Below, in pieces: positions 1 through 64,000 of a stretch of 64,000 bases of DNA. The position numbers and the translations under genes were made by a program. The DNA is from Chloracidobacterium sp. N (GTDB lineage Bacteria > Acidobacteriota > Blastocatellia > Chloracidobacteriales > Chloracidobacteriaceae). Every line of letters begins with the position of its first letter. Within the stretch, counting starts at the first letter, position 1. The stretch lies in NCBI RefSeq assembly GCF_018304765.1, contig NZ_CP072642.1, positions 1,765,819 through 1,829,818 on the forward strand, given 5' to 3'. Under the pieces are notes generated by a model. The model saw only the letters and a list, made by a program, of their open reading frames with translations. It searched no databases and had not been told where the DNA came from.

Positions 1-319
1 TTGAGCTGAATATATTTGCCAGAACCAGTGAACCTATTGGAAAATCTGCTGCGCTTTCCACCCGGAATTCTTTGAGAAGCCGGGTTGGTGGTGTCCCTTT
101 AGCTGTTTTTTCAAAGTGTCCACGAAGCGGCTTTGTAACTTTCTTGGGTCCCTTTGCTTCAACCAGTCCAACTTGGATGGCATCATAACCATCTTTGGCT
201 TTCGTTTTGTGCTGAGTTACAACACAGGGCCCAGCTTTTATAACTGTCACGGGAACCAGGAGACCATTCTCCTGAAAAATCTGCGTCATGCCGACTTTTA
301 CGCCCAAGATGCCACTCAT
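1..319 (-). CDS. rplC: 50S ribosomal protein L3, N-terminal part (cut by window edge)
   Basis: The minus-strand frame from the ATG at 317-319 stays open to base 1 and encodes 106 residues of the L3 N-terminus. It begins [15 protein letters not shown] and continues through the conserved [12 protein letters not shown] and GHFEK segments. L3 is an early-assembling 23S rRNA-binding protein of the large subunit. It starts 24 bp after the rpsJ stop, which is the standard S10-operon order. The 3' end lies outside the window. Confidence 0.96.
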
Positions 320-343
320 TGTACGGTCCTACTTTGAAAGAGA

Positions 344-667
344 CTATCTTTTTTCCTTGAAAAAGGTTTTTATCTGGACATCAACCCCAGCCGGTAAATC
401 CAGCTTCATGAGTGCATCTACTGTCTGGGGAGTGGACATCAAAATGTCAACCAGTCGTTTGTGGGTACGAATTTCAAACTGTTCCCGTGACTTCTTATCT
501 ACATGAGGTGAGCGAAGCACCGTAAAACGGCTTTTTGCTGTAGGCAGTGGGATCGGGCCAGCCACACGCGAACCCGTCCGGCGGGCAGTTTCGACAATTT
601 CCATTGCCGACTGGTCGAGGATTCGGTGGTCGTAGGCTTCCAGTCTGATACGTATCTTGTCGTTCAT
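344..667 (-). CDS. rpsJ: 30S ribosomal protein S10
   Basis: The 107-residue product carries the typical S10 sequence, including [14 protein letters not shown] near the N-terminus and GPIPLPT and [13 protein letters not shown] in the middle. S10 is a 30S head protein and, as NusE, part of antitermination complexes. I chose the ATG at 667 ([13 protein letters not shown]) over an in-frame upstream start at 685 because the extra six residues are not family-like. It lies 30 bp after tuf and 24 bp before rplC, so it is probably cotranscribed with both. Codon use here is ordinary and unlike that of tuf. Confidence 0.97.
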
Positions 668-697
668 CTCATTTCTCCCTACCAAATAAGAGCCGGT

Positions 698-1885
<1,188 letters not shown>

Positions 1886-1921
1886 AACCACTCCTCAAAA
1901 AACCAGATTTTCTTTTGGCGC

Positions 1922-4036
1922 TCAGTTTGCGGCTGCCCCTTTTGCCTTTGCAATAATCTCTTCAGCCACAGACTTTGGAGCTTCCTCATAGGACTTGAAA
2001 TGCATGGTGTAGATGGCACGTCCCTGCGACATTGAGCGAAGGACGGTCGAGTAACCAAACATTTCCGAGAGCGGCACTGCCGCCGTGATAACACGTGACC
2101 CAGCCCGCTCGGAAAAACCTTCGATTCGTCCGCGACGCGAGCTTAGATCACCGGTAATCGCACCAAAGTATTCCTCTGGTGATTCAACCTCCACAGCCAT
2201 TACCGGCTCCAACAAAACAGGCTTGGCTTTTTTCGCAGCTTCCTGGAAGGCAATTGAACCCGCAATCTTGAAAGCCATTTCGTTTGAGTCAACTTCGTGG
2301 TAGCTGCCGAACACCAGCTCCACTTTGACATCAACAACTTCATAGCCAGCAAGAATGCCCCGCTCCATGGCTTCCTTGATGCCGGACTCGACCGCTGGAA
2401 TATACTCACGCGGTATTACGCCACCCACGATTTTGTTCTCAAAAACAAATCCGGCACCTGGATCGAGGGGATACAGCTTGATTTCAGCATGCCCGTACAT
2501 CCCGCGACCACCAGTCTGCCGCACATATTTCCCAATACCTTCTGCCGGCACCCGGATGGTCTCACGGTAGGCAACCTGGGGGCGCCCAACATTAGCATCA
2601 ACGTTGAACTCCCGCTTCAGGCGATCCACGATAATCTCAAGGTGCAACTCTCCCATCCCGGCAATAAGCGTCTGATTCGTTTCGGGGTCCGTTTTGACCC
2701 GGAAGGATGGGTCTTCCTGCGCCAACCGCCCAAGGGCCACACTCAGCTTGTCCTGATCCTGCCGCGTCTTCGGCTCGATGGCCACCTCGATGACCGGTGT
2801 GGGAAACTCCATTGACTCCAGAATAATAGGAGCTTTTTCATCGCAAATCGTGTCACCGGTAATCACATTTTTCAGCCCGGCCACGGCCACAATTTCACCG
2901 GCATAGGCTTCTTCCAGGTCTTCACGCTTGTTGGCATGCATCTGCATGACCCGCCCCACCCGTTCCTTGACTTCCTTGGTTGAATTGAGAACGTAGGAAC
3001 CGGATGCCAAAACGCCGGAATAAATGCGACAGAATGCAAGCTGACCGATATGCTTATCGGAGAGAATCTTGAAGACCAAAGCCGAAAACGGCTCATCGTC
3101 CGCTGCCCGGCGGGTAGCTTCCTCACCCGTACGCGGAAGCACGCCCTTTACCGCTGGAATGTCAACCGGTGAAGGCAGGTAATAGACCACCGCATCGAGC
3201 AACTGTTGAACGCCTTTGTTCTTGAAAGCCGAGCCACACAGAACGGGAACGATATTCATCGCCACCGTTTCACGTCGCAACACGGCACGCAGCTCAGATT
3301 CAGATATGTCGGCCCCCTCCAGGTACTTCTCGGCAATCTGGTCGTCAACGTCGGCAATCAGCTCAATCATCCTGTCACGAGCAGCTTTTGCCTCATCCAG
3401 AAGCGTCCCGGTTGGCTGTGAGAAAAGCATTTTCTGGCCGTTACTTTCTTCATCCCAGCGCACGGACTGCATGGTGATCAGATCGATAACCCCTTCAAAA
3501 GCGTCTTCCGCTCCGATGGGGTGAAAAATGGGAACCGGACGGGCATTGAGGCGGGTCCGAATGGAATCCACACTCTTGTAGAAGTCCGCGCCCGCACGAT
3601 CCATCTTGTTGATGAAGGCAATCCGGGGAACGCCGTACTTGTTTGCCTGCCGCCAGACAGTTTCAGACTGCGGCTGAACACCGGCGACGGCATCAAACAC
3701 CGCCACCGCACCATCCAGAACACGCAGGGATCGCTCAACCTCAATTGTAAAATCCACGTGTCCGGGAGTATCAATGATGTTGATGCGATACTGCTCACCT
3801 TCGGCAGCGCCACCGAGCCGCCAGAAACAAGTTGTTGCGGCGGAAGTAATCGTGATCCCGCGCTCCTGTTCCTGGACCATGTAGTCCATGGTTGCCGCCC
3901 CTTCGTGGACTTCGCCCAGCTTGTGGTTACGGCCCGTGTAGTACAAAATTCGCTCGGTCGTCGTTGTCTTGCCGGCATCAATGTGCGCCATGATGCCAAT
4001 GTTACGAAACTTGCTCAGCGGCGCCTTCCGTGGCAT
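1922..4036 (-). CDS. fusA: Elongation factor G
   Basis: The 704-residue translocation GTPase has all expected motifs: [12 protein letters not shown] (G1) near residue 17, the QEQERGITI switch, DTPGHVDF (G3), NKMD (G4), and the C-terminal domain with [10 protein letters not shown] and [14 protein letters not shown]. It drives tRNA and mRNA movement through the ribosome and acts with RRF in recycling. Length and full motif set argue for a canonical EF-G. It lies 24 bp after rpsG and 36 bp before tuf in the str operon. Confidence 0.98.
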
Positions 4037-4060
4037 AAGGTCCTCACCATCCCAGAAAAA

Positions 4061-4537
<477 letters not shown>

Positions 4538-4597
4538 TCACCCACTCCATCTCAGTGCGAGAGAAACTTTCCCGTCTCTCTGGAGACCTCTCTTTGG

Positions 4598-5017
4598 CTA
4601 TTTCTTCTTGACGGCAGCGCCTTTTGCCGGCGCGCCCTTGCCCGTGTCCTTGGGACGCTTCGCCCCGTACTTGGAGCGTCCCTGGCGGCGATTGGCAACG
4701 CCCACAGAATCCAGTGTCCCACGCACGACGTGGTAGCGCACACCGGGCAAATCTTTGACCCTTCCACCCCGAATCAACACAATCGAGTGTTCCTGGAGGT
4801 TGTGGCCAATACCAGGGATGTACGTCGTCACCTCGATGCCGTTGACCAACCGCACACGCGCCACCTTGCGCAGCGCCGAGTTGGGCTTCTTGGGTGTCTG
4901 CGTGTACACCCGGGTGCAGACGCCCCGCTTCTGCGGACATCCCTGCAGAGCAGGGCTGCTCGTCTTATATTTGACCTTCTCCCGTCCTTTCCGAACGAGT
5001 TGATTGATCGTTGGCAC
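4598..5017 (-). CDS. rpsL: 30S ribosomal protein S12
   Basis: The 139-residue decoding-centre protein begins [14 protein letters not shown]. It has the [18 protein letters not shown] segment, with the lysine that corresponds to the streptomycin-sensitive form, and the loop [13 protein letters not shown], whose Asp is the RimO methylthiolation target. A rimO gene lies in this same window at 60260. This is the first gene of the str operon, preceded by a promoter at about 5141-5170 and a leader of roughly 115 nt. The C-terminal tail is Lys/Ala-rich. Confidence 0.97.
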
Positions 5018-5140
5018 ACCAACCTCCGAAAAAACCCAACGCTGAGCAGAAAATCGTCATTTCGCAGCGACTTGCCACTCCCAAACGGCTGGCCGTCACC
5101 TTGCGAGTGACCCAACGGTTTTCCGAGTGACGAAACGTCT

Positions 5141-5170
5141 ATGCTAGATGTTTCCCGGAAGAGCTGTCAA
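5141..5170 (-). promoter_or_regulatory. Sigma-70 type promoter of the str operon
   Basis: On the minus strand a perfect -35 hexamer TTGACA (5170-5165) is followed after 18 bp by TAGCAT (5146-5141), which matches the -10 consensus at four of six positions. It is upstream of rpsL and correctly oriented, with an implied leader of about 115 nt. No other strong match was seen nearer rpsL. Confidence 0.6.
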
Positions 5171-5307
5171 GCCCCAATCTACTTGAGGACTTCGTGACGT
5201 CGAAAATTTTGGCTTCCAAACCATCCAGCGCCGTTGTCCGGTCGGCACGGCCTGCCCTTCGCGCCCCGGCAGGCACCGGGCAGACTGATGCTGCCCTGGT
5301 TCGCAGG

Positions 5308-5335
5308 CATTCCCAGACAGACATTCCCAGACAGA
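5308..5335. repeat. Tandem 14-bp direct repeat, two exact copies
   Basis: The unit CATTCCCAGACAGA occurs at 5308-5321 and again immediately at 5322-5335. It lies in the rpsL/ABC-ATPase intergenic region. It may be slippage-derived or a paired protein-binding site; the sequence alone does not decide. Confidence 0.85.
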
Positions 5336-5431
5336 AAAGAGCACTTCGCAATAGTGAGACAACAAAACGGCGTATGATGTCAGTTTTAATGGAAGCAGAG
5401 CGTACTGAGTCAAGTGGCGTGACGGCTGAAC

Positions 5432-5472
5432 CTTTGCACGAACGTGGTCAAGCGGCTTCGTGCAAAGTTTTT
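5432..5472 (+). terminator. Orphan rho-independent terminator-like hairpin
   Basis: An 11-bp perfect stem (CTTTGCACGAA at 5432-5442 and its complement at 5457-5467) encloses a 14-nt loop and is followed directly by TTTTT. It reads rightwards, although no rightward gene precedes it. It lies about 130 bp before the ABC ATPase start, so it could end a small RNA or act as an attenuator for that gene. Confidence 0.6.
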
Positions 5473-5603
5473 GGAACGGTGCGTTCTGCTTCTGTTTCGT
5501 CGTAACGACCTTTACCTGCTGCTCGTTTCTGCCTACGATTGGTCGCCGGTTCTTCAGTGTAACGGCCACAGTTAAGCCACTTACGCTACTTTTGTGTCCT
5601 GCG

Positions 5604-6716
5604 ATGTTGCCTGCCGTCGAGGCTTTTGCGCTTACCAAGCGTTATGGCGCACACCTGGCGCTCGCGGAGGTCTCGCTGCGGGTCGAAGCCGGTGAGTTTC
5701 TGACCCTTCTCGGTCCTTCGGGATGTGGCAAGACGACCCTGCTGCGGCTGATTGCCGGACTGACAGCACCTGATGCCGGGCAGATTTATCTGGCTGGACA
5801 GGAAGTCACCCACCTGCCGGCATACCGCCGTCCCGTCCACACGGTGTTTCAGAGCTACGCCCTGTTCCCGCACCTGAATGCGTATGACAACATCGCGTTC
5901 GGACTTGCCCGCAAAGGCCATACACCGCCAGCCATCCGGCAGCGCGTCGAAGCCTTGCTGGCACTTGTCGGATTGGAAGGCATTGCCTATCGCTACCCCC
6001 ATGAACTTTCCGGCGGTCAGCAACAACGTGTCGCTCTGGCGCGGGCACTGGCCTGTGAACCGCCGGTGCTCCTGCTCGATGAACCCCTGGCAGCCCTTGA
6101 TCCACACCTGCGCCGCCACATGCAGCGCGAGCTGAAAGCCCTCCAGCACCAGCTTGGCACCACCTTCGTCCTGGTCACTCACGACCAGACGGAAGCCCTG
6201 ATGCTCTCGGACCGGATTGCCGTCCTGCGTCGCGGACGAATCCTTCAAACCGGAACACCCCAGACGCTCCACGACGAACCCGAAACGGCCTTCGTTGCTT
6301 CGTTTATCGGCAACTGCAACCTGCTCCACGGACGCTTGCACAGCCTCCAGCCTCCAGAAGCTGGCGTCATCATTGGCGGTGCCATCGTCACCGCCCGGTG
6401 CCGCCACAGGGACGTAAAGCCCGGACAGCCCATCACCCTGGCTGTACGCCCGCAGTCGCTCCGGCTTGAACGGGCCAGTGCAGACCAACCCCTTCCGCCG
6501 GGTCAGCTCACCGGAGTTGTGACCGAACGGCTGTACATCGGGGCCGAAACCCACTGGACGGTCTGCCTTCCAGACGGCCAAACCCTCGTCGCCGCCCTTC
6601 GCCCGGAAACGCCTCCAACCTGGGAGGTGGGTTCAAAGGTTCACGTCAGATGGCAGACCTCCCAGGCCGTTGTCGTCAAGCCGGACGATGAAGCCAACGA
6701 CGCATCCCCGGTGTAG
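5604..6716 (+). CDS. ABC transporter ATP-binding protein, PotA/CysA-like with TOBE domain
   Basis: The 370-residue ATPase shows Walker A (GPSGCGKTT, near residue 37), Q-loop (VFQSYALFPH), signature LSGGQQQRVALARAL, Walker B LLLDEPLAALD and the H-loop THDQTEA. A C-terminal TOBE-like region follows from about residue 240. This layout matches importers for polyamines, iron, sulfate or similar solutes. No permease or binding-protein gene is adjacent, so the substrate cannot be named. The start MLPAVEAFALTKRYG at 5604 fits the family; the frame is open further upstream but with unlikely sequence. It converges on the ADP-ribosylglycohydrolase-like gene, 20 bp away. Confidence 0.88.
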   Translation: MLPAVEAFALTKRYGAHLALAEVSLRVEAGEFLTLLGPSGCGKTTLLRLIAGLTAPDAGQIYLAGQEVTHLPAYRRPVHTVFQSYALFPHLNAYDNIAFGLARKGHTPPAIRQRVEALLALVGLEGIAYRYPHELSGGQQQRVALARALACEPPVLLLDEPLAALDPHLRRHMQRELKALQHQLGTTFVLVTHDQTEALMLSDRIAVLRRGRILQTGTPQTLHDEPETAFVASFIGNCNLLHGRLHSLQPPEAGVIIGGAIVTARCRHRDVKPGQPITLAVRPQSLRLERASADQPLPPGQLTGVVTERLYIGAETHWTVCLPDGQTLVAALRPETPPTWEVGSKVHVRWQTSQAVVVKPDDEANDASPV

Positions 6717-6736
6717 TTCCCCATTGTGCCGGTACA

Positions 6737-7645
6737 TCACACGTGAACCGCCTGCGTGGCCAGCTCGAACAACCGCGCCCCAAGCACTTCAAGGCGGGCA
6801 TGCCCTTCCAGGTGGTACACCCACTGCTGTGGCAACGCCAGACGGGTCAGTTTGGCTCCCAGCAACGCCCCCGCCACCGCCGCGTTGGTATCCGTCGCGC
6901 CGCCCAGTGAGACGACTTGTACCAAACCATCCTCAAAATTCGTGGCCGTTTTCAGCGCCCACAAGCCAACCCCCAGCGCCCCCAGGGCGCTGCCGGAAAC
7001 ATCCAGTTGTGCCGGGTCAGGAGACGACACCACGGCCTGCCGCACCTCCGGCAGCCCGTCACCTGGCAAACAGGCTTCAGGTGTGAAGGGTTTACCCTGG
7101 ACAAGCTGCACCACAACCTCCCCCAGCACGAGTGCGGACTGCACAGCCAGAGCGTCCCAGTGGGTCAGACGCGCCATGGCAACCATGTCCGCCTGGCGGC
7201 GGGCGGCATCCATCACCCGGTACAAAGCCACCGGAAGACAGCGCGTCAGATGCCCGCCATCCGGCGGACTGAACTCAGGATCAAAGGACGCCCCTTCAGA
7301 GGCTTCAGCCGGGCTTTCCCCGGCCTGAAAACGGCCCAGAACATGGCGTACCAGCGGCGTCATGTCCTTCGGATGGCTCCGAAACCAACCTTTCAACCGC
7401 CGGACAAGATCAGCCTCGTCCAGCGCCCGCTGCGTACAGATACTTTCCAGCGTCAGCAGCAGAAGCTGCCCTTCATCCGCCAGTTCACCGGGCGCTGACC
7501 GGACAGATGGCACGGGTTGGAATTCACGGAGCGACTCGAAACGGCCATACTCGCCAATGTCGTTGGCACTGAGACCTTTGAAGGGAAAGCCCAGCGCATC
7601 CCCAATCGCGGCCCCCAGCAGGCAGCCCTGAAAGTTTTCCTTCAT
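6737..7645 (-). CDS. ADP-ribosylglycohydrolase (DraG/ARH) family protein with altered metal site
   Basis: The 302-residue all-helical protein begins with the family motif GAAIGDALG (residues 11-19) and ends with a GGxTDTNAAVAGALLGA helix (from 248). Active members hydrolyse ADP-ribose from arginine or serine, or release it from dinitrogenase reductase, using two Mg ions. The usual TDD(T/G) metal motif reads ADEG here (56-59), and the usual GGDTDT reads GGATDT (248-253), so two or three ligands are changed. It may have weakened or different chemistry, or be a binding protein. It is monocistronic in appearance and convergent with the ABC ATPase gene. Confidence 0.8.
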   Translation of the reverse strand: MKENFQGCLLGAAIGDALGFPFKGLSANDIGEYGRFESLREFQPVPSVRSAPGELADEGQLLLLTLESICTQRALDEADLVRRLKGWFRSHPKDMTPLVRHVLGRFQAGESPAEASEGASFDPEFSPPDGGHLTRCLPVALYRVMDAARRQADMVAMARLTHWDALAVQSALVLGEVVVQLVQGKPFTPEACLPGDGLPEVRQAVVSSPDPAQLDVSGSALGALGVGLWALKTATNFEDGLVQVVSLGGATDTNAAVAGALLGAKLTRLALPQQWVYHLEGHARLEVLGARLFELATQAVHV

Positions 7646-7792
7646 AACGGATTCACGCGGTCTTCAAATTCAGGCAGTTTTGTCGGCGGCACCAAAGCCG
7701 GACGAATTGAGCGCCGCCGGGCCGACACGTAACATGGCATTGGGTTGAACTTCGCTGGCACCTCCGCCTGGCCCTACCGGCGGCTTCAAATC

Positions 7793-8617
7793 ATGTCCAC
7801 ACTGCTGCTTATCGCCGTTGCATGTTATGCGTTTGGCGCCGGTCATGCCATCTTCACGGTGTGGCGGACACCCCATCCACGCTGGTTCTGGATTGCACTG
7901 TGGCTGATGGCGGCGGGTTTTGCGACGCACACCTCGTCCATCGTCGTTCGCGGCTGGGAGGTCGCCCGGTGTCCCCTGCTGAGTTATCAGGAAGTCTGTT
8001 CCTTTCTGGGATGGTCCATTGCCGCATACTTTCTGGGCGCCTATCTGTGGTATCGCTCGAAATCGTTTGCGGCCTTCGCCATGCCGATGGTCTTTCTCTT
8101 TGCCCTGGCGGCCTGGCTTCTGCCCGCGCCAAGTGACACCGCCGCCGTTCTGAAATTTTATGGGCAGACGGCTTCCCTTCTGACCCTCCATGCCGTGCTG
8201 TTTGTCTTTGCCTACGCCGCCTTTGCCATTCTGTTCGTTGCCGCCATCCTGTACATCGTGCAGGAACGGCAGCTCAAGCAAAAACAGTTCGGCCCGCTCT
8301 GGTCCCGGCTTCCCTCACTGGACACCTGCGATGACGTGAGCGGCAAGGCGCTCCTCATCGGTTTTGTGCTTCTGACCCTGGGCATTCTGACAGGGATTGT
8401 CGGCTCACGCCGGCTCAACGGGGTGTACTGGCATGGCGATCCGCTGGAGTTTCTGTCTCTGGCCACTTGGCTAATCTACTTTTGTGTGGTTCATTACCGT
8501 CTGACGGCCGGCTGGCGCGGCCGGCGGGCCGCCTGGTTGGGCATCGTCGGCTTCGCCATGGTCATCGTGAGTCTGGTCGGCATCGGCTGGTTCAACGGTT
8601 TTCACAGTATCGGTTAG
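7793..8617 (+). CDS. CcsA/HemX-like integral membrane protein
   Basis: The 274-residue protein has about eight hydrophobic segments and the ccsA-family region containing GVYWHGDPLEFLSLATW, a variant of the WGxxWxWD-type haem-handling motif. CcsA proteins export haem for cytochrome c maturation. HemX members lie beside hemA and influence glutamyl-tRNA reductase level. Adjacency to hemA (102 bp downstream) and the short size favour the HemX-like assignment. I chose the ATG at 7793 (MSTLLLIAVACYAFG) because it begins directly at the first membrane segment. Confidence 0.8.
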   Translation: MSTLLLIAVACYAFGAGHAIFTVWRTPHPRWFWIALWLMAAGFATHTSSIVVRGWEVARCPLLSYQEVCSFLGWSIAAYFLGAYLWYRSKSFAAFAMPMVFLFALAAWLLPAPSDTAAVLKFYGQTASLLTLHAVLFVFAYAAFAILFVAAILYIVQERQLKQKQFGPLWSRLPSLDTCDDVSGKALLIGFVLLTLGILTGIVGSRRLNGVYWHGDPLEFLSLATWLIYFCVVHYRLTAGWRGRRAAWLGIVGFAMVIVSLVGIGWFNGFHSIG

Positions 8618-8719
8618 CCCCCTCTGCCGACTTTTTGCCAACCGGACTGGTTTTCCTTGATGCGGCTTGGCAAGTTTACGTCACCCCTGCCCCCGGTTTC
8701 CCAGACAGGTGTTCAGCTC

Positions 8720-10069
8720 ATGAACGTGCTTCTCGTCGGCATCAACCACACCACGGCTCCAGTCGGCGTGCGCGAGCGTCTGGCTTTTTCTGAAGCCGGG
8801 CTGCCAGTCGCGCTCCAACGGCTGCTGGTCGGCGGCAGTGTCAGTGAAGCTGTCATTGTCTCAACCTGCAACCGGGTCGAAGTCATCGTTGTTCCCAGCC
8901 TGCCGACGGCCGAAGCCGTCGAGGCGGTCACGACCTTCCTCTGTGACTATCACGATGTCCCGGCGGGACAGGTCCGCCCCTACCTGTACGTTCACCAATC
9001 CAGCGCAGCGGTGCGGCACGTCCTGCGGGTGGCCGCCAGCCTCGACTCGATGATTGTCGGCGAAAGCCAGATTCTGGGACAGATCAAACGGGCTTACGCC
9101 TTGGCAGCGGCTGCCAACACCGTGGGTCGCCACCTGCACCGTCTGTTTGAGCGGGCTTTTGCGGTCGCCAAGCGTGTTCGGACGGAAACCGGCATCGGCG
9201 CTCATGCCGTTTCACTTGGCTCAGTCTCAGTGGAGTTGGCCCACAAGGTTTTTGACCACCTGACCGACAAGGTGCTGCTGCTCATCGGCGCCGGAGAAAT
9301 GGCTGAACTGGCCGCCAAGTGCTTCTTTGAGTCCGGTGTGACCTCGCTTTTCGTTGCCAACCGCACGCTGGCCCACGCGCAGCATCTCGCCGATTGTTTC
9401 CATGGCGGCGGCCGCGCCCTTGGGCTGGATGAACTCCCGGCGCGGCTCCACGAGGCCGATGTCGTTGTGGCCTCCACCGGGGCCACCACCTATCACATCA
9501 CTCCGGCCATGGTTCGCGCGGCGCTGGACCGCCGGCGCTACCGGCCGCTGCTGCTTTTCGACCTTTCCGTACCACGGACGATTGCCCCCGACGTGGCCGT
9601 CCTCGACAACGCTTTTGTCTTTGACCTCGACGACCTCCAGCGCGTCATTGCCGCCAACCAACGGGAACGCCGCCGGGAAGCCGAACGCGCCGAAGCCATT
9701 GTCGAAGCCGAAACCGTTGCCTTCATGACCGAGGCCGACCGGCGCGACATCGGCCCCACTGTGGCCGCGCTCAGGGAACGCCTGACCGACATCTGCGCTG
9801 CCGAGTTTGAACGGCACCGGAAACGCCTTGGCCCGCTGACCCCGGAACAGGAAGCCGCCATGCGTCAGTTTCTGCTGGAAGGCATCGTCAACAAGACGCT
9901 CCATCCGCTCATCCTGGGGCTGCGGGAAGCCGCCCGGCAGGGTTCCGAACTCGTTGACCTCCGGCGCGCTTTTGCCCTGGATAGCGTCTCCACGAAAACA
10001 GATGCCGTTCAGGACAGCGACGCGGTCAGCACCCACGAGGAACCGGCCAACCAACGCCTCTACCGATGA
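8720..10069 (+). CDS. hemA: Glutamyl-tRNA reductase
   Basis: The 449-residue enzyme reduces Glu-tRNA to glutamate-1-semialdehyde, the first committed step of C5-pathway tetrapyrrole synthesis. It therefore supplies both haem and bacteriochlorophyll. The N-terminus MNVLLVGINHTTAPVGVRERL, the catalytic STCNRVEV, the GESQILGQIK segment and the NADPH fold around LLIGAGEMAELAAK are all present. I chose the ATG at 8720 because earlier in-frame starts add a non-conserved leader. It follows the hemX-like gene and overlaps the next gene by the 4-bp ATGA, indicating translational coupling. Confidence 0.96.
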   Translation: MNVLLVGINHTTAPVGVRERLAFSEAGLPVALQRLLVGGSVSEAVIVSTCNRVEVIVVPSLPTAEAVEAVTTFLCDYHDVPAGQVRPYLYVHQSSAAVRHVLRVAASLDSMIVGESQILGQIKRAYALAAAANTVGRHLHRLFERAFAVAKRVRTETGIGAHAVSLGSVSVELAHKVFDHLTDKVLLLIGAGEMAELAAKCFFESGVTSLFVANRTLAHAQHLADCFHGGGRALGLDELPARLHEADVVVASTGATTYHITPAMVRAALDRRRYRPLLLFDLSVPRTIAPDVAVLDNAFVFDLDDLQRVIAANQRERRREAERAEAIVEAETVAFMTEADRRDIGPTVAALRERLTDICAAEFERHRKRLGPLTPEQEAAMRQFLLEGIVNKTLHPLILGLREAARQGSELVDLRRAFALDSVSTKTDAVQDSDAVSTHEEPANQRLYR

Positions 10070-11274
10070 CCTCGACTTCCTTCTGGCAGGCCACGGCCGG
10101 ACGCCCTTCAGCCCCGACCCCAACAGTCAACGACGTTGACTGCCTCATCATCGGCGGCGGGATTGCCGGCGCTTCGGCGGCCTATGCCCTGGCGCAGGCC
10201 AGACCGGACTGGAAACTGGCGGTCGTTGACCGACGCCAAATCGCCGGCGGCGCAACCGGCCGCAATGCCGGTTTTCTGCTTGCCGGAACGGCCGACTACT
10301 ACGCTGTCGCCGTCGCCAGATACGGCCGCGAAACGGCACGCGCGGTCTTTGCCACGACGGTGGCCAGCCATCACCACATTCGGACGTTTCTGGCTCACCG
10401 TCCTGACGTGGAGTGTGACTACATCCCCTGCGGCAGCCTGACGCTTGCCGGAACGGCCGAAGAGGCCGAGGTTCTCGCGCACTCGGCCGAACTGCTGCGC
10501 GAAGATGGCTTCGATGTGGACTTTGTTCCCCACGACCCACTCCAGCGCGGCTTCTGCGCCGCCATCCGCAACCGGCACGATGCCGGTATCCATCCGGTCA
10601 AACTCGTCCACGCCCTGCTTGCTGCCTCTGGCGCGGCCATTGTTGAAAACTGGCCCGTAGCCACGTTGGAGAGCACTCCGGCGGGTGTCGTCGTGCAGGG
10701 TGAACGCGGACAACTGCGCGCCGGGCGGGTCCTTCTGACGCCAAATGGTGAAGCGGCCAACCTCCACGCCTACTTTGCCGACAAGGTGTTTCCCAAACGC
10801 GGACAGATTTTCGTCACCGCCCCCTATCCCAGCCGACTGCTCTCCGAAGTCGTCTATGCCAACGACGGCTACGAATACTTTCGGCAACTGCCCGACGGAC
10901 GTTTTCTGTTCGGCGGCGGCCGGCGCGCCTTTGCCGCCACCGAAACGGGGACGGATGAAACGCCGACGGCAGATGTCCAGAACTTTCTGGAACGCTTCAG
11001 GGACCGTCACTTTCCCGAACTGATTGACCTGCCCATCACGCACCGCTGGGCAGGGACGATGGGCTTCACGCCGGATGGACTTCCCCTGTTGGGGACGCTG
11101 CCCGGTCAACCGGAGATTGCCTTCTCCATTGCCTGCCACGGCCACGGCATGGGCTTCAGTCTGGAGGTCGGTCGGCTGGCGGCTGAACTCGTCATCACCG
11201 GCAAGCCGCCGGCGCTGTTCGATGTGGCACGGCTGGAACGAAGTCCGGCCTCACGCCCGGCGGCGCACGTATGA
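10066..11274 (+). CDS. FAD-dependent oxidoreductase, DAO (glycine/D-amino acid oxidase) family
   Basis: The 402-residue protein has a Rossmann FAD site near residue 25 (DCLIIGGGIAGASAAYAL) and the C-terminal DAO-family region with GTMGFTPDGLPLLG and HGHGMGFSLEVGRLAAEL. Members oxidise amino acids or related amines. The substrate is not predictable from sequence. Its ATG overlaps the hemA stop by 4 bp, so it is translated with hemA. A link to tetrapyrrole metabolism is possible but unproven. It converges on mqnA, with the two stops 1 bp apart. Confidence 0.85.
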   Translation: MTSTSFWQATAGRPSAPTPTVNDVDCLIIGGGIAGASAAYALAQARPDWKLAVVDRRQIAGGATGRNAGFLLAGTADYYAVAVARYGRETARAVFATTVASHHHIRTFLAHRPDVECDYIPCGSLTLAGTAEEAEVLAHSAELLREDGFDVDFVPHDPLQRGFCAAIRNRHDAGIHPVKLVHALLAASGAAIVENWPVATLESTPAGVVVQGERGQLRAGRVLLTPNGEAANLHAYFADKVFPKRGQIFVTAPYPSRLLSEVVYANDGYEYFRQLPDGRFLFGGGRRAFAATETGTDETPTADVQNFLERFRDRHFPELIDLPITHRWAGTMGFTPDGLPLLGTLPGQPEIAFSIACHGHGMGFSLEVGRLAAELVITGKPPALFDVARLERSPASRPAAHV

Positions 11275-11275
11275 G

Positions 11276-12097
11276 TTACCCACAGCCCGGCGTCACCGGC
11301 AGCCACCGCAGCGGACGCACCTCATCAATCAGCCGGTGTCTGGCGGCCAGCGTCCAGTAGTGCGTCAGCCCTGCCAGATCATCGGCTTCCAGTCCGTAGT
11401 GGATGTTTTCTTCGAGATACGTCACCAGGGTTTCAACCGGCAGTCCCAGCCGGGGAGCATAACGCGCCGCCAGCGCCGGCCGGGCGCGCAGGCCAGCATC
11501 CCGCGCCGCGACGAAATCCAGCCCGGCCACGGCTTCCCGGGCGCTTTCCCGTACCGCCCAGATGGCAAACACGAAAGGGAGTCCCGTCAGGCGTCGCCAT
11601 TCGCCCGCCAGATCGAAAACGTGCAGACCGGTTCGGTCAAAGGTCAGCGCCGGGTCGCCAATGATGACCGCAGCATCCGCCTCCGCCAGCATGTGCGGCA
11701 CGTCCGGCGGTGCGGGATGGAAAGCAACTTCGCGGCGATAAAACTCGGCAAACAGAATCCTGATGAGTGAAACCGACGTGCGCGACGAGGTATCGAGCGC
11801 CACGGTTCTGATTTCCGGGAGCGGCTTTTTGGCCGCCATGACGACACTGCGCACCGTGTGTTTTGAGCCGATGGCTACCCCCGGCACAGCCAGCAGACCC
11901 GGAATGCGCTGATATTCAATGGCCGGTATCAGGGCGGCGGCGACATCGCCCTGCCGCAGCAGTTCCGCACAACGCGCCGGGGCCGCATCCGTGATGAGAC
12001 GGCACCGCTGCCGCTGCTCACCGGTCAGAAAGTCCTCCATGAGCACCGCCGAGTTGAGGTAATCCGACGCCGCAATAATCGGCAGCTCCACAGCCAC
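11276..12097 (-). CDS. mqnA: Chorismate dehydratase (futalosine menaquinone pathway)
   Basis: The 273-residue protein resembles MqnA, a periplasmic-binding-protein-fold enzyme that converts chorismate to 3-enolpyruvylbenzoate, the first step of the futalosine route. Supporting segments are SDYLNSAVL near the N-terminus, GDVAAALIPAIEY, a SSRTSVSLIRIL ligand loop and IGDPAL. It uses a GTG start (12097, or GTG at 12091). It starts 6 bp after the def stop, so the two form an operon. Its presence implies menaquinone as a quinone of this organism. Confidence 0.88.
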   Translation of the reverse strand: MAVELPIIAASDYLNSAVLMEDFLTGEQRQRCRLITDAAPARCAELLRQGDVAAALIPAIEYQRIPGLLAVPGVAIGSKHTVRSVVMAAKKPLPEIRTVALDTSSRTSVSLIRILFAEFYRREVAFHPAPPDVPHMLAEADAAVIIGDPALTFDRTGLHVFDLAGEWRRLTGLPFVFAIWAVRESAREAVAGLDFVAARDAGLRARPALAARYAPRLGLPVETLVTYLEENIHYGLEADDLAGLTHYWTLAARHRLIDEVRPLRWLPVTPGCG

Positions 12098-12103
12098 AGC
12101 GGT

Positions 12104-12607
12104 TCACCACTTCCCTTCGCGCTTCAGCTTCTGAATCTTGCGCCGGATGAGTTCGCGGCGCAGCAGACCGGCCTTCTCGATGAAGAGTTCACCCTGAAGA
12201 TGGTCATACTCGTGGAGCACACAGCGGGCTTCGAGGTCGAGAAAGTCCCCCTCGAACCATTCGCCCTTGACGTTCTGGGCCCGCACAATGACCCGCGCGG
12301 CGCGCTCGACATCGAAGTAAATGCCGGGAAAGCTGAGGCAGCCTTCATCCCCCACCTGAGTGCCTTCGGTCTGGAGGATTTCCGGGTTGATGAAGACAAA
12401 CTGCCGGTTTTTTTCCTTGCTGCAGTCCATGACGAACAGACGCCTGGAGACGCCCACCTGGGGCGCAGCCAGCCCGACTCCCGGCGCGTCATACATCGTC
12501 TCAAACATATCGGCGACGAGCTGTTCCAACGCCGCATCGAATTCGGTCACGGGTGAGGCCTTTTCCGTCAGCACCTTGGCGCCATACTTGACGATTTCAC
12601 GTTTCAT
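12104..12607 (-). CDS. def: Peptide deformylase
   Basis: The 167-residue metalloenzyme removes the formyl group from nascent proteins. All three motifs are present: GVGLAAPQVG (motif 1), EGCLSFPG (motif 2, Cys metal ligand) and HEYDHLQG (motif 3, two His ligands and catalytic Glu). The start MKREIVKYGAKVL at 12607 is family-like; the upstream extension is rejected. It is paired with mqnA, 6 bp downstream. Its usual partner fmt lies elsewhere in the window, at 30076. Confidence 0.96.
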   Translation of the reverse strand: MKREIVKYGAKVLTEKASPVTEFDAALEQLVADMFETMYDAPGVGLAAPQVGVSRRLFVMDCSKEKNRQFVFINPEILQTEGTQVGDEGCLSFPGIYFDVERAARVIVRAQNVKGEWFEGDFLDLEARCVLHEYDHLQGELFIEKAGLLRRELIRRKIQKLKREGKW

Positions 12608-12768
12608 GCCCTTCATCCATCTCCGTTGATGGTCACTTGCCGGAGGTAGCATAGCACCGGAAAGGCCGGGCGTCTCAGCCGGTTTGCCGTGCCGGTTTCA
12701 GCGTAAACCTTGCATCCGGCAAAACGACAAGCTCCCGGCCGGCCGGGCATGGTAGTGTCCGCTGCCTT

Positions 12769-14061
12769 ATGGCTACGGCGACTTCCCTTTCCGCACCGGC
12801 TTCCACGGCCCACACCGGCAGTTTTGCCAACCCCAGGGCGCTCAGCCTTGCCTGTCTGGCGCACTTCGTCAACGACGCTTATTCGAGCTTTATTTTTCCG
12901 CTGCTGCCCCTGATGACGGCGCAGTTGCACCTGTCGGCCGCTCAGGCCTTCTGGCTCATTCCGGTCTATGCGCTGTTCTCGAACTTTCTTCAGCCGGTCT
13001 ATGGCATGCTCTCTGACCGCTGGTCGCGGCGGAGTTTTGCGCTGGCCGGCCCCCTGCTGGCGGCGCTGTTTTTGTCGGCCATCGGCTATGCGGGCAGTTA
13101 CGGCTGGCTCATGGTCGTCCTGATTATGGGCGGCATGGGTGTGGGAATGTTCCACCCGCAGGGTGCAGCCATGGCGGCGGTCGCCAGCGGCCAGCGCCGC
13201 CGACTCGGCATGGCACTCTTTTCAGCCGCCGGTACGCTGGGGGTGGCGTTTGGGCCGCTCGTCGTGACCCAGACCATCACCCACTTCAGCCTGGGGAGCA
13301 CGTTGTATCTGGCGCTGGCCGGTATCGCAGCCATGGTCGGGCTGTTCTTCTGGCTGCCGCCCCTGCCGGCCCCCAAGCGGCTGGCGGCTGAAACGACGAC
13401 GACAGAAACCGGCCCGGGTCTGGTTCAGGCGCTCCAGCTTGCTAGTGTGCCGCTTCTGGCGCTGTATGCCATTACGGTCGTGCGCGCTGCCACGCAAATG
13501 CTGATCAACGCCTACTACCCCTTCATCCTGCAGGCGCAGGGGGCCTCGCTGACCCACATTGGCAACGCCCTTACCGTCTTTCTCCTGGCTGGCGGTATCG
13601 GCGGGCTGGCCGGCGGCTTTCTGGCCGAACGGTTCGGCGGACGCATCGTGACCGTGCTTTCCGGCCTCACCTCCGGCCCTCTGCTCGCCGCGGCCTTTCT
13701 CGTCCCGCCCCACTGGACACTTCCGTGGCTGGTCTGTGGCGGCTTTGCCCTTGGGGCCACGATTCCCGTCAACGTCGCCATGGCGCAGGAACTCGTCCCG
13801 CAGCGGACGGCCACCGTGTCGGCGCTGATGATGGGTTTTGCGTGGGGCGTCGGTTCGCTGGCCCCACGCGCCTTCGAGCCGCTGACACCGTTTATCGGCG
13901 GCTATCACGGGGCCATTATCGGATTGGCGCTCGGCACGACGCTCAGCACCATCCTTGTCCTCTGGCTGCCACGGGAGGCCCGGCGCCCGCTGCTGCGTCT
14001 CTCATGGCGCCTGCCGCACCGGTTTACTCCGACACAGCCGGATTCATCACTCGCCCCATAA
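12769..14061 (+). CDS. MFS transporter, fosmidomycin-resistance (Fsr)-like
   Basis: The 430-residue protein has about twelve hydrophobic segments. After a short polar N-terminus it carries the Fsr-like opening AHFVNDAYSSFIFPLLPLM and the loop GMLSDRWSRR typical of MFS motif A. The family exports fosmidomycin and other small molecules by proton antiport; the native substrate is unknown. Its last 38 bp overlap the 3' end of the serpin gene on the opposite strand. Confidence 0.85.
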   Translation: MATATSLSAPASTAHTGSFANPRALSLACLAHFVNDAYSSFIFPLLPLMTAQLHLSAAQAFWLIPVYALFSNFLQPVYGMLSDRWSRRSFALAGPLLAALFLSAIGYAGSYGWLMVVLIMGGMGVGMFHPQGAAMAAVASGQRRRLGMALFSAAGTLGVAFGPLVVTQTITHFSLGSTLYLALAGIAAMVGLFFWLPPLPAPKRLAAETTTTETGPGLVQALQLASVPLLALYAITVVRAATQMLINAYYPFILQAQGASLTHIGNALTVFLLAGGIGGLAGGFLAERFGGRIVTVLSGLTSGPLLAAAFLVPPHWTLPWLVCGGFALGATIPVNVAMAQELVPQRTATVSALMMGFAWGVGSLAPRAFEPLTPFIGGYHGAIIGLALGTTLSTILVLWLPREARRPLLRLSWRLPHRFTPTQPDSSLAP

Positions 14062-15334
14062 ACAGCGCCGCACCGCTGCGGTTGTCCCGGATGACGAACA
14101 GAAACGGATGGTCCGCCCGAAACACCACCGGGCGCGGCGGTTCGGCACCGATGGACGTTATCCGCATGCCGACGCCCGTGGCGGCGGCAGCTTCCGTACC
14201 TTCCTCGTTGACCTCGACGAACGCCTTGTGGGCAATGGCGTCAATGAAAAGTTTGGCCTGCCGGGTCATCGCCGAGAAATCAGCGCCTTCCGTAAACGCC
14301 AGGGTCATTCCCAGCGCCTTCATGTCATCTGTCAGGTGTTCCAGCCGCAGCGTCAGTTTGAAGCGCGGCACACTGACCTGCACCTCGCGCGCAATGGCTT
14401 TTTCGACGACTTCCTGAAGCTGGGCGGCGGTGAGTCCCTTTTCCAGCGCCGGCAGGCCATCCGTGGCATTCGGCAGCAGGATGACCATGGAGAGTTCGTT
14501 GCCGCGATAGGGCAACGTCAACGCCTGGAACGTGCCGCCGTCAAAATGGGCGTAGCGCCCGGTGCGGTTCATCATCGCCACCGTGACCGTCCCTCCGCGT
14601 GCCAGGCGGAACTGGTCCCGTTCGTTTGTGGCATCGCGGTCAAAGGCCTCAGCCCAGTTGCCCTTGAAGTAAATGGCATTGGTCAGCACCAGCCGCGTCA
14701 TGGGCGTGATGAAGCCCGGCGGAAGCAGGTCGGGAATCCGGCGGTTGGTCTTTGTGGAAACCCAGTCGTTGATTCGGCTGCGCGTACCTTCCGGGTTGCC
14801 CCGAAAATCAACTTCCTCCAGCCCGGCCCCATAGTGCTGCCGGGTGGCCGAAAGGAAATCCGGCTCGAAACCCAACCCGCGCTGTCCCCACAGCGCATTG
14901 GCTACAGCCAGCGTGTAGGGCGCGTTGGGCGTATTGATGAGCCGGTCCTGGGCGGCAAAAGCGGCGTGGGGAATGCCATCGGGAAACTGAAGTGCAACCT
15001 GCATTTCCGCCAGTGTTGCGCCCCGCGCACCGAGCGCCGTCATCGCCAGGGCGGAACTGATGCTGTAGGGCGAAAAAAACAGATTGCCGTCCGTTTGACG
15101 GCTGAGCCGTTGGTGCAGGGTCACAGCAAAGCGGTTGACCCCGGCAGCGGCATCGCGGGGGGCAGTAGCGGTGTTCATACGTGGCTCCTTGGAAACAGGG
15201 GAAGTCGTGGCCGGTGTCCCGGACGCCGGGCGCGAAGCCGGGCGGCGTTTGCGCTTCTGGGCTGAAGCATCATGGCTTGCCAGCAGCCACAGCGCCACCA
15301 GACACAGGCTGAAGATACGGATGGGCATCGTCAT
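14024..15334 (-). CDS. Exported serpin (serine protease inhibitor)
   Basis: The 436-residue protein has an N-terminal signal sequence ending near ASAQ, a basic and Pro-rich linker to about residue 60, then a complete serpin fold. The reactive-loop hinge EEGTEAAAAT begins at residue 377 and fits the rule for inhibitory serpins: Glu-Gly-Thr, then small residues at P12-P9. The C-terminal HPFLFVIRDNRSGAALFMGRV is canonical. By hinge counting, the P1-P1' bond lies around Ile-Thr-Ser, so chymotrypsin/elastase-like targets are possible. A role in protecting the cell from its own secreted S8 peptidase is conceivable but inferred. The gene overlaps the MFS gene tail by 38 bp. Confidence 0.93.
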   Translation of the reverse strand: MTMPIRIFSLCLVALWLLASHDASAQKRKRRPASRPASGTPATTSPVSKEPRMNTATAPRDAAAGVNRFAVTLHQRLSRQTDGNLFFSPYSISSALAMTALGARGATLAEMQVALQFPDGIPHAAFAAQDRLINTPNAPYTLAVANALWGQRGLGFEPDFLSATRQHYGAGLEEVDFRGNPEGTRSRINDWVSTKTNRRIPDLLPPGFITPMTRLVLTNAIYFKGNWAEAFDRDATNERDQFRLARGGTVTVAMMNRTGRYAHFDGGTFQALTLPYRGNELSMVILLPNATDGLPALEKGLTAAQLQEVVEKAIAREVQVSVPRFKLTLRLEHLTDDMKALGMTLAFTEGADFSAMTRQAKLFIDAIAHKAFVEVNEEGTEAAAATGVGMRITSIGAEPPRPVVFRADHPFLFVIRDNRSGAALFMGRVMNPAVSE

Positions 15335-15396
15335 TGAGAAAGTTCCTCCGAAGTCAGTGGGCGTCAGCCGTCAGTGAGGTCGGCGCATGGACGCCT

Positions 15397-16677
15397 TCAC
15401 ACCGCATCCGGTTCCCCAAGCGACTTGTCCGGCGGCGGCGCGGCTGAAAGCGTCGTCAGCGGCGAGAGTCCCATCAGCACCAGCCAGCCGGCCGCCACCA
15501 GAAACGCCGATGCACCCGTGGCCAGAACCGTCACCGTCGGGGTCCAGCCCCACACATCGAGCGCCCGTCCCATCAGCCACAGGAAACCCGCCATGGCAAA
15601 CGTCAGCGCGCCAAACTCGAAGGCAAACACACGCCCGCGCAGTTCGTCCGGGACGAGCCGTTGCAGCAGCGTCGTGCTGACCACCCAGAGCAGACTGCCA
15701 CAGATGGTGATGAGGACCGTTGCCACGACAACCATCCACAAATGGACAGACCCGGCCCAGAACCCAAAGAACACGCCCCGCAGCACAAAGAGCCAGAAAA
15801 TGCTCCACGCAATGTTGAGGCGCTGGCGCAGAAACCAGCCGGCGGTCAGCGCGCCGACCAGCGCCCCAAGACCGTGCGCGCCGTTGAGTATCCCCACGGA
15901 CAACGCTCCATCGCGGCCCACCGGAAACACCGTCTGCCCATACACCACGGCCAGCAGCCACACCCCACTTCCCGCAACGGAAATCCCGGTTTTGACGAGC
16001 GCCACGGCCAGCGTCACCGGATGCGCCAGCAGGTACTTGATAGCCACCCAGAAACCCGTATCGGGCGGCGCATCCAGGGACACCGGCTTCAGCGGCGCAT
16101 CCCGCAAACCAAGCAGGATGACAAACGAAACCAGGAAGGAAGCGGCATCCACGATGAACGCCACCGTCAGACCAAACGCATTGGCCACGACACCGCCCAG
16201 AAAACCACCCAGCCCAAGCGTCAACGACCAGGTCAGACTCGTCAACTGGTTGGCCGTGATGAGTTCCTCCGGCTGCGCCACCGACGGGATCAGCGCCTGC
16301 CGCGCCGGCTCGAAAAAGGCTGCCAGGGAAAACTGAAGCGCCGACAGGACGTATATCAGCCAGAGCCGTTCGGGGCGGTCAACAAGCAGAAAACCAAGAA
16401 CAATGACGGCGCGCAGCAGGTCGGCGGCCATCATGACATACCGCCGGTTGAACCGGTCGGCCACCATGCCGGCCACCGGACTCCAGAGCGGGAACGGAAG
16501 CAGCTCAATGGCAATGATGAGCGCTGCCATTTCCGCACCGCCGCCATACTGCCGCGCAAGCTGCATGAGCGCCGCGTAGTTGAGCCAGTCACCCAGCTCA
16601 CTGACAAGCTGCGCTGCCCAAACCCGCCGGAAGCGCGGATTCTGCCGCAAAAGCCCGATGTAGCCGATGGTCGTCAT
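15397..16677 (-). CDS. MFS transporter (MFS_3, enterobactin-exporter-like)
   Basis: The 426-residue protein has about twelve membrane segments. It begins MTTIGYIGLLRQNPRFRRVW, followed by QLVSELGDWLNYAAL and a VAGMVADRFNRR loop, a pattern typical of the MFS_3/EntS-like group. The FFEPARQALIPS segment in the first half is also characteristic. The substrate is unknown. It lies 62 bp upstream of the serpin gene and 116 bp downstream of the ABC permease gene on the same strand, and may be cotranscribed with either. Confidence 0.82.
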   Translation of the reverse strand: MTTIGYIGLLRQNPRFRRVWAAQLVSELGDWLNYAALMQLARQYGGGAEMAALIIAIELLPFPLWSPVAGMVADRFNRRYVMMAADLLRAVIVLGFLLVDRPERLWLIYVLSALQFSLAAFFEPARQALIPSVAQPEELITANQLTSLTWSLTLGLGGFLGGVVANAFGLTVAFIVDAASFLVSFVILLGLRDAPLKPVSLDAPPDTGFWVAIKYLLAHPVTLAVALVKTGISVAGSGVWLLAVVYGQTVFPVGRDGALSVGILNGAHGLGALVGALTAGWFLRQRLNIAWSIFWLFVLRGVFFGFWAGSVHLWMVVVATVLITICGSLLWVVSTTLLQRLVPDELRGRVFAFEFGALTFAMAGFLWLMGRALDVWGWTPTVTVLATGASAFLVAAGWLVLMGLSPLTTLSAAPPPDKSLGEPDAV

Positions 16678-16793
16678 GCCTGGGATGCTTCCTAAGCCCT
16701 TTGTGCGCCGGATGCAAGCTGACCTGCCCGCGCACAACAACCGGATTGCCCCCAGGACGATTGCCTGCCAGTGCTATGGCTCCGCCCGCGCGG

Positions 16794-17897
16794 TCATTCG
16801 TAGCGCAGGGCTTCCACCGGATCGAGCCGCATGGCACGCCAGGACGGATACAGCGCGCCAACCGCCCCACTCAGCACCGCCACCGCTGCCACAATGACAA
16901 ACCACACCGGCTCGAACTCGATGGTACGAAAAGCCGTGAAGCTCACAATCCACCAGCGGCCCAGATAGGCCAGTCCAATTCCCAGCAACACTCCGGCGCT
17001 GCTCAGAAGCAGGGCTTCCTGCTCAATGGCCAGCAGAATGAAGGCGTCCGTAGCGCCCAGGGACTTGAGAATGCCGATCTCACGGGTGCGCTCGACCACC
17101 GAGGTGTACATCGTCAGCGACACAATGAGCAGGCTGATCATCAGCGCCAGCCCGATGACGACCCGGAGAAAGGTATCCAGCGCCGGGAGTCCGCGGGCAT
17201 ACAGCCCTGGCAGGTCGCGGACAAAGACGAGCTGATCGGTTGGGAACGCCTCCCGCAGGCGTTTGGCGACGGCTTCCTGCTGGCTGGCTTCCGCACACTG
17301 GACAAACACCATCGAACAGCGTCCCGGCGCGGCAAGCATCGTCTGGAGGGTTTCCAGCGGCGCTTTGAGGCGGGCCCCGCTTGGCGGGTCATAGATGCCC
17401 ACGACCGTAAACACATGTCTGGAGAGCGTCACCTGCGCCCCGAGCTGGAAGTCACGGCTGCGCGCCTGCTCCCGGTCAATCACCAACTCATCAGGTCCCT
17501 GCGGCGCACGTCCGGCCACAATCTGAATGCCGCTCATGGCCGCGTAGTCCGCCCATGGCACGCCTTCGAGCAGCCGGAACCCGATGCCGCTGTCCGACGG
17601 CAACGCATACTGAATGACCGGTACGGCCGCCCGTACGCCGGGGATGGATGCAATACGCGGCAGCCGCTCCAGCGGATAGGCCGGCTGATTTGACACCACG
17701 CCCCCGCCAAACGAACCGGACGGCCGCAGCATGATGTGCGCTCCAACCCGTGCTTCGCGCTCGGCGCGTTCGGCAATGACGCCATGCGCCAGCCCGGTCG
17801 TCAGCAGTACCAGCACCGCGCCGACGGCGACGCCGAAAGCCGTGGCCAGCGAGCGTGCCGGACGATGACAAAGATTGGCCCACGCAAGTGATGGCAT
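16794..17897 (-). CDS. ABC transporter permease, MacB/FtsX family
   Basis: The 367-residue protein has one N-terminal membrane segment after SLAWANLCHRPARS, a periplasmic domain of about 200 residues, and three C-terminal membrane segments. These include the conserved RTREIGILKSLGATDAFI motif and the ending PVEALRYE. This is the MacB/LolC topology of mechanotransmission or lipoprotein-release systems. No cognate ATPase is adjacent, so the partner must be elsewhere. The ATG at 17897 (MPSLAWANL) is preferred over an upstream TTG that adds three residues. Confidence 0.85.
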   Translation of the reverse strand: MPSLAWANLCHRPARSLATAFGVAVGAVLVLLTTGLAHGVIAERAEREARVGAHIMLRPSGSFGGGVVSNQPAYPLERLPRIASIPGVRAAVPVIQYALPSDSGIGFRLLEGVPWADYAAMSGIQIVAGRAPQGPDELVIDREQARSRDFQLGAQVTLSRHVFTVVGIYDPPSGARLKAPLETLQTMLAAPGRCSMVFVQCAEASQQEAVAKRLREAFPTDQLVFVRDLPGLYARGLPALDTFLRVVIGLALMISLLIVSLTMYTSVVERTREIGILKSLGATDAFILLAIEQEALLLSSAGVLLGIGLAYLGRWWIVSFTAFRTIEFEPVWFVIVAAVAVLSGAVGALYPSWRAMRLDPVEALRYE

Positions 17898-18114
17898 GTG
17901 TTGCAAACGTTTCTCCTTCGTTGGCGTGCCGTTCCGGCCCGCTTACAACCGTGGTCACGGGCAACGGCGCGTGGCCGAAAAGCCAGTCCTTTGCCGCCAG
18001 ACTGCCTTGCAGGAGGATACCGAATCGGTCACATTCCAGACATCGCAAACCATGTGAGCTGGTTTCACTGCCCCGCACCGGCCACATTTTCAGCCTTTGT
18101 ATCCGAATAGCTCC

Positions 18115-19269
18115 ATGAACCGCGACCGATTCCTGACACAGCTTGCCATCGTCCTGCTTTCCCTGGGAACGGCCCTGTGGATGAAACCACTTGGCTCCAC
18201 CCTCTGGTCAGCCGTTCTTGGAGCCGGGCTGGGCAGCGCGGTTGTCACCCTTGAACACTACCTGCGGTCACGTCCCATCACGACCCTGATTGGCGGCACA
18301 CTCGGACTGTTTACCGGACTGGCGGCCGCCGTCCTCGTCGGCCTCGTTCTCAGCCTTCAGCCGGGCATCCCGGACGCCCCCAAGACCTACCTGGTTCTGA
18401 CCGCCCTGCTGGCACTGGGTTATCTGGGTATGGTTCGCGGCAGCGCCAGTGATCGCTGGTGGGAGCTGTTTGGCACTGCTGCCAAAAGCCCCGGCAGCGC
18501 CGACAACCGCCCACTCAATCTCGTCCTCGATACGAGTGTCATCATTGATGGACGCATTGCCGACATCGCCGAAACCGGCTTTCTGAGCGAGCGCCTCATC
18601 ATTCCGCAGTTCGTCCTGCGCGAGTTGCAGCACGTGGCTGACAGCCCGGAAGCCACCAAGCGCAACCGTGGACGGCGGGGACTCGACATCCTGCAACGCC
18701 TCCAGAAAAACAAAAAGCTCGACACCATCATCACCGACATGGACTTCCCCAACATTCGGGAAGTTGACCTCAAGCTCATCGAGTTGGCCAAGCAGCTTGG
18801 GGCCAAAATCGTCACCAACGATTTCAACCTCAACAAGGTGGCGCAGTTGCGCGGCGTTCTGGTACTCAACATCAATGAACTCGCCAACGCCCTGCGCCCG
18901 GTTGTCCTGCCCGGCGAAACCATGCAGGTGTTCATCCTGAAAGAAGGCAAGGAATACAACCAGGGCGTGGCTTACCTTGACGACGGGACGATGGTCGTCG
19001 TGGACAATGCGCGCCGGCAGATTGGCCGGGCCGTGGACATCAGCGTAACGAGCGTGCTGCAAACCACAGCCGGCAAGATGATTTTTGGCAAACTCATCGA
19101 GGAAACGACGCCACGCCTGGCCTCTGACCGCCCGCCCGGAGAGCGCCCTGAACGTCCACGGCCGCTCAGCGCCCCAACCTCGACACCGCCGGCCGATACG
19201 CCCGCGGCCGGTACGCCCGTGACGCCAACGCCGCCGGAGATGCCGGAAGTCAAGCTTTCTCAGCCGTGA
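18115..19269 (+). CDS. PIN-TRAM domain membrane protein (YacL-like)
   Basis: The 384-residue protein has about four N-terminal hydrophobic segments (residues 10-115). A PIN nuclease domain follows, starting NLVLDTSVIIDGRIADI, with further acidic residues at TNDFNLNKVA, then a TRAM domain (PGETMQVFILKEGKEYNQGVAYLDDGTMVVVD) and a Pro-rich tail. PIN domains cut RNA, and TRAM domains bind RNA. The cellular role of YacL-type proteins is poorly known. The ATG at 18115 is preferred over one 18 bp upstream. The stop overlaps the methyltransferase gene 3' end by 20 bp. Confidence 0.88.
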   Translation: MNRDRFLTQLAIVLLSLGTALWMKPLGSTLWSAVLGAGLGSAVVTLEHYLRSRPITTLIGGTLGLFTGLAAAVLVGLVLSLQPGIPDAPKTYLVLTALLALGYLGMVRGSASDRWWELFGTAAKSPGSADNRPLNLVLDTSVIIDGRIADIAETGFLSERLIIPQFVLRELQHVADSPEATKRNRGRRGLDILQRLQKNKKLDTIITDMDFPNIREVDLKLIELAKQLGAKIVTNDFNLNKVAQLRGVLVLNINELANALRPVVLPGETMQVFILKEGKEYNQGVAYLDDGTMVVVDNARRQIGRAVDISVTSVLQTTAGKMIFGKLIEETTPRLASDRPPGERPERPRPLSAPTSTPPADTPAAGTPVTPTPPEMPEVKLSQP

Positions 19270-19981
19270 CCAGATAGCCGGTCAGCAACGAGGACGTAAA
19301 AGTAAACTCGAAGTCTTCCGGCACGACGCGCGTCCAGAGCAGTCGCCAGAATGCCCGGTTCAGGCGCGGGCGCAAACCGCGAAACCGTATGCGGTGCAGT
19401 CCGGCCGCCTGGCAATACCGGGCCATCTCGCGTGGCGTGATGAACAGGTGCAGCACGTGCATGTTGGGCGGCACATTCGGCACGAACCACTCCACGCCCT
19501 TGATGACCACCAGCCAGCTCAGCCAGTTCCGGTTGAAGGTCGAAGCAAAAAACAGCCCGCCCGGCCGCAGCACCCGTGCCGCTTCCCGAATGACTCCGGC
19601 CGGGTCTTCCACGTGTTCGAGAAAATCCATGGCGCACACGGCCGAAAACGAAACCTCCGGGTAAGGCAACCGCATGGCATTGCCGACCTCGTAGTGCACG
19701 CTGTGTGTCGTGTCGTGGCTTTGCGCGATGCTCAGGCTCTCCGCCGACTGATCCAGACCGGTGACGGCAAAACCGGCCCGGGCCAGTTCGTTCGACAGAA
19801 AGCCGCCGCCACAGCCGATGTCCAGCACGGCCGCGCCAGCGCCGCACCGGGCGGCAATTTCCGTGGCAATCCACGGGTTGCGCAGGCGTCCTTCGGCGCG
19901 CAGCAGCGCCACGGGATCATCCTGGGCCGTGTACCACCGTTCGCCCAGTTCGTCATAGAGTGCGTTGTTGACCGGCGTCAT
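19250..19981 (-). CDS. SAM-dependent methyltransferase, UbiG-like
   Basis: The 243-residue class I methyltransferase has motif I VLDIGCGGGFLSNELA near residue 50, an acidic post-I LDQS, and a CAMDFLEHVEDP motif II region. UbiG methylates phenolic oxygens of quinone precursors. I chose the ATG at 19981 because it forms an exact ATGA overlap with the stop of the upstream membrane-protein gene; an ATG at 19993 is the alternative. As third gene after a type III polyketide synthase, it probably O-methylates the polyketide or quinol product. Its 3' end overlaps the PIN-TRAM gene by 20 bp. Confidence 0.85.
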   Translation of the reverse strand: MTPVNNALYDELGERWYTAQDDPVALLRAEGRLRNPWIATEIAARCGAGAAVLDIGCGGGFLSNELARAGFAVTGLDQSAESLSIAQSHDTTHSVHYEVGNAMRLPYPEVSFSAVCAMDFLEHVEDPAGVIREAARVLRPGGLFFASTFNRNWLSWLVVIKGVEWFVPNVPPNMHVLHLFITPREMARYCQAAGLHRIRFRGLRPRLNRAFWRLLWTRVVPEDFEFTFTSSLLTGYLVTAEKA

Positions 19982-20451
19982 TCCGGCAGACATGCCTTCC
20001 GCCCTTTCCAGAGATTCCAGTACAGCAGTTGGTAACACCCGAAAGCGGTCACGATGACAAACGTTCCAACCAGAACGTCACGCCATGCGCCAGCCCCCTG
20101 CGGCATATCCATCCAGATGAGTGCCGCCGCCGCCAGCGTCACCGGATGAAGCAGGAACAGCAGGGCGTGTAACCAGTGCTCGCCGGCAGAGCAGGCCCGG
20201 GCGTGAACGAACTCGTCCTTGGTCACAAACAGCATGGAAAACACCGCGCAGCCGGCATACCACGCCAGAGCCGTTGGCGAATAAGGCACCCACAGCACGA
20301 TGGCGTAGCAGACCAGAACGGTCAGCGTATCAAGCGGATGCCCCAGCCGTTCCCACCGGCCCAGCCCACGTCGCCGGTGAAACCAGAACTCATCCCAGAG
20401 CATGGCGCCACCCTGTACGAGAAACGGTGCCATCAACCACCCGTGGGCCAT
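19978..20451 (-). CDS. Small membrane protein with repeated Glu/His motifs (unknown family)
   Basis: The 157-residue protein has about four hydrophobic segments. It carries two similar acidic/His motifs, DEFWFH (20-25) and DEFVH (79-83), followed by EHWLH (91-95), with further His at 38 and 102. Spacings such as ExxH and EHxxH recall membrane di-iron hydroxylases and desaturases, although the pattern is shorter than in known families. A GGAGG ribosome site overlaps the polyketide synthase stop. The start may be ATG 20451 or TTG 20457. The stop overlaps the methyltransferase start by 4 bp. I infer a tailoring enzyme or membrane anchor for the polyketide product. I do not recognise a named family. 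Confidence 0.75.
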   Translation of the reverse strand: MAHGWLMAPFLVQGGAMLWDEFWFHRRRGLGRWERLGHPLDTLTVLVCYAIVLWVPYSPTALAWYAGCAVFSMLFVTKDEFVHARACSAGEHWLHALLFLLHPVTLAAAALIWMDMPQGAGAWRDVLVGTFVIVTAFGCYQLLYWNLWKGRKACLPE

Positions 20452-20461
20452 CGTCAACGCA

Positions 20462-21640
20462 TCACCTCCCTGGCTTCCTTGCATCAGCGCCGGCTTCCGT
20501 CGGCCGCTGCGGGTCTGAACAGAGACGTTTGACCAGCAGGTTGCCACACAGCGTCAGACCGGGACCGAAGGCCAGACTGACCACCGGCGTCCCATCGGCA
20601 ACCGTGTCATCGGCCAGCATCTCCGCCCAGACGTAGGGCAGCGTGGCCGACGACATATTCCCGTATGCCCGCAGCACGCGCCGGCTGGCATCCACCTGGG
20701 CGTCTTCGAGTTCGAGCGCCGCCTGAACCTGCTCGATGATTTTCGGCCCGCCGGGATGAATGGCAAACCGGGCCCGGCGCGCATCGGCTTCGGTGTAGCC
20801 CGCCTTCGCCGCCAGTTGTGCCACAAAACCGGACAGCGCCTGCGCCAGACGCTGCGGCACATCCCGCGCCAGCGTCATGTGAAACCCCCAGTCGGCGCAT
20901 CGCCAGGTCATGGCTTCGGATGAATCCGGCAGCAGTTCTTCCCGCATCGCCACCAGCTCGAAGTGTGGACGCTCCGGTGCCCGGTTTTCGACCACATAGC
21001 GCGCGAAACCGTCGGCAAACAGACTCTGGATGACAAGCTGCTCCGGGTCGTGGAGCGCCGGGTTGAGGTGCAGCGTACACAGCTCCGTGTGCACGACATC
21101 CGCCCGCCCCGCTGCACCGTCGGCAAGCAGAAACCCGACCGCCTGCCGAATCGCCGGAAAGGCCGCATAGCAGCCCATGTGGTAGGCATGGGTCACAACG
21201 GTCGTCAGCCAGCCTTTGGACGCCACGAGACGCTGGGCGGCGCTGGGTGCGACGTAGCCCGTACATGTGACGTGAATGAGATGCTCCGGCGCAACGGCTT
21301 CATCGGCATAGAGACTGGCGAACACTTGGGAGGTGACTTCGGCAAAACAGTCCATCCGTGCCGCCAGGCCCCGTCCTTCGGGATGGTCGGTCAGGTTGAA
21401 AATCCGCATCCGCGCCCAGTCCTGGTGGGTGAAATCTTCGAGCGCGTGGAATCGCCGGGCAATGCGTTCCGGGTCGCAACCAAAACGGTCGAATGCGCGG
21501 CGCAGACGGGCGGCGGCCAGCGCCTGTTCGCTCCCGGTCTGGGCAGCGGCATGCGCATGGGCAAGCCAGTCATGAATGGCGGACTGCGGCGTGACATACG
21601 CCGGCAGCAGGCACTGAAACGTGTGCAGAACGATTGGCAT
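20462..21640 (-). CDS. Type III polyketide synthase
   Basis: The 392-residue protein has the chalcone-synthase-fold Cys-His-Asn triad: Cys126 in VTCTGYVAP, His295 in AIHPGGPK and Asn328 in YGNMSSATLP. It also has the FGPGLT motif near the C-terminus. Such enzymes condense malonyl-CoA onto an acyl starter to give alkylresorcinols, alkylpyrones or similar phenols. The start MPIVLHTFQCLLPAYV at 21640 fits the family; upstream in-frame sequence does not. It is the first gene of a three-gene cluster with a membrane protein and a methyltransferase. The product is unknown; a methylated membrane phenolic lipid or quinone is a reasonable guess. Confidence 0.93.
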   Translation of the reverse strand: MPIVLHTFQCLLPAYVTPQSAIHDWLAHAHAAAQTGSEQALAAARLRRAFDRFGCDPERIARRFHALEDFTHQDWARMRIFNLTDHPEGRGLAARMDCFAEVTSQVFASLYADEAVAPEHLIHVTCTGYVAPSAAQRLVASKGWLTTVVTHAYHMGCYAAFPAIRQAVGFLLADGAAGRADVVHTELCTLHLNPALHDPEQLVIQSLFADGFARYVVENRAPERPHFELVAMREELLPDSSEAMTWRCADWGFHMTLARDVPQRLAQALSGFVAQLAAKAGYTEADARRARFAIHPGGPKIIEQVQAALELEDAQVDASRRVLRAYGNMSSATLPYVWAEMLADDTVADGTPVVSLAFGPGLTLCGNLLVKRLCSDPQRPTEAGADARKPGR

Positions 21641-21766
21641 TGAGTTATTCCCATCGGCTTTTTGCAGCCGGAATTCCACCGTGCAAGGCCGGCGGACAGC
21701 CACGGCCCGCTGCCGATGAGGGCGTTACCAGCCCGTAAGAACGGAAGTACATCGGGCGGCGACACG

Positions 21767-22075
21767 TCACGACCGGGTATCGGGCGTGGGCGCTTCGCTG
21801 CCGGTGGTTGTGGAGGGGGCTTCATCTTCGGATTCGTCATCCCCGGCAACCCGCTCGCGGACGCGCTTGGCCAGCTCCCGGACGCCCCCCTGCTTGCGCA
21901 CGATCAGCGCCGCTGCGGCCCTGGCCGCTTCCTCGGCGGCCTTTTCGGCCGTTTCCAGATCGCCCGCTTCCATAACGACGCGCATCAGCTCGTCTGACTG
22001 CTCCAGCATCTGGCGCAGGTCGGTGGTGTTTTTCTCAAGGGCAAGTTTTTTGGCATCAACTGGATTGACCGGCAT
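21767..22075 (-). CDS. Small charged Ala/Glu-rich protein, function unknown
   Basis: The 102-residue protein is predicted to be mostly helical and possibly coiled coil through residues 8-80, with an acidic, Ser/Thr/Pro-rich tail. No signal peptide or membrane segment is visible. I do not recognise the family. It lies 126 bp upstream of the polyketide synthase gene and 92 bp downstream of the serine hydrolase gene, all on the minus strand, so it may share a transcript with either. Confidence 0.6.
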   Translation of the reverse strand: MPVNPVDAKKLALEKNTTDLRQMLEQSDELMRVVMEAGDLETAEKAAEEAARAAAALIVRKQGGVRELAKRVRERVAGDDESEDEAPSTTTGSEAPTPDTRS

Positions 22076-22167
22076 TGTCGTCCCTCTCCAAAATCATCAG
22101 CGTTATGTGTGCCCGGACACGCTCAGGCGGGGAAGCACGGCGATGATAGCGCATCCCGTCACAGGAT

Positions 22168-23256
22168 TCAGCCCGATATGCGGGAAGCTGCCGCGTGAAA
22201 TGCCCGCCGCACATCCTGCAAGCTGGCCTGGTAAGGAAAGGTACGGTTGGTCAGCAGGATATAGACCCGCTCGGTCTGGGGGTCGCACCAGAGACTTGTG
22301 CCGGTAAAGCCAAGGTGGCCAAAGGCGGTCGGCGACAACCCGACGCCGGTTGCGTTCGGTGAACCGGCCAACATCCACCCAAACGAGCGGGCTTCGGCTT
22401 TCCCCGGCGTCAGGTTGGTCGAAAACCACTGGCAGGTTTCCGGGCGCAGCAGAGGGCTGCCCGGCAGAAACACCCGCGCCAGCTTCCACACTTCCCCGGC
22501 CGTCGCAAACAGCCCGGCATGGCCGGCTACGCCGCCGAGAAAATACGCATTGCCATCGTGGACTTCACCCTGAAGGCGCTGCGTACGCCAGCCGGCATAT
22601 CCCCGCAGCCGCGCCTGCACCAGAGGATGGTTCTCTGCGGCGATGAGCTGTTCCACCATACGGCGTTCATGGGCGTTGCCGTCTTCGGTCGGGGCCGTTC
22701 GTTCGCGCCATTCCGGCGGCGGACAGAACCGGGTGGCCGTCAGGCCCAAGGGCTGCGCCACGTGTGTCCCGAACAGAATGGCGAGCGGCTGTCCGGCCAG
22801 GTGTTCAAGCAGACGGCCCAGCACGATGTAGCCCAAGTCGCTATACACAACATTTTCGCCAGGTTTAGCCATCGGCGGTGTCTGCGCCATGACCGGCAGG
22901 ACTTCATCCGGCGTCGCACACATGGCATAGAGCGGCCGCCAGGCCGGGAAACCGCCGGTGTGCGTCACGGTCTGTGCAACCGTGACGCGCCCATAGGGAC
23001 TGTCGTGCAATGCTGGCAGCCACTTGCCCAGGTGGTCGTCGGGCGTGCACCGCCCCTGCTCGATAAAGAGCGCCAGCAGCAGCGCCGTGACCAGGGGTTT
23101 CGTCAGTGAAGCCAGGTCATACAGCGTATCGAAGCCGGCCGGGCCGACTGCGCCATGCGCCACCATGGTTTCACGGCAGGCGACGAGCCAGACGGCGCTC
23201 TGGATTTCCCCGGCATCCAGGGCGGCTTCGAGCTGTTCCCGCAACACATCGCCCAT
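22168..23256 (-). CDS. Serine hydrolase, class C beta-lactamase/penicillin-binding fold
   Basis: The 362-residue protein has the SxxK catalytic motif in ASLTKPLVT (near residue 51), the YSD motif in VVYSDLGY and an HxG-type motif in HLGFTGTS. This is the beta-lactamase (AmpC/esterase EstB) family, which includes D-aminopeptidases, esterases and peptidoglycan-related enzymes. No obvious signal peptide is seen, so it may act in the cytoplasm. Its ATG overlaps the mltG stop by one base (TAATG), implying coupled translation and perhaps a cell-wall role. Confidence 0.88.
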   Translation of the reverse strand: MGDVLREQLEAALDAGEIQSAVWLVACRETMVAHGAVGPAGFDTLYDLASLTKPLVTALLLALFIEQGRCTPDDHLGKWLPALHDSPYGRVTVAQTVTHTGGFPAWRPLYAMCATPDEVLPVMAQTPPMAKPGENVVYSDLGYIVLGRLLEHLAGQPLAILFGTHVAQPLGLTATRFCPPPEWRERTAPTEDGNAHERRMVEQLIAAENHPLVQARLRGYAGWRTQRLQGEVHDGNAYFLGGVAGHAGLFATAGEVWKLARVFLPGSPLLRPETCQWFSTNLTPGKAEARSFGWMLAGSPNATGVGLSPTAFGHLGFTGTSLWCDPQTERVYILLTNRTFPYQASLQDVRRAFHAAASRISG

Positions 23257-24317
23257 TACTTCTTGTTGATGAGCTGGGTATGCAGCCCCGGACGCTGCGC
23301 GCGCTGAAGCCTGCGATACTCAGCCACGGCCACCTGATGCTCGGCTTCGTTGCGCGAGAAGCGATGTCGTCCGCCGGGGCCCAGCACGAAGTACAGATAC
23401 TCCGTCTGCGCCGGCTGAAGGGCGGCCCGCAGCGATTTTTCACCCGGCGAGGCAATCGGCCCCGGCGGCAGCCCCGGAGAAAGGTAGGTGTTGTAGGGCG
23501 ACAGCAGGCGGCGGTGCGCCGGGTTGTTGACGTTGTCATCCCACGTGCCGTTGAGTTTGGCGGCGTAGATAAATGTTGGGTCACATTCCAGCCGCATGCC
23601 CTTGCGCAGCCGGTTGTGGAAGACACTCGCCACCAGCGGGCGTTCGGCATCGTCGGCGGCTTCCTTTTCAATCATGGAAGCCAAAGTCACCACCTGCCGC
23701 AGCGTCAGACGGCGGGCTTCCGCCTGCTGGCGCAGTTCCGGCGTCCATGCCCGGCGGAAACGGGCAACGGCCTCAGCCAGGATTTCAGCGTTCGTTGCCC
23801 GCTTTGGAACGATATAGGTATCCGGGAAAATGTACCCTTCGAGACTGGTGGCCTGCAGGTCAAGGTCGGCAATCAGGCGCACATCCAGCAGCGCCGGATC
23901 GAGTTTCCCGTTGGCCGGACGGTTTGGCAGCAGGTCGTTGACCTCGTGGATGGTCAACCCGGGCCGAAACATGATGCGGCGCGTGGCAACCGCGCCCCGG
24001 CGGATTTTTTCCAGCGCGGCCAGCGGAGCAATCGGCGATTCAAACTCGTAGTCTCCGGCCTGCAAACGGCGTCCGGCTGGGTTGAGCATCAGATAGACCA
24101 GTGCCGGGTAGCGGTTCGGGATGATGCCGCGCTCGTAGAGCAGTTCCACGACCTCGCGCGCGCCCATCCCCGGCTCGATGGTGATGAGTTCGTCGGCAGC
24201 CCGGTGACTGAACGGTACGTGCAGGCTCCGGTAGGACAGAAATCCCATCCCGACCACAGCCAGAAGGGCTACTGTGACGACCGCAAACCAGGCCAGTCGG
24301 CGGCGTAGATGTGCCAT
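23256..24317 (-). CDS. mltG: Endolytic murein transglycosylase MltG (YceG-like)
   Basis: The 353-residue protein has one N-terminal membrane anchor (residues 8-28), a LysM-like region with IEPGMGAREVVELLYERGII, and the YceG catalytic region LASMIEKEAADDAERPLVASVFHNRL, whose Glu in IEKE is catalytic. MltG cleaves nascent peptidoglycan strands at the inner membrane and sets glycan length. It starts the mltG-serine hydrolase pair. The C-terminal FSRNEAEHQVAVAEYRR is also typical. Confidence 0.93.
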   Translation of the reverse strand: MAHLRRRLAWFAVVTVALLAVVGMGFLSYRSLHVPFSHRAADELITIEPGMGAREVVELLYERGIIPNRYPALVYLMLNPAGRRLQAGDYEFESPIAPLAALEKIRRGAVATRRIMFRPGLTIHEVNDLLPNRPANGKLDPALLDVRLIADLDLQATSLEGYIFPDTYIVPKRATNAEILAEAVARFRRAWTPELRQQAEARRLTLRQVVTLASMIEKEAADDAERPLVASVFHNRLRKGMRLECDPTFIYAAKLNGTWDDNVNNPAHRRLLSPYNTYLSPGLPPGPIASPGEKSLRAALQPAQTEYLYFVLGPGGRHRFSRNEAEHQVAVAEYRRLQRAQRPGLHTQLINKK

Positions 24318-24554
24318 GACATATCCTGCTGGGGCAGATGATCAGACGCCCGCCACCATGCGAAGAATTACAGGTGAAACGGCGCGTTATGGCGCAGCAT
24401 GACACGAAACACAGCGGAGAACAACCCGCCGCATCATTCCGCGCCGCGACTGGAAAAAGGCTGAAGCAGGTCCGGCAGGAAGAAAAAAGCGGTCACGCCC
24501 GCGTGGAGCGTGACCGCCGGAAATCAGGTCAGGCTACCCTGACCGGGTTGAAGG
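24318..24554. other. Intergenic region between the S8 peptidase stop and mltG
   Basis: The left half (24318-24469) should hold the mltG promoter and leader, but no clear hexamers were recognised. The right half holds the duplicated terminator and a second short hairpin (24527-24544). Confidence 0.5.
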
Positions 24555-25193
24555 TTAGCGCCGCCGCCCGGGAGCCATCACAACCGGCGTCCGGGCAGGC
24601 GTCGTCGCTGTGGCATCCTCGCCAGACGTGGCCTTTGGCGTCACAGGCTCATCGCTGATGACCCGTGCCACCATTTTGCCGTTGGCATCAGGGGACACTT
24701 CAACCACCATCGTCCGAATCACCTGCCGCTGGTTCTCAACGCTTTCCGTCGTTGAAACCGGGCCGACAATCGCCAGCACGTCCACCAGCATACGCATCGT
24801 GCCGGTCGAAGGCATGTGCACCCGGAAGAAGATGTTGGTGGATTGTCCCGGTGCCAGCGAGCTAATTGGCGTACCCGAGCCAATCGGCGGCTGCCCGTTG
24901 AGGGTGGTCTGGATGGAGCCAGCCTGCCCACCAGTGTAGGCGCAGGGCCCGGCGTAGTCATCCGCCGACGCCAACCGGTGTGGATTGGGCGACGCCAGAA
25001 TGACGGCGTTCGGATTGGTGAAGTCCGGGAAGCCCAGCCCTTTCACCTGAATGGCGATGTTGGAGAGGGGCGCCGCACCGGTGTTGGTCAGCAGCCCAGC
25101 CAGAATCCCCCGGAACGGATAGCCGGGGCAGCCAAACAGCGCCGCCGTTGCCGACGGGTAAATCAGCATCTGCACCTGCGGGTTGACATTCGT
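24470..25193. repeat. Long repeat copy 1 (tail of S8 peptidase gene plus terminator)
   Basis: This segment of about 720 bp recurs, mostly near-identical, at 33456-34174. It covers the last 211 codons of the S8 peptidase gene, its stop, a 7-bp hairpin at 24527-24544 and the terminator at 24483-24517. Similarity ends sharply at both borders. Differences are concentrated in the middle of the coding part. Confidence 0.9.
24483..24517 (-). terminator. Rho-independent terminator of the S8 peptidase gene
   Basis: On the minus strand a perfect 10-bp stem (GCGGTCACGC and complement) with a 9-nt loop is followed by six T. It lies about 38 bp after the stop at 24555. The same element ends the nuclease gene at 33539. 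Confidence 0.9.
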
Positions 25194-28100
25194 CAGGCAG
25201 GCTGTGGTGAAGCAGTTGAGCGTGCCGGTCTGGATGGTCATGGACCAGCCGCCGTTGATGTTGCCGACATCACCACCGGCGAAGTCCTGCACGAACAGTT
25301 CCCACGTGCCGTTCACGCTTGCCCCGGACAACCCGTTGAAGATGTTCAGGTTGCTGTTGTAGGGCGGCGGTGGCAGCGGTGCCGCGAAGGTCCGCGACCC
25401 ACCGTTGTTGTTCGGGCTGTAGGTTCCGCTGGGCGGGAAGCCTGTCAGTGGCAATGGCGGGGCTGTCTGGTCAAACGTGTAGGTGCGGCCCGTCACGCCA
25501 CCGGAGCCGCCGATAGCGTTGTTGAACAGCACACAAATCTGACCGCCCGGACCCCGCAGGGCCACCCCCACGTCGCTGGGCCAGGTATGGTTGAAGTTGT
25601 TGATCGTCACCGTCACCTTCGTAATCGGCGCTGTGATGCCACTCACGTTGATGGTGGACGGATAGGGTGCTGCTGGTCCTGACGTTCCCGAGGCTGGAAT
25701 CGTGATCGGCGCCGGGTTGGAGAAGGTAAACGTGCCGCCCGGCGTCAACGGGCAGCCCGTCGCCACCGTGTAGCTGGCCGTACTCGGACTCGGTCCGCCC
25801 GGCCCGAATGCCACCGACACGTTGATGGTGACGGTCGTCCCCGGAACAAAGCTCGGTAGGAGCTTGAAGGTCACGTTGCCGGTCGCACTGCCACCCGGCG
25901 CCAGCGGGCCAAGGTTGACCGTGCTGCCGTTGACAATCGTCACCCCTGTCGTCGGTGAAGTGATGGTGGCAATGGCTGTCGTCGCCGTCGAGCCGCCCAC
26001 GTTCGTCACGGTGATGGCCGATTGCAGGGTCTCGCAGGGTTCAAAGAAGCCATCGCCGTCGCTGTTGAGCGTCCCCGGCAACTCGGTTGTGGTCTGACCC
26101 GTGAAGGTGACATTCGGAGCCGTCACAATGCCGCAGCACTGGAAGCCGTCCTGCACGGTGAGCGTGTCAATCCGCCACCCGGGCGCACCGATAATCGAGT
26201 CACTGCCCATGCGGAACCGCAGGATAACCGTCCGCGAGCCGCTTCCCGGCAGGTTCACCGTCGTGGTGATGTAGCCGCCGGAGTTGCCCGTCCAGGCCTG
26301 CCGCCCGCCGATGGGCGAGCCACTGTTGAGTGTGGCGTTGTAGCCGCCGGTGACAAAGCTTCCGCCGGCCGTGAGGATGTCCTGGAACGGCCCGCCGTTG
26401 ATGCTGATCTCCAGCACCCCGCCGTCCCAGAGATTTTCCGTGTTGTAGAAGTTGCGGAAGGTCAACCGCGCCTGATTCGTCGTCAGGTTGATGGGTGGTG
26501 TATCCAGCCGCTTGTCGCTGACCACAGCCGGGTTGTCCACGAAAGCGCAGTTGGGGGCTGTGTCGGGTGTGACATTCGATGTCACCCACAGAGGCGACGG
26601 GCCCGAAGCATTCGTTGCCGTCCAGCCCGCCGGAAGTGCCGGCGGCGTGACCGTATCGAAGTTCTGCGTCAGAACGTTGTTCGGCGTCCCAATCTGGAAC
26701 GAGAACGTCGCCGTTCCCAGACTGCCGTTGCTGTCGCTGAGGTTGAGTGTCATCGTCAGCGTCGTTCCGCACAGCCCGTTGACCGTGAAGGTGAAGGCCC
26801 GCGTCGCGCTGGCCCCAATCCCCAGCACACCGTAGTTCTGCGGGTTCGTGCCACCAATCGCGCCTACCCCGCCACCGGGCACCAGCGTGGCAATGAGGTT
26901 GCCGTTGGTCGGGGCTGTACCGTCATTGCGCAGCGTGATGTTGTAGGTCACGGTCTCGTTCTGATCGGGTACACCATTGTTGGGCACACAGCTTTCCGCC
27001 GTCAGGGTAGCGCTTACCCCGGTGATGACCGGCAGGGTCGCCGGCTGCCCATTGTGGACCACCAGCGCAAAGTCCTGGTTGTTCCCGGAAACGGTCGGGT
27101 CCGCCTGGGAATTGATGTTGGCTGCCCGTACGCGAATGACAAACGGTGTACCGGCTGCAAAAGGCGGCAGAAAGACATTCTCGACGTTGTTGCGGAAGTC
27201 GGCCGTCCCGCCCGTCACCGAGTTGGCGCCGCTGAAGACGTTCCCCCGGTACGTATTGCCGCCAATCGTCACTTCCAGATCGAGGTCGTTGTTATAGGCA
27301 TTACCTATCGTGGAACCCGGGGCATCTGTCCATCCCAGCGTCACCCGGAACGGGGCCGTTCCGTTGACCACCGTCCCGACAAACACCCGCTCCTGTCCCG
27401 TCGCCGTAAACCGGTCCGCCGGCACCTGGTCGCGGATAATCCGCTGCACGCCATTGAACGACGTGCCAAGGTTCATCATCCCCATCCCCTGGGAGTTCGA
27501 CCACAGCGTATCGTTGGCGCCCGTACCCGTCATATACCGCGCCGTGTTCATCAGGTACGCCTTCAGCATTGCCGGGCTGGGCGGGGCGCTGCCGGAAGGT
27601 GTCCGGTGTGCGCCAATGTAGGCCGGGTTGTTGATGAACTGCTGATAGACGAGCGCCGCCCCACCGGCCACGGCCGGGCAGGAATGGCTCGTCCCGGACG
27701 AGGTGGTGTACCACCGCTGCCCGGTCGAGGTCGGGAAGTAATTGTTGGGATTGCCGGCCGTGCCACCGCCCGGCATTGCACACACGCCACTACCCCGGAA
27801 GCCGGGATCACCCGTACCCGTATTATCTGGTGGTGACACCGGGTCTGAGGTGGCGGTTACATAGGCCATCCCGGTGATGTGCGTCCCCGGCGCGACGATG
27901 TCCGGCTTGCGGCGACCGTCCGCGCATGGCCCACGGCTTGAAAAGCTGATCATGTCATTGGCGCTGTCCGCGCCGGTATCCGGGATGCCACAGCCATCGT
28001 TCCCGGCGGCGTTGTTCCCACCGTTGGCCGTCGCGTGGGAATGCACGTTTTCGGCGGCGCCGACGGTGATGACGTTCTTCGCCGTACCCGGCGCGCCAAC

Positions 28101-29726
28101 CGTCTGTGCACCGGGACCGGCGTTCCCGGCCGCAAAGACCATGGCAAGCTGCTGATTGCCGGCCGTACCCGTATCCGCATCGCGCGTCCGCGCGTCATAG
28201 GTCTGGGAGTTCACGTTGTAGCCACCAGCCGTATTAGCGCCCCAGCTATTGCTGGTGATTCGGGCACCGCTGTTGTAGCCCGCCGCCAGCATGTTGTTGA
28301 AGTTGGGATTCCTGAAACTCGGGTCAAAAATGACCGAGTTGGCCAGCCGCACAAACGGCGCCACGCCCAACCCGTAGCGGAAGCCCTGCGGATCACGGTG
28401 GATGCGCGTGCCACCCGGGTCAAAGCTGTCCGGCACAAACCCGCCCACGATGCTCATGTTGAGCTGCCCGTGACCGTCAAAACCCAGCCCACCATCCGTA
28501 CCGGGCGAATTCCAGATACCCTTGTAGATAAAGCGCGACGTGCCGCCCAGAACACCGCTCTGCCAGAGGCTGAAGTGGCGTGCTGGCACCGGCCCGGCAT
28601 TGCTGCCGGACGGCACCGTGCCGGGGTCAGCCCCCGTCGGATTCCGGTCAGCGCCGTCGTCGGTCACGTCCACGACAAACCCGGACGAGTTGAACTGCGC
28701 CTGCGTAAAGCCCCAGCCCGACAGCAGTGAAAAGTAGTTGCCCGGATTTGGATTGTTGCCCGTGATGTTCCCGGCCACGATCATGTTCTGCCGTTCATCG
28801 AGCTTCTTGACCTCGACGTTCGGGTGAATCGAGACCACATCGGGCCGGTTGGCGACATCCGCCAGATAATCCGGCGACATCTTGATGAACAGGTTGACGT
28901 ACGGCCCCCATGCCTGGGTCTCCGCGATCTGCCGCGCCCCAATCTCGCGCAGCAGCTCAAACGTCCCCCGATTTCCCTGCTGGTCGGCGAAAAGCTGCAC
29001 CTGATACTCGCCGTTCGTGTCAATGTACTGCTTGCTGCCCGGAATCGCCGACGGGTGCACCTTGAACAACCCGTAAAACGGGCTGTCCCACTGCACGGCT
29101 TCCGTCCGCTGCGCCAGCGCACTGAGCGCCGCCAGGCTCTTGCTGTTCCCATAGACCAGATAAGCGTTGCTGGGAACGGCCGTGACAATCTGCACCCCGG
29201 TCGCTTCCAGCATCCGCACCCAGGCCGGCTGGATGGGCCCGGCAAACTGCACCAGCCGCATCCCAACCCCATCCACCAGCTCCTGCTGCCCGCGCAGCGA
29301 CTGTGCGGCCGGCGAAGTGGTGTTGATTTCTACGGCGTTGAGATAGACATAGTTGAAATCGTTGCGCTGCGTCACGCCCGGCTGGTCAGCCAGCCGTGCC
29401 GCTTCCTGTTCCGAGACTTCAATGACCCGGAAACCCTCGTACTCGCTGATGACTTTGGCGCTGCGCATGGCTTCCGTTGCCGGCGCGTCCGACTCGACAC
29501 GCAGCTTGGCCCGGTTGCCAGCTACTGAAAGCTCCCGGAGATTGGACAGGTTGAACGTTCCGGCGGTCAACTGCGCCCGCCCGGCCGCGCGCGTCAGCGG
29601 CGCGCGGAACGTGACCGCTATGCCGGCCACCAGAACCGTGGCCGCCACGACGAGCGGCAGAAGGCGTCGCCACGCCGGACGCCGACGCGGGCGTTCGGTG
29701 GGCGGAGAAGATGTGATGTCATTCAT
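24555..29726 (-). CDS. Very large secreted S8 (subtilisin-like) peptidase with P domain
   Basis: The 1723-residue protein has an N-terminal hydrophobic export segment (residues 22-42) and a propeptide-like region to about 320. The S8 catalytic domain has Asp around 354 (VVDVTDDGAD), His at 419 (FDGHGQ) and Ser at 680 (SSGTSHSCPAVAGG). Ig/CARDB-like beta domains follow, then a proprotein-convertase P domain at about 1385-1505 (NHTWPSDVGVALRGPGG), and a C-terminal module at 1513-1723 shared with the two nucleases nearby. It is presumably a secreted nutrient-acquiring or processing protease. The His motif lacks the common HGTH form, but the triad is complete. It is followed by a strong terminator. 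Confidence 0.92.
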   Translation of the reverse strand: MNDITSSPPTERPRRRPAWRRLLPLVVAATVLVAGIAVTFRAPLTRAAGRAQLTAGTFNLSNLRELSVAGNRAKLRVESDAPATEAMRSAKVISEYEGFRVIEVSEQEAARLADQPGVTQRNDFNYVYLNAVEINTTSPAAQSLRGQQELVDGVGMRLVQFAGPIQPAWVRMLEATGVQIVTAVPSNAYLVYGNSKSLAALSALAQRTEAVQWDSPFYGLFKVHPSAIPGSKQYIDTNGEYQVQLFADQQGNRGTFELLREIGARQIAETQAWGPYVNLFIKMSPDYLADVANRPDVVSIHPNVEVKKLDERQNMIVAGNITGNNPNPGNYFSLLSGWGFTQAQFNSSGFVVDVTDDGADRNPTGADPGTVPSGSNAGPVPARHFSLWQSGVLGGTSRFIYKGIWNSPGTDGGLGFDGHGQLNMSIVGGFVPDSFDPGGTRIHRDPQGFRYGLGVAPFVRLANSVIFDPSFRNPNFNNMLAAGYNSGARITSNSWGANTAGGYNVNSQTYDARTRDADTGTAGNQQLAMVFAAGNAGPGAQTVGAPGTAKNVITVGAAENVHSHATANGGNNAAGNDGCGIPDTGADSANDMISFSSRGPCADGRRKPDIVAPGTHITGMAYVTATSDPVSPPDNTGTGDPGFRGSGVCAMPGGGTAGNPNNYFPTSTGQRWYTTSSGTSHSCPAVAGGAALVYQQFINNPAYIGAHRTPSGSAPPSPAMLKAYLMNTARYMTGTGANDTLWSNSQGMGMMNLGTSFNGVQRIIRDQVPADRFTATGQERVFVGTVVNGTAPFRVTLGWTDAPGSTIGNAYNNDLDLEVTIGGNTYRGNVFSGANSVTGGTADFRNNVENVFLPPFAAGTPFVIRVRAANINSQADPTVSGNNQDFALVVHNGQPATLPVITGVSATLTAESCVPNNGVPDQNETVTYNITLRNDGTAPTNGNLIATLVPGGGVGAIGGTNPQNYGVLGIGASATRAFTFTVNGLCGTTLTMTLNLSDSNGSLGTATFSFQIGTPNNVLTQNFDTVTPPALPAGWTATNASGPSPLWVTSNVTPDTAPNCAFVDNPAVVSDKRLDTPPINLTTNQARLTFRNFYNTENLWDGGVLEISINGGPFQDILTAGGSFVTGGYNATLNSGSPIGGRQAWTGNSGGYITTTVNLPGSGSRTVILRFRMGSDSIIGAPGWRIDTLTVQDGFQCCGIVTAPNVTFTGQTTTELPGTLNSDGDGFFEPCETLQSAITVTNVGGSTATTAIATITSPTTGVTIVNGSTVNLGPLAPGGSATGNVTFKLLPSFVPGTTVTINVSVAFGPGGPSPSTASYTVATGCPLTPGGTFTFSNPAPITIPASGTSGPAAPYPSTINVSGITAPITKVTVTINNFNHTWPSDVGVALRGPGGQICVLFNNAIGGSGGVTGRTYTFDQTAPPLPLTGFPPSGTYSPNNNGGSRTFAAPLPPPPYNSNLNIFNGLSGASVNGTWELFVQDFAGGDVGNINGGWSMTIQTGTLNCFTTACLTNVNPQVQMLIYPSATAALFGCPGYPFRGILAGLLTNTGAAPLSNIAIQVKGLGFPDFTNPNAVILASPNPHRLASADDYAGPCAYTGGQAGSIQTTLNGQPPIGSGTPISSLAPGQSTNIFFRVHMPSTGTMRMLVDVLAIVGPVSTTESVENQRQVIRTMVVEVSPDANGKMVARVISDEPVTPKATSGEDATATTPARTPVVMAPGRRR

Positions 29727-30075
29727 CTGTGTTTTCCCTCATGAGGCTCTGCAAACTCACGCCACTGGCGGCGTGAGGGGGTGGATACAAACGGCACTGG
29801 CACACTCCACAAGGGGCGGCCGCCCGATACACTGAGCGTGGCAGAAACCGCATACAAAAAGCTGGCCTTCCAAAATGACCCGCGAGGCTGGATAAATTGC
29901 CGCGACAAGCCGTTTTCAAATGTGTGTGTCGTTGTTTACGCTTTGCGTGTGCCGTTTGTCAATGTCAAAACCGGCCGGACCACCTGGCCTGGCACGCGAT
30001 ATGCAAAGCACAAGCACGGCCGCGACGCCGGACGGCAAGCGGGTAAAATGCAGTAAGGGGGCAGCATACTCCAGC
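29727..30075. other. Divergent promoter region between the S8 peptidase and fmt
   Basis: The 349 bp contain a perfect 8-bp inverted repeat with a 6-nt loop at 29756-29777, in the leader of the peptidase gene. A minus-strand TTGACA within ATTGACAAAC (about 29953-29960) could be a -35 element for that gene, but the -10 is weak. No convincing small gene was seen. Confidence 0.45.
29756..29777 (-). promoter_or_regulatory. Leader hairpin upstream of the S8 peptidase gene
   Basis: CTCACGCC at 29756-29763 pairs with GGCGTGAG at 29770-29777 around a 6-nt loop, about 30 bp before the start codon at 29726. It could stabilise the leader or affect ribosome access. No T-run follows in either direction, so it is not a terminator. 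Confidence 0.4.
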
Positions 30076-31050
30076 ATGCGTATTGTCTTTATGGGCACGC
30101 CCAGCCTGGCCGTCCCAACCCTGCGGCGACTGCACCAGGACGGGCATGACCTCGTGGCTGTGGTTACACAGCCGGACCGCCCGGCCGGGCGCGGCCACCG
30201 CCTGCAACCTTCGCCGGTCACGGTTGCCGCCCGCGAACTGGGGCTGCCGGTCTGGCAGCCAACCAAAATCAAGACACCGGAATTTCATGCCGACCTGGCG
30301 TCCCTTGCCGCCGACATTGGCGTGGTTGTGGCTTATGGGCGGATTCTGCCGCCGCACCTGCTGGAAACCCCACGGCAGGGTTTTCTGAACGTCCACTTCT
30401 CGCTGCTTCCGAAGTATCGCGGCGCAGCCCCGGTCAACTGGGCCATTGCCCACGACGAAGCCCTGACCGGTGTGACCGTGATGTATATGGACGCCGGGCT
30501 GGACACCGGCGACATTGCCCTTCAGACCGAGTGCTGGATTGGGCGCGAAGAAACGGCCCCGGAACTGGGCGCGCGCCTGGCGCACCTTGGCGCAGAACTG
30601 CTCAGTGACGCACTGCGACAACTGGCAGAAGGCCAGCTTCCCCGGCGTCCCCAGGACGCGACGCAGGCAACCTACGCCCCGCTGCTCAAACGTGAAGACG
30701 GCTGGATTGACTGGTCCCTTCCGGCCACGGCCATTGCTGCGCGCATCCGGGCGTTCCAGCCCTTTCCCGGCAGTCACACGTACCTTGCCGGCCGCCGTGT
30801 CACCTTCTGGCGGGGGCAGGCGGCGCCGCTGCCGGATGGGACAACGCCCCCACCCGGTACGCTGCTGGCCGTCACGGATAACGCGCTGCTCATTGCCTGT
30901 GGGCAGGGCACGGGCCTGGCCGCACAGGAACTTCAGCTTGAAGGGCGCGCGCGGGTTTCGGCGCGGGACTTCGCCAATGGGTTGCGATTGCAGCCGGGGG
31001 CATGTTTCATGTCGCCGATGCCGGCCTCGCTGCGCACCGACTCTGAGTAA
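30076..31050 (+). CDS. fmt: Methionyl-tRNA formyltransferase
   Basis: The 324-residue enzyme formylates Met-tRNAfMet with 10-formyl-THF. It begins MRIVFMGTPSLAVPTLRRL and carries the formyl-transfer signature around LNVHFSLLPKYRGAAPVNWAI, with Asn-His and Asp of the active site (MDAGLDTGDIALQ), then a C-terminal OB-like domain. The start at 30076 is chosen because upstream in-frame sequence is non-conserved. It leads a plus-strand group with the DUF309, DUF486 and TPR genes. Its functional partner def is at 12104. Confidence 0.95.
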   Translation: MRIVFMGTPSLAVPTLRRLHQDGHDLVAVVTQPDRPAGRGHRLQPSPVTVAARELGLPVWQPTKIKTPEFHADLASLAADIGVVVAYGRILPPHLLETPRQGFLNVHFSLLPKYRGAAPVNWAIAHDEALTGVTVMYMDAGLDTGDIALQTECWIGREETAPELGARLAHLGAELLSDALRQLAEGQLPRRPQDATQATYAPLLKREDGWIDWSLPATAIAARIRAFQPFPGSHTYLAGRRVTFWRGQAAPLPDGTTPPPGTLLAVTDNALLIACGQGTGLAAQELQLEGRARVSARDFANGLRLQPGACFMSPMPASLRTDSE

Positions 31051-31070
31051 CGCGCCAACCACCCCAAGCA

Positions 31071-31856
31071 ATGTCTTCACCGCTGAGTTGGGATGCCTTT
31101 TGCACGCAGTTGCGCCCGACGTTCATCCCCCCTTTTGGCTGCCCGGAGTCGCTGGCCTTTGCCCTGCCCACGCTGGAGCATCTCCACTGGCTCGACCGCC
31201 AGGCCATCAAGCTCGCCGCGCGCCTCGACCGCCCGACCCGCCTCGTCCTTGACGACGACCCGCCGGCGCACCTGCGGGCGCGCCTCGAAGCCCAGTGCCT
31301 GACGCACGCTGACGCTGCCCCCCACCTGGGGCAGGTTGTTCCCTACGCGCCCGGCTTCATCCTGCACTGGATCCGGTGCGCCCTGCCCACGGCCCGGCTC
31401 GTGGCGCTGTGGCGGGATTACCAGACAAGCCTCGACCGGGCCCACCGGATTCCCACCGGCAGCAGCTATGCCGAGCGTTTTCCCCACCTGCGGCTGGGAC
31501 TGATGCTGGGCGCCGACCTGTTCAACTGCGGCGAGTTCTATGCCGCCCACGAAGACTGGGAAGCCCTCTGGATGCGCCTGCCGGAAGGCGGCGAAAAGCT
31601 GGTCATCCAGGGTCTCATCCAGCTCTGCGGCGTCCACATTCACCGCCTCAAAGGACGGGCCGAGCCAATGCAGGTGCTGTTTGACAAGGCGCGCCTCAAC
31701 CTGGCCGAAGGCGGACAGGACACCCCCTGGCTGGACGTTGCGCAGCTTTTGCGCGAAACGGAAACCATCCTTCAGACCCCGCTCGCAGCTCCCATCCGCG
31801 CGCCGGAAATCCCGCTCGTCAACGAACACGCCGATGTCCCGTGCAAGCATCGGTAA
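31071..31856 (+). CDS. DUF309 domain protein
   Basis: The 261-residue protein has an unrecognised N-terminal half and a C-terminal DUF309 helical domain from about residue 145. That domain carries the family pattern LFNCGEFYAAHEDWEALWM and LVIQGLIQLCGVHIHRLKGR, in which conserved Glu, His and Trp line a putative site. The function of DUF309 is unknown. It lies 20 bp after fmt and 9 bp before the DUF486 gene, so all are probably cotranscribed. Confidence 0.82.
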   Translation: MSSPLSWDAFCTQLRPTFIPPFGCPESLAFALPTLEHLHWLDRQAIKLAARLDRPTRLVLDDDPPAHLRARLEAQCLTHADAAPHLGQVVPYAPGFILHWIRCALPTARLVALWRDYQTSLDRAHRIPTGSSYAERFPHLRLGLMLGADLFNCGEFYAAHEDWEALWMRLPEGGEKLVIQGLIQLCGVHIHRLKGRAEPMQVLFDKARLNLAEGGQDTPWLDVAQLLRETETILQTPLAAPIRAPEIPLVNEHADVPCKHR

Positions 31857-31865
31857 ATCTGGTCT

Positions 31866-32216
31866 ATGCGGACGGTCATCCTGCTCATTCTCAGCAATCT
31901 GTTCATGACGGTGGCCTGGTACGGACACCTGCGCCACCGGGGTGTGACCCTGTGGAAGGTCATTCTCATCAGTTGGGGTATCGCGTTTTTTGAATACTGC
32001 CTGCAGGTGCCGGCCAACCGCTGGGGCTACGGGCAGTTCACGGCCTTCCAGCTCAAGATTCTGCAGGAAATCATCACGCTTCTGGTCTTTGTCGCCTTCG
32101 CCATCACCTACCTGCACGAGCCGCTGCGGTGGAACTATGCCGTGGCATTTCTCTTCATCCTCGCGGCCGTGTACTTTGCCTTCCTCCCGGCATCATCCAC
32201 GCCGGCGCACCCATGA
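31866..32216 (+). CDS. DUF486 small membrane protein
   Basis: The 116-residue protein has about four hydrophobic segments. It shows the DUF486 hallmarks: NLFMTVAWYGHL near the N-terminus, WGIAFFEYCLQVPANRWGY in the middle and LKILQEIITLLVF after it. The family resembles small drug/metabolite transporters in size and topology, but its role is unknown. It sits 9 bp downstream of the DUF309 gene. Confidence 0.88.
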   Translation: MRTVILLILSNLFMTVAWYGHLRHRGVTLWKVILISWGIAFFEYCLQVPANRWGYGQFTAFQLKILQEIITLLVFVAFAITYLHEPLRWNYAVAFLFILAAVYFAFLPASSTPAHP

Positions 32217-32235
32217 CGGAAGCCTTGAAAAAGCG

Positions 32236-33399
32236 ATGAAAGCAAGGCGCGAAACACTGGTTGGCGGTTGGCTCCGGGTTTTCCTGCTGGTGGGCCTCGT
32301 GTCCGGCTTCCCTGCATCAGCGGCCGGCGCGCTGGCGGTTCAGACGATTCCACGCGAGAGTGTCCGCTGGCACTACGAACGGGCGCTGGTGCTCGATGCC
32401 CAGGGGCATACCGGACGGGCCATCGCGGCACTCTACCGCGCGCTCGATGCCGCCGAAGAACAGCGCCACGCGCTTGAAGTCGCCATCAAGGCAAAACTGA
32501 CGGAAACCGACCGTATGGCGTTGGAACAACTGGAGCGTACGGCCCGCGACCGCCGTCTGGCCGGTTCATCCCGGCAGCAGCAGACGCAGGTGGAGCTGGC
32601 CCAAGCCTTTGACCAACTGGCTGCCCGGCATCTTTCGGCTGCCGATCTGGGCCTCTGGCAGACGCTTGCCGTGCAGGTGACGGAGTGCCGCTACTTTCTG
32701 GCCCGGCTGTACTGGCGCAGCGAGCGCACGGCCGACGCCATTATGACGCTGGTTCAGGTGATGGACGTGCCGGCGATGCCGGAGCACATCCTGGCGCGTC
32801 TGTTGCTTGCGCGGGCCTATGGACAACTCGGCGCGTGGGAATATGCCCAGCCCCATCTGGAACGGCTGGCGGCACTGACCGATCTCCAGGACCCGGCGGC
32901 CCGGCGCGCACTGGAACGCCTCCGCAAAGCCGTGGCCCAGCCAAAGAGCAGCGATCCATCGTCCGCTCGCGCCGACCTGCAAGCCGTGGTCACGGCCATC
33001 GAGCAGGCTTTCCTGTCCAGCCCGGCCGCCTACCGCGCGTTGACGCTGGGCCGTCACCTGCACGACCCGCTGGCCTATCTGGAGCTGGCGCATCTGTGCG
33101 AGGAGGAAGACACCCCGGAGGAACTGCGCGCCACCCTGCAGGAAGGGATTCGCGTGCGGGGCAACTTCTTCCCGGTTGCCTGGCTGGCGCTTGGAGCCGA
33201 AGCCGAACAGCAGGCGGCGGAACTCGAAGCGGCCAACCAGGCCGCCGAGGCGCAGCAGGCTTACCGGCGCGCCGCCGAGGCCTTTGCAACGGCGTTCGAG
33301 CAGCTTCAGCAGCTTGATTTTCAGCCGGTCCGCGATTTTGACCCGGAACGACTCACCACCCTGCGCCGGAAACTGGCGCAACGTCAGGAACAGCCGTAG
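32236..33399 (+). CDS. Exported TPR-like helical repeat protein
   Basis: The 387-residue protein has a signal peptide (residues 1-30, ending near SAAGA). Helical repeats of tetratricopeptide type follow, for example YERALVLDAQGHTGRAIAALYRAL, and a C-terminal Ala/Glu/Gln-rich coiled region around 330-370. It is probably periplasmic. TPR proteins scaffold complexes, and no specific partner can be named. I chose the ATG at 32236, 20 bp after the DUF486 gene; the longer upstream frame overlaps that gene and is rejected. Confidence 0.75.
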   Translation: MKARRETLVGGWLRVFLLVGLVSGFPASAAGALAVQTIPRESVRWHYERALVLDAQGHTGRAIAALYRALDAAEEQRHALEVAIKAKLTETDRMALEQLERTARDRRLAGSSRQQQTQVELAQAFDQLAARHLSAADLGLWQTLAVQVTECRYFLARLYWRSERTADAIMTLVQVMDVPAMPEHILARLLLARAYGQLGAWEYAQPHLERLAALTDLQDPAARRALERLRKAVAQPKSSDPSSARADLQAVVTAIEQAFLSSPAAYRALTLGRHLHDPLAYLELAHLCEEEDTPEELRATLQEGIRVRGNFFPVAWLALGAEAEQQAAELEAANQAAEAQQAYRRAAEAFATAFEQLQQLDFQPVRDFDPERLTTLRRKLAQRQEQP

Positions 33400-33455
33400 C
33401 TCTTTCCAGCACAAACAAGTCCTTTCCGCCGGGCACAAAAGGCACGTCAAATCCT

Positions 33456-34174
33456 GTCCGGCAGACAAAAAAGCGGTCACGCCCGCGTGGAGCGTGACCG
33501 CCGGAAATCAGGTCAGGCTACCCTGACCGGGTTGAAGGTTAGCGCCGCCCGGGAGCCATCACAACCGGCGTCCGGGCAGGCGTCGTCGCTGTGGCATCCT
33601 CGCCAGACGTGGCCTTTGGCGTCGCCGGCTCATCGCTGATGACCCGTGCTACCATTTTGCCGTTGGCATCAGGGGACACTTCAACCACCATCGTCCGAAT
33701 CACCTGCCGCTGGTTCTCAACGCTTTCCGTCGTTGAAACCGGGCCGACAATCGCCAGCACATTCACCAGCAGGCGAATCGGACCGGTCGAAGGCACCCGC
33801 ACCCGGAAGAAGACACTCGTGGACTGCCCTGCCGCCAGCGGGCTAATCGGCACACCAGTGCCAACCGGCGGCTGCCCGTTGAGCGTGGTCTGGATGGAGC
33901 CAGCCTGCCCGCCAGTGTAGGCACACGGCCCGGCGTAGTCATCCGCCGACGCCAACCGGTGCGGATTCGGCGTCGCCAAAATGACCGCGCTCGGATTGGT
34001 GAAGTCCGGGAAGCCCAGCCCTGTCACCTGAATGGCGATGTTGGAGAGAGGTGCTGCACCAATGTTGGTCAGCAGCCCAACCAGCGTCGCCTGCAACGGA
34101 TAGCCGGGGCAGCCAAACAGCGCCGTGGTTGCCGACGGGTAAATCAGCATCTGCACCTGCGAGTTGACGTTCGT
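33456..34174. repeat. Long repeat copy 2 (tail of first nuclease gene plus terminator)
   Basis: This is the partner of 24470-25193. It includes the last 210 codons of the nuclease gene and the same terminator. At its right border, about 14 bp later (near 34187), similarity to the second nuclease gene begins. The gene is therefore a join of two sources. Confidence 0.9.
33467..33501 (-). terminator. Rho-independent terminator of the first nuclease gene
   Basis: The same 10-bp stem and 9-nt loop as at 24483-24517 is followed on the minus strand by six T. It lies about 38 bp after the stop at 33539. Confidence 0.9.
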
Positions 34175-37100
34175 TGGTGTTTGAATCACCACCCGCTTCG
34201 GGTCGTGGTCAGACAAGCGCCTGGGTGACAACGGATTGTTGCGGTCCACTTCCGGGAAATCCGCGTTGACCCGCGCCGTTTCAGAGAAGGCAATGCCCGA
34301 CAGGTTTTGGGTGACTGCCACCTGGTCTAGCGTCTGGGCACTGCCGTCAAACAGGAAGGAATAGTTCGCCGAGTTCACTGCCGTCCCCGTCAGACTCACC
34401 AGCGGGGGCGTCGGCGGATTCCACCCCGCCGTCGGCGCCAACACCACACGGGTGTCATTCGCGCCACTGGTCGGCGGCGTCGGCGCATTGCCCAGAATCG
34501 TGTTGTAGATGTCCGCGTAACCGTCGTTGAACTGGAAGCCGTTGAAGTCGCCGATGACCACCATGCGCTCATTCGGATTCAGTATCTGTCGCTGGCGAAT
34601 GAGGTTAGCGACGAACTCGGCCTGCAACTGCCGCTTGTGGCGGACCCGGTAGCCCTCATTCGGATAACCGTTGACCGGAGAGCCGCCGCTGTCAATGCCA
34701 CTTAGTGAACGCTGGTGCACGTTGATGACCGTAAACGCAAAGCCCCCCAGCGCCCCCTGCAAAATGATCGGCGGACGGTCGTTGAGAATGGCCGTCGAAC
34801 TGTCAGGACGCACATACGTATCGGTCGCGCCCACCTGCGTCACACTGCTCACTGTGACGCGGTTGGTATTGACCAGATAGGCCACGGCAATCCCGCCCAC
34901 GTCATTGGTCGGGAAGATGTACCCCACGTAAAACGGCAGCGCCGGGTTGCTGTTTGTGGGATTGCCGTTGTCGGTGTTGAGCCGCGCCGCCATGTCGTTG
35001 ATGACGACATTGAGATCGTCGGTCGGCGCTTCCACTTCCTGCAACCCAATCACATCCGGGTTGCGCAGAATGTTCCGCACCTGAAGGGAAAACTTGCTGA
35101 GGCGATTGCTGTACGCCGTCGCCGTCAGCACCGGTTCGCTCCGCCCCGGATCATTACGGTTGTCAAAAAACCGCTGCACGTTCATCGAGGCAATCGTCAA
35201 CTCACTGGCTGCGCGCACCGACAACGGAATCGCCTCCCCTACCCCCGGCCCACCACTGTTGGAAAACACCGGCGGATTGGCCGCCTCCGGCAAAATCGTA
35301 AACGTGCGGAAGCTATAGTCCAGCGCCCCGACCAGATTCGTCACAATGGCCGGATAGGGCGTACTTGGGTCAAAATCCCCCGACGGCACGTTGAGCGCCG
35401 TCGTGTTGGGTTGCGCCGTGCTGTCCACCCGCAGCACCTCCGGGTTGGCATCCCAGCGCGGCACGTTGACCGGCGGCGGCAACGTCCCCGTCACTCCGCC
35501 ATTGGGAACAGTGTCCGGGAAGCGGATGCCCGGCTCACGAAACGGACGGTCGGCGCAAAAGCCGCTGCCGCACACCTCCGCCACAACGCCAAAAAACCGC
35601 CCGTTTGTCGTTGATGTGGCATTCGTTTCATTGATGCTCCCCCCGGTGGGCGACACCACCGCCAGATGCTGCACTGCCACCCGCATCCCCTCAAACCGCT
35701 CGTAGCGCAACGGCAGGGTCGGCTCCAGTGGCGACGGCGTGCTGGCAATGGCCGGAGTGATGACCGTCGGTGCCGGCAAGGGAACACTGCACGCCAGCCG
35801 GGCAATCGTCAGTGACCCCGAAAGCTGCGTCACCGACGGCTGCTGCGGGTCAGCCGCGGGGACAAACTCATTGACCGTACCCCGTACCCGCACCAGGTTC
35901 CCAATCTGCACCGGCGGCGTGCTGCCCGTGAACACAAACAGCCCTTCGGACGTGTTCGGATTGCCGTCATCGAGCGCAGAGCCGTCCGGCGTCTGGACGA
36001 AAAACCCGTTGCTGCGCAGCCCATACACCACGCCTTCGGTCGTCTGCACCGTGCTGACCAGCGGCGAGGTGTTGCCTGTCCCCTGAATCTGGTTGATGGG
36101 CGTGACCGGTGTTGCCGCCACGACGTTGACCGTGATGGTGCAATCCGCGGTCTGGGGCGTCGGGGTGTCGTTGTTTGACCAGCGGACGACAACGCTGTAG
36201 CTCCCAACTGGCACGGTGTTGGCAATCTGCAGGGTGGCCGTGGCTGTGCCGCCGACGCCGGTTGCCGGAACAAAGTCCACAATGGAGAAGCCAGCCGTGG
36301 GTGGCGTGACACTGAAGACGACGGCGCTGTTGACGATGCTGTCGTTATCTGTAGCGCTCAAGCCGCAGGCAACAGCAGTCGTTCCCTGAAACGCCGCCAC
36401 CGTCCCCGGACACGACGGCACAATCGGCGCGGTTGGCGGCGGACCGCCGCCGGTCAGCGTGAAGTTGTCAATGCCAAAGCTGTCACGGTTGCCGGAGCCG
36501 CTTGAAGCACTCAGCGCCACGATGCGGAAGAAGACACTGGGCTGGTTGCTGACCTCGGCCGACTGCGTTGGCGACAGCGTCACAGAGATGTTGGTGTTGC
36601 CCCACGTGCCGGGGTCGGTGTAGGTGGCCAGCGTCACGAAGGAGGTTGGGTTTGCGCCGACGCCGTATTGCAGCGTCCAGGTTGTACTGCGCGGCTGGAC
36701 GCTCAGCATCTGGGCATCGAAGCTGACAGCGGTGATGGTTTCCCCGGTCGTATTCCGCTGGTAGGTAAAGGCCGCACCGGGGTCGCCGAAACTTCCGGTC
36801 TGCCGGATGCCCAGTGCCCGGTCCGGGGCGCTGTTTTGGGTCGCGTCGGGCGTTGAGGCATTGAAACCGGCGTTGTTGGCCGAGGCAAAGTTTTTGAAGG
36901 CCCCGCTGGTGTTTCCCCAAGGTATGGAAGCGGTTGAAAATGAAACCGGCGTGCCAAGTGAGGATGCTGTCGCGCCGGTGTTCACCGTCCAGCCGGATGG
37001 CAGACCGCTGCCGATGCCGTCAAAGGTTTCGACATAGGGGATCATCGTCGTGGCCGGGACGGCCGGCGCCGCTGTGGAAGGACGGGCGGCGGTGTTGGCG

Positions 37101-37210
37101 CTCATCGGCCGCGACCACGGCCCATACACCGCGAGCAGCGCACAGGCCATACCAATCACGAACACTGACGCCACATAGCGCCAGCGTGTCTGATTCATCA
37201 TAACGTGCAT
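33539..37210 (-). CDS. Secreted ExeM-like nuclease (endonuclease/exonuclease/phosphatase fold), copy A
   Basis: The 1223-residue protein has a signal segment (residues 5-30), a beta-sandwich region (about 55-255), an Ig-like domain (260-365) and an OB-fold region as in ExeM (about 370-500). An EEP nuclease domain at about 640-1010 has IASMNVQRFF, GLQEVE, VIGDFNGF and SDHD, giving the expected Asn, Glu, Asp-Asn and Asp-His residues. A C-terminal module (1013-1223) matches the S8 peptidase tail. It probably degrades extracellular DNA. The start MHVMMNQTRWRYVAS matches copy B. The body is near-identical to copy B, and the tail is not. Confidence 0.88.
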   Translation of the reverse strand: MHVMMNQTRWRYVASVFVIGMACALLAVYGPWSRPMSANTAARPSTAAPAVPATTMIPYVETFDGIGSGLPSGWTVNTGATASSLGTPVSFSTASIPWGNTSGAFKNFASANNAGFNASTPDATQNSAPDRALGIRQTGSFGDPGAAFTYQRNTTGETITAVSFDAQMLSVQPRSTTWTLQYGVGANPTSFVTLATYTDPGTWGNTNISVTLSPTQSAEVSNQPSVFFRIVALSASSGSGNRDSFGIDNFTLTGGGPPPTAPIVPSCPGTVAAFQGTTAVACGLSATDNDSIVNSAVVFSVTPPTAGFSIVDFVPATGVGGTATATLQIANTVPVGSYSVVVRWSNNDTPTPQTADCTITVNVVAATPVTPINQIQGTGNTSPLVSTVQTTEGVVYGLRSNGFFVQTPDGSALDDGNPNTSEGLFVFTGSTPPVQIGNLVRVRGTVNEFVPAADPQQPSVTQLSGSLTIARLACSVPLPAPTVITPAIASTPSPLEPTLPLRYERFEGMRVAVQHLAVVSPTGGSINETNATSTTNGRFFGVVAEVCGSGFCADRPFREPGIRFPDTVPNGGVTGTLPPPVNVPRWDANPEVLRVDSTAQPNTTALNVPSGDFDPSTPYPAIVTNLVGALDYSFRTFTILPEAANPPVFSNSGGPGVGEAIPLSVRAASELTIASMNVQRFFDNRNDPGRSEPVLTATAYSNRLSKFSLQVRNILRNPDVIGLQEVEAPTDDLNVVINDMAARLNTDNGNPTNSNPALPFYVGYIFPTNDVGGIAVAYLVNTNRVTVSSVTQVGATDTYVRPDSSTAILNDRPPIILQGALGGFAFTVINVHQRSLSGIDSGGSPVNGYPNEGYRVRHKRQLQAEFVANLIRQRQILNPNERMVVIGDFNGFQFNDGYADIYNTILGNAPTPPTSGANDTRVVLAPTAGWNPPTPPLVSLTGTAVNSANYSFLFDGSAQTLDQVAVTQNLSGIAFSETARVNADFPEVDRNNPLSPRRLSDHDPKRVVIQTPTNVNSQVQMLIYPSATTALFGCPGYPLQATLVGLLTNIGAAPLSNIAIQVTGLGFPDFTNPSAVILATPNPHRLASADDYAGPCAYTGGQAGSIQTTLNGQPPVGTGVPISPLAAGQSTSVFFRVRVPSTGPIRLLVNVLAIVGPVSTTESVENQRQVIRTMVVEVSPDANGKMVARVISDEPATPKATSGEDATATTPARTPVVMAPGRR

Positions 37211-37335
37211 ATTGGCTTTCGCTCCTGGGTCTGTGCTGCGCCGGCCAACCGGGTATCCACGCCGCAGGCAGCCGGGCAGTGAAAGAGAAAGTTCATTGAG
37301 GACAACTGGACATTGTGTAGAGTGGCCCAACCTTA
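34187..37335. repeat. Tandem gene duplication, copy A body and leader
   Basis: This 3.1-kb block matches 38152-41298 with long stretches of identity, for example around 36450-36600 versus 40410-40560. It includes about 125 bp upstream of the start codon. The two blocks are in direct orientation. Confidence 0.9.
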
Positions 37336-37522
37336 TGCCTGCTGTGTAAACGACACGTTACTGGCAGAGCGGTTTTTTTCAGTGTTTGTGCGCTGGTGCC
37401 CGCAGTGCTTCTCCACAGCTTTTCGTCCACAGAGGGCATTCACACCCCCTCTGAAAAGCACATTGGGTGGCAGGGATGCGCCCCCACCACCCAACGGTAA
37501 GATGCAGGTTCAAAACCGACGG
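37211..37522. other. Intergenic region between the two nuclease genes
   Basis: The right-hand part of copy A's leader (to about 37335) is homologous to the leader of copy B. The remainder holds a probable terminator for copy B (37463-37494) and two sequences with partial likeness to DnaA boxes near 37410-37430, which I do not consider significant. No gene was recognised. Confidence 0.55.
37463..37494 (-). terminator. Probable terminator of the second nuclease gene
   Basis: An 8-bp stem (TTGGGTGG and CCACCCAA) with a long G/C-rich loop lies about 28 bp after the stop at 37523. On the minus strand it is followed by TGTGCTTTTC. The T-run is short, so the call is moderate. Confidence 0.5.
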
Positions 37523-40500
37523 CTACCGCCGACGACCAAACCGCGTTCCAGGTATTGCCGTACCGGAAGTCAGCGGCGCTACTGTCAGCCGCCCTTTGTC
37601 CTGCAGCAGTTCAAAGCCGAAACCTGTCCCTTTCAGCGGCACGGTCGTTGCCATCACCAGCCCCGGTGCCTGCCCTTCGTTCAACGCCACCGGGCAGGCC
37701 GTCCCGCCAACCCCGAAGACGTTGACAAAGAACCGCAGCCGCCGCACACCTGGCAAGGCAAGACGAAGGGTTATTACTCGCGACTCTCTTGGATTGAGAG
37801 TGCCAATTGGTGTGTTGCTGCCAATCGGCGCCTGTCCGTTGACCGTGGACTGGTCCGCGCCAGCCTGCCCGCCACTGCTGCACGTGGCCCCATCCGCCGT
37901 CAGCAGCCGGTGCGGGTTGGGCGTGGCCACAATCACGCCGGTCGGCGTACTGTCGGGATACCCCAGTCCCACCACCTGCACAAAGACATCCGAGATGGTC
38001 TGGGTACTCGTGTTCGTCAGCACGGCCGTCAGCACGAGGTCGCCGGCGTAGTTGGGCAGCCCGCAGGTGTTCCCCGCCAGCGCCTGCCCGGTGATGTTGA
38101 GCGAAACCCGGCAGTTCTGGAGCACCGGCGTCGCCGTCGGCACCAAAATGGTAACCCGCTTCGGATCGTGGTCGGACAACCGCTTGGGCGATGCCGGATT
38201 GTTCCGGTCCACTTCGGGGAAGTCCGCGTTGACCCGCGCCGTTTCAGAGAAGGCAATGCCCGACAGGTTTTGGGTGACTGCCACCTGGTCAAGCGTCTGT
38301 GCGCTGCCATCGAAGAGGAAGGAATAGTTCGACGAGTTCACCGCCGTCCCTGTCAGGCTCACCAGCGGCGGCGTCGGTGGATTCCACGCGGCCGTCGGTG
38401 CCAGCACGACCCGGGTATCATTTGCGCCGCTGGTCGGCGGCGTCGGCGCATTGCCCAGAATCGTGTTGTAGATGTCCGCGTAACCGTCGTTGAACTGGAA
38501 GCCGTTGAAGTCGCCGATGACCACCATGCGCTCATTCGGATTCAGTATCTGTCGCTGGTGAATGAGGTTAGCGACGAACTCGGCCTGCAACTGCCGCTTG
38601 TGGCGGACCCGGTAGCCCTCATTCGGATAGCCGTTGACGGGACTACCGCCCGTGGCAATGTCATTCAACGAACGCTGGTGCACGTTGATGACCGTGAACG
38701 CAAAGCCCCCCAGCGCCCCCTGCAAAATGATCGGCGGACGGTCGTTGAGAATCGCCGTCGAACTGTCCGGCCGCACATACGTATCGGTCGCCCCCACCTG
38801 CGTCACACTGCTCACTGTGACGCGGTTGGTATTGACCAGATAGGCCACGGCAATCCCGCCCACGTCATTGGTCGGGAAGATGTACCCCACGTAAAACGGC
38901 AGCGCCGGGTTGCTGTTTGTGGGATTGCCGTTGTCGGTGTTGAGCCGCGCCGCCATGTCGTTGATGACGACATTGAGATCGTCGGTCGGCGCTTCCACTT
39001 CCTGCAACCCAATCACATCCGGGTTGCGCAGGATGTTCCGCACCTGAAGGGAAAACTTGCTGAGGCGATTGCTGTACGCCGTCGGCGTCAATACCGGTTC
39101 GCTCCGCCCCGGATCGTTCCGGTCGTCAAAGAATCGCTGGACGTTCATCGAGGCAATCGTGAGGTCAGTTGCAGGACGGACGGACAGCGGGATGGCCTCG
39201 CCTACCCCAGGATCGCCGTTGTTGGAGAAGACCGGCGGGTTGGCCGCTTCCGGCAAAATCGTGAACGTGCGAAACGCATAGTCCATCGCTCCGACCAGAT
39301 TCGTCACAATGGCCGGATAAGGTGTACTCGGATCAAAGTCCCCCGACGGCACGTTGAGTGCCGTCGTGTTGGGTTGCGCCGTGCTGTCCACCCGCAGTAA
39401 CTCCGGGTTGGCATCCCAGCGCGGCACGTTGACCGGCGGCGGCAACGTCCCCGTCACTCCGCCATTGGGAACAGTGTCCGGGAAGCGGATGCCCGGCTCA
39501 CGAAACGGACGGTCGGCGCAAAAGCCGCTGCCGCACACCTGCGCCACAACGCCAAAAAACCGCCCGTTCGTCGTTGATGTGGCATTCGTTTCATTGATGA
39601 AACCGCCGGTGGGCGACACCACCGCCAGATGCTGCACTGCCACCCGCATCCCCTCAAACCGCTCGTAGCGCAACGGCAGGGTCGGCTCCAGTGGCGACGG
39701 CGTGCTGGCAATGGCCGGAGTGATGACCGTCGGTGCCGGCAAGGGAACACTGCACGCCAGCCGGGCAATCGTCAGTGACCCCGAAAGCTGCGTCACCGAC
39801 GGCTGCTGCGGGTCAGCCGCGGGGACAAACTCATTGACCGTACCCCGTACCCGCACCAGGTTCCCAATCTGCACCGGCGGCGTGCTGCCCGTGAACACAA
39901 ACAGCCCTTCGGACGTGTTCGGATTGCCGTCATCGAGCGCAGAGCCGTCCGGCGTCTGGATGAAGAACCCGTTGCTGCGCAGCCCATAGACGACACCTTC
40001 CGTCGTCTGCACCGTGCTGACCAGCGGCGAGGTGTTGGTTGTCCCCTGAATCTGATTGATGGGCGTGACCGTCGCCGTCGCCACGACGTTGACCGTGATG
40101 GTGCAATCCGCAGTCTGGGGCGTCGGGGTGTCGTTGTTTGACCAGCGGACGACGACGCTGTAGGTCCCGGTCGGGACGGTGTTGGCAATCTGCAGGGTGG
40201 CCGTGGCCGTGCCACCAGGGCCGGTTGCCGGGACGAAGCCCACGATGGAAAAGCCGGTTGTGGGCGGCGTCACGCTGAAGACCGTAGCGTTGTTAATGAT
40301 GCTGCTGGTGGAAGTGGCGCTCAGCCCGCAGGCAACAGCGGTCGTTCCCTGAAACGCCGCCACCGTCCCCGGACACGACGGCACAATCGGCCCAGTCGGC
40401 GGTGGGCTGCTGGTCAGGGTGAAGTTGTCAATGCCAAAGCTGTCACGGTTGCCGGAGCCGCTTGAAGCACTCAGCGCCACGATGCGGAAGAAGACACTGG

Positions 40501-41173
40501 GCTGGTTGCTGACCTCGGCTGATTGCGTTGGCGACAGCGTCACAGAGATGTTGGTGTTGCCCCACGTGCCGGGGTCAGTGTAGGTGGCCAGCGTTACGAA
40601 GGACGTTGGGTTTGCGCCGACGCCGTATTGCAGCGTCCAGGTTGTGCTGCGCGGCTGGACGCTCAGCATCTGGGCATTGAAGCTGACAGCGGTGATGGTT
40701 TCCCCGGTCGTATTCCGCTGGTAGGTAAAGGCCGCACCGGGGTCGCCGAAACTTCCGGTCTGCCGGATGCCCAGTGCCCGGTCTTGGGCGCTGTTTTGGG
40801 TTGTGTCGGGCGTTGAGGCATTGAAACCGGCGTTGTTGGCCGAGGCAAAGTTTTTGAAGGCCCCGCTCACATTTCCCCAGTCTATGGGCGTGGTTGAAAA
40901 TGAAACCGGCGTGCCAAGTGAGGCTGCCGTGGCATCGGTCCGCACTGTCCAGCCGGGCGGCAAACCGCTGCCGATGCCATTGAAGTTTTCAGCATAGATT
41001 GTTGTCGTTTTTGTCGCCAGAACGGTCGGTATGGTCCTTGTGCGCTCAGCGGCCGTGTCGGCGCTCAGCGGCCATTGCCACGGCCCATACACGGCAAGCA
41101 GCCCACAGGCCGCACCAATCACGAACACTGACGCCACGTAACGCCAGCGCATCTGATTTATCACGACGTGCAT
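37523..41173 (-). CDS. Secreted ExeM-like nuclease (endonuclease/exonuclease/phosphatase fold), copy B
   Basis: The 1216-residue paralogue of copy A begins MHVVINQMRWRYVASVF and has the same order of signal, beta-sandwich, Ig-like, OB-fold and EEP domains with all catalytic motifs (GLQEVE, VIGDFNGF, SDHD). After SDHDPKRV the sequence departs from copy A. Its tail of about 200 residues is only distantly similar, sharing PNPHRL, GGQAG and a PNG/NGQ-P-IG pattern. A secreted DNase or phosphodiesterase is likely. The distinct tail makes copy B the likely older form and copy A the recombinant. Confidence 0.88.
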   Translation of the reverse strand: MHVVINQMRWRYVASVFVIGAACGLLAVYGPWQWPLSADTAAERTRTIPTVLATKTTTIYAENFNGIGSGLPPGWTVRTDATAASLGTPVSFSTTPIDWGNVSGAFKNFASANNAGFNASTPDTTQNSAQDRALGIRQTGSFGDPGAAFTYQRNTTGETITAVSFNAQMLSVQPRSTTWTLQYGVGANPTSFVTLATYTDPGTWGNTNISVTLSPTQSAEVSNQPSVFFRIVALSASSGSGNRDSFGIDNFTLTSSPPPTGPIVPSCPGTVAAFQGTTAVACGLSATSTSSIINNATVFSVTPPTTGFSIVGFVPATGPGGTATATLQIANTVPTGTYSVVVRWSNNDTPTPQTADCTITVNVVATATVTPINQIQGTTNTSPLVSTVQTTEGVVYGLRSNGFFIQTPDGSALDDGNPNTSEGLFVFTGSTPPVQIGNLVRVRGTVNEFVPAADPQQPSVTQLSGSLTIARLACSVPLPAPTVITPAIASTPSPLEPTLPLRYERFEGMRVAVQHLAVVSPTGGFINETNATSTTNGRFFGVVAQVCGSGFCADRPFREPGIRFPDTVPNGGVTGTLPPPVNVPRWDANPELLRVDSTAQPNTTALNVPSGDFDPSTPYPAIVTNLVGAMDYAFRTFTILPEAANPPVFSNNGDPGVGEAIPLSVRPATDLTIASMNVQRFFDDRNDPGRSEPVLTPTAYSNRLSKFSLQVRNILRNPDVIGLQEVEAPTDDLNVVINDMAARLNTDNGNPTNSNPALPFYVGYIFPTNDVGGIAVAYLVNTNRVTVSSVTQVGATDTYVRPDSSTAILNDRPPIILQGALGGFAFTVINVHQRSLNDIATGGSPVNGYPNEGYRVRHKRQLQAEFVANLIHQRQILNPNERMVVIGDFNGFQFNDGYADIYNTILGNAPTPPTSGANDTRVVLAPTAAWNPPTPPLVSLTGTAVNSSNYSFLFDGSAQTLDQVAVTQNLSGIAFSETARVNADFPEVDRNNPASPKRLSDHDPKRVTILVPTATPVLQNCRVSLNITGQALAGNTCGLPNYAGDLVLTAVLTNTSTQTISDVFVQVVGLGYPDSTPTGVIVATPNPHRLLTADGATCSSGGQAGADQSTVNGQAPIGSNTPIGTLNPRESRVITLRLALPGVRRLRFFVNVFGVGGTACPVALNEGQAPGLVMATTVPLKGTGFGFELLQDKGRLTVAPLTSGTAIPGTRFGRRR

Positions 41174-41298
41174 AATGGCTTTAGCTCCCGGTCTATACTG
41201 CGCCGGCTAACCGGGCACCTATGCCGCAGGCAGCCGGACAGTGGAAAAAGAAAGTTCATCAAGTGCATACGGACACGGCATAGAGTATCCCAACCTTC
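38152..41298. repeat. Tandem gene duplication, copy B body and leader
   Basis: This is the direct-repeat partner of 34187-37335. It ends on the left just after the SDHD codons and on the right about 125 bp before the start codon. Confidence 0.9.
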
Positions 41299-41680
41299 AC
41301 AAATTGCAGCCTTTTGTTTTATGCAGGTATGAGGATTACACGCGATGGCTTCGGCTGGAGCTGACCTGCGTGATGGTCTTGAGCACTTGCCCTTTGGACA
41401 CCCTTCCCCGCCTGGCTGCGCTGCTGGTTTCATTTCGGCGCTGGCTATGTTGCCGTGGGAGTGCTTTGAAAAACCCTTCATTCGACATGGACAGCCGTTT
41501 CGCTATGATTTACCGGCATAGGACCATAACCCGGTTTGGGCTTATTCAGGTGGTGAGCGGGCCAGGCCCAACGCACCCTAGGCGTCTGCCAGGCAACCTG
41601 GTATGTGCTACCGTTCACGTAACCGGGTTTTGAAACCTGCCGCCGCAAGACCTAATTCTGCACCTGTGGGGACTCCACAC
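41174..41680. other. Divergent intergenic region between nuclease copy B and the YbjN-like gene
   Basis: The first 125 bp are the duplicated nuclease leader. The rest is somewhat less GC-rich than surrounding genes and should hold promoters for both flanking genes, but no clear hexamer pair was recognised. Overlapping reading frames on both strands (41241-41633 plus, 41161-41481 minus) lack protein-like character and are not annotated. Confidence 0.5.
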
Positions 41681-42424
41681 ATGATGCGTAACCCGATGTT
41701 GGCTGCCTTGGCCATGCTGCTGCTTGGGCCGTCAGGTCCGGTAGCCCAAGAAACCGGCCCGAATCGTCCGAAAACTGCCCCCGGCAGCGGAGCGCCGCGC
41801 ACGACCCCATCTGCACCCCAGTCCAAACCGCCGGCCCCCAGGCCAGCCGGACAGACACCAGCGGAGACAGAAGCCGCGCCCAAACCCAAGCCCATGCACG
41901 AAACCCTGCGCGGCTACCTGCGCCAGATCAAGGGCGTCCGGCTGGAGCGTGCCGACAAAGACCCCAACACCATCGTCAGCCACTACACCGCAACCACCGG
42001 CGAAACCTTTGACATCGTGGTGATTCATTCGCCGCGCAAGAAAATGGTCGGACTGTATTCCTATGCGTTTGGCAACGTTGCCGAGGCCAGGAACGCCAAC
42101 GACCTGCGCGCGCTGTTGCTCAATGCCAACGAAGCCCTGGCCTTTGGGAGTTTCTTTGTCGATCGCGAGCAGGACATTGGGCTGAAGTGGTCGCTGCGTA
42201 CCGAAACACCGATTACGTTCGAGGCGTTCCAGACGGTGTACCTGGGACTGGCTGCCGCCGCCAGGGAATACGGGCCGCAGATTGCCGACTGCATGAAGGA
42301 CAAAGCGAAGGAAGGGGAAAGCGATTCCACTCCTCCCCCACCACGCGATGACGGAGAAAACGGCGCCGACAGCCCGGCGCCTTCCAAAGTCACGCGCGAG
42401 CGGCGCGTGCGCAATCCGCAATAA
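41681..42424 (+). CDS. Exported YbjN-like protein
   Basis: The 247-residue protein has a signal peptide (MMRNPMLAALAMLLLGPSG), a Pro/Ala-rich linker to about residue 70, then a YbjN-type domain. That domain contains ETFDIVVIHSPRKKMVGLYSYAF and NEALAFGSFFVDREQDIGLKWSL. YbjN domains have a type III chaperone-like fold and a poorly defined role. A charged Pro-rich tail ends 4 bp before hisG. The ATG at 41681 begins a clean signal peptide; the upstream frame does not. Confidence 0.75.
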   Translation: MMRNPMLAALAMLLLGPSGPVAQETGPNRPKTAPGSGAPRTTPSAPQSKPPAPRPAGQTPAETEAAPKPKPMHETLRGYLRQIKGVRLERADKDPNTIVSHYTATTGETFDIVVIHSPRKKMVGLYSYAFGNVAEARNANDLRALLLNANEALAFGSFFVDREQDIGLKWSLRTETPITFEAFQTVYLGLAAAAREYGPQIADCMKDKAKEGESDSTPPPPRDDGENGADSPAPSKVTRERRVRNPQ

Positions 42425-42428
42425 CGCC

Positions 42429-43055
42429 GTGCTGACGCTTGCCCTGGCCAAAGGCCGCCTCCAGGAAACGACCCTTGCCCGGCTGGAGCAGGCCGGTATC
42501 GTGCTGCCGCCGGAGCAACTCGACAGCCGGCGGCTCGTTCTGAACGATGTGCGCGGCGAGTACCGCTTTCTGCTCGTCAAACCGGGTGACGTGCCGATTT
42601 ATGTTGAACACGGCATTGCCCAGGCCGGGGTCTGCGGGCGGGATGTCCTGCTCGAACAGGAACCGGACGTGTATGAACCGCTCGATCTGGGTTTTGGCCG
42701 CTGTCGGCTCGTGGTGGCCGGCTTCCCTGACACGCCCTGGCGGGAAGCCAACCATCTGTCAAAACTCCGCGTGGCCACGAAGTACCCACGAATCACGCAG
42801 CGTCATTTCCAGGCGCGTGCCACGCCGGTGGAGATCATCCCGCTGAGCGGTTCGGTTGAGCTGGCCCCGGTGCTGGGGCTGGCCGACTGCATTGTGGATA
42901 TTGTCGAAACCGGCCGCACCCTGGCCGAAAACGGGTTGGCCGTTCTGGAGGACATCGCACCGGTGAGCGCGCGTTGTATCGTCAACCGGGCAGCCTTTCA
43001 CCTTGCCCGCCATCAGGTGACGCGGTTGCTCGAACAACTCGCCCCGCCAGCTTGA
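42429..43055 (+). CDS. hisG: ATP phosphoribosyltransferase, short form
   Basis: The 208-residue catalytic subunit joins ATP and PRPP in the first step of histidine synthesis. It starts with GTG at 42429 (LTLALAKGRLQE) and has the PRPP-loop region ADCIVDIVETGRTLAENGL. It lacks the C-terminal regulatory domain of the long form. Short HisG normally needs the HisRS-like regulator HisZ, which is not in this window. It lies 4 bp after the YbjN-like gene. A longer upstream frame overlaps that gene and is rejected. Confidence 0.93.
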   Translation: MLTLALAKGRLQETTLARLEQAGIVLPPEQLDSRRLVLNDVRGEYRFLLVKPGDVPIYVEHGIAQAGVCGRDVLLEQEPDVYEPLDLGFGRCRLVVAGFPDTPWREANHLSKLRVATKYPRITQRHFQARATPVEIIPLSGSVELAPVLGLADCIVDIVETGRTLAENGLAVLEDIAPVSARCIVNRAAFHLARHQVTRLLEQLAPPA

Positions 43056-43242
43056 ATCAGGCGCGACCTTATCAACGGGCTGGCTGCACAGAAACCAGTC
43101 TCTTTTGGCGAGTGTTCTCCCCGCCGGGACGGCTTACCTTTACCCTTCCGCCGCTTTGGGTCATGCTTTTTGGCGTTGAAACCTGACCACACCATAAGCG
43201 CTACCGGGTCAACGCTCGACTCAGGAAACCGGTTTTCCCTCT

Positions 43243-45777
43243 ATGCACGAAAAGTACCAACCACACGTCGTCGAAGAAAAATGGCAACGGATTTGGCGCG
43301 AGCAAAACACCTTTGCCGTCCGTGATGATGGCCGCCGCCCGCGCTACTACATGCTGGAAATGCTCCCGTATCCATCCGGGCGCATTCACCTCGGGCACGT
43401 ACGCAACTACAGCATTGGCGATGCCGTCGCGTGGTACAAACGGCTTCAGGGCTATGACGTACTGCATCCGATGGGATGGGACGCCTTCGGACTTCCGGCC
43501 GAAAACGCCGCCATCAGGCAGGGTGCGCGCCCTGACGAGTGGACCTACCAGAACATTGCCGCCATGCGCACCCAGCTTCAACGGCTGGGCTTCAGTTATG
43601 ACTGGAGCCGCGAGATTGCGTCCTGCCAGCCGGAGTATTACCGCTGGAATCAGTGGATGTTCATCGAGCTTTTCAAAAAGGGACTGGTGTATCGCAAGCG
43701 GGCGACGGTCAACTGGTGTCCGAAGTGCAACACGAGCCTGGCCAACGAACAGGCGGAAGGGGGCTACTGCTGGCGGCATCCCGACACGCCGGTGGAGCAA
43801 CGGGAACTCGAACAGTGGTTTGTCCGCCAAACACACTACGCCGAGGAACTGCTGGCCGGCATCGAGGGGCCGCTCAAAGCCGGCTGGCCCGGACACGTGC
43901 TCAAGCGCCAGCGCGACTGGATTGGGCGCAGTGAAGGGGCCGAAGTGGACTTTGCCCTGGCCGAGGCCCCGGCTATCACCGTGCGCATTTTCACGACCCG
44001 GCTGGACACGATCTATGGCGCGAATGCCGTCATCATCGCGCCGGAACATCCCCTGATGGAGCAACTGCTTGAACGCTCGCCCGTGCGGAGTCAGGTCGCG
44101 GCTTTCGTGGCGCGGATCACGGCGCAGTCGTTGCGCGAGCGGACGGAATCGCGGGAAAAAGAAGGTGTGGAGACCGGTCTCCATGCCATCAATCCCTTCA
44201 ACGGGGAGCGGCTGCCGGTCTGGACGGCGAATTTCGTTCTGGCGCAGTATGGAACCGGCGCACTGATGAGCGTTCCGGCGCACGACGAACGGGACTTCGA
44301 GTTTTCACGCAAGTACGGGCTGCCCATTCGCCGGGTCGTATGGGATACAACGCCCAGTGATCCACAGTCCACACTGAAGATTTCAACCGTGCCCTTCATG
44401 GATGAAGGTGTACTCGGCTCCGACTGCGGGCCGTTTTCCGGCCTGACCTCGGCCGCAGCGCGTCAGGCCATGGCGCACCATGCCGAAACCCACGGATTCG
44501 GGAAACGCACGGTTGTGTATCGGCTGCGCGACTGGGGCATTTCCCGGCAGCGCGCCTGGGGCACGCCCATCCCAATGATTCACTGTGACGCCTGCGGGAC
44601 CATCTCGCCGGAAAAGGAAGAAAACCTGCCTATTACGCTGCCGCCGGACCTGGATTTCTCAGTCGGCGCACCGCTGGCAACCCATCCGACGTTCACAAAG
44701 GTGACGTGCCCCAACTGTGGCGCTCCGGCCCGGCGCGACACCGACACCATGGACACCTTCGTGGACTCCAACTGGTACTACTTCCGCTACTGTGATCCCC
44801 ACAACGACCGGCGTCCCTTCGACCGGGAGATCGTCCAGCGCTGGCTTCCGGTGGATTTCTACATCGGCGGCGACGAACACGCCGTCATGCATCTGATCTA
44901 CACCCGCGCCTGGACGATGATGATGCGCGACCTGGGGCTGATTGACTTTGGTGAGCCAGTCAGGCGGCTGCTCACTCAGGGGATGGTCATTCTCAACGGG
45001 GCGAAAATGTCGAAGTCGCTGGGGAACATCGTGGACCCGGACGACATGATCCGGCGCTACGGGGCGGACGCCACGCGGCTGTCCATCCTGTTTGCGGCCC
45101 CACCCGAACGGGAAGTAGATTGGAAGCGGGTTACGGATGAATACGGCGAAGATGACTACCCGGCGGCCGAAGGTGCCATGCGCTATCTGGCCCGGGTCTG
45201 GCGGCTGGTTCACCGGTGGCGTGACCGCTGCCGTGGCGTCACGGGGCTGCCGGCGACAGTCTCTCCGGCGGCAGAAGCAGCGCGGCGCGCCACCCACCGG
45301 GCGCTGGCGCGGGCAACGGAGGCGTTCGAGCAGGGACTACGGCTCAATGTCGTCGTCGCCACGTGCATGGAACTGACCAATGACCTCTACGACTTCGACA
45401 CGGCGGTGGGTGAAACGACGGAGACCACGGATGCTCAAACCATGCGTGAAGGTCTGGAGGCAGTGGTGCTGATGTTGACGCCGCTGGCCCCGCACATTGC
45501 CGAGGAACTGTGGCAGGAACTGGGTCACACGACTTCGCTGGCTCAGGCACGCTGGATGACGTATGACCCGGAGCTGGCCCGCGAACCGCAGTTGGAAATT
45601 CCGGTGCAGATCAACGGTAAACTCAAAAGCCGGATTCTCGTCGCGCCGGACATCTCCGATGCCGACCTGGAAGCCGCGGCGCTGGCCGATGAGCGGATTC
45701 GCGCGCTGACCACGGATAAAACCGTTGCCAAGGTCATCGTTGTTCCCAAACGGCTGGTCAACCTCGTCCTGCGGTAG
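43243..45777 (+). CDS. leuS: Leucyl-tRNA synthetase
   Basis: The 844-residue class I synthetase charges tRNA-Leu. It has the HIGH-type motif in YPSGRIHLGHVRNY (near residue 45) and Cys pairs in CPKCN and CDACG. The CP1 editing domain lies at about 230-420, with the conserved TRLDTIYGAN and acidic DERDFEF segments. The KMSKS motif is in GAKMSKSLGNIVDP, and the tRNA-binding C-terminal domain ends VAKVIVVPKRLVNLV. Length and motif set are those of bacterial LeuRS. It is followed 44 bp later by bchC. Confidence 0.97.
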   Translation: MHEKYQPHVVEEKWQRIWREQNTFAVRDDGRRPRYYMLEMLPYPSGRIHLGHVRNYSIGDAVAWYKRLQGYDVLHPMGWDAFGLPAENAAIRQGARPDEWTYQNIAAMRTQLQRLGFSYDWSREIASCQPEYYRWNQWMFIELFKKGLVYRKRATVNWCPKCNTSLANEQAEGGYCWRHPDTPVEQRELEQWFVRQTHYAEELLAGIEGPLKAGWPGHVLKRQRDWIGRSEGAEVDFALAEAPAITVRIFTTRLDTIYGANAVIIAPEHPLMEQLLERSPVRSQVAAFVARITAQSLRERTESREKEGVETGLHAINPFNGERLPVWTANFVLAQYGTGALMSVPAHDERDFEFSRKYGLPIRRVVWDTTPSDPQSTLKISTVPFMDEGVLGSDCGPFSGLTSAAARQAMAHHAETHGFGKRTVVYRLRDWGISRQRAWGTPIPMIHCDACGTISPEKEENLPITLPPDLDFSVGAPLATHPTFTKVTCPNCGAPARRDTDTMDTFVDSNWYYFRYCDPHNDRRPFDREIVQRWLPVDFYIGGDEHAVMHLIYTRAWTMMMRDLGLIDFGEPVRRLLTQGMVILNGAKMSKSLGNIVDPDDMIRRYGADATRLSILFAAPPEREVDWKRVTDEYGEDDYPAAEGAMRYLARVWRLVHRWRDRCRGVTGLPATVSPAAEAARRATHRALARATEAFEQGLRLNVVVATCMELTNDLYDFDTAVGETTETTDAQTMREGLEAVVLMLTPLAPHIAEELWQELGHTTSLAQARWMTYDPELAREPQLEIPVQINGKLKSRILVAPDISDADLEAAALADERIRALTTDKTVAKVIVVPKRLVNLVLR

Positions 45778-45821
45778 GGTTTTCATCCGGCAGCGACACC
45801 TGCCTGAAAGGTTTTTTGTGT

Positions 45822-46769
45822 ATGGATGCCATTGTTTTCTATGCCCCGCACGAAATCGGGCTGCAATCCATTCCCCTGCCTCCGATGACACCGACTTCGG
45901 TGCGGGTCGCCACGAAGCTGACCTCCATCAGCGCCGGCACGGAGCGGATGACCCTTGAAGGGCGGCTGCCCGGAATGCCCCAGCTTCGGTATCCGCTCAT
46001 TCCCGGCTATGAGAACGTAGGTGAGGTCATCGAAGTCGGCGCGGATGTTGACCCGGCACAGTTTCAGGTGGGCGACCGCGTGTTCCTGCCCGGCACGGTT
46101 CGCTACGAGGGGTTTTTCTCGGTTTTTGGCGGTCAGGTTTCGGAATCGGTCAACGATGCCAAACGTCCCATCAAAGTTCCGGCTGGCATCTCGAATGAAA
46201 CGGCACTGCTGCTTGCGCTGGGGGCCACGGCGCACCACGGCATACGGGACCTGGTTGCGCCCGGCACCCGTCCGTCCATTCTGGTGCTGGGGCAGGGTAT
46301 CGTCGGGCAGTTGGCGGCGCGCATGCTGACCCAGTACGGCGCGGAAGTGACCATTGCCGATACGATTCCCTTTCGCGTCGGGCTGGGCGAAGCCGATCAC
46401 TTCATCGTGGTCCATCAGGAAACGGATATTCCGTCGGACAGTTTCGATGTCGTCATTGAGGCGACCGGCAATGTGGGTTGTTTCGACACGGCCGTGCGCG
46501 CCCTCAAAAAGCACGGACATCTGCGCTCGCTGGGCTTTTACGAGGACGTCCGCTTTGCCTTCGGCCCGGCTTTCATCAAGGAAATCCGGCTCGACATTGC
46601 CGGCGAGTGGGATGCCGCCGACATGGCCGCCACCCTCCGGTTTCTGGCCGACCATGACGCGGCGCTGCACCAACTCATCACGCACCAGTTGCCGGCGCGC
46701 GATCCCAACCGGGCCTATACGGTCGCCCTGCGCGACCCGGAGTGTTTGAAAATCGCACTCACATGGTAA
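45822..46769 (+). CDS. bchC: Bacteriochlorophyllide dehydrogenase (3-hydroxyethyl oxidation)
   Basis: The 315-residue protein is a zinc-less medium-chain dehydrogenase of the BchC type. It oxidises the 3-(1-hydroxyethyl) group to 3-acetyl in the last macrocycle steps to bacteriochlorophyllide a. Seen are the N-terminal GroES-like region with TSISAGTERMTLEG, the YENVGEVIEVG core, and an NAD(P) site near residue 150 (ILVLGQGIVGQLAARM). ATG 45822 is preferred; an ATG six bases upstream is possible. Its neighbour bchZ, acting in the same branch, supports the call. Confidence 0.9.
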   Translation: MDAIVFYAPHEIGLQSIPLPPMTPTSVRVATKLTSISAGTERMTLEGRLPGMPQLRYPLIPGYENVGEVIEVGADVDPAQFQVGDRVFLPGTVRYEGFFSVFGGQVSESVNDAKRPIKVPAGISNETALLLALGATAHHGIRDLVAPGTRPSILVLGQGIVGQLAARMLTQYGAEVTIADTIPFRVGLGEADHFIVVHQETDIPSDSFDVVIEATGNVGCFDTAVRALKKHGHLRSLGFYEDVRFAFGPAFIKEIRLDIAGEWDAADMAATLRFLADHDAALHQLITHQLPARDPNRAYTVALRDPECLKIALTW

Positions 46770-46780
46770 GTTGGTGACAA

Positions 46781-46816
46781 GGGTGGAGGCGGCGGCGTCC
46801 ACCCTGAAATGTTTTT
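46781..46816 (+). terminator. Hairpin with trailing T-run between bchC and bchZ
   Basis: A 7-bp stem (GGGTGGA at 46781-46787 and TCCACCC at 46798-46804) has a G/C-rich 10-nt loop. TGAAATG and then runs of T follow. It may end or attenuate bchC transcription before bchZ. The six-base gap before the T-run weakens it as a classic terminator. Confidence 0.45.
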
Positions 46817-46926
46817 CTCAATGTTTTTTCACACCGGGCGACGTTCCCCAGCCCCATTTCTGCCTTGAAGGCGTCCGCAGCGGCGCCGGCGCGTTACCTT
46901 CTCACCTGACCGGGAGCGTTTCACCC

Positions 46927-48492
46927 ATGCCATTGTCACAGGAAGTCGAAAACCTTGCCCAAACGGCGCTGCGTGCCGGACTCACGCTCAACGTCAAACG
47001 GGATGTGGACACCAGCAACGCCTTTTGGGGCGCTCTGTTCACCTTTGGGTGTCTGCCGGATTTGCAGGTCGTCATCAACGGCCCGGTCGGATGTTACACA
47101 CTGCCCATCACTTCGATTCTCAACTACACGGACACCCTTCCCAACCTGCCAAACGTCATTTCAACCGATTTCACCGAACGGGAAGTCACACTGGATGGCA
47201 CGAATCCCATTTTGCGGACGACCCTCAGCGGCCGCTCGAAGCTCAACCAAGGGCGGCGGGCAACCATCGTGCTGACGACCCAGGAAAGCGAACTCATCAG
47301 CACGGATGGTTTTGAGTCGGGGGCAAACACAGACGACGCCGTGGCGCAGTTTGACAGCCGGGCCCTCCAGGACGACGAATGGCAGGGGCGGGACGCTGCC
47401 CTGCTCTATCTCTACGAACACCGCGACTGGCTGCTTGCGTCATCCGGCCACGATGCCGAGGCCCTGCGCGCAGCCGCAGCCCGGCAGACGAAGCCACGGG
47501 TCACCATCATCGGCCCGACCTATGGCTGCTTCAACGGCTATTCCGATGTGGCCGAAATCGAACGGCTGGTGCGCGGCATTGGCGCGGAGGTGGGCTGTGT
47601 CCTGCCGCTGCGCGCCCACATTGCCGATCTGGCCACCGTGGATACGTGTGACGCCTGCATTGTCATGTACCAGGAATTCGGGGCCAGCCTGGCCACCCGG
47701 ATGCAGAAACCCTATCTCTACGCCCCGTTTGGCATCCAGGATACGACGGCGTTTCTGCGTGAGCTGGGGCGGATGCTGGGCCTTCAGGCGGAAGCTGAGG
47801 CCTTCATCGCGCGCGAAAAGCAGACGACGCTCAAAGCCTTCTGGGACCTGTGGCGCAGTCCGCACCAGGACTTCTTCGGCACGTCAAGCTTTGGCGTTGC
47901 GGCGGGCGAAACCTATGCGCAGGGGCTGCGGCGTGTCCTGCAGGATGAGTTCGGCATGCGCCCCACGGTGGTGGCGTCGCGGCAGGCCAAGTCGGGGCCG
48001 CTGGCCTACAGCGCCAGTGACATCCGGCAGACCCTGCTCGACGACCCACCTATGCTGATGTTTGGCTCCATCAACGAAAAAATCTATATCAGCGAACTCG
48101 AGCTGCTGACCGGCTACATCCCGGCTTCCTTTCCGGGCCCCGTTGTGCGGCGTGCGACCGGGACACCGTTCATGGGCTATGCCGGGGTGGTGTATCTCGC
48201 CCAGGAAATCAGCAACTTCCTGTTCGAGCTGCTGTTCCGTCACCTGCCCGTCGAAAGCCTTGAACGGAAACAGGCGCAGGAAACGACCCTAGCCATCCCG
48301 GAGGCCGAAATTATCTGGAATCCCGATGCCGTGGAGCGGATGAACGTCGTGCTGAAGAAAGTTCCGTTCTTCGTGCGCATCTCGGCCAGCAAGAAACTCC
48401 GCATCGAGGCCGAGCGGGAAGCCGTCCAACGCCGCATCCGGGAAGTCACGCCGGACATCATTGACGATGTCGCCCGACGTTTTGCGCGCTAG
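46927..48492 (+). CDS. bchZ: Chlorophyllide a reductase subunit Z
   Basis: The 521-residue nitrogenase-like protein pairs with BchY, and with the Fe protein BchX, to reduce the C7-C8 bond of chlorophyllide a. The N-terminal NGPVGCYTLPIT (P-cluster-like Cys region), GPTYGCFNGYSDVAEIERLV, FIAREKQTTLKAFWDLWRS and FMGYAGVVYL fit BchZ well. The last 50 residues form a PCP_red-type domain. ATG 46927 is chosen because upstream in-frame sequence is unlike the family and a GGGAG ribosome site precedes it. bchX and bchY are not in the window. Confidence 0.93.
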   Translation: MPLSQEVENLAQTALRAGLTLNVKRDVDTSNAFWGALFTFGCLPDLQVVINGPVGCYTLPITSILNYTDTLPNLPNVISTDFTEREVTLDGTNPILRTTLSGRSKLNQGRRATIVLTTQESELISTDGFESGANTDDAVAQFDSRALQDDEWQGRDAALLYLYEHRDWLLASSGHDAEALRAAAARQTKPRVTIIGPTYGCFNGYSDVAEIERLVRGIGAEVGCVLPLRAHIADLATVDTCDACIVMYQEFGASLATRMQKPYLYAPFGIQDTTAFLRELGRMLGLQAEAEAFIAREKQTTLKAFWDLWRSPHQDFFGTSSFGVAAGETYAQGLRRVLQDEFGMRPTVVASRQAKSGPLAYSASDIRQTLLDDPPMLMFGSINEKIYISELELLTGYIPASFPGPVVRRATGTPFMGYAGVVYLAQEISNFLFELLFRHLPVESLERKQAQETTLAIPEAEIIWNPDAVERMNVVLKKVPFFVRISASKKLRIEAEREAVQRRIREVTPDIIDDVARRFAR

Positions 48493-48500
48493 GGTATCAT

Positions 48501-48530
48501 CCTGACGCACCACGCCTACCTTGCGTCAGG
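48501..48530 (+). promoter_or_regulatory. Hairpin between bchZ and the ATP-grasp gene
   Basis: CCTGACGCA at 48501-48509 pairs perfectly with TGCGTCAGG at 48522-48530 around a 12-nt loop. No T-run follows, so it is more likely an RNA processing or stability element than a terminator. It ends 13 bp before the next start codon and could mask its ribosome site. Confidence 0.45.
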
Positions 48531-48542
48531 GATGAGACTACA

Positions 48543-49790
48543 ATGGATGACTATGCTGACTTTGCGCGCGCCGTCTATGCCACGGGCGTACTCTCTGATC
48601 CGTGGCTCTGGGGCGAGCCGCGCTTCCGTTTGCAGGGTGTGGTTATCTCCCCGGAGCTGGCCGCGCGGCTGGCTGAAGCGGCGGAAGCGGTCACATATCT
48701 GCATCAGGCGCTGGTTGAAATTCTGCTCGACGCCCCGGACGGCGTCACCTCCTTTTACCGACTCACCCCCTTCCAGAACCTGATGTGGCATGCCTCCGGG
48801 GGGCTGTGGCACGGCATGGCGCGCGCCGATCTGTTCCTGTGTACGGATGGTCACATCCGCTGCTGCGAACTCAACAGCGATACGCCGTCGGGTCAGCCCG
48901 AAGCGGTCTGGCTCAACCGGCTGCGCCAGGCCGCGCATCCCGGACTGGACGATCCCAACGCCCATTTCCCCACCCGCTTCGTTGCCATGCTGCATGAAAG
49001 CCATGCCAAACGTACCGAAGCACCACTGACACGGGTTGGCATTGTCTATCCAACCGAGCTGACCGAAGACCTGTGCATGATCACGGCCTTTTCCCAATGG
49101 CTCGAAGCAGAGAACATCCAGGTTATCACCGGATCGCCCTACAATCTGCGCCGGACACCAACCGGTGTGGCCCTGCTTGGGGAGCCGGTGGATTTGGTTC
49201 TGCGCCATTACAAAACCGACTGGTGGGGTGAACGGCTTCCGGTTTGGGCGGATGCGGAAGGCTACCCGGATGACGAACCGCTGACCGAACCACTGCTGGC
49301 GCTGCTGGATGCCGACCTGCAAGGCCAGGTCACGGTGGTCAATCCGTTTGGCGCGGTCATCACCCAGAACAAATTTTCGCTGGCCTTTTTCTGGGAGGAA
49401 ATGACGCGCTTCCCGGCCGAAGCCCGGGACATCATCCGGCGTTTCATTCCTGAAACCTACCGCCTGGTACACATGGACACTGAACGCCTGCTTGACGAAC
49501 GTGAGCAGTGGGTGCTCAAAAGCAACTACGGCTGTGAGGGCGCCGAAACGGTGTGTGGGGCCTTTGTCACACCGGAGATATGGGAAAAGACTGTCGAGCT
49601 GGCGCTGCCGGAGCACTTCGTGGTGCAACGTTTCTTTGAAGTCCAGGCAGATGCAGAAGGCTGGCTCCCCAACTATGGGGTGTTTGTGCTGGGGGGGAGT
49701 GCCGCCGGGTTCTTCACGCGGCTTTCCAGGGCGAGCACCGAATACAATGCCATCACCGCACCAACCTTCATCGGCCCCGGTTGCCTGTAA
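48543..49790 (+). CDS. Glutathionylspermidine synthase-like ATP-grasp protein
   Basis: The 415-residue protein resembles the synthetase domain of glutathionylspermidine synthase (GSP_synth, YgiC/YjfC group). It has WHASGGLWHGMARADLFLC, the substrate-site motif CELNSDTPSGQPEA, and a C-terminal ATP-grasp end with WVLKSNYGCEGAETV and FVVQRFFEV. Such enzymes make an amide or peptide bond using ATP. The amidase half of GspS is absent, so it probably ligates a different amine and carboxylate. It lies 50 bp after bchZ on the same strand. A direct pigment role is speculative. Confidence 0.82.
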   Translation: MDDYADFARAVYATGVLSDPWLWGEPRFRLQGVVISPELAARLAEAAEAVTYLHQALVEILLDAPDGVTSFYRLTPFQNLMWHASGGLWHGMARADLFLCTDGHIRCCELNSDTPSGQPEAVWLNRLRQAAHPGLDDPNAHFPTRFVAMLHESHAKRTEAPLTRVGIVYPTELTEDLCMITAFSQWLEAENIQVITGSPYNLRRTPTGVALLGEPVDLVLRHYKTDWWGERLPVWADAEGYPDDEPLTEPLLALLDADLQGQVTVVNPFGAVITQNKFSLAFFWEEMTRFPAEARDIIRRFIPETYRLVHMDTERLLDEREQWVLKSNYGCEGAETVCGAFVTPEIWEKTVELALPEHFVVQRFFEVQADAEGWLPNYGVFVLGGSAAGFFTRLSRASTEYNAITAPTFIGPGCL

Positions 49791-49809
49791 AACTTCCCGC
49801 GATCAAGTG

Positions 49810-51255
49810 TCACGGCGCAGCCGCCTGAAGCTGGATTGTCGCCGATTGCCGCAGGATCGACACGCCATCCACCGGGGGCAGATCGAGAACACCCAGCGCA
49901 TCGGTGACATAGGCTTCCTGACGCATCCCCACAAGGACACAACTCAGGTTGGGCAGGCTGCGCAGGGTATTGATGGCCATCTGGCTGAGTGTTTGGCCGT
50001 CATCCGCATAGCCAAACGCGCGGAGCCGCTGCCGTATCTCATCCGACTGCGGCTGGGCCTGGGCGGCAGCAAAGTGTGCAACGCAAGCCAGCGCGTCATT
50101 GGCGAGTTCGATGAAACGCTCGCGCCAGCTTTGGAAAGCGGCTTTCTGACGGGAAGGCGGCGCAAGCTGTCCCAGCCACTGCTGCACCGGAGCAATGACC
50201 AACCGGTAGGCATTCTGCTCCCAGACAAGCGGCGAATCGAGGCGGGGCGCAAGCTGAAGCAGCCAGTCGGCCAACCCCTTCCCGGACATCAGGGGCAGTC
50301 CGAAATCAGCTACCAGAAGCGCCTCGTGATCCCGAAGTGGCGACAACCGTTGGGAGAGGTCATCCAACACCATCTGACTGCCGGGTGGGATGAAGTCCGC
50401 CAGCCGTACCAGACGTTGCCGGGCAAAGGCATTGAGCGGGCGATTGGCGAGCGTGCCCAGCCCGTGGGTGGCGCAAAATTCCAGGGGCGTGAGGTCATCG
50501 TTGTTGATTTCCGTGACGGCCCCGGTTTCAAGAAGATTGAGGGGAAACTGAACGACCCTGAAGTGATGGTTGGGCGTCACGGACTCGGCCTGGGCCAGAC
50601 AGCGCGCGAGGCTGACATGTGTCGGGTCATCAGCCGACAGAGGAAAGTGATTCGACGAAATGCCGTAGAAGCGGATGACGCCGGCCGCAACTTGGGTTTC
50701 GAGAAAAGCAAAGGCTTCCCGAATCCGGCGGTAGAATTCCTCGTGATCGGCTGTCGTAATGCTGCGCTTGGCACAGGCCATCAGGAAGTATTCGGGATTG
50801 TGCAGCAGGAGGACATCGAGCGTGGCCACACCCATGCGTTCACGGCTGCGCTCGATTTGGGTGGCCAGGAATTCCGGGTGGATGCAGTGCCACAGCCCCG
50901 GGCCGTACCTGACGACTTCGGGAAAGTTGCGGCTCTGGGCCAAACGCATGTTGTCTCCCTGGATGTAACCGGCCTTGGTCACGAGAATCACTGCCGAACG
51001 GTCGGTCTCACGCAGGACACGTCCAATTGTGCGTTCGGCTCCACCGTCCGTGTAGTTGGCACTGGTGTCAATCAGATTCCCCCCGCGCTCCAGATAGGCC
51101 CGGAGTGCGGCTTCATGGGAGGGTTCGTCTTCCTCCACGCGATAGCAGCCAAAACCCAACGGGTGGCACCACAGTCCTGTCGTTCCGAGTGGCTTGAAGC
51201 CAGGTGGAGGCGGCGAACCTGCCGGCAGTGCGTGACCTTCGATTCGGGGGGACAT
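49810..51255 (-). CDS. Aldo/keto reductase with large insertion
   Basis: The 481-residue protein is longer than usual for the family (about 320). The AKR barrel shows the tetrad Asp and Tyr in NLIDTSANYTDGG, Lys in LVTKAGY and His in LLLHNPE. The closing NADPH-binding strand LPNLSCVLVGMRQEAYV comes only near residue 440, so about 130-150 residues are inserted before it. The substrate is unknown. ATG 51255 is preferred over TTG 51261. It converges with the ATP-grasp gene (19 bp gap). A terminator ends about 24 bp before its start. Confidence 0.85.
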   Translation of the reverse strand: MSPRIEGHALPAGSPPPPGFKPLGTTGLWCHPLGFGCYRVEEDEPSHEAALRAYLERGGNLIDTSANYTDGGAERTIGRVLRETDRSAVILVTKAGYIQGDNMRLAQSRNFPEVVRYGPGLWHCIHPEFLATQIERSRERMGVATLDVLLLHNPEYFLMACAKRSITTADHEEFYRRIREAFAFLETQVAAGVIRFYGISSNHFPLSADDPTHVSLARCLAQAESVTPNHHFRVVQFPLNLLETGAVTEINNDDLTPLEFCATHGLGTLANRPLNAFARQRLVRLADFIPPGSQMVLDDLSQRLSPLRDHEALLVADFGLPLMSGKGLADWLLQLAPRLDSPLVWEQNAYRLVIAPVQQWLGQLAPPSRQKAAFQSWRERFIELANDALACVAHFAAAQAQPQSDEIRQRLRAFGYADDGQTLSQMAINTLRSLPNLSCVLVGMRQEAYVTDALGVLDLPPVDGVSILRQSATIQLQAAAP

Positions 51256-51278
51256 AGCCAAGGCAAACCTCCGGGCAA

Positions 51279-51305
51279 TAAAAAAGCCTTTGCAGAAGCA
51301 AAGGC
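51279..51305 (-). terminator. Rho-independent terminator of the pilMNOPQ-Roadblock operon
   Basis: On the minus strand GCCTTTGC, a 4-nt loop and GCAAAGGC form a perfect 8-bp stem followed by six T. It lies about 40 bp after the Roadblock gene stop and only some 24 bp before the aldo/keto reductase start. Confidence 0.88.
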
Positions 51306-51346
51306 AATGAATGGCACAAACCTTCCTGCCTTACCTGCGGGGCGTT

Positions 51347-51718
51347 TCAGATGAACTCCTTTTCGAGAAGCAGGTGGGCTTTGCGCAGCTCGAAGCGCGC
51401 GCGGCCAAGATTTCCGCCGGGACTGAGGGCGATGATGAGGAAGTATTCACGCCCAATAAGGCGCACCACCAGCAGAAACCTGTCCGACATCAGGGTGAGT
51501 TCGTTGAGCGCCCCAACCCCAGTGTCGGACGACATGCGCATCGTGTTGCGGAGGAGCGTGGCATGCGAGGTGGCAATCAACGCGACCCGCTCCCCCAAAT
51601 CTGTTTTCGATGGAACTTGCGCCTGTTCGATGGCCAGCCCGTCAAGTCCCATGATGGCGATGCCGATGCTCCCCTCGACCCGCGCCAGAATCCCCTGGAG
51701 CAGCTCCGAAAAGGTCAC
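51347..51718 (-). CDS. Roadblock/LC7 domain protein
   Basis: The 123-residue protein fits the Roadblock/LC7 fold (MglB-like): an N-terminal helix LLQGILARVEGSIGIAIMGLDGLAIEQ, a central helix around HATLLRNTMRMS, and the beta-hairpin region FLLVVRLIGREYFLIIALSPGGNLGRARFELRKA. MglB regulates the GTPase MglA, which sets cell polarity for pilus motility. It starts with GTG, overlapping the pilQ stop by 4 bp (GTGA), so it is translationally coupled to the secretin. No MglA GTPase gene is in the window. I infer a role in pilus localisation or control. Confidence 0.83.
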   Translation of the reverse strand: MTFSELLQGILARVEGSIGIAIMGLDGLAIEQAQVPSKTDLGERVALIATSHATLLRNTMRMSSDTGVGALNELTLMSDRFLLVVRLIGREYFLIIALSPGGNLGRARFELRKAHLLLEKEFI

Positions 51719-54378
51719 GGTTGGCCTCCACTGGTTGCCGGCTGCGGTGAAGCCGGTGGCTCACCGCCTGAGAGGATGTTCTCCCCACGTCCAATCCGGG
51801 GCGTGATGAAGAACAGCAACTCGCCGGTCGTGCGCGACACGGCACGCCGCTTGAAGAGTTCACCCAGCAGCGGCAGGCTCGAAATGCCCGGTGTCCGAAA
51901 CACGTCTGTGGTTTCAAGGTCATTGAGCACCCCACCGATGATGGTTGTACCACCATCAGGTACGATGACCTGGGTGGTGGCAGCGCGACGGCTGATGCTC
52001 GTAAAGCCGTTGATGGCCTGCCCCGGCGCGTCATTGGTCACAGAAACCCGCAGCAAAACATTGCCTTCGGTCGTGATCTGCGGGGTGATCGTCAGACCGA
52101 TGTTGGCATTGACGAAGGTCACCGTCTGCGCCACCCCCACCCCGGCTGTGGCGATGAAGGGAATCTGGGTTCCGGAAACAATGCTGGCTTCGGCGTTGTT
52201 GAGTACCGTGACGCGCGGAGCCGCAATGGATTTGGCAATCCCCTTCTGCTCGTTGAGCGACAGTGTTGCGGATAGCAGAGCTGTACCGATAGGACCTGTG
52301 GTCAAGGCTAACACAGAAGAGCCGCCGCCGGAAATTCCCCCGCTGGCTCGGGGCCCAATAAGTAACCCATTTGCCAGTGAGTTGCCAGTGCCCAAAGGCC
52401 CATCAGTGCCAGCGAGGAATGTGCCTCCTGAAGTCGAAAATACGGCTGTCCGCCCCTGACGGGTCGTTGCCGCAGCAAAGAGCTGAACTCCGAGTTCGCG
52501 GGCAAAGTTACGCGAAGCAAAAACGATACGGGCTTCGATTTCCACCTGCGGCTCTGGCACGTCGAGACGCGCAATCACGTCGCGTACCTGTTCAAGGTAG
52601 GAAGGAATGTCGGTGATGATGACCGTGTTCGTCCGGGGATTGATGGAAATCCGCCCGGCCGGCGAAAGCGCCTGCTGAACAATGGTGACGAAGCCGATAC
52701 CACCGAGCAGACCGCCCATAGGCTGCCCGCTCGGACTCTGAAGCGGGACACCACCAGCCGCCTGCTGCTGGGCGGCATTCTGGTCAACGCGCTCATATTT
52801 CAGCTTGAAGTACTCCGTCACCGTCGGCGCACTGTAAATTTCCTGAAGGCGCTGGTTGCGCCGGTTCTGCTCTTCTTGCGTGATGGCCGCTACCGTAGCC
52901 ACCCGAACGATCAGTCCTTCGCGCCGGTAGGTCAGTTGGTTGGCGCGGAAGATGGATTCGAGGACCTGCGTCCAGGGCACCTGGTTGACCTTGAGCGTGA
53001 CCGGCACTCTGCCAACAGATTTATCAAGGACGAAGTTCACGTCGTAGTTATCCGAGATAAACCGGAGAATGTCTGAAAGATCGACATTCGTAATGTCCAG
53101 ACTCACCGGATCGCCTTGGTAGGAAGGATCGCCAAACTGGGCACCGCGGCCGCCCTGTGGGGCGCGCTTGCCGGATGGCGCAGGGGCGTTGGCAGGCGCA
53201 CCGGACGGAGCAGCCGGGGCGGTTTTGCCTTTGGCTGTCGGTGCGGATGCAGCTACTGGAGGTGCGCTCCGGGCCGGCGGTACGGTCAACGCGGCTGGCT
53301 CCGGTTTTACACTGGTTTGGTGGGTCGGCATCACGGGTGGTTCGGCCGCGGCTGGTGTTTCAGTGGCAACCGAAGCGGTGGATACCGCCGGGGTGGCATC
53401 CGGGGCAGAAGCGGGCGCGGCGGCAGCCGTCGTGACTGGAGTCGTGACCGGATTGGCAGCGGGCTGGGTCGTTGTTGCCGGACGGTCGCCAAACTGCACG
53501 ACCAGACCGGTTTCGGATTCAGAAACCGCGTAGGCCACCGCCTGCTTCAGGTCGAAAACCACGCGGGTGGTGCGCCCATCCGGCTCTCCCACGCGCACCC
53601 GGGTCACCACCTTGTCCTGACCGGTCAGCACACGCTTTTCGACCGCAGCCACGGTATCAAACAGGTCCACGACCAGGCGCGGCGGGTTCTGGAGCAGGAA
53701 ATGGTTGTACTTGGCCTTAGCGGTCAGCCCCAACTCGGCCATCGTCGTCTGCTCAACTTGTGACAACGTCACCGACTGAAGCATCAGCGACCTGGCACCC
53801 GTAGCCTTGGCCGTCCGTGCCGCACCAGCTTTGCTGAAAACAACCGGCTGCGTGGGAGCGGACGCCGCTGCGCCAGCATCTGAATGACCAGTTGCCGGTG
53901 TGACCGATGGCGTACCCGCCGCTGTCGCCCCCCCTGCCGCTGCCGGGCTTAGCGGCTCAAACTCGATGACCAGGGTTTTGGCATCGTTTCGCAGATAGGA
54001 ACGCACGTGGCAATCTTCGCGCAGGGTAATATCCAGCCGGGCCGTGGCCTCGCCGACCAGTCCCGCCTTGACGGCCACGGACGCCACCAGCCCCTGCTCA
54101 GCGCGATATTCAGGCTGCAACGCCGATGTGTCGGCACCATACAGGTCAATGGAAACCAAGCGCGGCTCTGGCTTCGATACGTTGTAATCCAGACGGGCGG
54201 TGCTCTGTAGCTGCACGCACGTCACACGCGACGCATCAGAACGCACATCAAGTGTCGAGACGACAACGGTTTCCGACGCCACTTCCGCAGCCCGGAGAGG
54301 TACGGCACCACACCATCCAAATCCACAGAGCAGGAACAGTGCCGCACCAGCGTAGGAGCGTTTCGGCAGGGATTTCAT
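51715..54378 (-). CDS. pilQ: Type IV pilus secretin PilQ
   Basis: The 887-residue outer-membrane secretin forms the pilus exit pore. It has a signal peptide (1-30) and two AMIN-type domains (about 50-130 and 190-300) that may bind peptidoglycan. A long Pro/Ala/Thr-rich linker (about 300-410) follows, then STN/N-domains (DITNVDLSDILRFISDNYDVNFVLD and onwards) and the secretin barrel region with SIVSGTQIPFIATAGVG and PDGGTTIIGGVL. It is last but one in pilMNOPQ, 229 bp after pilP, and overlaps the Roadblock gene by 4 bp. Confidence 0.95.
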   Translation of the reverse strand: MKSLPKRSYAGAALFLLCGFGWCGAVPLRAAEVASETVVVSTLDVRSDASRVTCVQLQSTARLDYNVSKPEPRLVSIDLYGADTSALQPEYRAEQGLVASVAVKAGLVGEATARLDITLREDCHVRSYLRNDAKTLVIEFEPLSPAAAGGATAAGTPSVTPATGHSDAGAAASAPTQPVVFSKAGAARTAKATGARSLMLQSVTLSQVEQTTMAELGLTAKAKYNHFLLQNPPRLVVDLFDTVAAVEKRVLTGQDKVVTRVRVGEPDGRTTRVVFDLKQAVAYAVSESETGLVVQFGDRPATTTQPAANPVTTPVTTAAAAPASAPDATPAVSTASVATETPAAAEPPVMPTHQTSVKPEPAALTVPPARSAPPVAASAPTAKGKTAPAAPSGAPANAPAPSGKRAPQGGRGAQFGDPSYQGDPVSLDITNVDLSDILRFISDNYDVNFVLDKSVGRVPVTLKVNQVPWTQVLESIFRANQLTYRREGLIVRVATVAAITQEEQNRRNQRLQEIYSAPTVTEYFKLKYERVDQNAAQQQAAGGVPLQSPSGQPMGGLLGGIGFVTIVQQALSPAGRISINPRTNTVIITDIPSYLEQVRDVIARLDVPEPQVEIEARIVFASRNFARELGVQLFAAATTRQGRTAVFSTSGGTFLAGTDGPLGTGNSLANGLLIGPRASGGISGGGSSVLALTTGPIGTALLSATLSLNEQKGIAKSIAAPRVTVLNNAEASIVSGTQIPFIATAGVGVAQTVTFVNANIGLTITPQITTEGNVLLRVSVTNDAPGQAINGFTSISRRAATTQVIVPDGGTTIIGGVLNDLETTDVFRTPGISSLPLLGELFKRRAVSRTTGELLFFITPRIGRGENILSGGEPPASPQPATSGGQP

Positions 54379-54554
54379 AACTCTCCTCCGATAAAAGAAT
54401 CCATTTCCTTAGAATCTCGACCTGACCAAATAACCTACGTACTCTGAACGTGCAGGGAAGAAAGTCATCCAGGACCTGCCGAGCCTTTCATAGGCTGGCC
54501 GCTTTCCAACCCGCCTTCCCACGGGCCAGCCCACCGGACCGGCCCCACCACCTT

Positions 54555-54592
54555 CACCAGTTTCCGTACCGGGCACCAGTTTCCGTACCGGG
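54555..54592. repeat. Tandem 19-bp direct repeat, two exact copies
   Basis: The unit CACCAGTTTCCGTACCGGG occurs at 54555-54573 and 54574-54592, just after the pilP stop in the 229-bp pilP-pilQ gap. The gap holds no recognisable gene. The repeat could be slippage or a regulatory site within the operon. Confidence 0.85.
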
Positions 54593-54607
54593 TGACGGCA
54601 ACGGGTG

Positions 54608-55324
54608 CTACTGACCGGCCGTGCGGCCCCCTCCCGGAGTTTTTGGAGCATAATCAAGAAAACGCTGCTTGGTGACGAGCTGCCCATTGCTCCGCACGAT
54701 AATCTCCGAACACGTCACCCGCCCCACAACCTGGGCATCACCAACACCAAACGAACGGGGTGCACGCTGGATACTGATGACCGAGCCATTCCAGAACTTT
54801 GAGCCTTCACGCACGAACATGGTCGTGCCCAGCTTCTGGTCCTTGAGCAGGGCACCAAGGCCACGCTCCGTCGAGTAAATCCCGATGACGGTCAACTCCT
54901 CCACCAGGTACTTTTCCGATTCCGCCGGGGGAGGCTGCCCCTGCTCCAGACGACGGTCACGAATTTCACGCCATTTGGCTTCCCGCGTAGGGAAGTCAGG
55001 ATAGGGAAGGTCTGTGACCGGCGGGCGAAACGGCTCCCGAACCTTGGCGCTGTCCTTGAAGGGATCGCCTGAACGACGGAACGGGTCACGCCCGGTTCCG
55101 GTGTAGTTTGGAGAGATAGCATCGGCAGGCGGACCCGAAGCCGTCCCACCCTGACTTCCCGGACCCTGATTTTCTGTGGATGACGACAACCCGGCCGTCG
55201 CCTTCCGGGCCACCGACGAGGGCGACTGGGCAAATGTCGTCCCCATCAGTCCCGGAAGCGCCAGGCAAGCCAGGCCGATGACAAACGTGGTTCGGCGTGT
55301 ACGATAAACAGTGTGAATACCCAT
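54608..55324 (-). CDS. pilP: Type IV pilus assembly protein PilP
   Basis: The 238-residue protein has an N-terminal export signal (about residues 10-33), a Gly/Ser/Pro-rich linker, then a PilP-type beta domain. That domain has LVEELTVIGIYSTERGLGALLKDQKLGTTMFVREG and ends LVTKQRFLDY. PilP is a periplasmic link between the PilN/PilO inner-membrane complex and the secretin. No lipobox Cys is seen at the signal end, so lipidation is uncertain. ATG 55324 is chosen over an upstream start. It follows pilO by 99 bp. Confidence 0.87.
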   Translation of the reverse strand: MGIHTVYRTRRTTFVIGLACLALPGLMGTTFAQSPSSVARKATAGLSSSTENQGPGSQGGTASGPPADAISPNYTGTGRDPFRRSGDPFKDSAKVREPFRPPVTDLPYPDFPTREAKWREIRDRRLEQGQPPPAESEKYLVEELTVIGIYSTERGLGALLKDQKLGTTMFVREGSKFWNGSVISIQRAPRSFGVGDAQVVGRVTCSEIIVRSNGQLVTKQRFLDYAPKTPGGGRTAGQ

Positions 55325-55423
55325 GGGGTTTTTCCTCGATGTTCGACTGACCTGCCCCCCCAATCCGCAAAAACCTTATGACTTCATCCGGTCTGGCACA
55401 TCTGCCCAGACCGAATGCCGTTT

Positions 55424-56005
55424 CTACTTCGGCTCATCCTCAGTCCCCAGAATGTCCTTCTCCGAAGCAAAAAACGTCGTGAGCTGGTAGCTGGCCTCGA
55501 TGGTCAGCTTCGGTGTCTGGGCGCTGGCCTGCCGGATTTCCACATCCGACACCCGGACGATGCGCTGGAGCGCTGCAATGTCGGCAAAAAGCTGGCCAAT
55601 CTGGTCGTACGTTGTACCGGCTTTGATACTGACCGGCTTCTCATAATAGAAGCCTCGCTTCTGAACGTTACCGGGACGGAATTCACGGACGACCGCCGAA
55701 CGCGCCTGCGCGATTCGCTGTAGCTGTGCCAGGGTTTCAGACAGGCGCACCTCTTCGGGGATGTTGGCCCGATACGCCTGCAGGTCACGCATGTATTCTT
55801 CGATCTTTTTCTTGTAGTCGTTGAGCTGCACGCGGACATTTTCCAGCTCGCGGACTTCAGCATCCAGTTTTTGTGCTTCCTTCTCATCCTTCTCGGCCTG
55901 GGCTCGCACGTCACTAAACAGGGTGAGGTCAATGAGGAAGCACACCACGAGAACCCCCAAAATGATGATGAGGATTTGCGCCCACAAAGGAATGCGATCA
56001 AGCAT
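55424..56005 (-). CDS. pilO: Type IV pilus assembly protein PilO
   Basis: The 193-residue protein has a single N-terminal membrane segment (residues 8-27), a coiled-coil stretch (about 35-75), then a ferredoxin-like periplasmic domain. The NIPEEVRLSETLAQLQRIA and YDQIGQLFADIAALQRIV segments are PilO-like. It pairs with PilN as the inner-membrane alignment complex. It starts 15 bp after the pilN stop. Confidence 0.9.
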   Translation of the reverse strand: MLDRIPLWAQILIIILGVLVVCFLIDLTLFSDVRAQAEKDEKEAQKLDAEVRELENVRVQLNDYKKKIEEYMRDLQAYRANIPEEVRLSETLAQLQRIAQARSAVVREFRPGNVQKRGFYYEKPVSIKAGTTYDQIGQLFADIAALQRIVRVSDVEIRQASAQTPKLTIEASYQLTTFFASEKDILGTEDEPK

Positions 56006-56020
56006 GGCGTGAACTCCTCG

Positions 56021-56677
56021 CTATTTTCCAGTTTGTGCCGCCTGGGCAGAACCCGGCGGTGCTGCCGGCTGAGGCGGGTTATAGTCACAGACGATTGTAA
56101 ATTTCAGTGACTGCTGCTCGGTCGCATCCGGCAGGGTTTGGCCCGTCTCCTGGAAGGTTGGGTTGACATTGGTGAAGAGACCGTTCGAGCGAAGTTCGAG
56201 CTGTTGTGCAAACTCGGTGATGATGTCCCGGTTTTTCTTTTCCCGGTCCTTTTCAGCCCGGTCCACGACGCCCTCGATGGTGACACTGTTACCCCGCAGA
56301 CTGATCCGCTCCAGCCGGACACCAGCAGGAATGCGCGCATTGACCTGAGACATCACCCCGACCGGGCCACGCCGCTCGGCATCAAGTTTTTTGATGATTT
56401 CCAGGCGTGTCTCCAGCAACTTTTTCTTTTTCTCATACTCATCCCGCTCTTTCTTGACCTGCTCCAGTTCGGCCTTTTGTTTCTTGGCCTGCTCCAGATG
56501 TTCCTTGGCCTTGCGGGCAAGATCGTTACTGTAAACACTGTCACCGAGGTAAAAGCCGAGCACCACCACGAGCGCAATGATCACCAGAATGATCTGCGCC
56601 ACCCCCCGGACAGGAGCGGGGGCAATGGTAGGTGTCGGCTCGCTAACCGCACTTGTGGCAAGATTGATTTTCGGCAT
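56021..56677 (-). CDS. pilN: Type IV pilus assembly protein PilN
   Basis: The 218-residue protein has a short cytoplasmic N-terminus, MPKINLATS, which resembles the INLLP peptide that PilM binds in other PilN proteins. A membrane segment (about 28-46), a long Lys/Glu coiled coil (50-95) and a ferredoxin-like domain (IPAGVRLERISLRGNSVTIEGVV) follow. ATG 56677 is preferred over TTG 56683. It lies 140 bp after the pilM stop and 15 bp before pilO. Confidence 0.9.
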   Translation of the reverse strand: MPKINLATSAVSEPTPTIAPAPVRGVAQIILVIIALVVVLGFYLGDSVYSNDLARKAKEHLEQAKKQKAELEQVKKERDEYEKKKKLLETRLEIIKKLDAERRGPVGVMSQVNARIPAGVRLERISLRGNSVTIEGVVDRAEKDREKKNRDIITEFAQQLELRSNGLFTNVNPTFQETGQTLPDATEQQSLKFTIVCDYNPPQPAAPPGSAQAAQTGK

Positions 56678-56817
56678 ATTCAAAATGTTCGTCAGCCGGC
56701 ATCAGATGCCCGACCGACTCCCTTTCTATCACGCCTGTGTCACGAGGCACGAGTTGGACCAGGTACGAACAAACTTTCCACGTGTTCCCCGGCTGGCTCC
56801 CCCTGCTGGCCGCAGCC

Positions 56818-57894
56818 CTACTGCCCGGGCGGACGCGCGGCCAGCCCGACCGCTACAGCCATCGTAGGTGACATTTCACGAATATACTCTTCATCAAATT
56901 TCCGCGGATTCACGATAATCCGGGAAGGGTTGAAAGCATTGAACCGCTCGACCGGAATCCCAAACCGTTCCGAGAAGGCAGACGTCAAACCGGATATTTT
57001 CGAGCTACCTCCGGCAACCAGCACCCGGTCTATAGGCGCCACATCCGACGAACTGGTGGCGCGCCAGAAGTCAATCGTTTTCTGAACTTCCATGGCGAGA
57101 ATGTCCGTCACCGAATCAATCAGCGACTGGGCATCGCTCGGCTGCAAACCATTGTCTGTCGGAACACCCCGTTTCAGGGCTTCGGCCTGCTCAAAGGTCA
57201 GCCCCAACTCTTTCTGGAGCAGATCGGTGTATTGATTGCCGCCGGCCGAAATATCACGGGTAAAGACCGAGTTTGAGCCCCGGACAATGTTGATGCTCGT
57301 CACAGTCGCACCCATATCGAGCAGCGCCACCGTGGCGGTCGGCATGGGCTGGTAGTTGACTTCGTAGGCGTTTTGCAGGGCAAAGGCATCCACGTCAATG
57401 ACGACCGGATTTCGCCCGGCCTGTGAAATGACCGTCGTATATTGGGCAATCTTGTCGCGCTTGCAGGCCACCAGCAGCACCTGCATGACACCACTGGCCG
57501 GATCGCGGCCCACGACGGAGTAATCCAGATTGACGTCCGTAATATCGAAGGGAATGTGCTGGTCGGCTTCCCACTGAATCCGTTCGGCCAGCTCATCATC
57601 GCTCATGTAGGAGACTTCAATTTTCTTGACGATGACCGAGTGCCCGGAGACCGACGTATGAACATCCCGGGCTTTGATGTTGTGCTCCCCCAAGAGGCGA
57701 CCGATGGCATCGCTGACGTGGTTGAGGTCAATGATGTGACCATCCACGATGGCATCGGGTATGAGATTGGCATGGCCGATGGCGATGAGTTCAAAGCCAT
57801 TTTTGAGCGGTTTGAGTTCCACCGCCTTGACGGCACTCGAACCGATGTCAATACCAACCGTGGTTTTGGCACTACCGAAACCCAGCAGTCCCAT
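56818..57894 (-). CDS. pilM: Type IV pilus assembly ATPase-fold protein PilM
   Basis: The 358-residue actin-like cytoplasmic protein has the phosphate-1 motif TVGIDIGSSAVKAVELK near residue 12, VALLDMGATVTSINIVRG (phosphate-2) near 195 and VLVAGGSSKISGL (adenosine motif) near 305. It binds the PilN N-terminus and couples cytoplasmic motors to the pilus complex. ATG 57894 (MGLLGFGSAKTTVG) follows a GGAGG ribosome site. It is the first gene of the pilMNOPQ operon. Confidence 0.94.
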   Translation of the reverse strand: MGLLGFGSAKTTVGIDIGSSAVKAVELKPLKNGFELIAIGHANLIPDAIVDGHIIDLNHVSDAIGRLLGEHNIKARDVHTSVSGHSVIVKKIEVSYMSDDELAERIQWEADQHIPFDITDVNLDYSVVGRDPASGVMQVLLVACKRDKIAQYTTVISQAGRNPVVIDVDAFALQNAYEVNYQPMPTATVALLDMGATVTSINIVRGSNSVFTRDISAGGNQYTDLLQKELGLTFEQAEALKRGVPTDNGLQPSDAQSLIDSVTDILAMEVQKTIDFWRATSSSDVAPIDRVLVAGGSSKISGLTSAFSERFGIPVERFNAFNPSRIIVNPRKFDEEYIREMSPTMAVAVGLAARPPGQ

Positions 57895-58376
57895 GGCAAA
57901 GCTACGGCCTCCATTTCTCGCAGGAGTGGGATAAATAAACAGCAAGCTTGGAAAAGACAGAATCCGGCCTGTCAGCAACCAAAGGCAATGACAGCGGCCA
58001 GCGGACCCGGCGCCAGCTCCGACCGCGGCTCAACGAATCTGTTTGCGCCACTGCGTCATGCATTCCAACGCACTCGTCACTTGTAGAGAAAACGTCAACC
58101 TGGCTCTGGAAAGCGCACGCCACGCAGTGCAAGCGATGTAAGCCTTGGAGCAAATGAGGGTACGCCCCGTGATGACAACTGCCCTGTTCTTTTGCGTGCC
58201 GTATGGTTATCACCACGCTCCCGGCACGTCAACCTCTTTTTGAGAAAGGTGTACGTGAAGACGATACAAAGTGCTGCACTTTCAACCAATTGGTGACGGC
58301 CCCCGGCCGGCTTCCCCCTCGCCGGTCTCCAGGTGGTTCATTGCACCCACGCCCCAAACGCACTAGAGTCGCGGGC
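57895..58376. other. Divergent intergenic region between pilM and the DUF3352-like gene
   Basis: These 482 bp must hold the pil operon promoter (reading left) and that of the gene at 58377 (reading right). Close to pilM a GGAGG ribosome site is clear, and an AT-rich TTTATTTAT stretch near 57930-57940 could be part of a -10 region. No confident hexamer pair, tRNA or small gene was found. Confidence 0.5.
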
Positions 58377-60203
58377 GTGAAGGCACGCACAGGGTCCTAC
58401 CTCACACGCCACGGTGGATGGTTTGCTCTTGGGCTGGCGCTGGTTGGGATGCTGCTCTGGATGCTGTGGCTGCGGCCGCAACCGGCGTCACCCGATCTGG
58501 CACGCTACAGCCCACGGGAGGCACTGGTCTTCATCGAAGCCGGTTCGCTGCCGGACGGACTGCGTCGCCTTGAAGAGCTGTCGTTCTGGAAAGACCTCAA
58601 ATCCGCTATTGGCACTCCCGGACAGTTCGAGGATGTCCTACACGGGGGCCGGCTCATCGAGTGGTTCGACATTGGCCCCGCGGAAGCACGCCTGCTGGCC
58701 CGCGCCCGCTGGGGGCTGATCGTGACGGGCATCACCGCCGAAGTCACGCCTCCCCCTGCGGCGGCCCCGTCAGACACGCCCGGCTCAAATCCGGGCAAGC
58801 CCGCGGCTCCGCCGTCTGCGGAGGGCGCGACGCTGGATGTGACGCCCCAACTGACGCTGTGCCTCGCCACCGGGCTGTCTGGGGCAGAACTCACCAGCCT
58901 CGCGCAGGAGCGGCTCCCGCTCGTGGCGCGCCGGCTGCTTGGCCCGGACCCGCAGCGTTCCGACCACGCTGATGCTGGCGGTCAGGTGCTGTGCTTTCGC
59001 TCGCCAGCGCGTCCTGAAGCGACACTCTGGGCGGCCACACGCGGCGACCTGCTCTTTCTGGCCAATCACGAAGCCGCCCTGCGGGCCTGTCTTGATGTCG
59101 CCGACGGCCGCCGACCGCCCCTTGCCGGAGTTCCCGCCTTTGAAGACGCCCGTCAAACGGTGCAAGGTCAATCGTCCTGGCTTTTTGCGTTCATCAATCC
59201 GGCAGGGCTGGAAGCCGCGCTTCGGCTCAGGCAGGGACTCCCCGGCGCTGGTGGCACTATCTCGGCCAACGGTCAGGAACAATCACTGCTGACGGCCCTG
59301 CTGACCGGACTTTCCAACGGACTGGGCTACAGCCTCGACGTTCAGGCGGGACAGGTCGTGGAGCGTTACCATCTGGCGCTGCACCCGAATATCGTCGCCG
59401 CCCTCCGGCCACATTTGCGTCCGGCGCTGGCGACGCCCCGTGTGGAGCGATTCCTGCCGCCGACCGGTGGACTGACGGCCGTCGGACTGGCACAACCGCT
59501 CACGGCGCTTGATCAGGTACAGCTTGCCCTTGCGGCCCGCAGCCCGGCTCCGGTGGCGTTTCTGAGCCGGGAGCTGGTGGTTGGACTGCGCGAACGCTAT
59601 GGGATTCGCCCCCAGGAAGCCCTCGATGACTTCCTTGGCGAGCAGTGGCTGGTGGTTGACCCCGGCCGCAGAACTCCAACCGCTCTGATTTTGGGCGTGC
59701 CAGTCCGTGACCGCACCCGTCTCCTGCCGACGCTGGACCGTTACCTGCGCGCGGATGGTGCCAGCATCGCCAACCTGAGTCTGGGCGCAACCGGTATCCC
59801 GCTGGCTGCGTCAACGCACCGGGACGGACGGGCGGCATGCTTTCTGGATGACTGGTTGTTTCTCGGCGAGCGCAGCGCCCTTGAACAGACGCTTCCCCAG
59901 GCCGTGGACGGTGCGCCACCGCAACCCGTCCGTTCCACATGGCACGGGACACCTGACGCCTTCCTGCACCGCGTCAACCAGCCAAGGGAAGACCTCGAAC
60001 GCGCCACGCTGGCGCTCATCGCCCTGACCCGCGCCGGCGAGGCCACGCCTTCCAGGCTGGGTGAACCGGCCATCCGGCGTGCCATCGAGCGCCAGCCACC
60101 GGCCACCGGCTACCTTCAGCTTCGGGACGATGGCTGCTTCGGTGAAATGCGCTCGCCGCTCGGCAATCTTGCGTATTTGACTTCGCTGTTCGACAGCCAG
60201 TGA
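58377..60203 (+). CDS. Membrane-anchored DUF3352-like protein
   Basis: The 608-residue protein starts with GTG at 58377 and has one N-terminal membrane anchor (about residues 15-34). A large extracytoplasmic region follows, beginning DLARYSPREALVFIEAGSLPDGLRRLEEL, which resembles the opening of DUF3352 proteins. A Pro/Ala-rich insert lies at about 125-150, and later blocks include FINPAGLEAALRL and LDDFLGEQWLVVDP. The function is unknown. It is divergent from the pilus operon and 56 bp upstream of rimO. An upstream in-frame start gives an unlikely 58-residue leader. Confidence 0.65.
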   Translation: MKARTGSYLTRHGGWFALGLALVGMLLWMLWLRPQPASPDLARYSPREALVFIEAGSLPDGLRRLEELSFWKDLKSAIGTPGQFEDVLHGGRLIEWFDIGPAEARLLARARWGLIVTGITAEVTPPPAAAPSDTPGSNPGKPAAPPSAEGATLDVTPQLTLCLATGLSGAELTSLAQERLPLVARRLLGPDPQRSDHADAGGQVLCFRSPARPEATLWAATRGDLLFLANHEAALRACLDVADGRRPPLAGVPAFEDARQTVQGQSSWLFAFINPAGLEAALRLRQGLPGAGGTISANGQEQSLLTALLTGLSNGLGYSLDVQAGQVVERYHLALHPNIVAALRPHLRPALATPRVERFLPPTGGLTAVGLAQPLTALDQVQLALAARSPAPVAFLSRELVVGLRERYGIRPQEALDDFLGEQWLVVDPGRRTPTALILGVPVRDRTRLLPTLDRYLRADGASIANLSLGATGIPLAASTHRDGRAACFLDDWLFLGERSALEQTLPQAVDGAPPQPVRSTWHGTPDAFLHRVNQPREDLERATLALIALTRAGEATPSRLGEPAIRRAIERQPPATGYLQLRDDGCFGEMRSPLGNLAYLTSLFDSQ

Positions 60204-60259
60204 CGTAAGCTACAGGCTTTGACATCCATCCCGGTCAACGGAAAGGCGCACCTGACATC

Positions 60260-61672
60260 ATGACAGCTCCCAAACCAAGCCTTGGTATGGTCAGCCTGGG
60301 CTGTCCCAAAAATCTGGTTGATAGTGAAGTCATGCTCGGCCTGGCCGCGCAAAGCGGCTATGCCCTCACCGACGATGCCGGTAGCGCCGATGTCATCGTC
60401 GTCAACACCTGCGGCTTCATTGAAGCGGCCAAGCAGGAATCCATAGACACCATCCTGGAGATGGCGGCGCTCAAGGCCGAACGGCCAGGACGGCGACTCA
60501 TCGTGGCCGGATGTCTGGTCGAGCGTTACCGCCAGCAACTGCCGGCAGAACTCCCGGAAGTGGATGCCTTCATCGGCACGAATGAACTGGAGCAACTGCC
60601 ACATCTGCTCCGTACGCCTGCGGCCACCGTCACGCCCCGGCCGGTCGTGCTTCGTCCACGAGGCGGCGTCCCCCAGCGCGAGCGTACGCGGCCGGACGCT
60701 GATTATCTCTACAGCGAGACCACCCCGCGCCAACGGACCACCCCCCGGCACTATGCCTACGTCAAGATTGCCGAGGGCTGTGACCATCCCTGCGCGTTTT
60801 GCTCCATTCCGCAGATGCGCGGCAATTTGCGCAGCCGGCGCATCGGCTCGATTCTCGCCGAAGTCGAACGCCTGGCAGAGGAAGGCGTCCGGGAAATCAT
60901 CCTCATCGGACAGGATACGACAAGCTACGGGGAAGACCTGGGGCTGAAACACGGACTGGCCGACCTGCTGCGCGCCCTGGCGCAAGTACAGGGCATCACC
61001 TGGATACGGTTTCTCTACGCCTATCCCACCCGCATCAGCGACGCGCTGCTCGATGTATTGGCCAGCGAACCAAAGCTCTGCCCCTACATTGACATGCCGC
61101 TCCAGCATGCGGCGACCCGGATGCTGCACGCCATGCGCCGGCCCGGTTCACGGTCGTTTATGGAAAAACTCATTGCGCGCATCCGTGAGCGGGTGCCGGG
61201 GGTTGCCCTGCGGACGACCTTCATCGTTGGCTACCCCGGCGAAACTCAGGCGGATTTCGAGGTGCTGCTTGACTTCTGCGCAGCCCAGGCTTTCGACTGG
61301 GTCGGCGTCTTTACCTACTCCGACGAGGACGGCACGCCAGCCTTTGACCTGCCGGACAAAGTGCCCTCCCGCACGGCCGAAGCCCGTCGGGCAAAGCTGA
61401 TGCGGTTGCAGGCACGACTCTCCAAACAGCGTCTCAGGCAGTTCAAACGCCGTGTCGTCGAAGTGTTGTTTGAAGGGCCTTCTGACGACAGCGACCTGAT
61501 CTGGCAGGGCCGGATGGCCACCCAGGCGCCGGGCATTGACGGGCGGGTGCTCATTACCGACGCGCCGGAAGGCTTCGCGCCGCCACAACCGGGCGACCTC
61601 GTCCACGTGGAGATTACAGCCACCCATACCTACGACCTCGTGGGGCGCATCGTCGCCAATCACCGGGCTTGA
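60260..61672 (+). CDS. rimO: Ribosomal protein S12 methylthiotransferase
   Basis: The 470-residue radical-SAM enzyme adds a methylthio group to the conserved Asp of S12. The N-terminal UPF0004 domain has cluster cysteines in LGCPKNLVDSE, VNTCGFIE and AGCLVERY. The radical-SAM CxxxCxxC is in GCDHPCAFCSIP near residue 175, and the end forms a TRAM domain (residues about 400-470). Its target motif is intact in rpsL of this window. It lies 6 bp before the asparaginase gene. Confidence 0.96.
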   Translation: MTAPKPSLGMVSLGCPKNLVDSEVMLGLAAQSGYALTDDAGSADVIVVNTCGFIEAAKQESIDTILEMAALKAERPGRRLIVAGCLVERYRQQLPAELPEVDAFIGTNELEQLPHLLRTPAATVTPRPVVLRPRGGVPQRERTRPDADYLYSETTPRQRTTPRHYAYVKIAEGCDHPCAFCSIPQMRGNLRSRRIGSILAEVERLAEEGVREIILIGQDTTSYGEDLGLKHGLADLLRALAQVQGITWIRFLYAYPTRISDALLDVLASEPKLCPYIDMPLQHAATRMLHAMRRPGSRSFMEKLIARIRERVPGVALRTTFIVGYPGETQADFEVLLDFCAAQAFDWVGVFTYSDEDGTPAFDLPDKVPSRTAEARRAKLMRLQARLSKQRLRQFKRRVVEVLFEGPSDDSDLIWQGRMATQAPGIDGRVLITDAPEGFAPPQPGDLVHVEITATHTYDLVGRIVANHRA

Positions 61673-61678
61673 AACTTC

Positions 61679-62737
61679 ATGCCGGCACATCCTTCATCGC
61701 CACATCAGGCATCGCCAAATCAGGGCGCACCGGTTCTCGTCGAAGTCTGGCGCGGCTCAGCCGTGGAGTCGCGTCACCGGGGCGCCATCGTGGCCGCGAC
61801 CGCCACCGGACAGATTGTGGCCGCCGTAGGCGATCCGAACTGGCTCTGTTTCCTGCGCTCGGCGGCCAAGCCTTTTCAGGCCATGGCCGTACTCCGCACC
61901 GGCGCCGCCGAACGCTTTGCTCTCACCACGCGCGAACTGGCCATCATGGCCGCTTCACACAATGGCGAGCCGGAACATACGGCCGTCGTTGCCGGATTGC
62001 TCAGCCGACTGGGACTTACGGCAGACGCGCTCCGGTGCGGCACGCATCCGCCGTTCAACCGCGCTGCGGCCCGCCGCCTTGCCGGGGTCACCATCACGGC
62101 ATTGCACAACAACTGTTCCGGCAAACACGCCGGCATGCTGGCTGGCTGTCTCGCAGCCGGTTTTGCGACCGCGGATTACGATGCTCCGACACACCCGCTT
62201 CAGACTGAAATTGCCAACACCATCGCCACGATGTGCAACGTGGCAGTGGGAGCCATGCCCCGTGGCCTGGATGGCTGCACAGTGCCTACCTGGGCCGTGC
62301 CACTCCAGAACCTGGCCGTTGGTTATGCCCGGCTCTTTGCCCATTCCCCTTACCCGGAGGAAAGCCGGCGGGTGGCGACGGCCATGCTGGCGCATCCCGA
62401 ACTCATCGGCGGAACCGAGCGCATTGACACGGACCTGATGCGCGCCGTACCGGGGCACCTGCTCTCGAAGGTCGGCGCGGAAGGTGTCCACGCTGTTGCC
62501 GTCCCGGCGAGCGATCGCTTTCCCGATGCGCTTGGTCTAGCAGTCAAGATTGAGGATGGCGACAGCTTCCGCGCCCGCAATACGGTCGTACTGGAGGTGC
62601 TCCGGCACCTGGAGCTGCTCGGTGCTCAGCCGTACGCGGCGCTCATGGCAAAGTACAGCCAGCCCATTCTGACCCACCGCCAACAACCGGCCGGTGAACT
62701 GCGCGCCGTGTTTCAGCTCACCCAGGCCACCCCGTAG
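61679..62737 (+). CDS. Type II asparaginase (Rhizobium AnsA/ReAII family)
   Basis: The 352-residue protein belongs to the asparaginase family unrelated to E. coli AnsA/AnsB. It has the Ser-Lys motif in LRSAAKPFQAM (near residue 60), SHNGEPEHTAVV, the CGTHPPFNR segment and NNCSGKHAGML with the zinc/catalytic Cys and Lys. It hydrolyses asparagine to aspartate and ammonia, probably in the cytoplasm. It starts 6 bp after rimO and converges on the LptA/C-like gene with a 4-bp gap. Confidence 0.92.
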   Translation: MPAHPSSPHQASPNQGAPVLVEVWRGSAVESRHRGAIVAATATGQIVAAVGDPNWLCFLRSAAKPFQAMAVLRTGAAERFALTTRELAIMAASHNGEPEHTAVVAGLLSRLGLTADALRCGTHPPFNRAAARRLAGVTITALHNNCSGKHAGMLAGCLAAGFATADYDAPTHPLQTEIANTIATMCNVAVGAMPRGLDGCTVPTWAVPLQNLAVGYARLFAHSPYPEESRRVATAMLAHPELIGGTERIDTDLMRAVPGHLLSKVGAEGVHAVAVPASDRFPDALGLAVKIEDGDSFRARNTVVLEVLRHLELLGAQPYAALMAKYSQPILTHRQQPAGELRAVFQLTQATP

Positions 62738-62741
62738 AAAC

Positions 62742-64000
62742 CTATGGCTTGGGCTGGTAGGTCGTGCGGATGCGCTGACCTTTCGCGCCGCCTGAAGCCC
62801 GGACACTCCCTTCTGATTTGACGAAGGAAATCTCCGGTGCCACGGACACCCCGCGCTCGACATCCTCGACCCGGGCGAGATTGCCAACCACCACGTAGCG
62901 GTCGTCGGCCGCTGTGTACCGGGCGAGATCGCCCGTCACCCGGCGGCCGGGCTGGACGATGACCACCTGATTGGTGGCCGTCAGGCGCTCCAGCCGGTTC
63001 TCACGCGCAGCCAGCTCGATTTCGACTTCCCCGGCTGTCAGCGTCGTGTCGCTCTGCGTCAACCTGACATCTCCGGTGTAGCGCGCCCGCCGCTCCACAT
63101 CGCTGTAGGTAAAGGTCTGCGCCGTACCAAACACCGGGGCATCTTCGGGAGTGGATGCAGCTTTTGGTGAGGCAGGACGGGCCAGGCGGTAAAAGGCCGT
63201 GGAGACGTGCCCGGTTGCCGTCAGGCGGCGGTCAGCCTTGAACAGTTCCAACCGGTCGCCACGTACGAAGCTGTCTCCCTGCCAGCAGCGCGCTTCGCCG
63301 GTGAAGACGGCCCGCTGTGGTTCGACCTGCGCTTCCTGCGCCGTGATGAAAACAGGTGCCATTGGCTGCCCGAACATCCCCGTGTTGCCGGTCTGGCGGG
63401 CTTCGTAGTACGTCGTACGCACGTCGCCGCGCGCCACATGGGAGCGTGCCGCCGTGGACAGGTCGAGTTCCCGGGCCTCTGCCCGCAAGGTCTCGTCCCA
63501 TACGACCGGACGCTTTTCACGACCGCGCAACTCGACGACTTCCTGCGCCCGAAGAAATGTGGCCTGCTCGGCCCGCGCCTGGCGTGGACCTTCCTCGAAA
63601 GCCACCTGGCCGGTTTGCACAATACGGACCAGCTCGCCCTGCGCTGCATCAAACGTGGCTTCCGCCCGATCACTCGTCGTCCGGCGGGGAATCCGCAGTG
63701 AGTTGTCCAGCGCCGGCTCGGCCCGCATCTCGACGCCGCCGGTGGCTGTACAGGTCTGCACTTTTCCGTCGGGGTAAAAGTCTGCCGTGAGACGTGGTGC
63801 GCGGAGGATTTTGCTTTCGCTGCGCGGCGTCGGTGCCAGTGGCGCTACGGTCAGGACGGCAGCCCCATCCGCCTCGGCGCTCTGCATGACCTGTCCCCCC
63901 GGCGCAAAAGTCACGCGCAGCGTGTCGGATTGAAGGTTTTTCCGCTCCGGCGTCCGGCCAGCCGTGGTACTGACCGGCTCAATGTGCAGGTGCGCGTTGC
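62742..64000 (-). CDS. LPS-export OstA/LptA-LptC-like protein, C-terminal part (cut by window edge)
   Basis: The minus-strand frame is open from the stop at 62742 through base 63998 with no stop, so the gene starts beyond the window. The 418 visible residues contain repeated beta-strand units of the OstA/LptA jelly-roll type, for example RARYTGDVRLTQSDTTLTAGEVEIEL, VARGDVRTTYYEA and LTATGHVSTAFYR. The proteins of this fold bridge lipid A transport across the periplasm. The visible length already exceeds a single LptA (about 185 residues), so it may be an LptC-LptA fusion or a longer acidobacterial form. A GTG at 63914 is not taken as the start. Confidence 0.78.
   Translation of the reverse strand, partial: NAHLHIEPVSTTAGRTPERKNLQSDTLRVTFAPGGQVMQSAEADGAAVLTVAPLAPTPRSESKILRAPRLTADFYPDGKVQTCTATGGVEMRAEPALDNSLRIPRRTTSDRAEATFDAAQGELVRIVQTGQVAFEEGPRQARAEQATFLRAQEVVELRGREKRPVVWDETLRAEARELDLSTAARSHVARGDVRTTYYEARQTGNTGMFGQPMAPVFITAQEAQVEPQRAVFTGEARCWQGDSFVRGDRLELFKADRRLTATGHVSTAFYRLARPASPKAASTPEDAPVFGTAQTFTYSDVERRARYTGDVRLTQSDTTLTAGEVEIELAARENRLERLTATNQVVIVQPGRRVTGDLARYTAADDRYVVVGNLARVEDVERGVSVAPEISFVKSEGSVRASGGAKGQRIRTTYQPKP

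Follow-up and report, generated by a model that had tools for sequence, protein, structure and literature searches.

Organization of the locus

Two nuclease genes, copies A and B, lie beside each other on the reverse strand of the window, the 64,000-nucleotide stretch of the Chloracidobacterium sp. N genome analyzed here. An S8 peptidase gene, P, lies on the same strand and shares its 3′ end with copy A. The features, with the evidence for each, are as follows.

33539–37210, reverse strand: nuclease copy A, chimeric, 1223 aa, with a signal peptide, an ExeM/NucH-like endonuclease/exonuclease/phosphatase body and a P-type C-terminal tail (start by homology to copy B)
34175–37334, reverse strand: nuclease-derived segment of copy A, comprising the promoter region (~124 bp) and the body to just past SDHDPKRV (identity to 38154–41297, breakpoint, body tree)
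33456–34174, reverse strand: S8 peptidase-derived segment of copy A, comprising a 211-codon tail, stop, 7-bp hairpin and terminator (identity to 24470–25193, breakpoint, tail tree, RNA fold)
34171–34175, no strand: recombination joint, given as the 2 log-unit support interval (breakpoint scan and alignment)
37523–41173, reverse strand: nuclease copy B, 1216 aa, whose N-type tail is the ancestral one (this tail also on the orthologues of four further species)
37523–38153, reverse strand: N-type tail of copy B, a distant homologue of the P-type tail (BLASTN, tail comparison, tail tree)
24555–29726, reverse strand: S8 peptidase P, 1723 aa, with subtilase, CARDB-like and P-domains and a P-type tail (domain search)
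24470–25193, reverse strand: P-type tail of the peptidase with 3′ UTR hairpin and terminator, matching the copy A 3′ end (BLASTN)
24463–26107, reverse strand: longer 3′ block of CARDB-like domain, P-domain, tail and terminator, common to P and a second peptidase, Q (comparison with Q, 89%)
25194–33455, no strand: 8.26-kb unit between the two tail copies, which stand as direct repeats; it holds three genes besides the peptidase body, one of them formyltransferase-like at 29920–31050 (BLASTN, related loci)

Homology to copy B places the start of copy A at ATG 37210 rather than TTG 37330. Both nuclease copies carry the EEP catalytic motifs LQEVE, GDFNGF and SDHD, and PF03372 scored slightly under its cut-off for the nuclease. 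NF033681 (ExeM/NucH) matches the catalytic region of both copies (E 1e-32), with 112–115 bits against a cut-off of 300; full membership of that family was therefore rejected, and we call the copies ExeM/NucH-like. The catalytic region resembles that of ExeM/NucH, whereas the C-terminal module of the Chloracidobacterium nucleases differs. Among the S8 peptidases, PF00082 exceeded its gathering score (126.7 bits for P, 134.8 bits for Q) and PF01483 (P-domain) its cut-off. This pair is shared with other subtilases that carry a P-domain; Chloracidobacterium adds a lineage-specific tail.

Chloracidobacterium is a phototrophic genus of Acidobacteriota whose habitat is hot springs. The strain N genome (G000; 3,715,176 bases, two contigs) was sequenced with PacBio (PMC8245765). 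It was compared with a sister genome (G001; two contigs, ~3.7 Mb; probably C. thermophilum B) and with further species, G003–G006, of which G005 is the Bulgarian isolate BV2-C (contigs of 2,659,040 and 1,000,103 bases).

Copy A is a chimeric gene with a sharp joint

BLASTN of the window against itself divided copy A into two blocks, as the initial annotation had proposed. The body matched copy B (34191–37334 against 38154–41297, 91.0% identity), with homology reaching ~124 bp upstream of both start codons, and the 3′ end matched that of the peptidase gene (33456–34174 against 24470–25193, 91.6%). Apart from these blocks, the window contained practically no other matches. A two-parent breakpoint scan, the kind of check that the annotation had suggested, placed the joint at 34171–34175, with lnL −392 versus −1137 for an "all B" and −1114 for an "all P" origin, a gain of more than 700 log-likelihood units over either single parent. 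Across the joint, identity in 40-nt windows falls from 0.82–1.00 to 0.40 between A and B and climbs from 0.35 to 0.95 between A and P, bearing out the claim that the two similarity blocks meet abruptly. The annotation had set the joint just after SDHD; that position is correct and can be refined to ~9 codons beyond the motif. Long homology is absent at the joint itself in the alignments, and the resolution was therefore illegitimate or by microhomology.

At the protein level, the copy A tail is ~88% identical to that of the peptidase versus ~41% to that of copy B, the opposite of the relationship that the annotation had named as speaking against its reading. N-type and P-type tails share ~74% identity over 136 nt (BLASTN), the B tail being a distant homologue of the A tail. 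The 7-bp hairpin and the 13-bp terminator stem both fold at the copy A 3′ end (RNA fold, z = −3.7), in agreement with their description in the annotation. Between species, the copy A body is under purifying selection (dN/dS 0.15). Copy A is a real chimeric gene that most likely arose by ectopic recombination. The hairpin itself, GGTCAGG/CCTGACC, lies between stop codon and terminator (33456–33538 and 24470–24554) and is present in the P-type tail copies of G000 and G001.

Ancestral pairings and a third tail copy

A P-type tail is also found on the P peptidase of G003, G004 and G006, whereas the nuclease, present once in each of G003, G004, G005 and G006, has an N-type tail, as does copy B. Copies A and B are sisters within the nucleases in the body tree; in the tail tree, copy A groups with the peptidases, and the two trees conflict with high support. 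The pairings elsewhere, together with this conflict, therefore indicate that the nuclease was duplicated and that copy A, not copy B, changed its tail. Since other species have kept the ancestral pairing, the donor can be deduced in each case. These results uphold the view of the initial annotation that recombination exchanged the C-terminal module in its entirety, 3′ end included, while the enzyme body kept its source.

The same P-type 3′ end occurs on peptidase Q, 345 kb from the window locus (G000:C1:2144118 region, L035 4205–5846). Q and P have 1.65 kb of 3′ sequence in common (24463–26107, 89%), and their peptidase bodies are just 40–70% alike. In G003, G004, G005 and G006, the Q orthologue (or its tail end) bears an R-type tail instead; Q, too, must therefore have acquired its 3′ end from elsewhere, in the common G000/G001 ancestor. 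Comparison with related genomes, likewise suggested by the annotation, recovered the same three chimeric arrangements in the sister genome G001. In G005 and G006, the C-terminal region of the Q orthologue differs and carries the R-type tail.

Concerted evolution of tails and bodies

In G001, the three tails are 98.4–99.8% alike among genes, a near-identity that could partly be assembly collapse, the assembly apparently being a 2011 Roche-454 one. Between G000 and G001, by comparison, orthologous tails are 88.8–93.7% alike. Tails are thus closer within G001 than orthologues are between the species, and gene conversion therefore continued after the species split. Among 97 variable tail sites, 21 are species-fixed in all three genes, all within the last ~200 nt, and 2 are paralogue-fixed, both among the six tail bases nearest the joint. 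With the G000 tails labeled A0 (copy A), P0 (peptidase P) and Q0 (peptidase Q), P0–Q0 dS within G000 alone is 0.017 for the terminal part of the tail versus 0.33 in the P-domain just upstream, a contrast independent of the older G001 assembly. The tracts show sharp boundaries (34171–34175), with silent sites (dS) and UTR equally affected, as in gene conversion.

The nuclease bodies show 134 paralogue-fixed versus 40 species-fixed sites. The species-fixed sites lie mostly at alignment positions 1000–2480, with clusters at 1782–2364 and 1001–1055, and also at 374–419; the body ends hold most of the 134 paralogue-fixed sites. This mid-body clustering indicates that the bodies of A and B also undergo gene conversion. 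Copy A is accordingly a bridge, its body converting with B and its tail with P and Q. The species-fixed sites cluster in the catalytic part, and the N-terminal thirds of A and B remain distinct.

An opposite tail replacement in isolate BV2-C

The P peptidase orthologue of G005, whose body is 76% identical at the nucleotide level, carries the nuclease N-type tail and terminator. This tail matches the tail and 3′ end of the isolate's own nuclease at 96.7% over 662 nt (L045 8276–8937, L046 9556–10213), although the genes are ~1.17 Mb apart, and in the alignment the identity ends at the terminator T-run. Body and tail meet in the same linker, directly after the P-domain, at the same domain boundary. 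dS between the two G005 tails is 0.061 versus 0.96 to window copy B, and the tail tree pairs them with support of 100/99. These data show that the tail replacement in G005 was independent of that in copy A and ran in the opposite direction. The evidence from G000 and G005 is independent of the G001 assembly, both genomes being PacBio. Exchange of the 3′ module is recurrent and bidirectional. The three-member tail pool, the conversion after the species split, the reverse swap in G005 and the mid-body exchange between A and B all go beyond the initial annotation.

Origin of the chimeric gene

As a whole, an intragenomic tail swap with later conversion, acting on a module-type tail, is likely the best explanation of these observations. 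The nuclease gene would have been duplicated together with its promoter, and the N-type tail of one copy would have been replaced by the whole P-type tail of the neighboring S8 peptidase, with stop codon, hairpin and terminator; ectopic recombination within the genome would so have yielded copy A as a functional chimeric gene. Recombination was probably initiated by strand invasion within the ~130-bp tail core, where N and P tails still share ~74%; that identity over 136 nt was perhaps enough to start homeologous pairing. Resolution would have fallen at two places where breaks should do no harm, the linker and the stretch immediately beyond the terminator. After the sister species separated, the shared tail acted as a recombination patch and was homogenized among copy A, P and Q, and the central body of A was converted with that of B, as the site patterns show for both.

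The alternative that fares best, although we regard it as rather unlikely, is a movement of the body: nuclease promoter and body would have been duplicated into a neighboring P-tailed gene or gene remnant, replacing its 5′ part and giving the same end product as a tail swap. It draws on the arrangement of the locus, in which the two P-tails form direct repeats around the 8.26-kb unit, as expected from joining via a pre-existing P-tail, for instance by single-crossover integration of a circle. The unit was not found between the nuclease and the gene at 23256–24317 in G003 and G005, where the nuclease directly adjoins that gene. Against this, no pre-existing P-tailed neighbor is seen, because neither G005 nor G006 has a tail-bearing gene beside the peptidase unit on the corresponding side. 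The arrangement may fit either a later tail conversion from a new neighbor or integration of the unit via a pre-existing P-tail, and tail-to-body and body-to-tail movement may each accord with evidence that does not strictly separate them. As a side observation, recombination between the direct-repeat tails (24470–34174) should free a circle of ~9 kb with the peptidase and three genes.

Judged by the window alone, it is formally possible that copy A is the original and copy B gained its N-type tail. This is made very improbable by the distribution of the tails, N-type on the single nuclease in G003–G006 and P-type on the peptidase in G003, G004 and G006, with which the trees agree; only recombinant outgroup nucleases could save it from refutation. 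Equally improbable is movement of the 3′ module as a reverse-transcribed mRNA 3′ end (cDNA), an idea that takes its appeal from the shared blocks ending near the terminator: the 96.7% identity in G005 stops at the terminator T-run, and the copy A block ends ~15 nt beyond the terminator. However, P and Q share ~35 nt past the terminator in G001, and a break just past the terminator would be harmless for any recombination as well.

Common selection on the protein, suggested by conserved motifs in tails of all types, has next to no probability as the source of the likeness, since the similarity is just as high at synonymous sites and in the untranslated elements (hairpin and terminator), the joint is sharp and species-fixed differences are common to genes with different bodies. 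An assembly artefact through mis-joining of the 720-bp repeats is just as negligible: the three G000 tails differ by 6–9%, the joint is identical in two independently sequenced species, and the strain N genome is a PacBio one (PMC8245765).

Comparison with known systems

Ectopic recombination and gene conversion are already known in bacteria; what is unusual here is the unit (a C-terminal domain with its terminator), its exchange across enzyme classes and the tail family that underlies it, which has no name. In bacterial paralogue gene conversion (PMC6053082), paralogues within a genome are likewise closer than orthologues between species, at both synonymous and non-synonymous sites, whereas in Chloracidobacterium only the 3′ module, stop and terminator included, is homogenized, and between genes with unrelated bodies. 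The gingipains and HagA of Porphyromonas gingivalis (PMC5266723) offer a parallel: these secreted proteases and this adhesin have adhesin domains that are interchangeable, have been reshaped by recombination and bear a common C-terminal export signal (the T9SS CTD). Chloracidobacterium differs from them in domains, phylum and export signal, and its exchange crosses enzyme classes and runs in opposite directions in two lineages. The case is a clean natural example of how bacterial proteins evolve by modules, and the order of events is fixed by sister species and outgroups.

MYXO-CTERM and GlyGly-CTERM (PMC11980579; PMC13393428) are similar in that a C-terminal tag with a basic end is placed on many unrelated exported proteins. 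By their NCBIfam names, relatives of the enzymes described here (ExeM, M36 peptidases) carry such sorting tags in other phyla. The Chloracidobacterium tail, by contrast with MYXO-, GlyGly- and PEP-CTERM, is a domain of ~150 residues plus a linker, with neither a transmembrane segment nor a signature motif. Assignment to these tags was rejected on the lack of a transmembrane helix before the basic C-terminus: the maximum 19-residue hydropathy in the last 45 residues of 18 tails was ≤1.08, and no transmembrane segment was found near the tail end.

The tail family

A profile built from 18 tails detected 4–7 copies in most genomes of the genus, with about 5 in strain N; G008 has 29, and G009 gave no match. 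Among 297 Acidobacteriota genomes drawn, the profile matched only in the window's family. Tail-like domains in G007 were left out, being internal rather than C-terminal. The bodies capped by the tail comprise S8 subtilases, EEP nucleases, an M12B-like peptidase, DUF5122 propellers, and Ig and BACON proteins. A basic C-terminal residue is present in all 18 tails and two basic residues in 15 of the 18; among the 42 ORFs of the window, two basic C-terminal residues occur only in the three tail genes.

Across the 18 members, no significant Pfam match to the tail was found (best DUF4232, E 0.011, then Transglut_C, 0.077), and a PDB sequence search with the tail returned one insignificant hit. The predicted structure is beta-rich at low confidence (pLDDT 59), with weak Ig-like beta-sandwich hits and no significant PDB fold match. 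A search of five genomes for SprA (T9SS) gave no match, as did its positive controls.

The tail would be mobile because it forms an independent domain at the C-terminus, with a linker in front and a basic end, and caps unrelated Sec-exported proteins of the family. From this distribution, we consider it plausible, with slightly less than even confidence, that the tail is a putative interchangeable module for surface sorting, attachment or matrix binding, any tail fitting any body. A more doubtful, narrower reading takes it as a putative tag on the substrates of an export or surface-anchoring system that is undescribed and limited to the Chloracidobacterium family; recognition would be of the folded domain together with the basic dipeptide at its end, and tags would then be overwritten and homogenized to fit one common receptor. 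The data point to an unnamed C-terminal domain family, putatively resembling a surface-sorting or attachment tag, in phototrophic Chloracidobacterium.

In G008, whose contigs are fragmented, 28 tails were compared, and many are 78–97% alike over short stretches. Tail pieces of L115 and L124/L128 in this genome are 94–97% alike over ~165 nt at contig edges and possibly represent further conversions.
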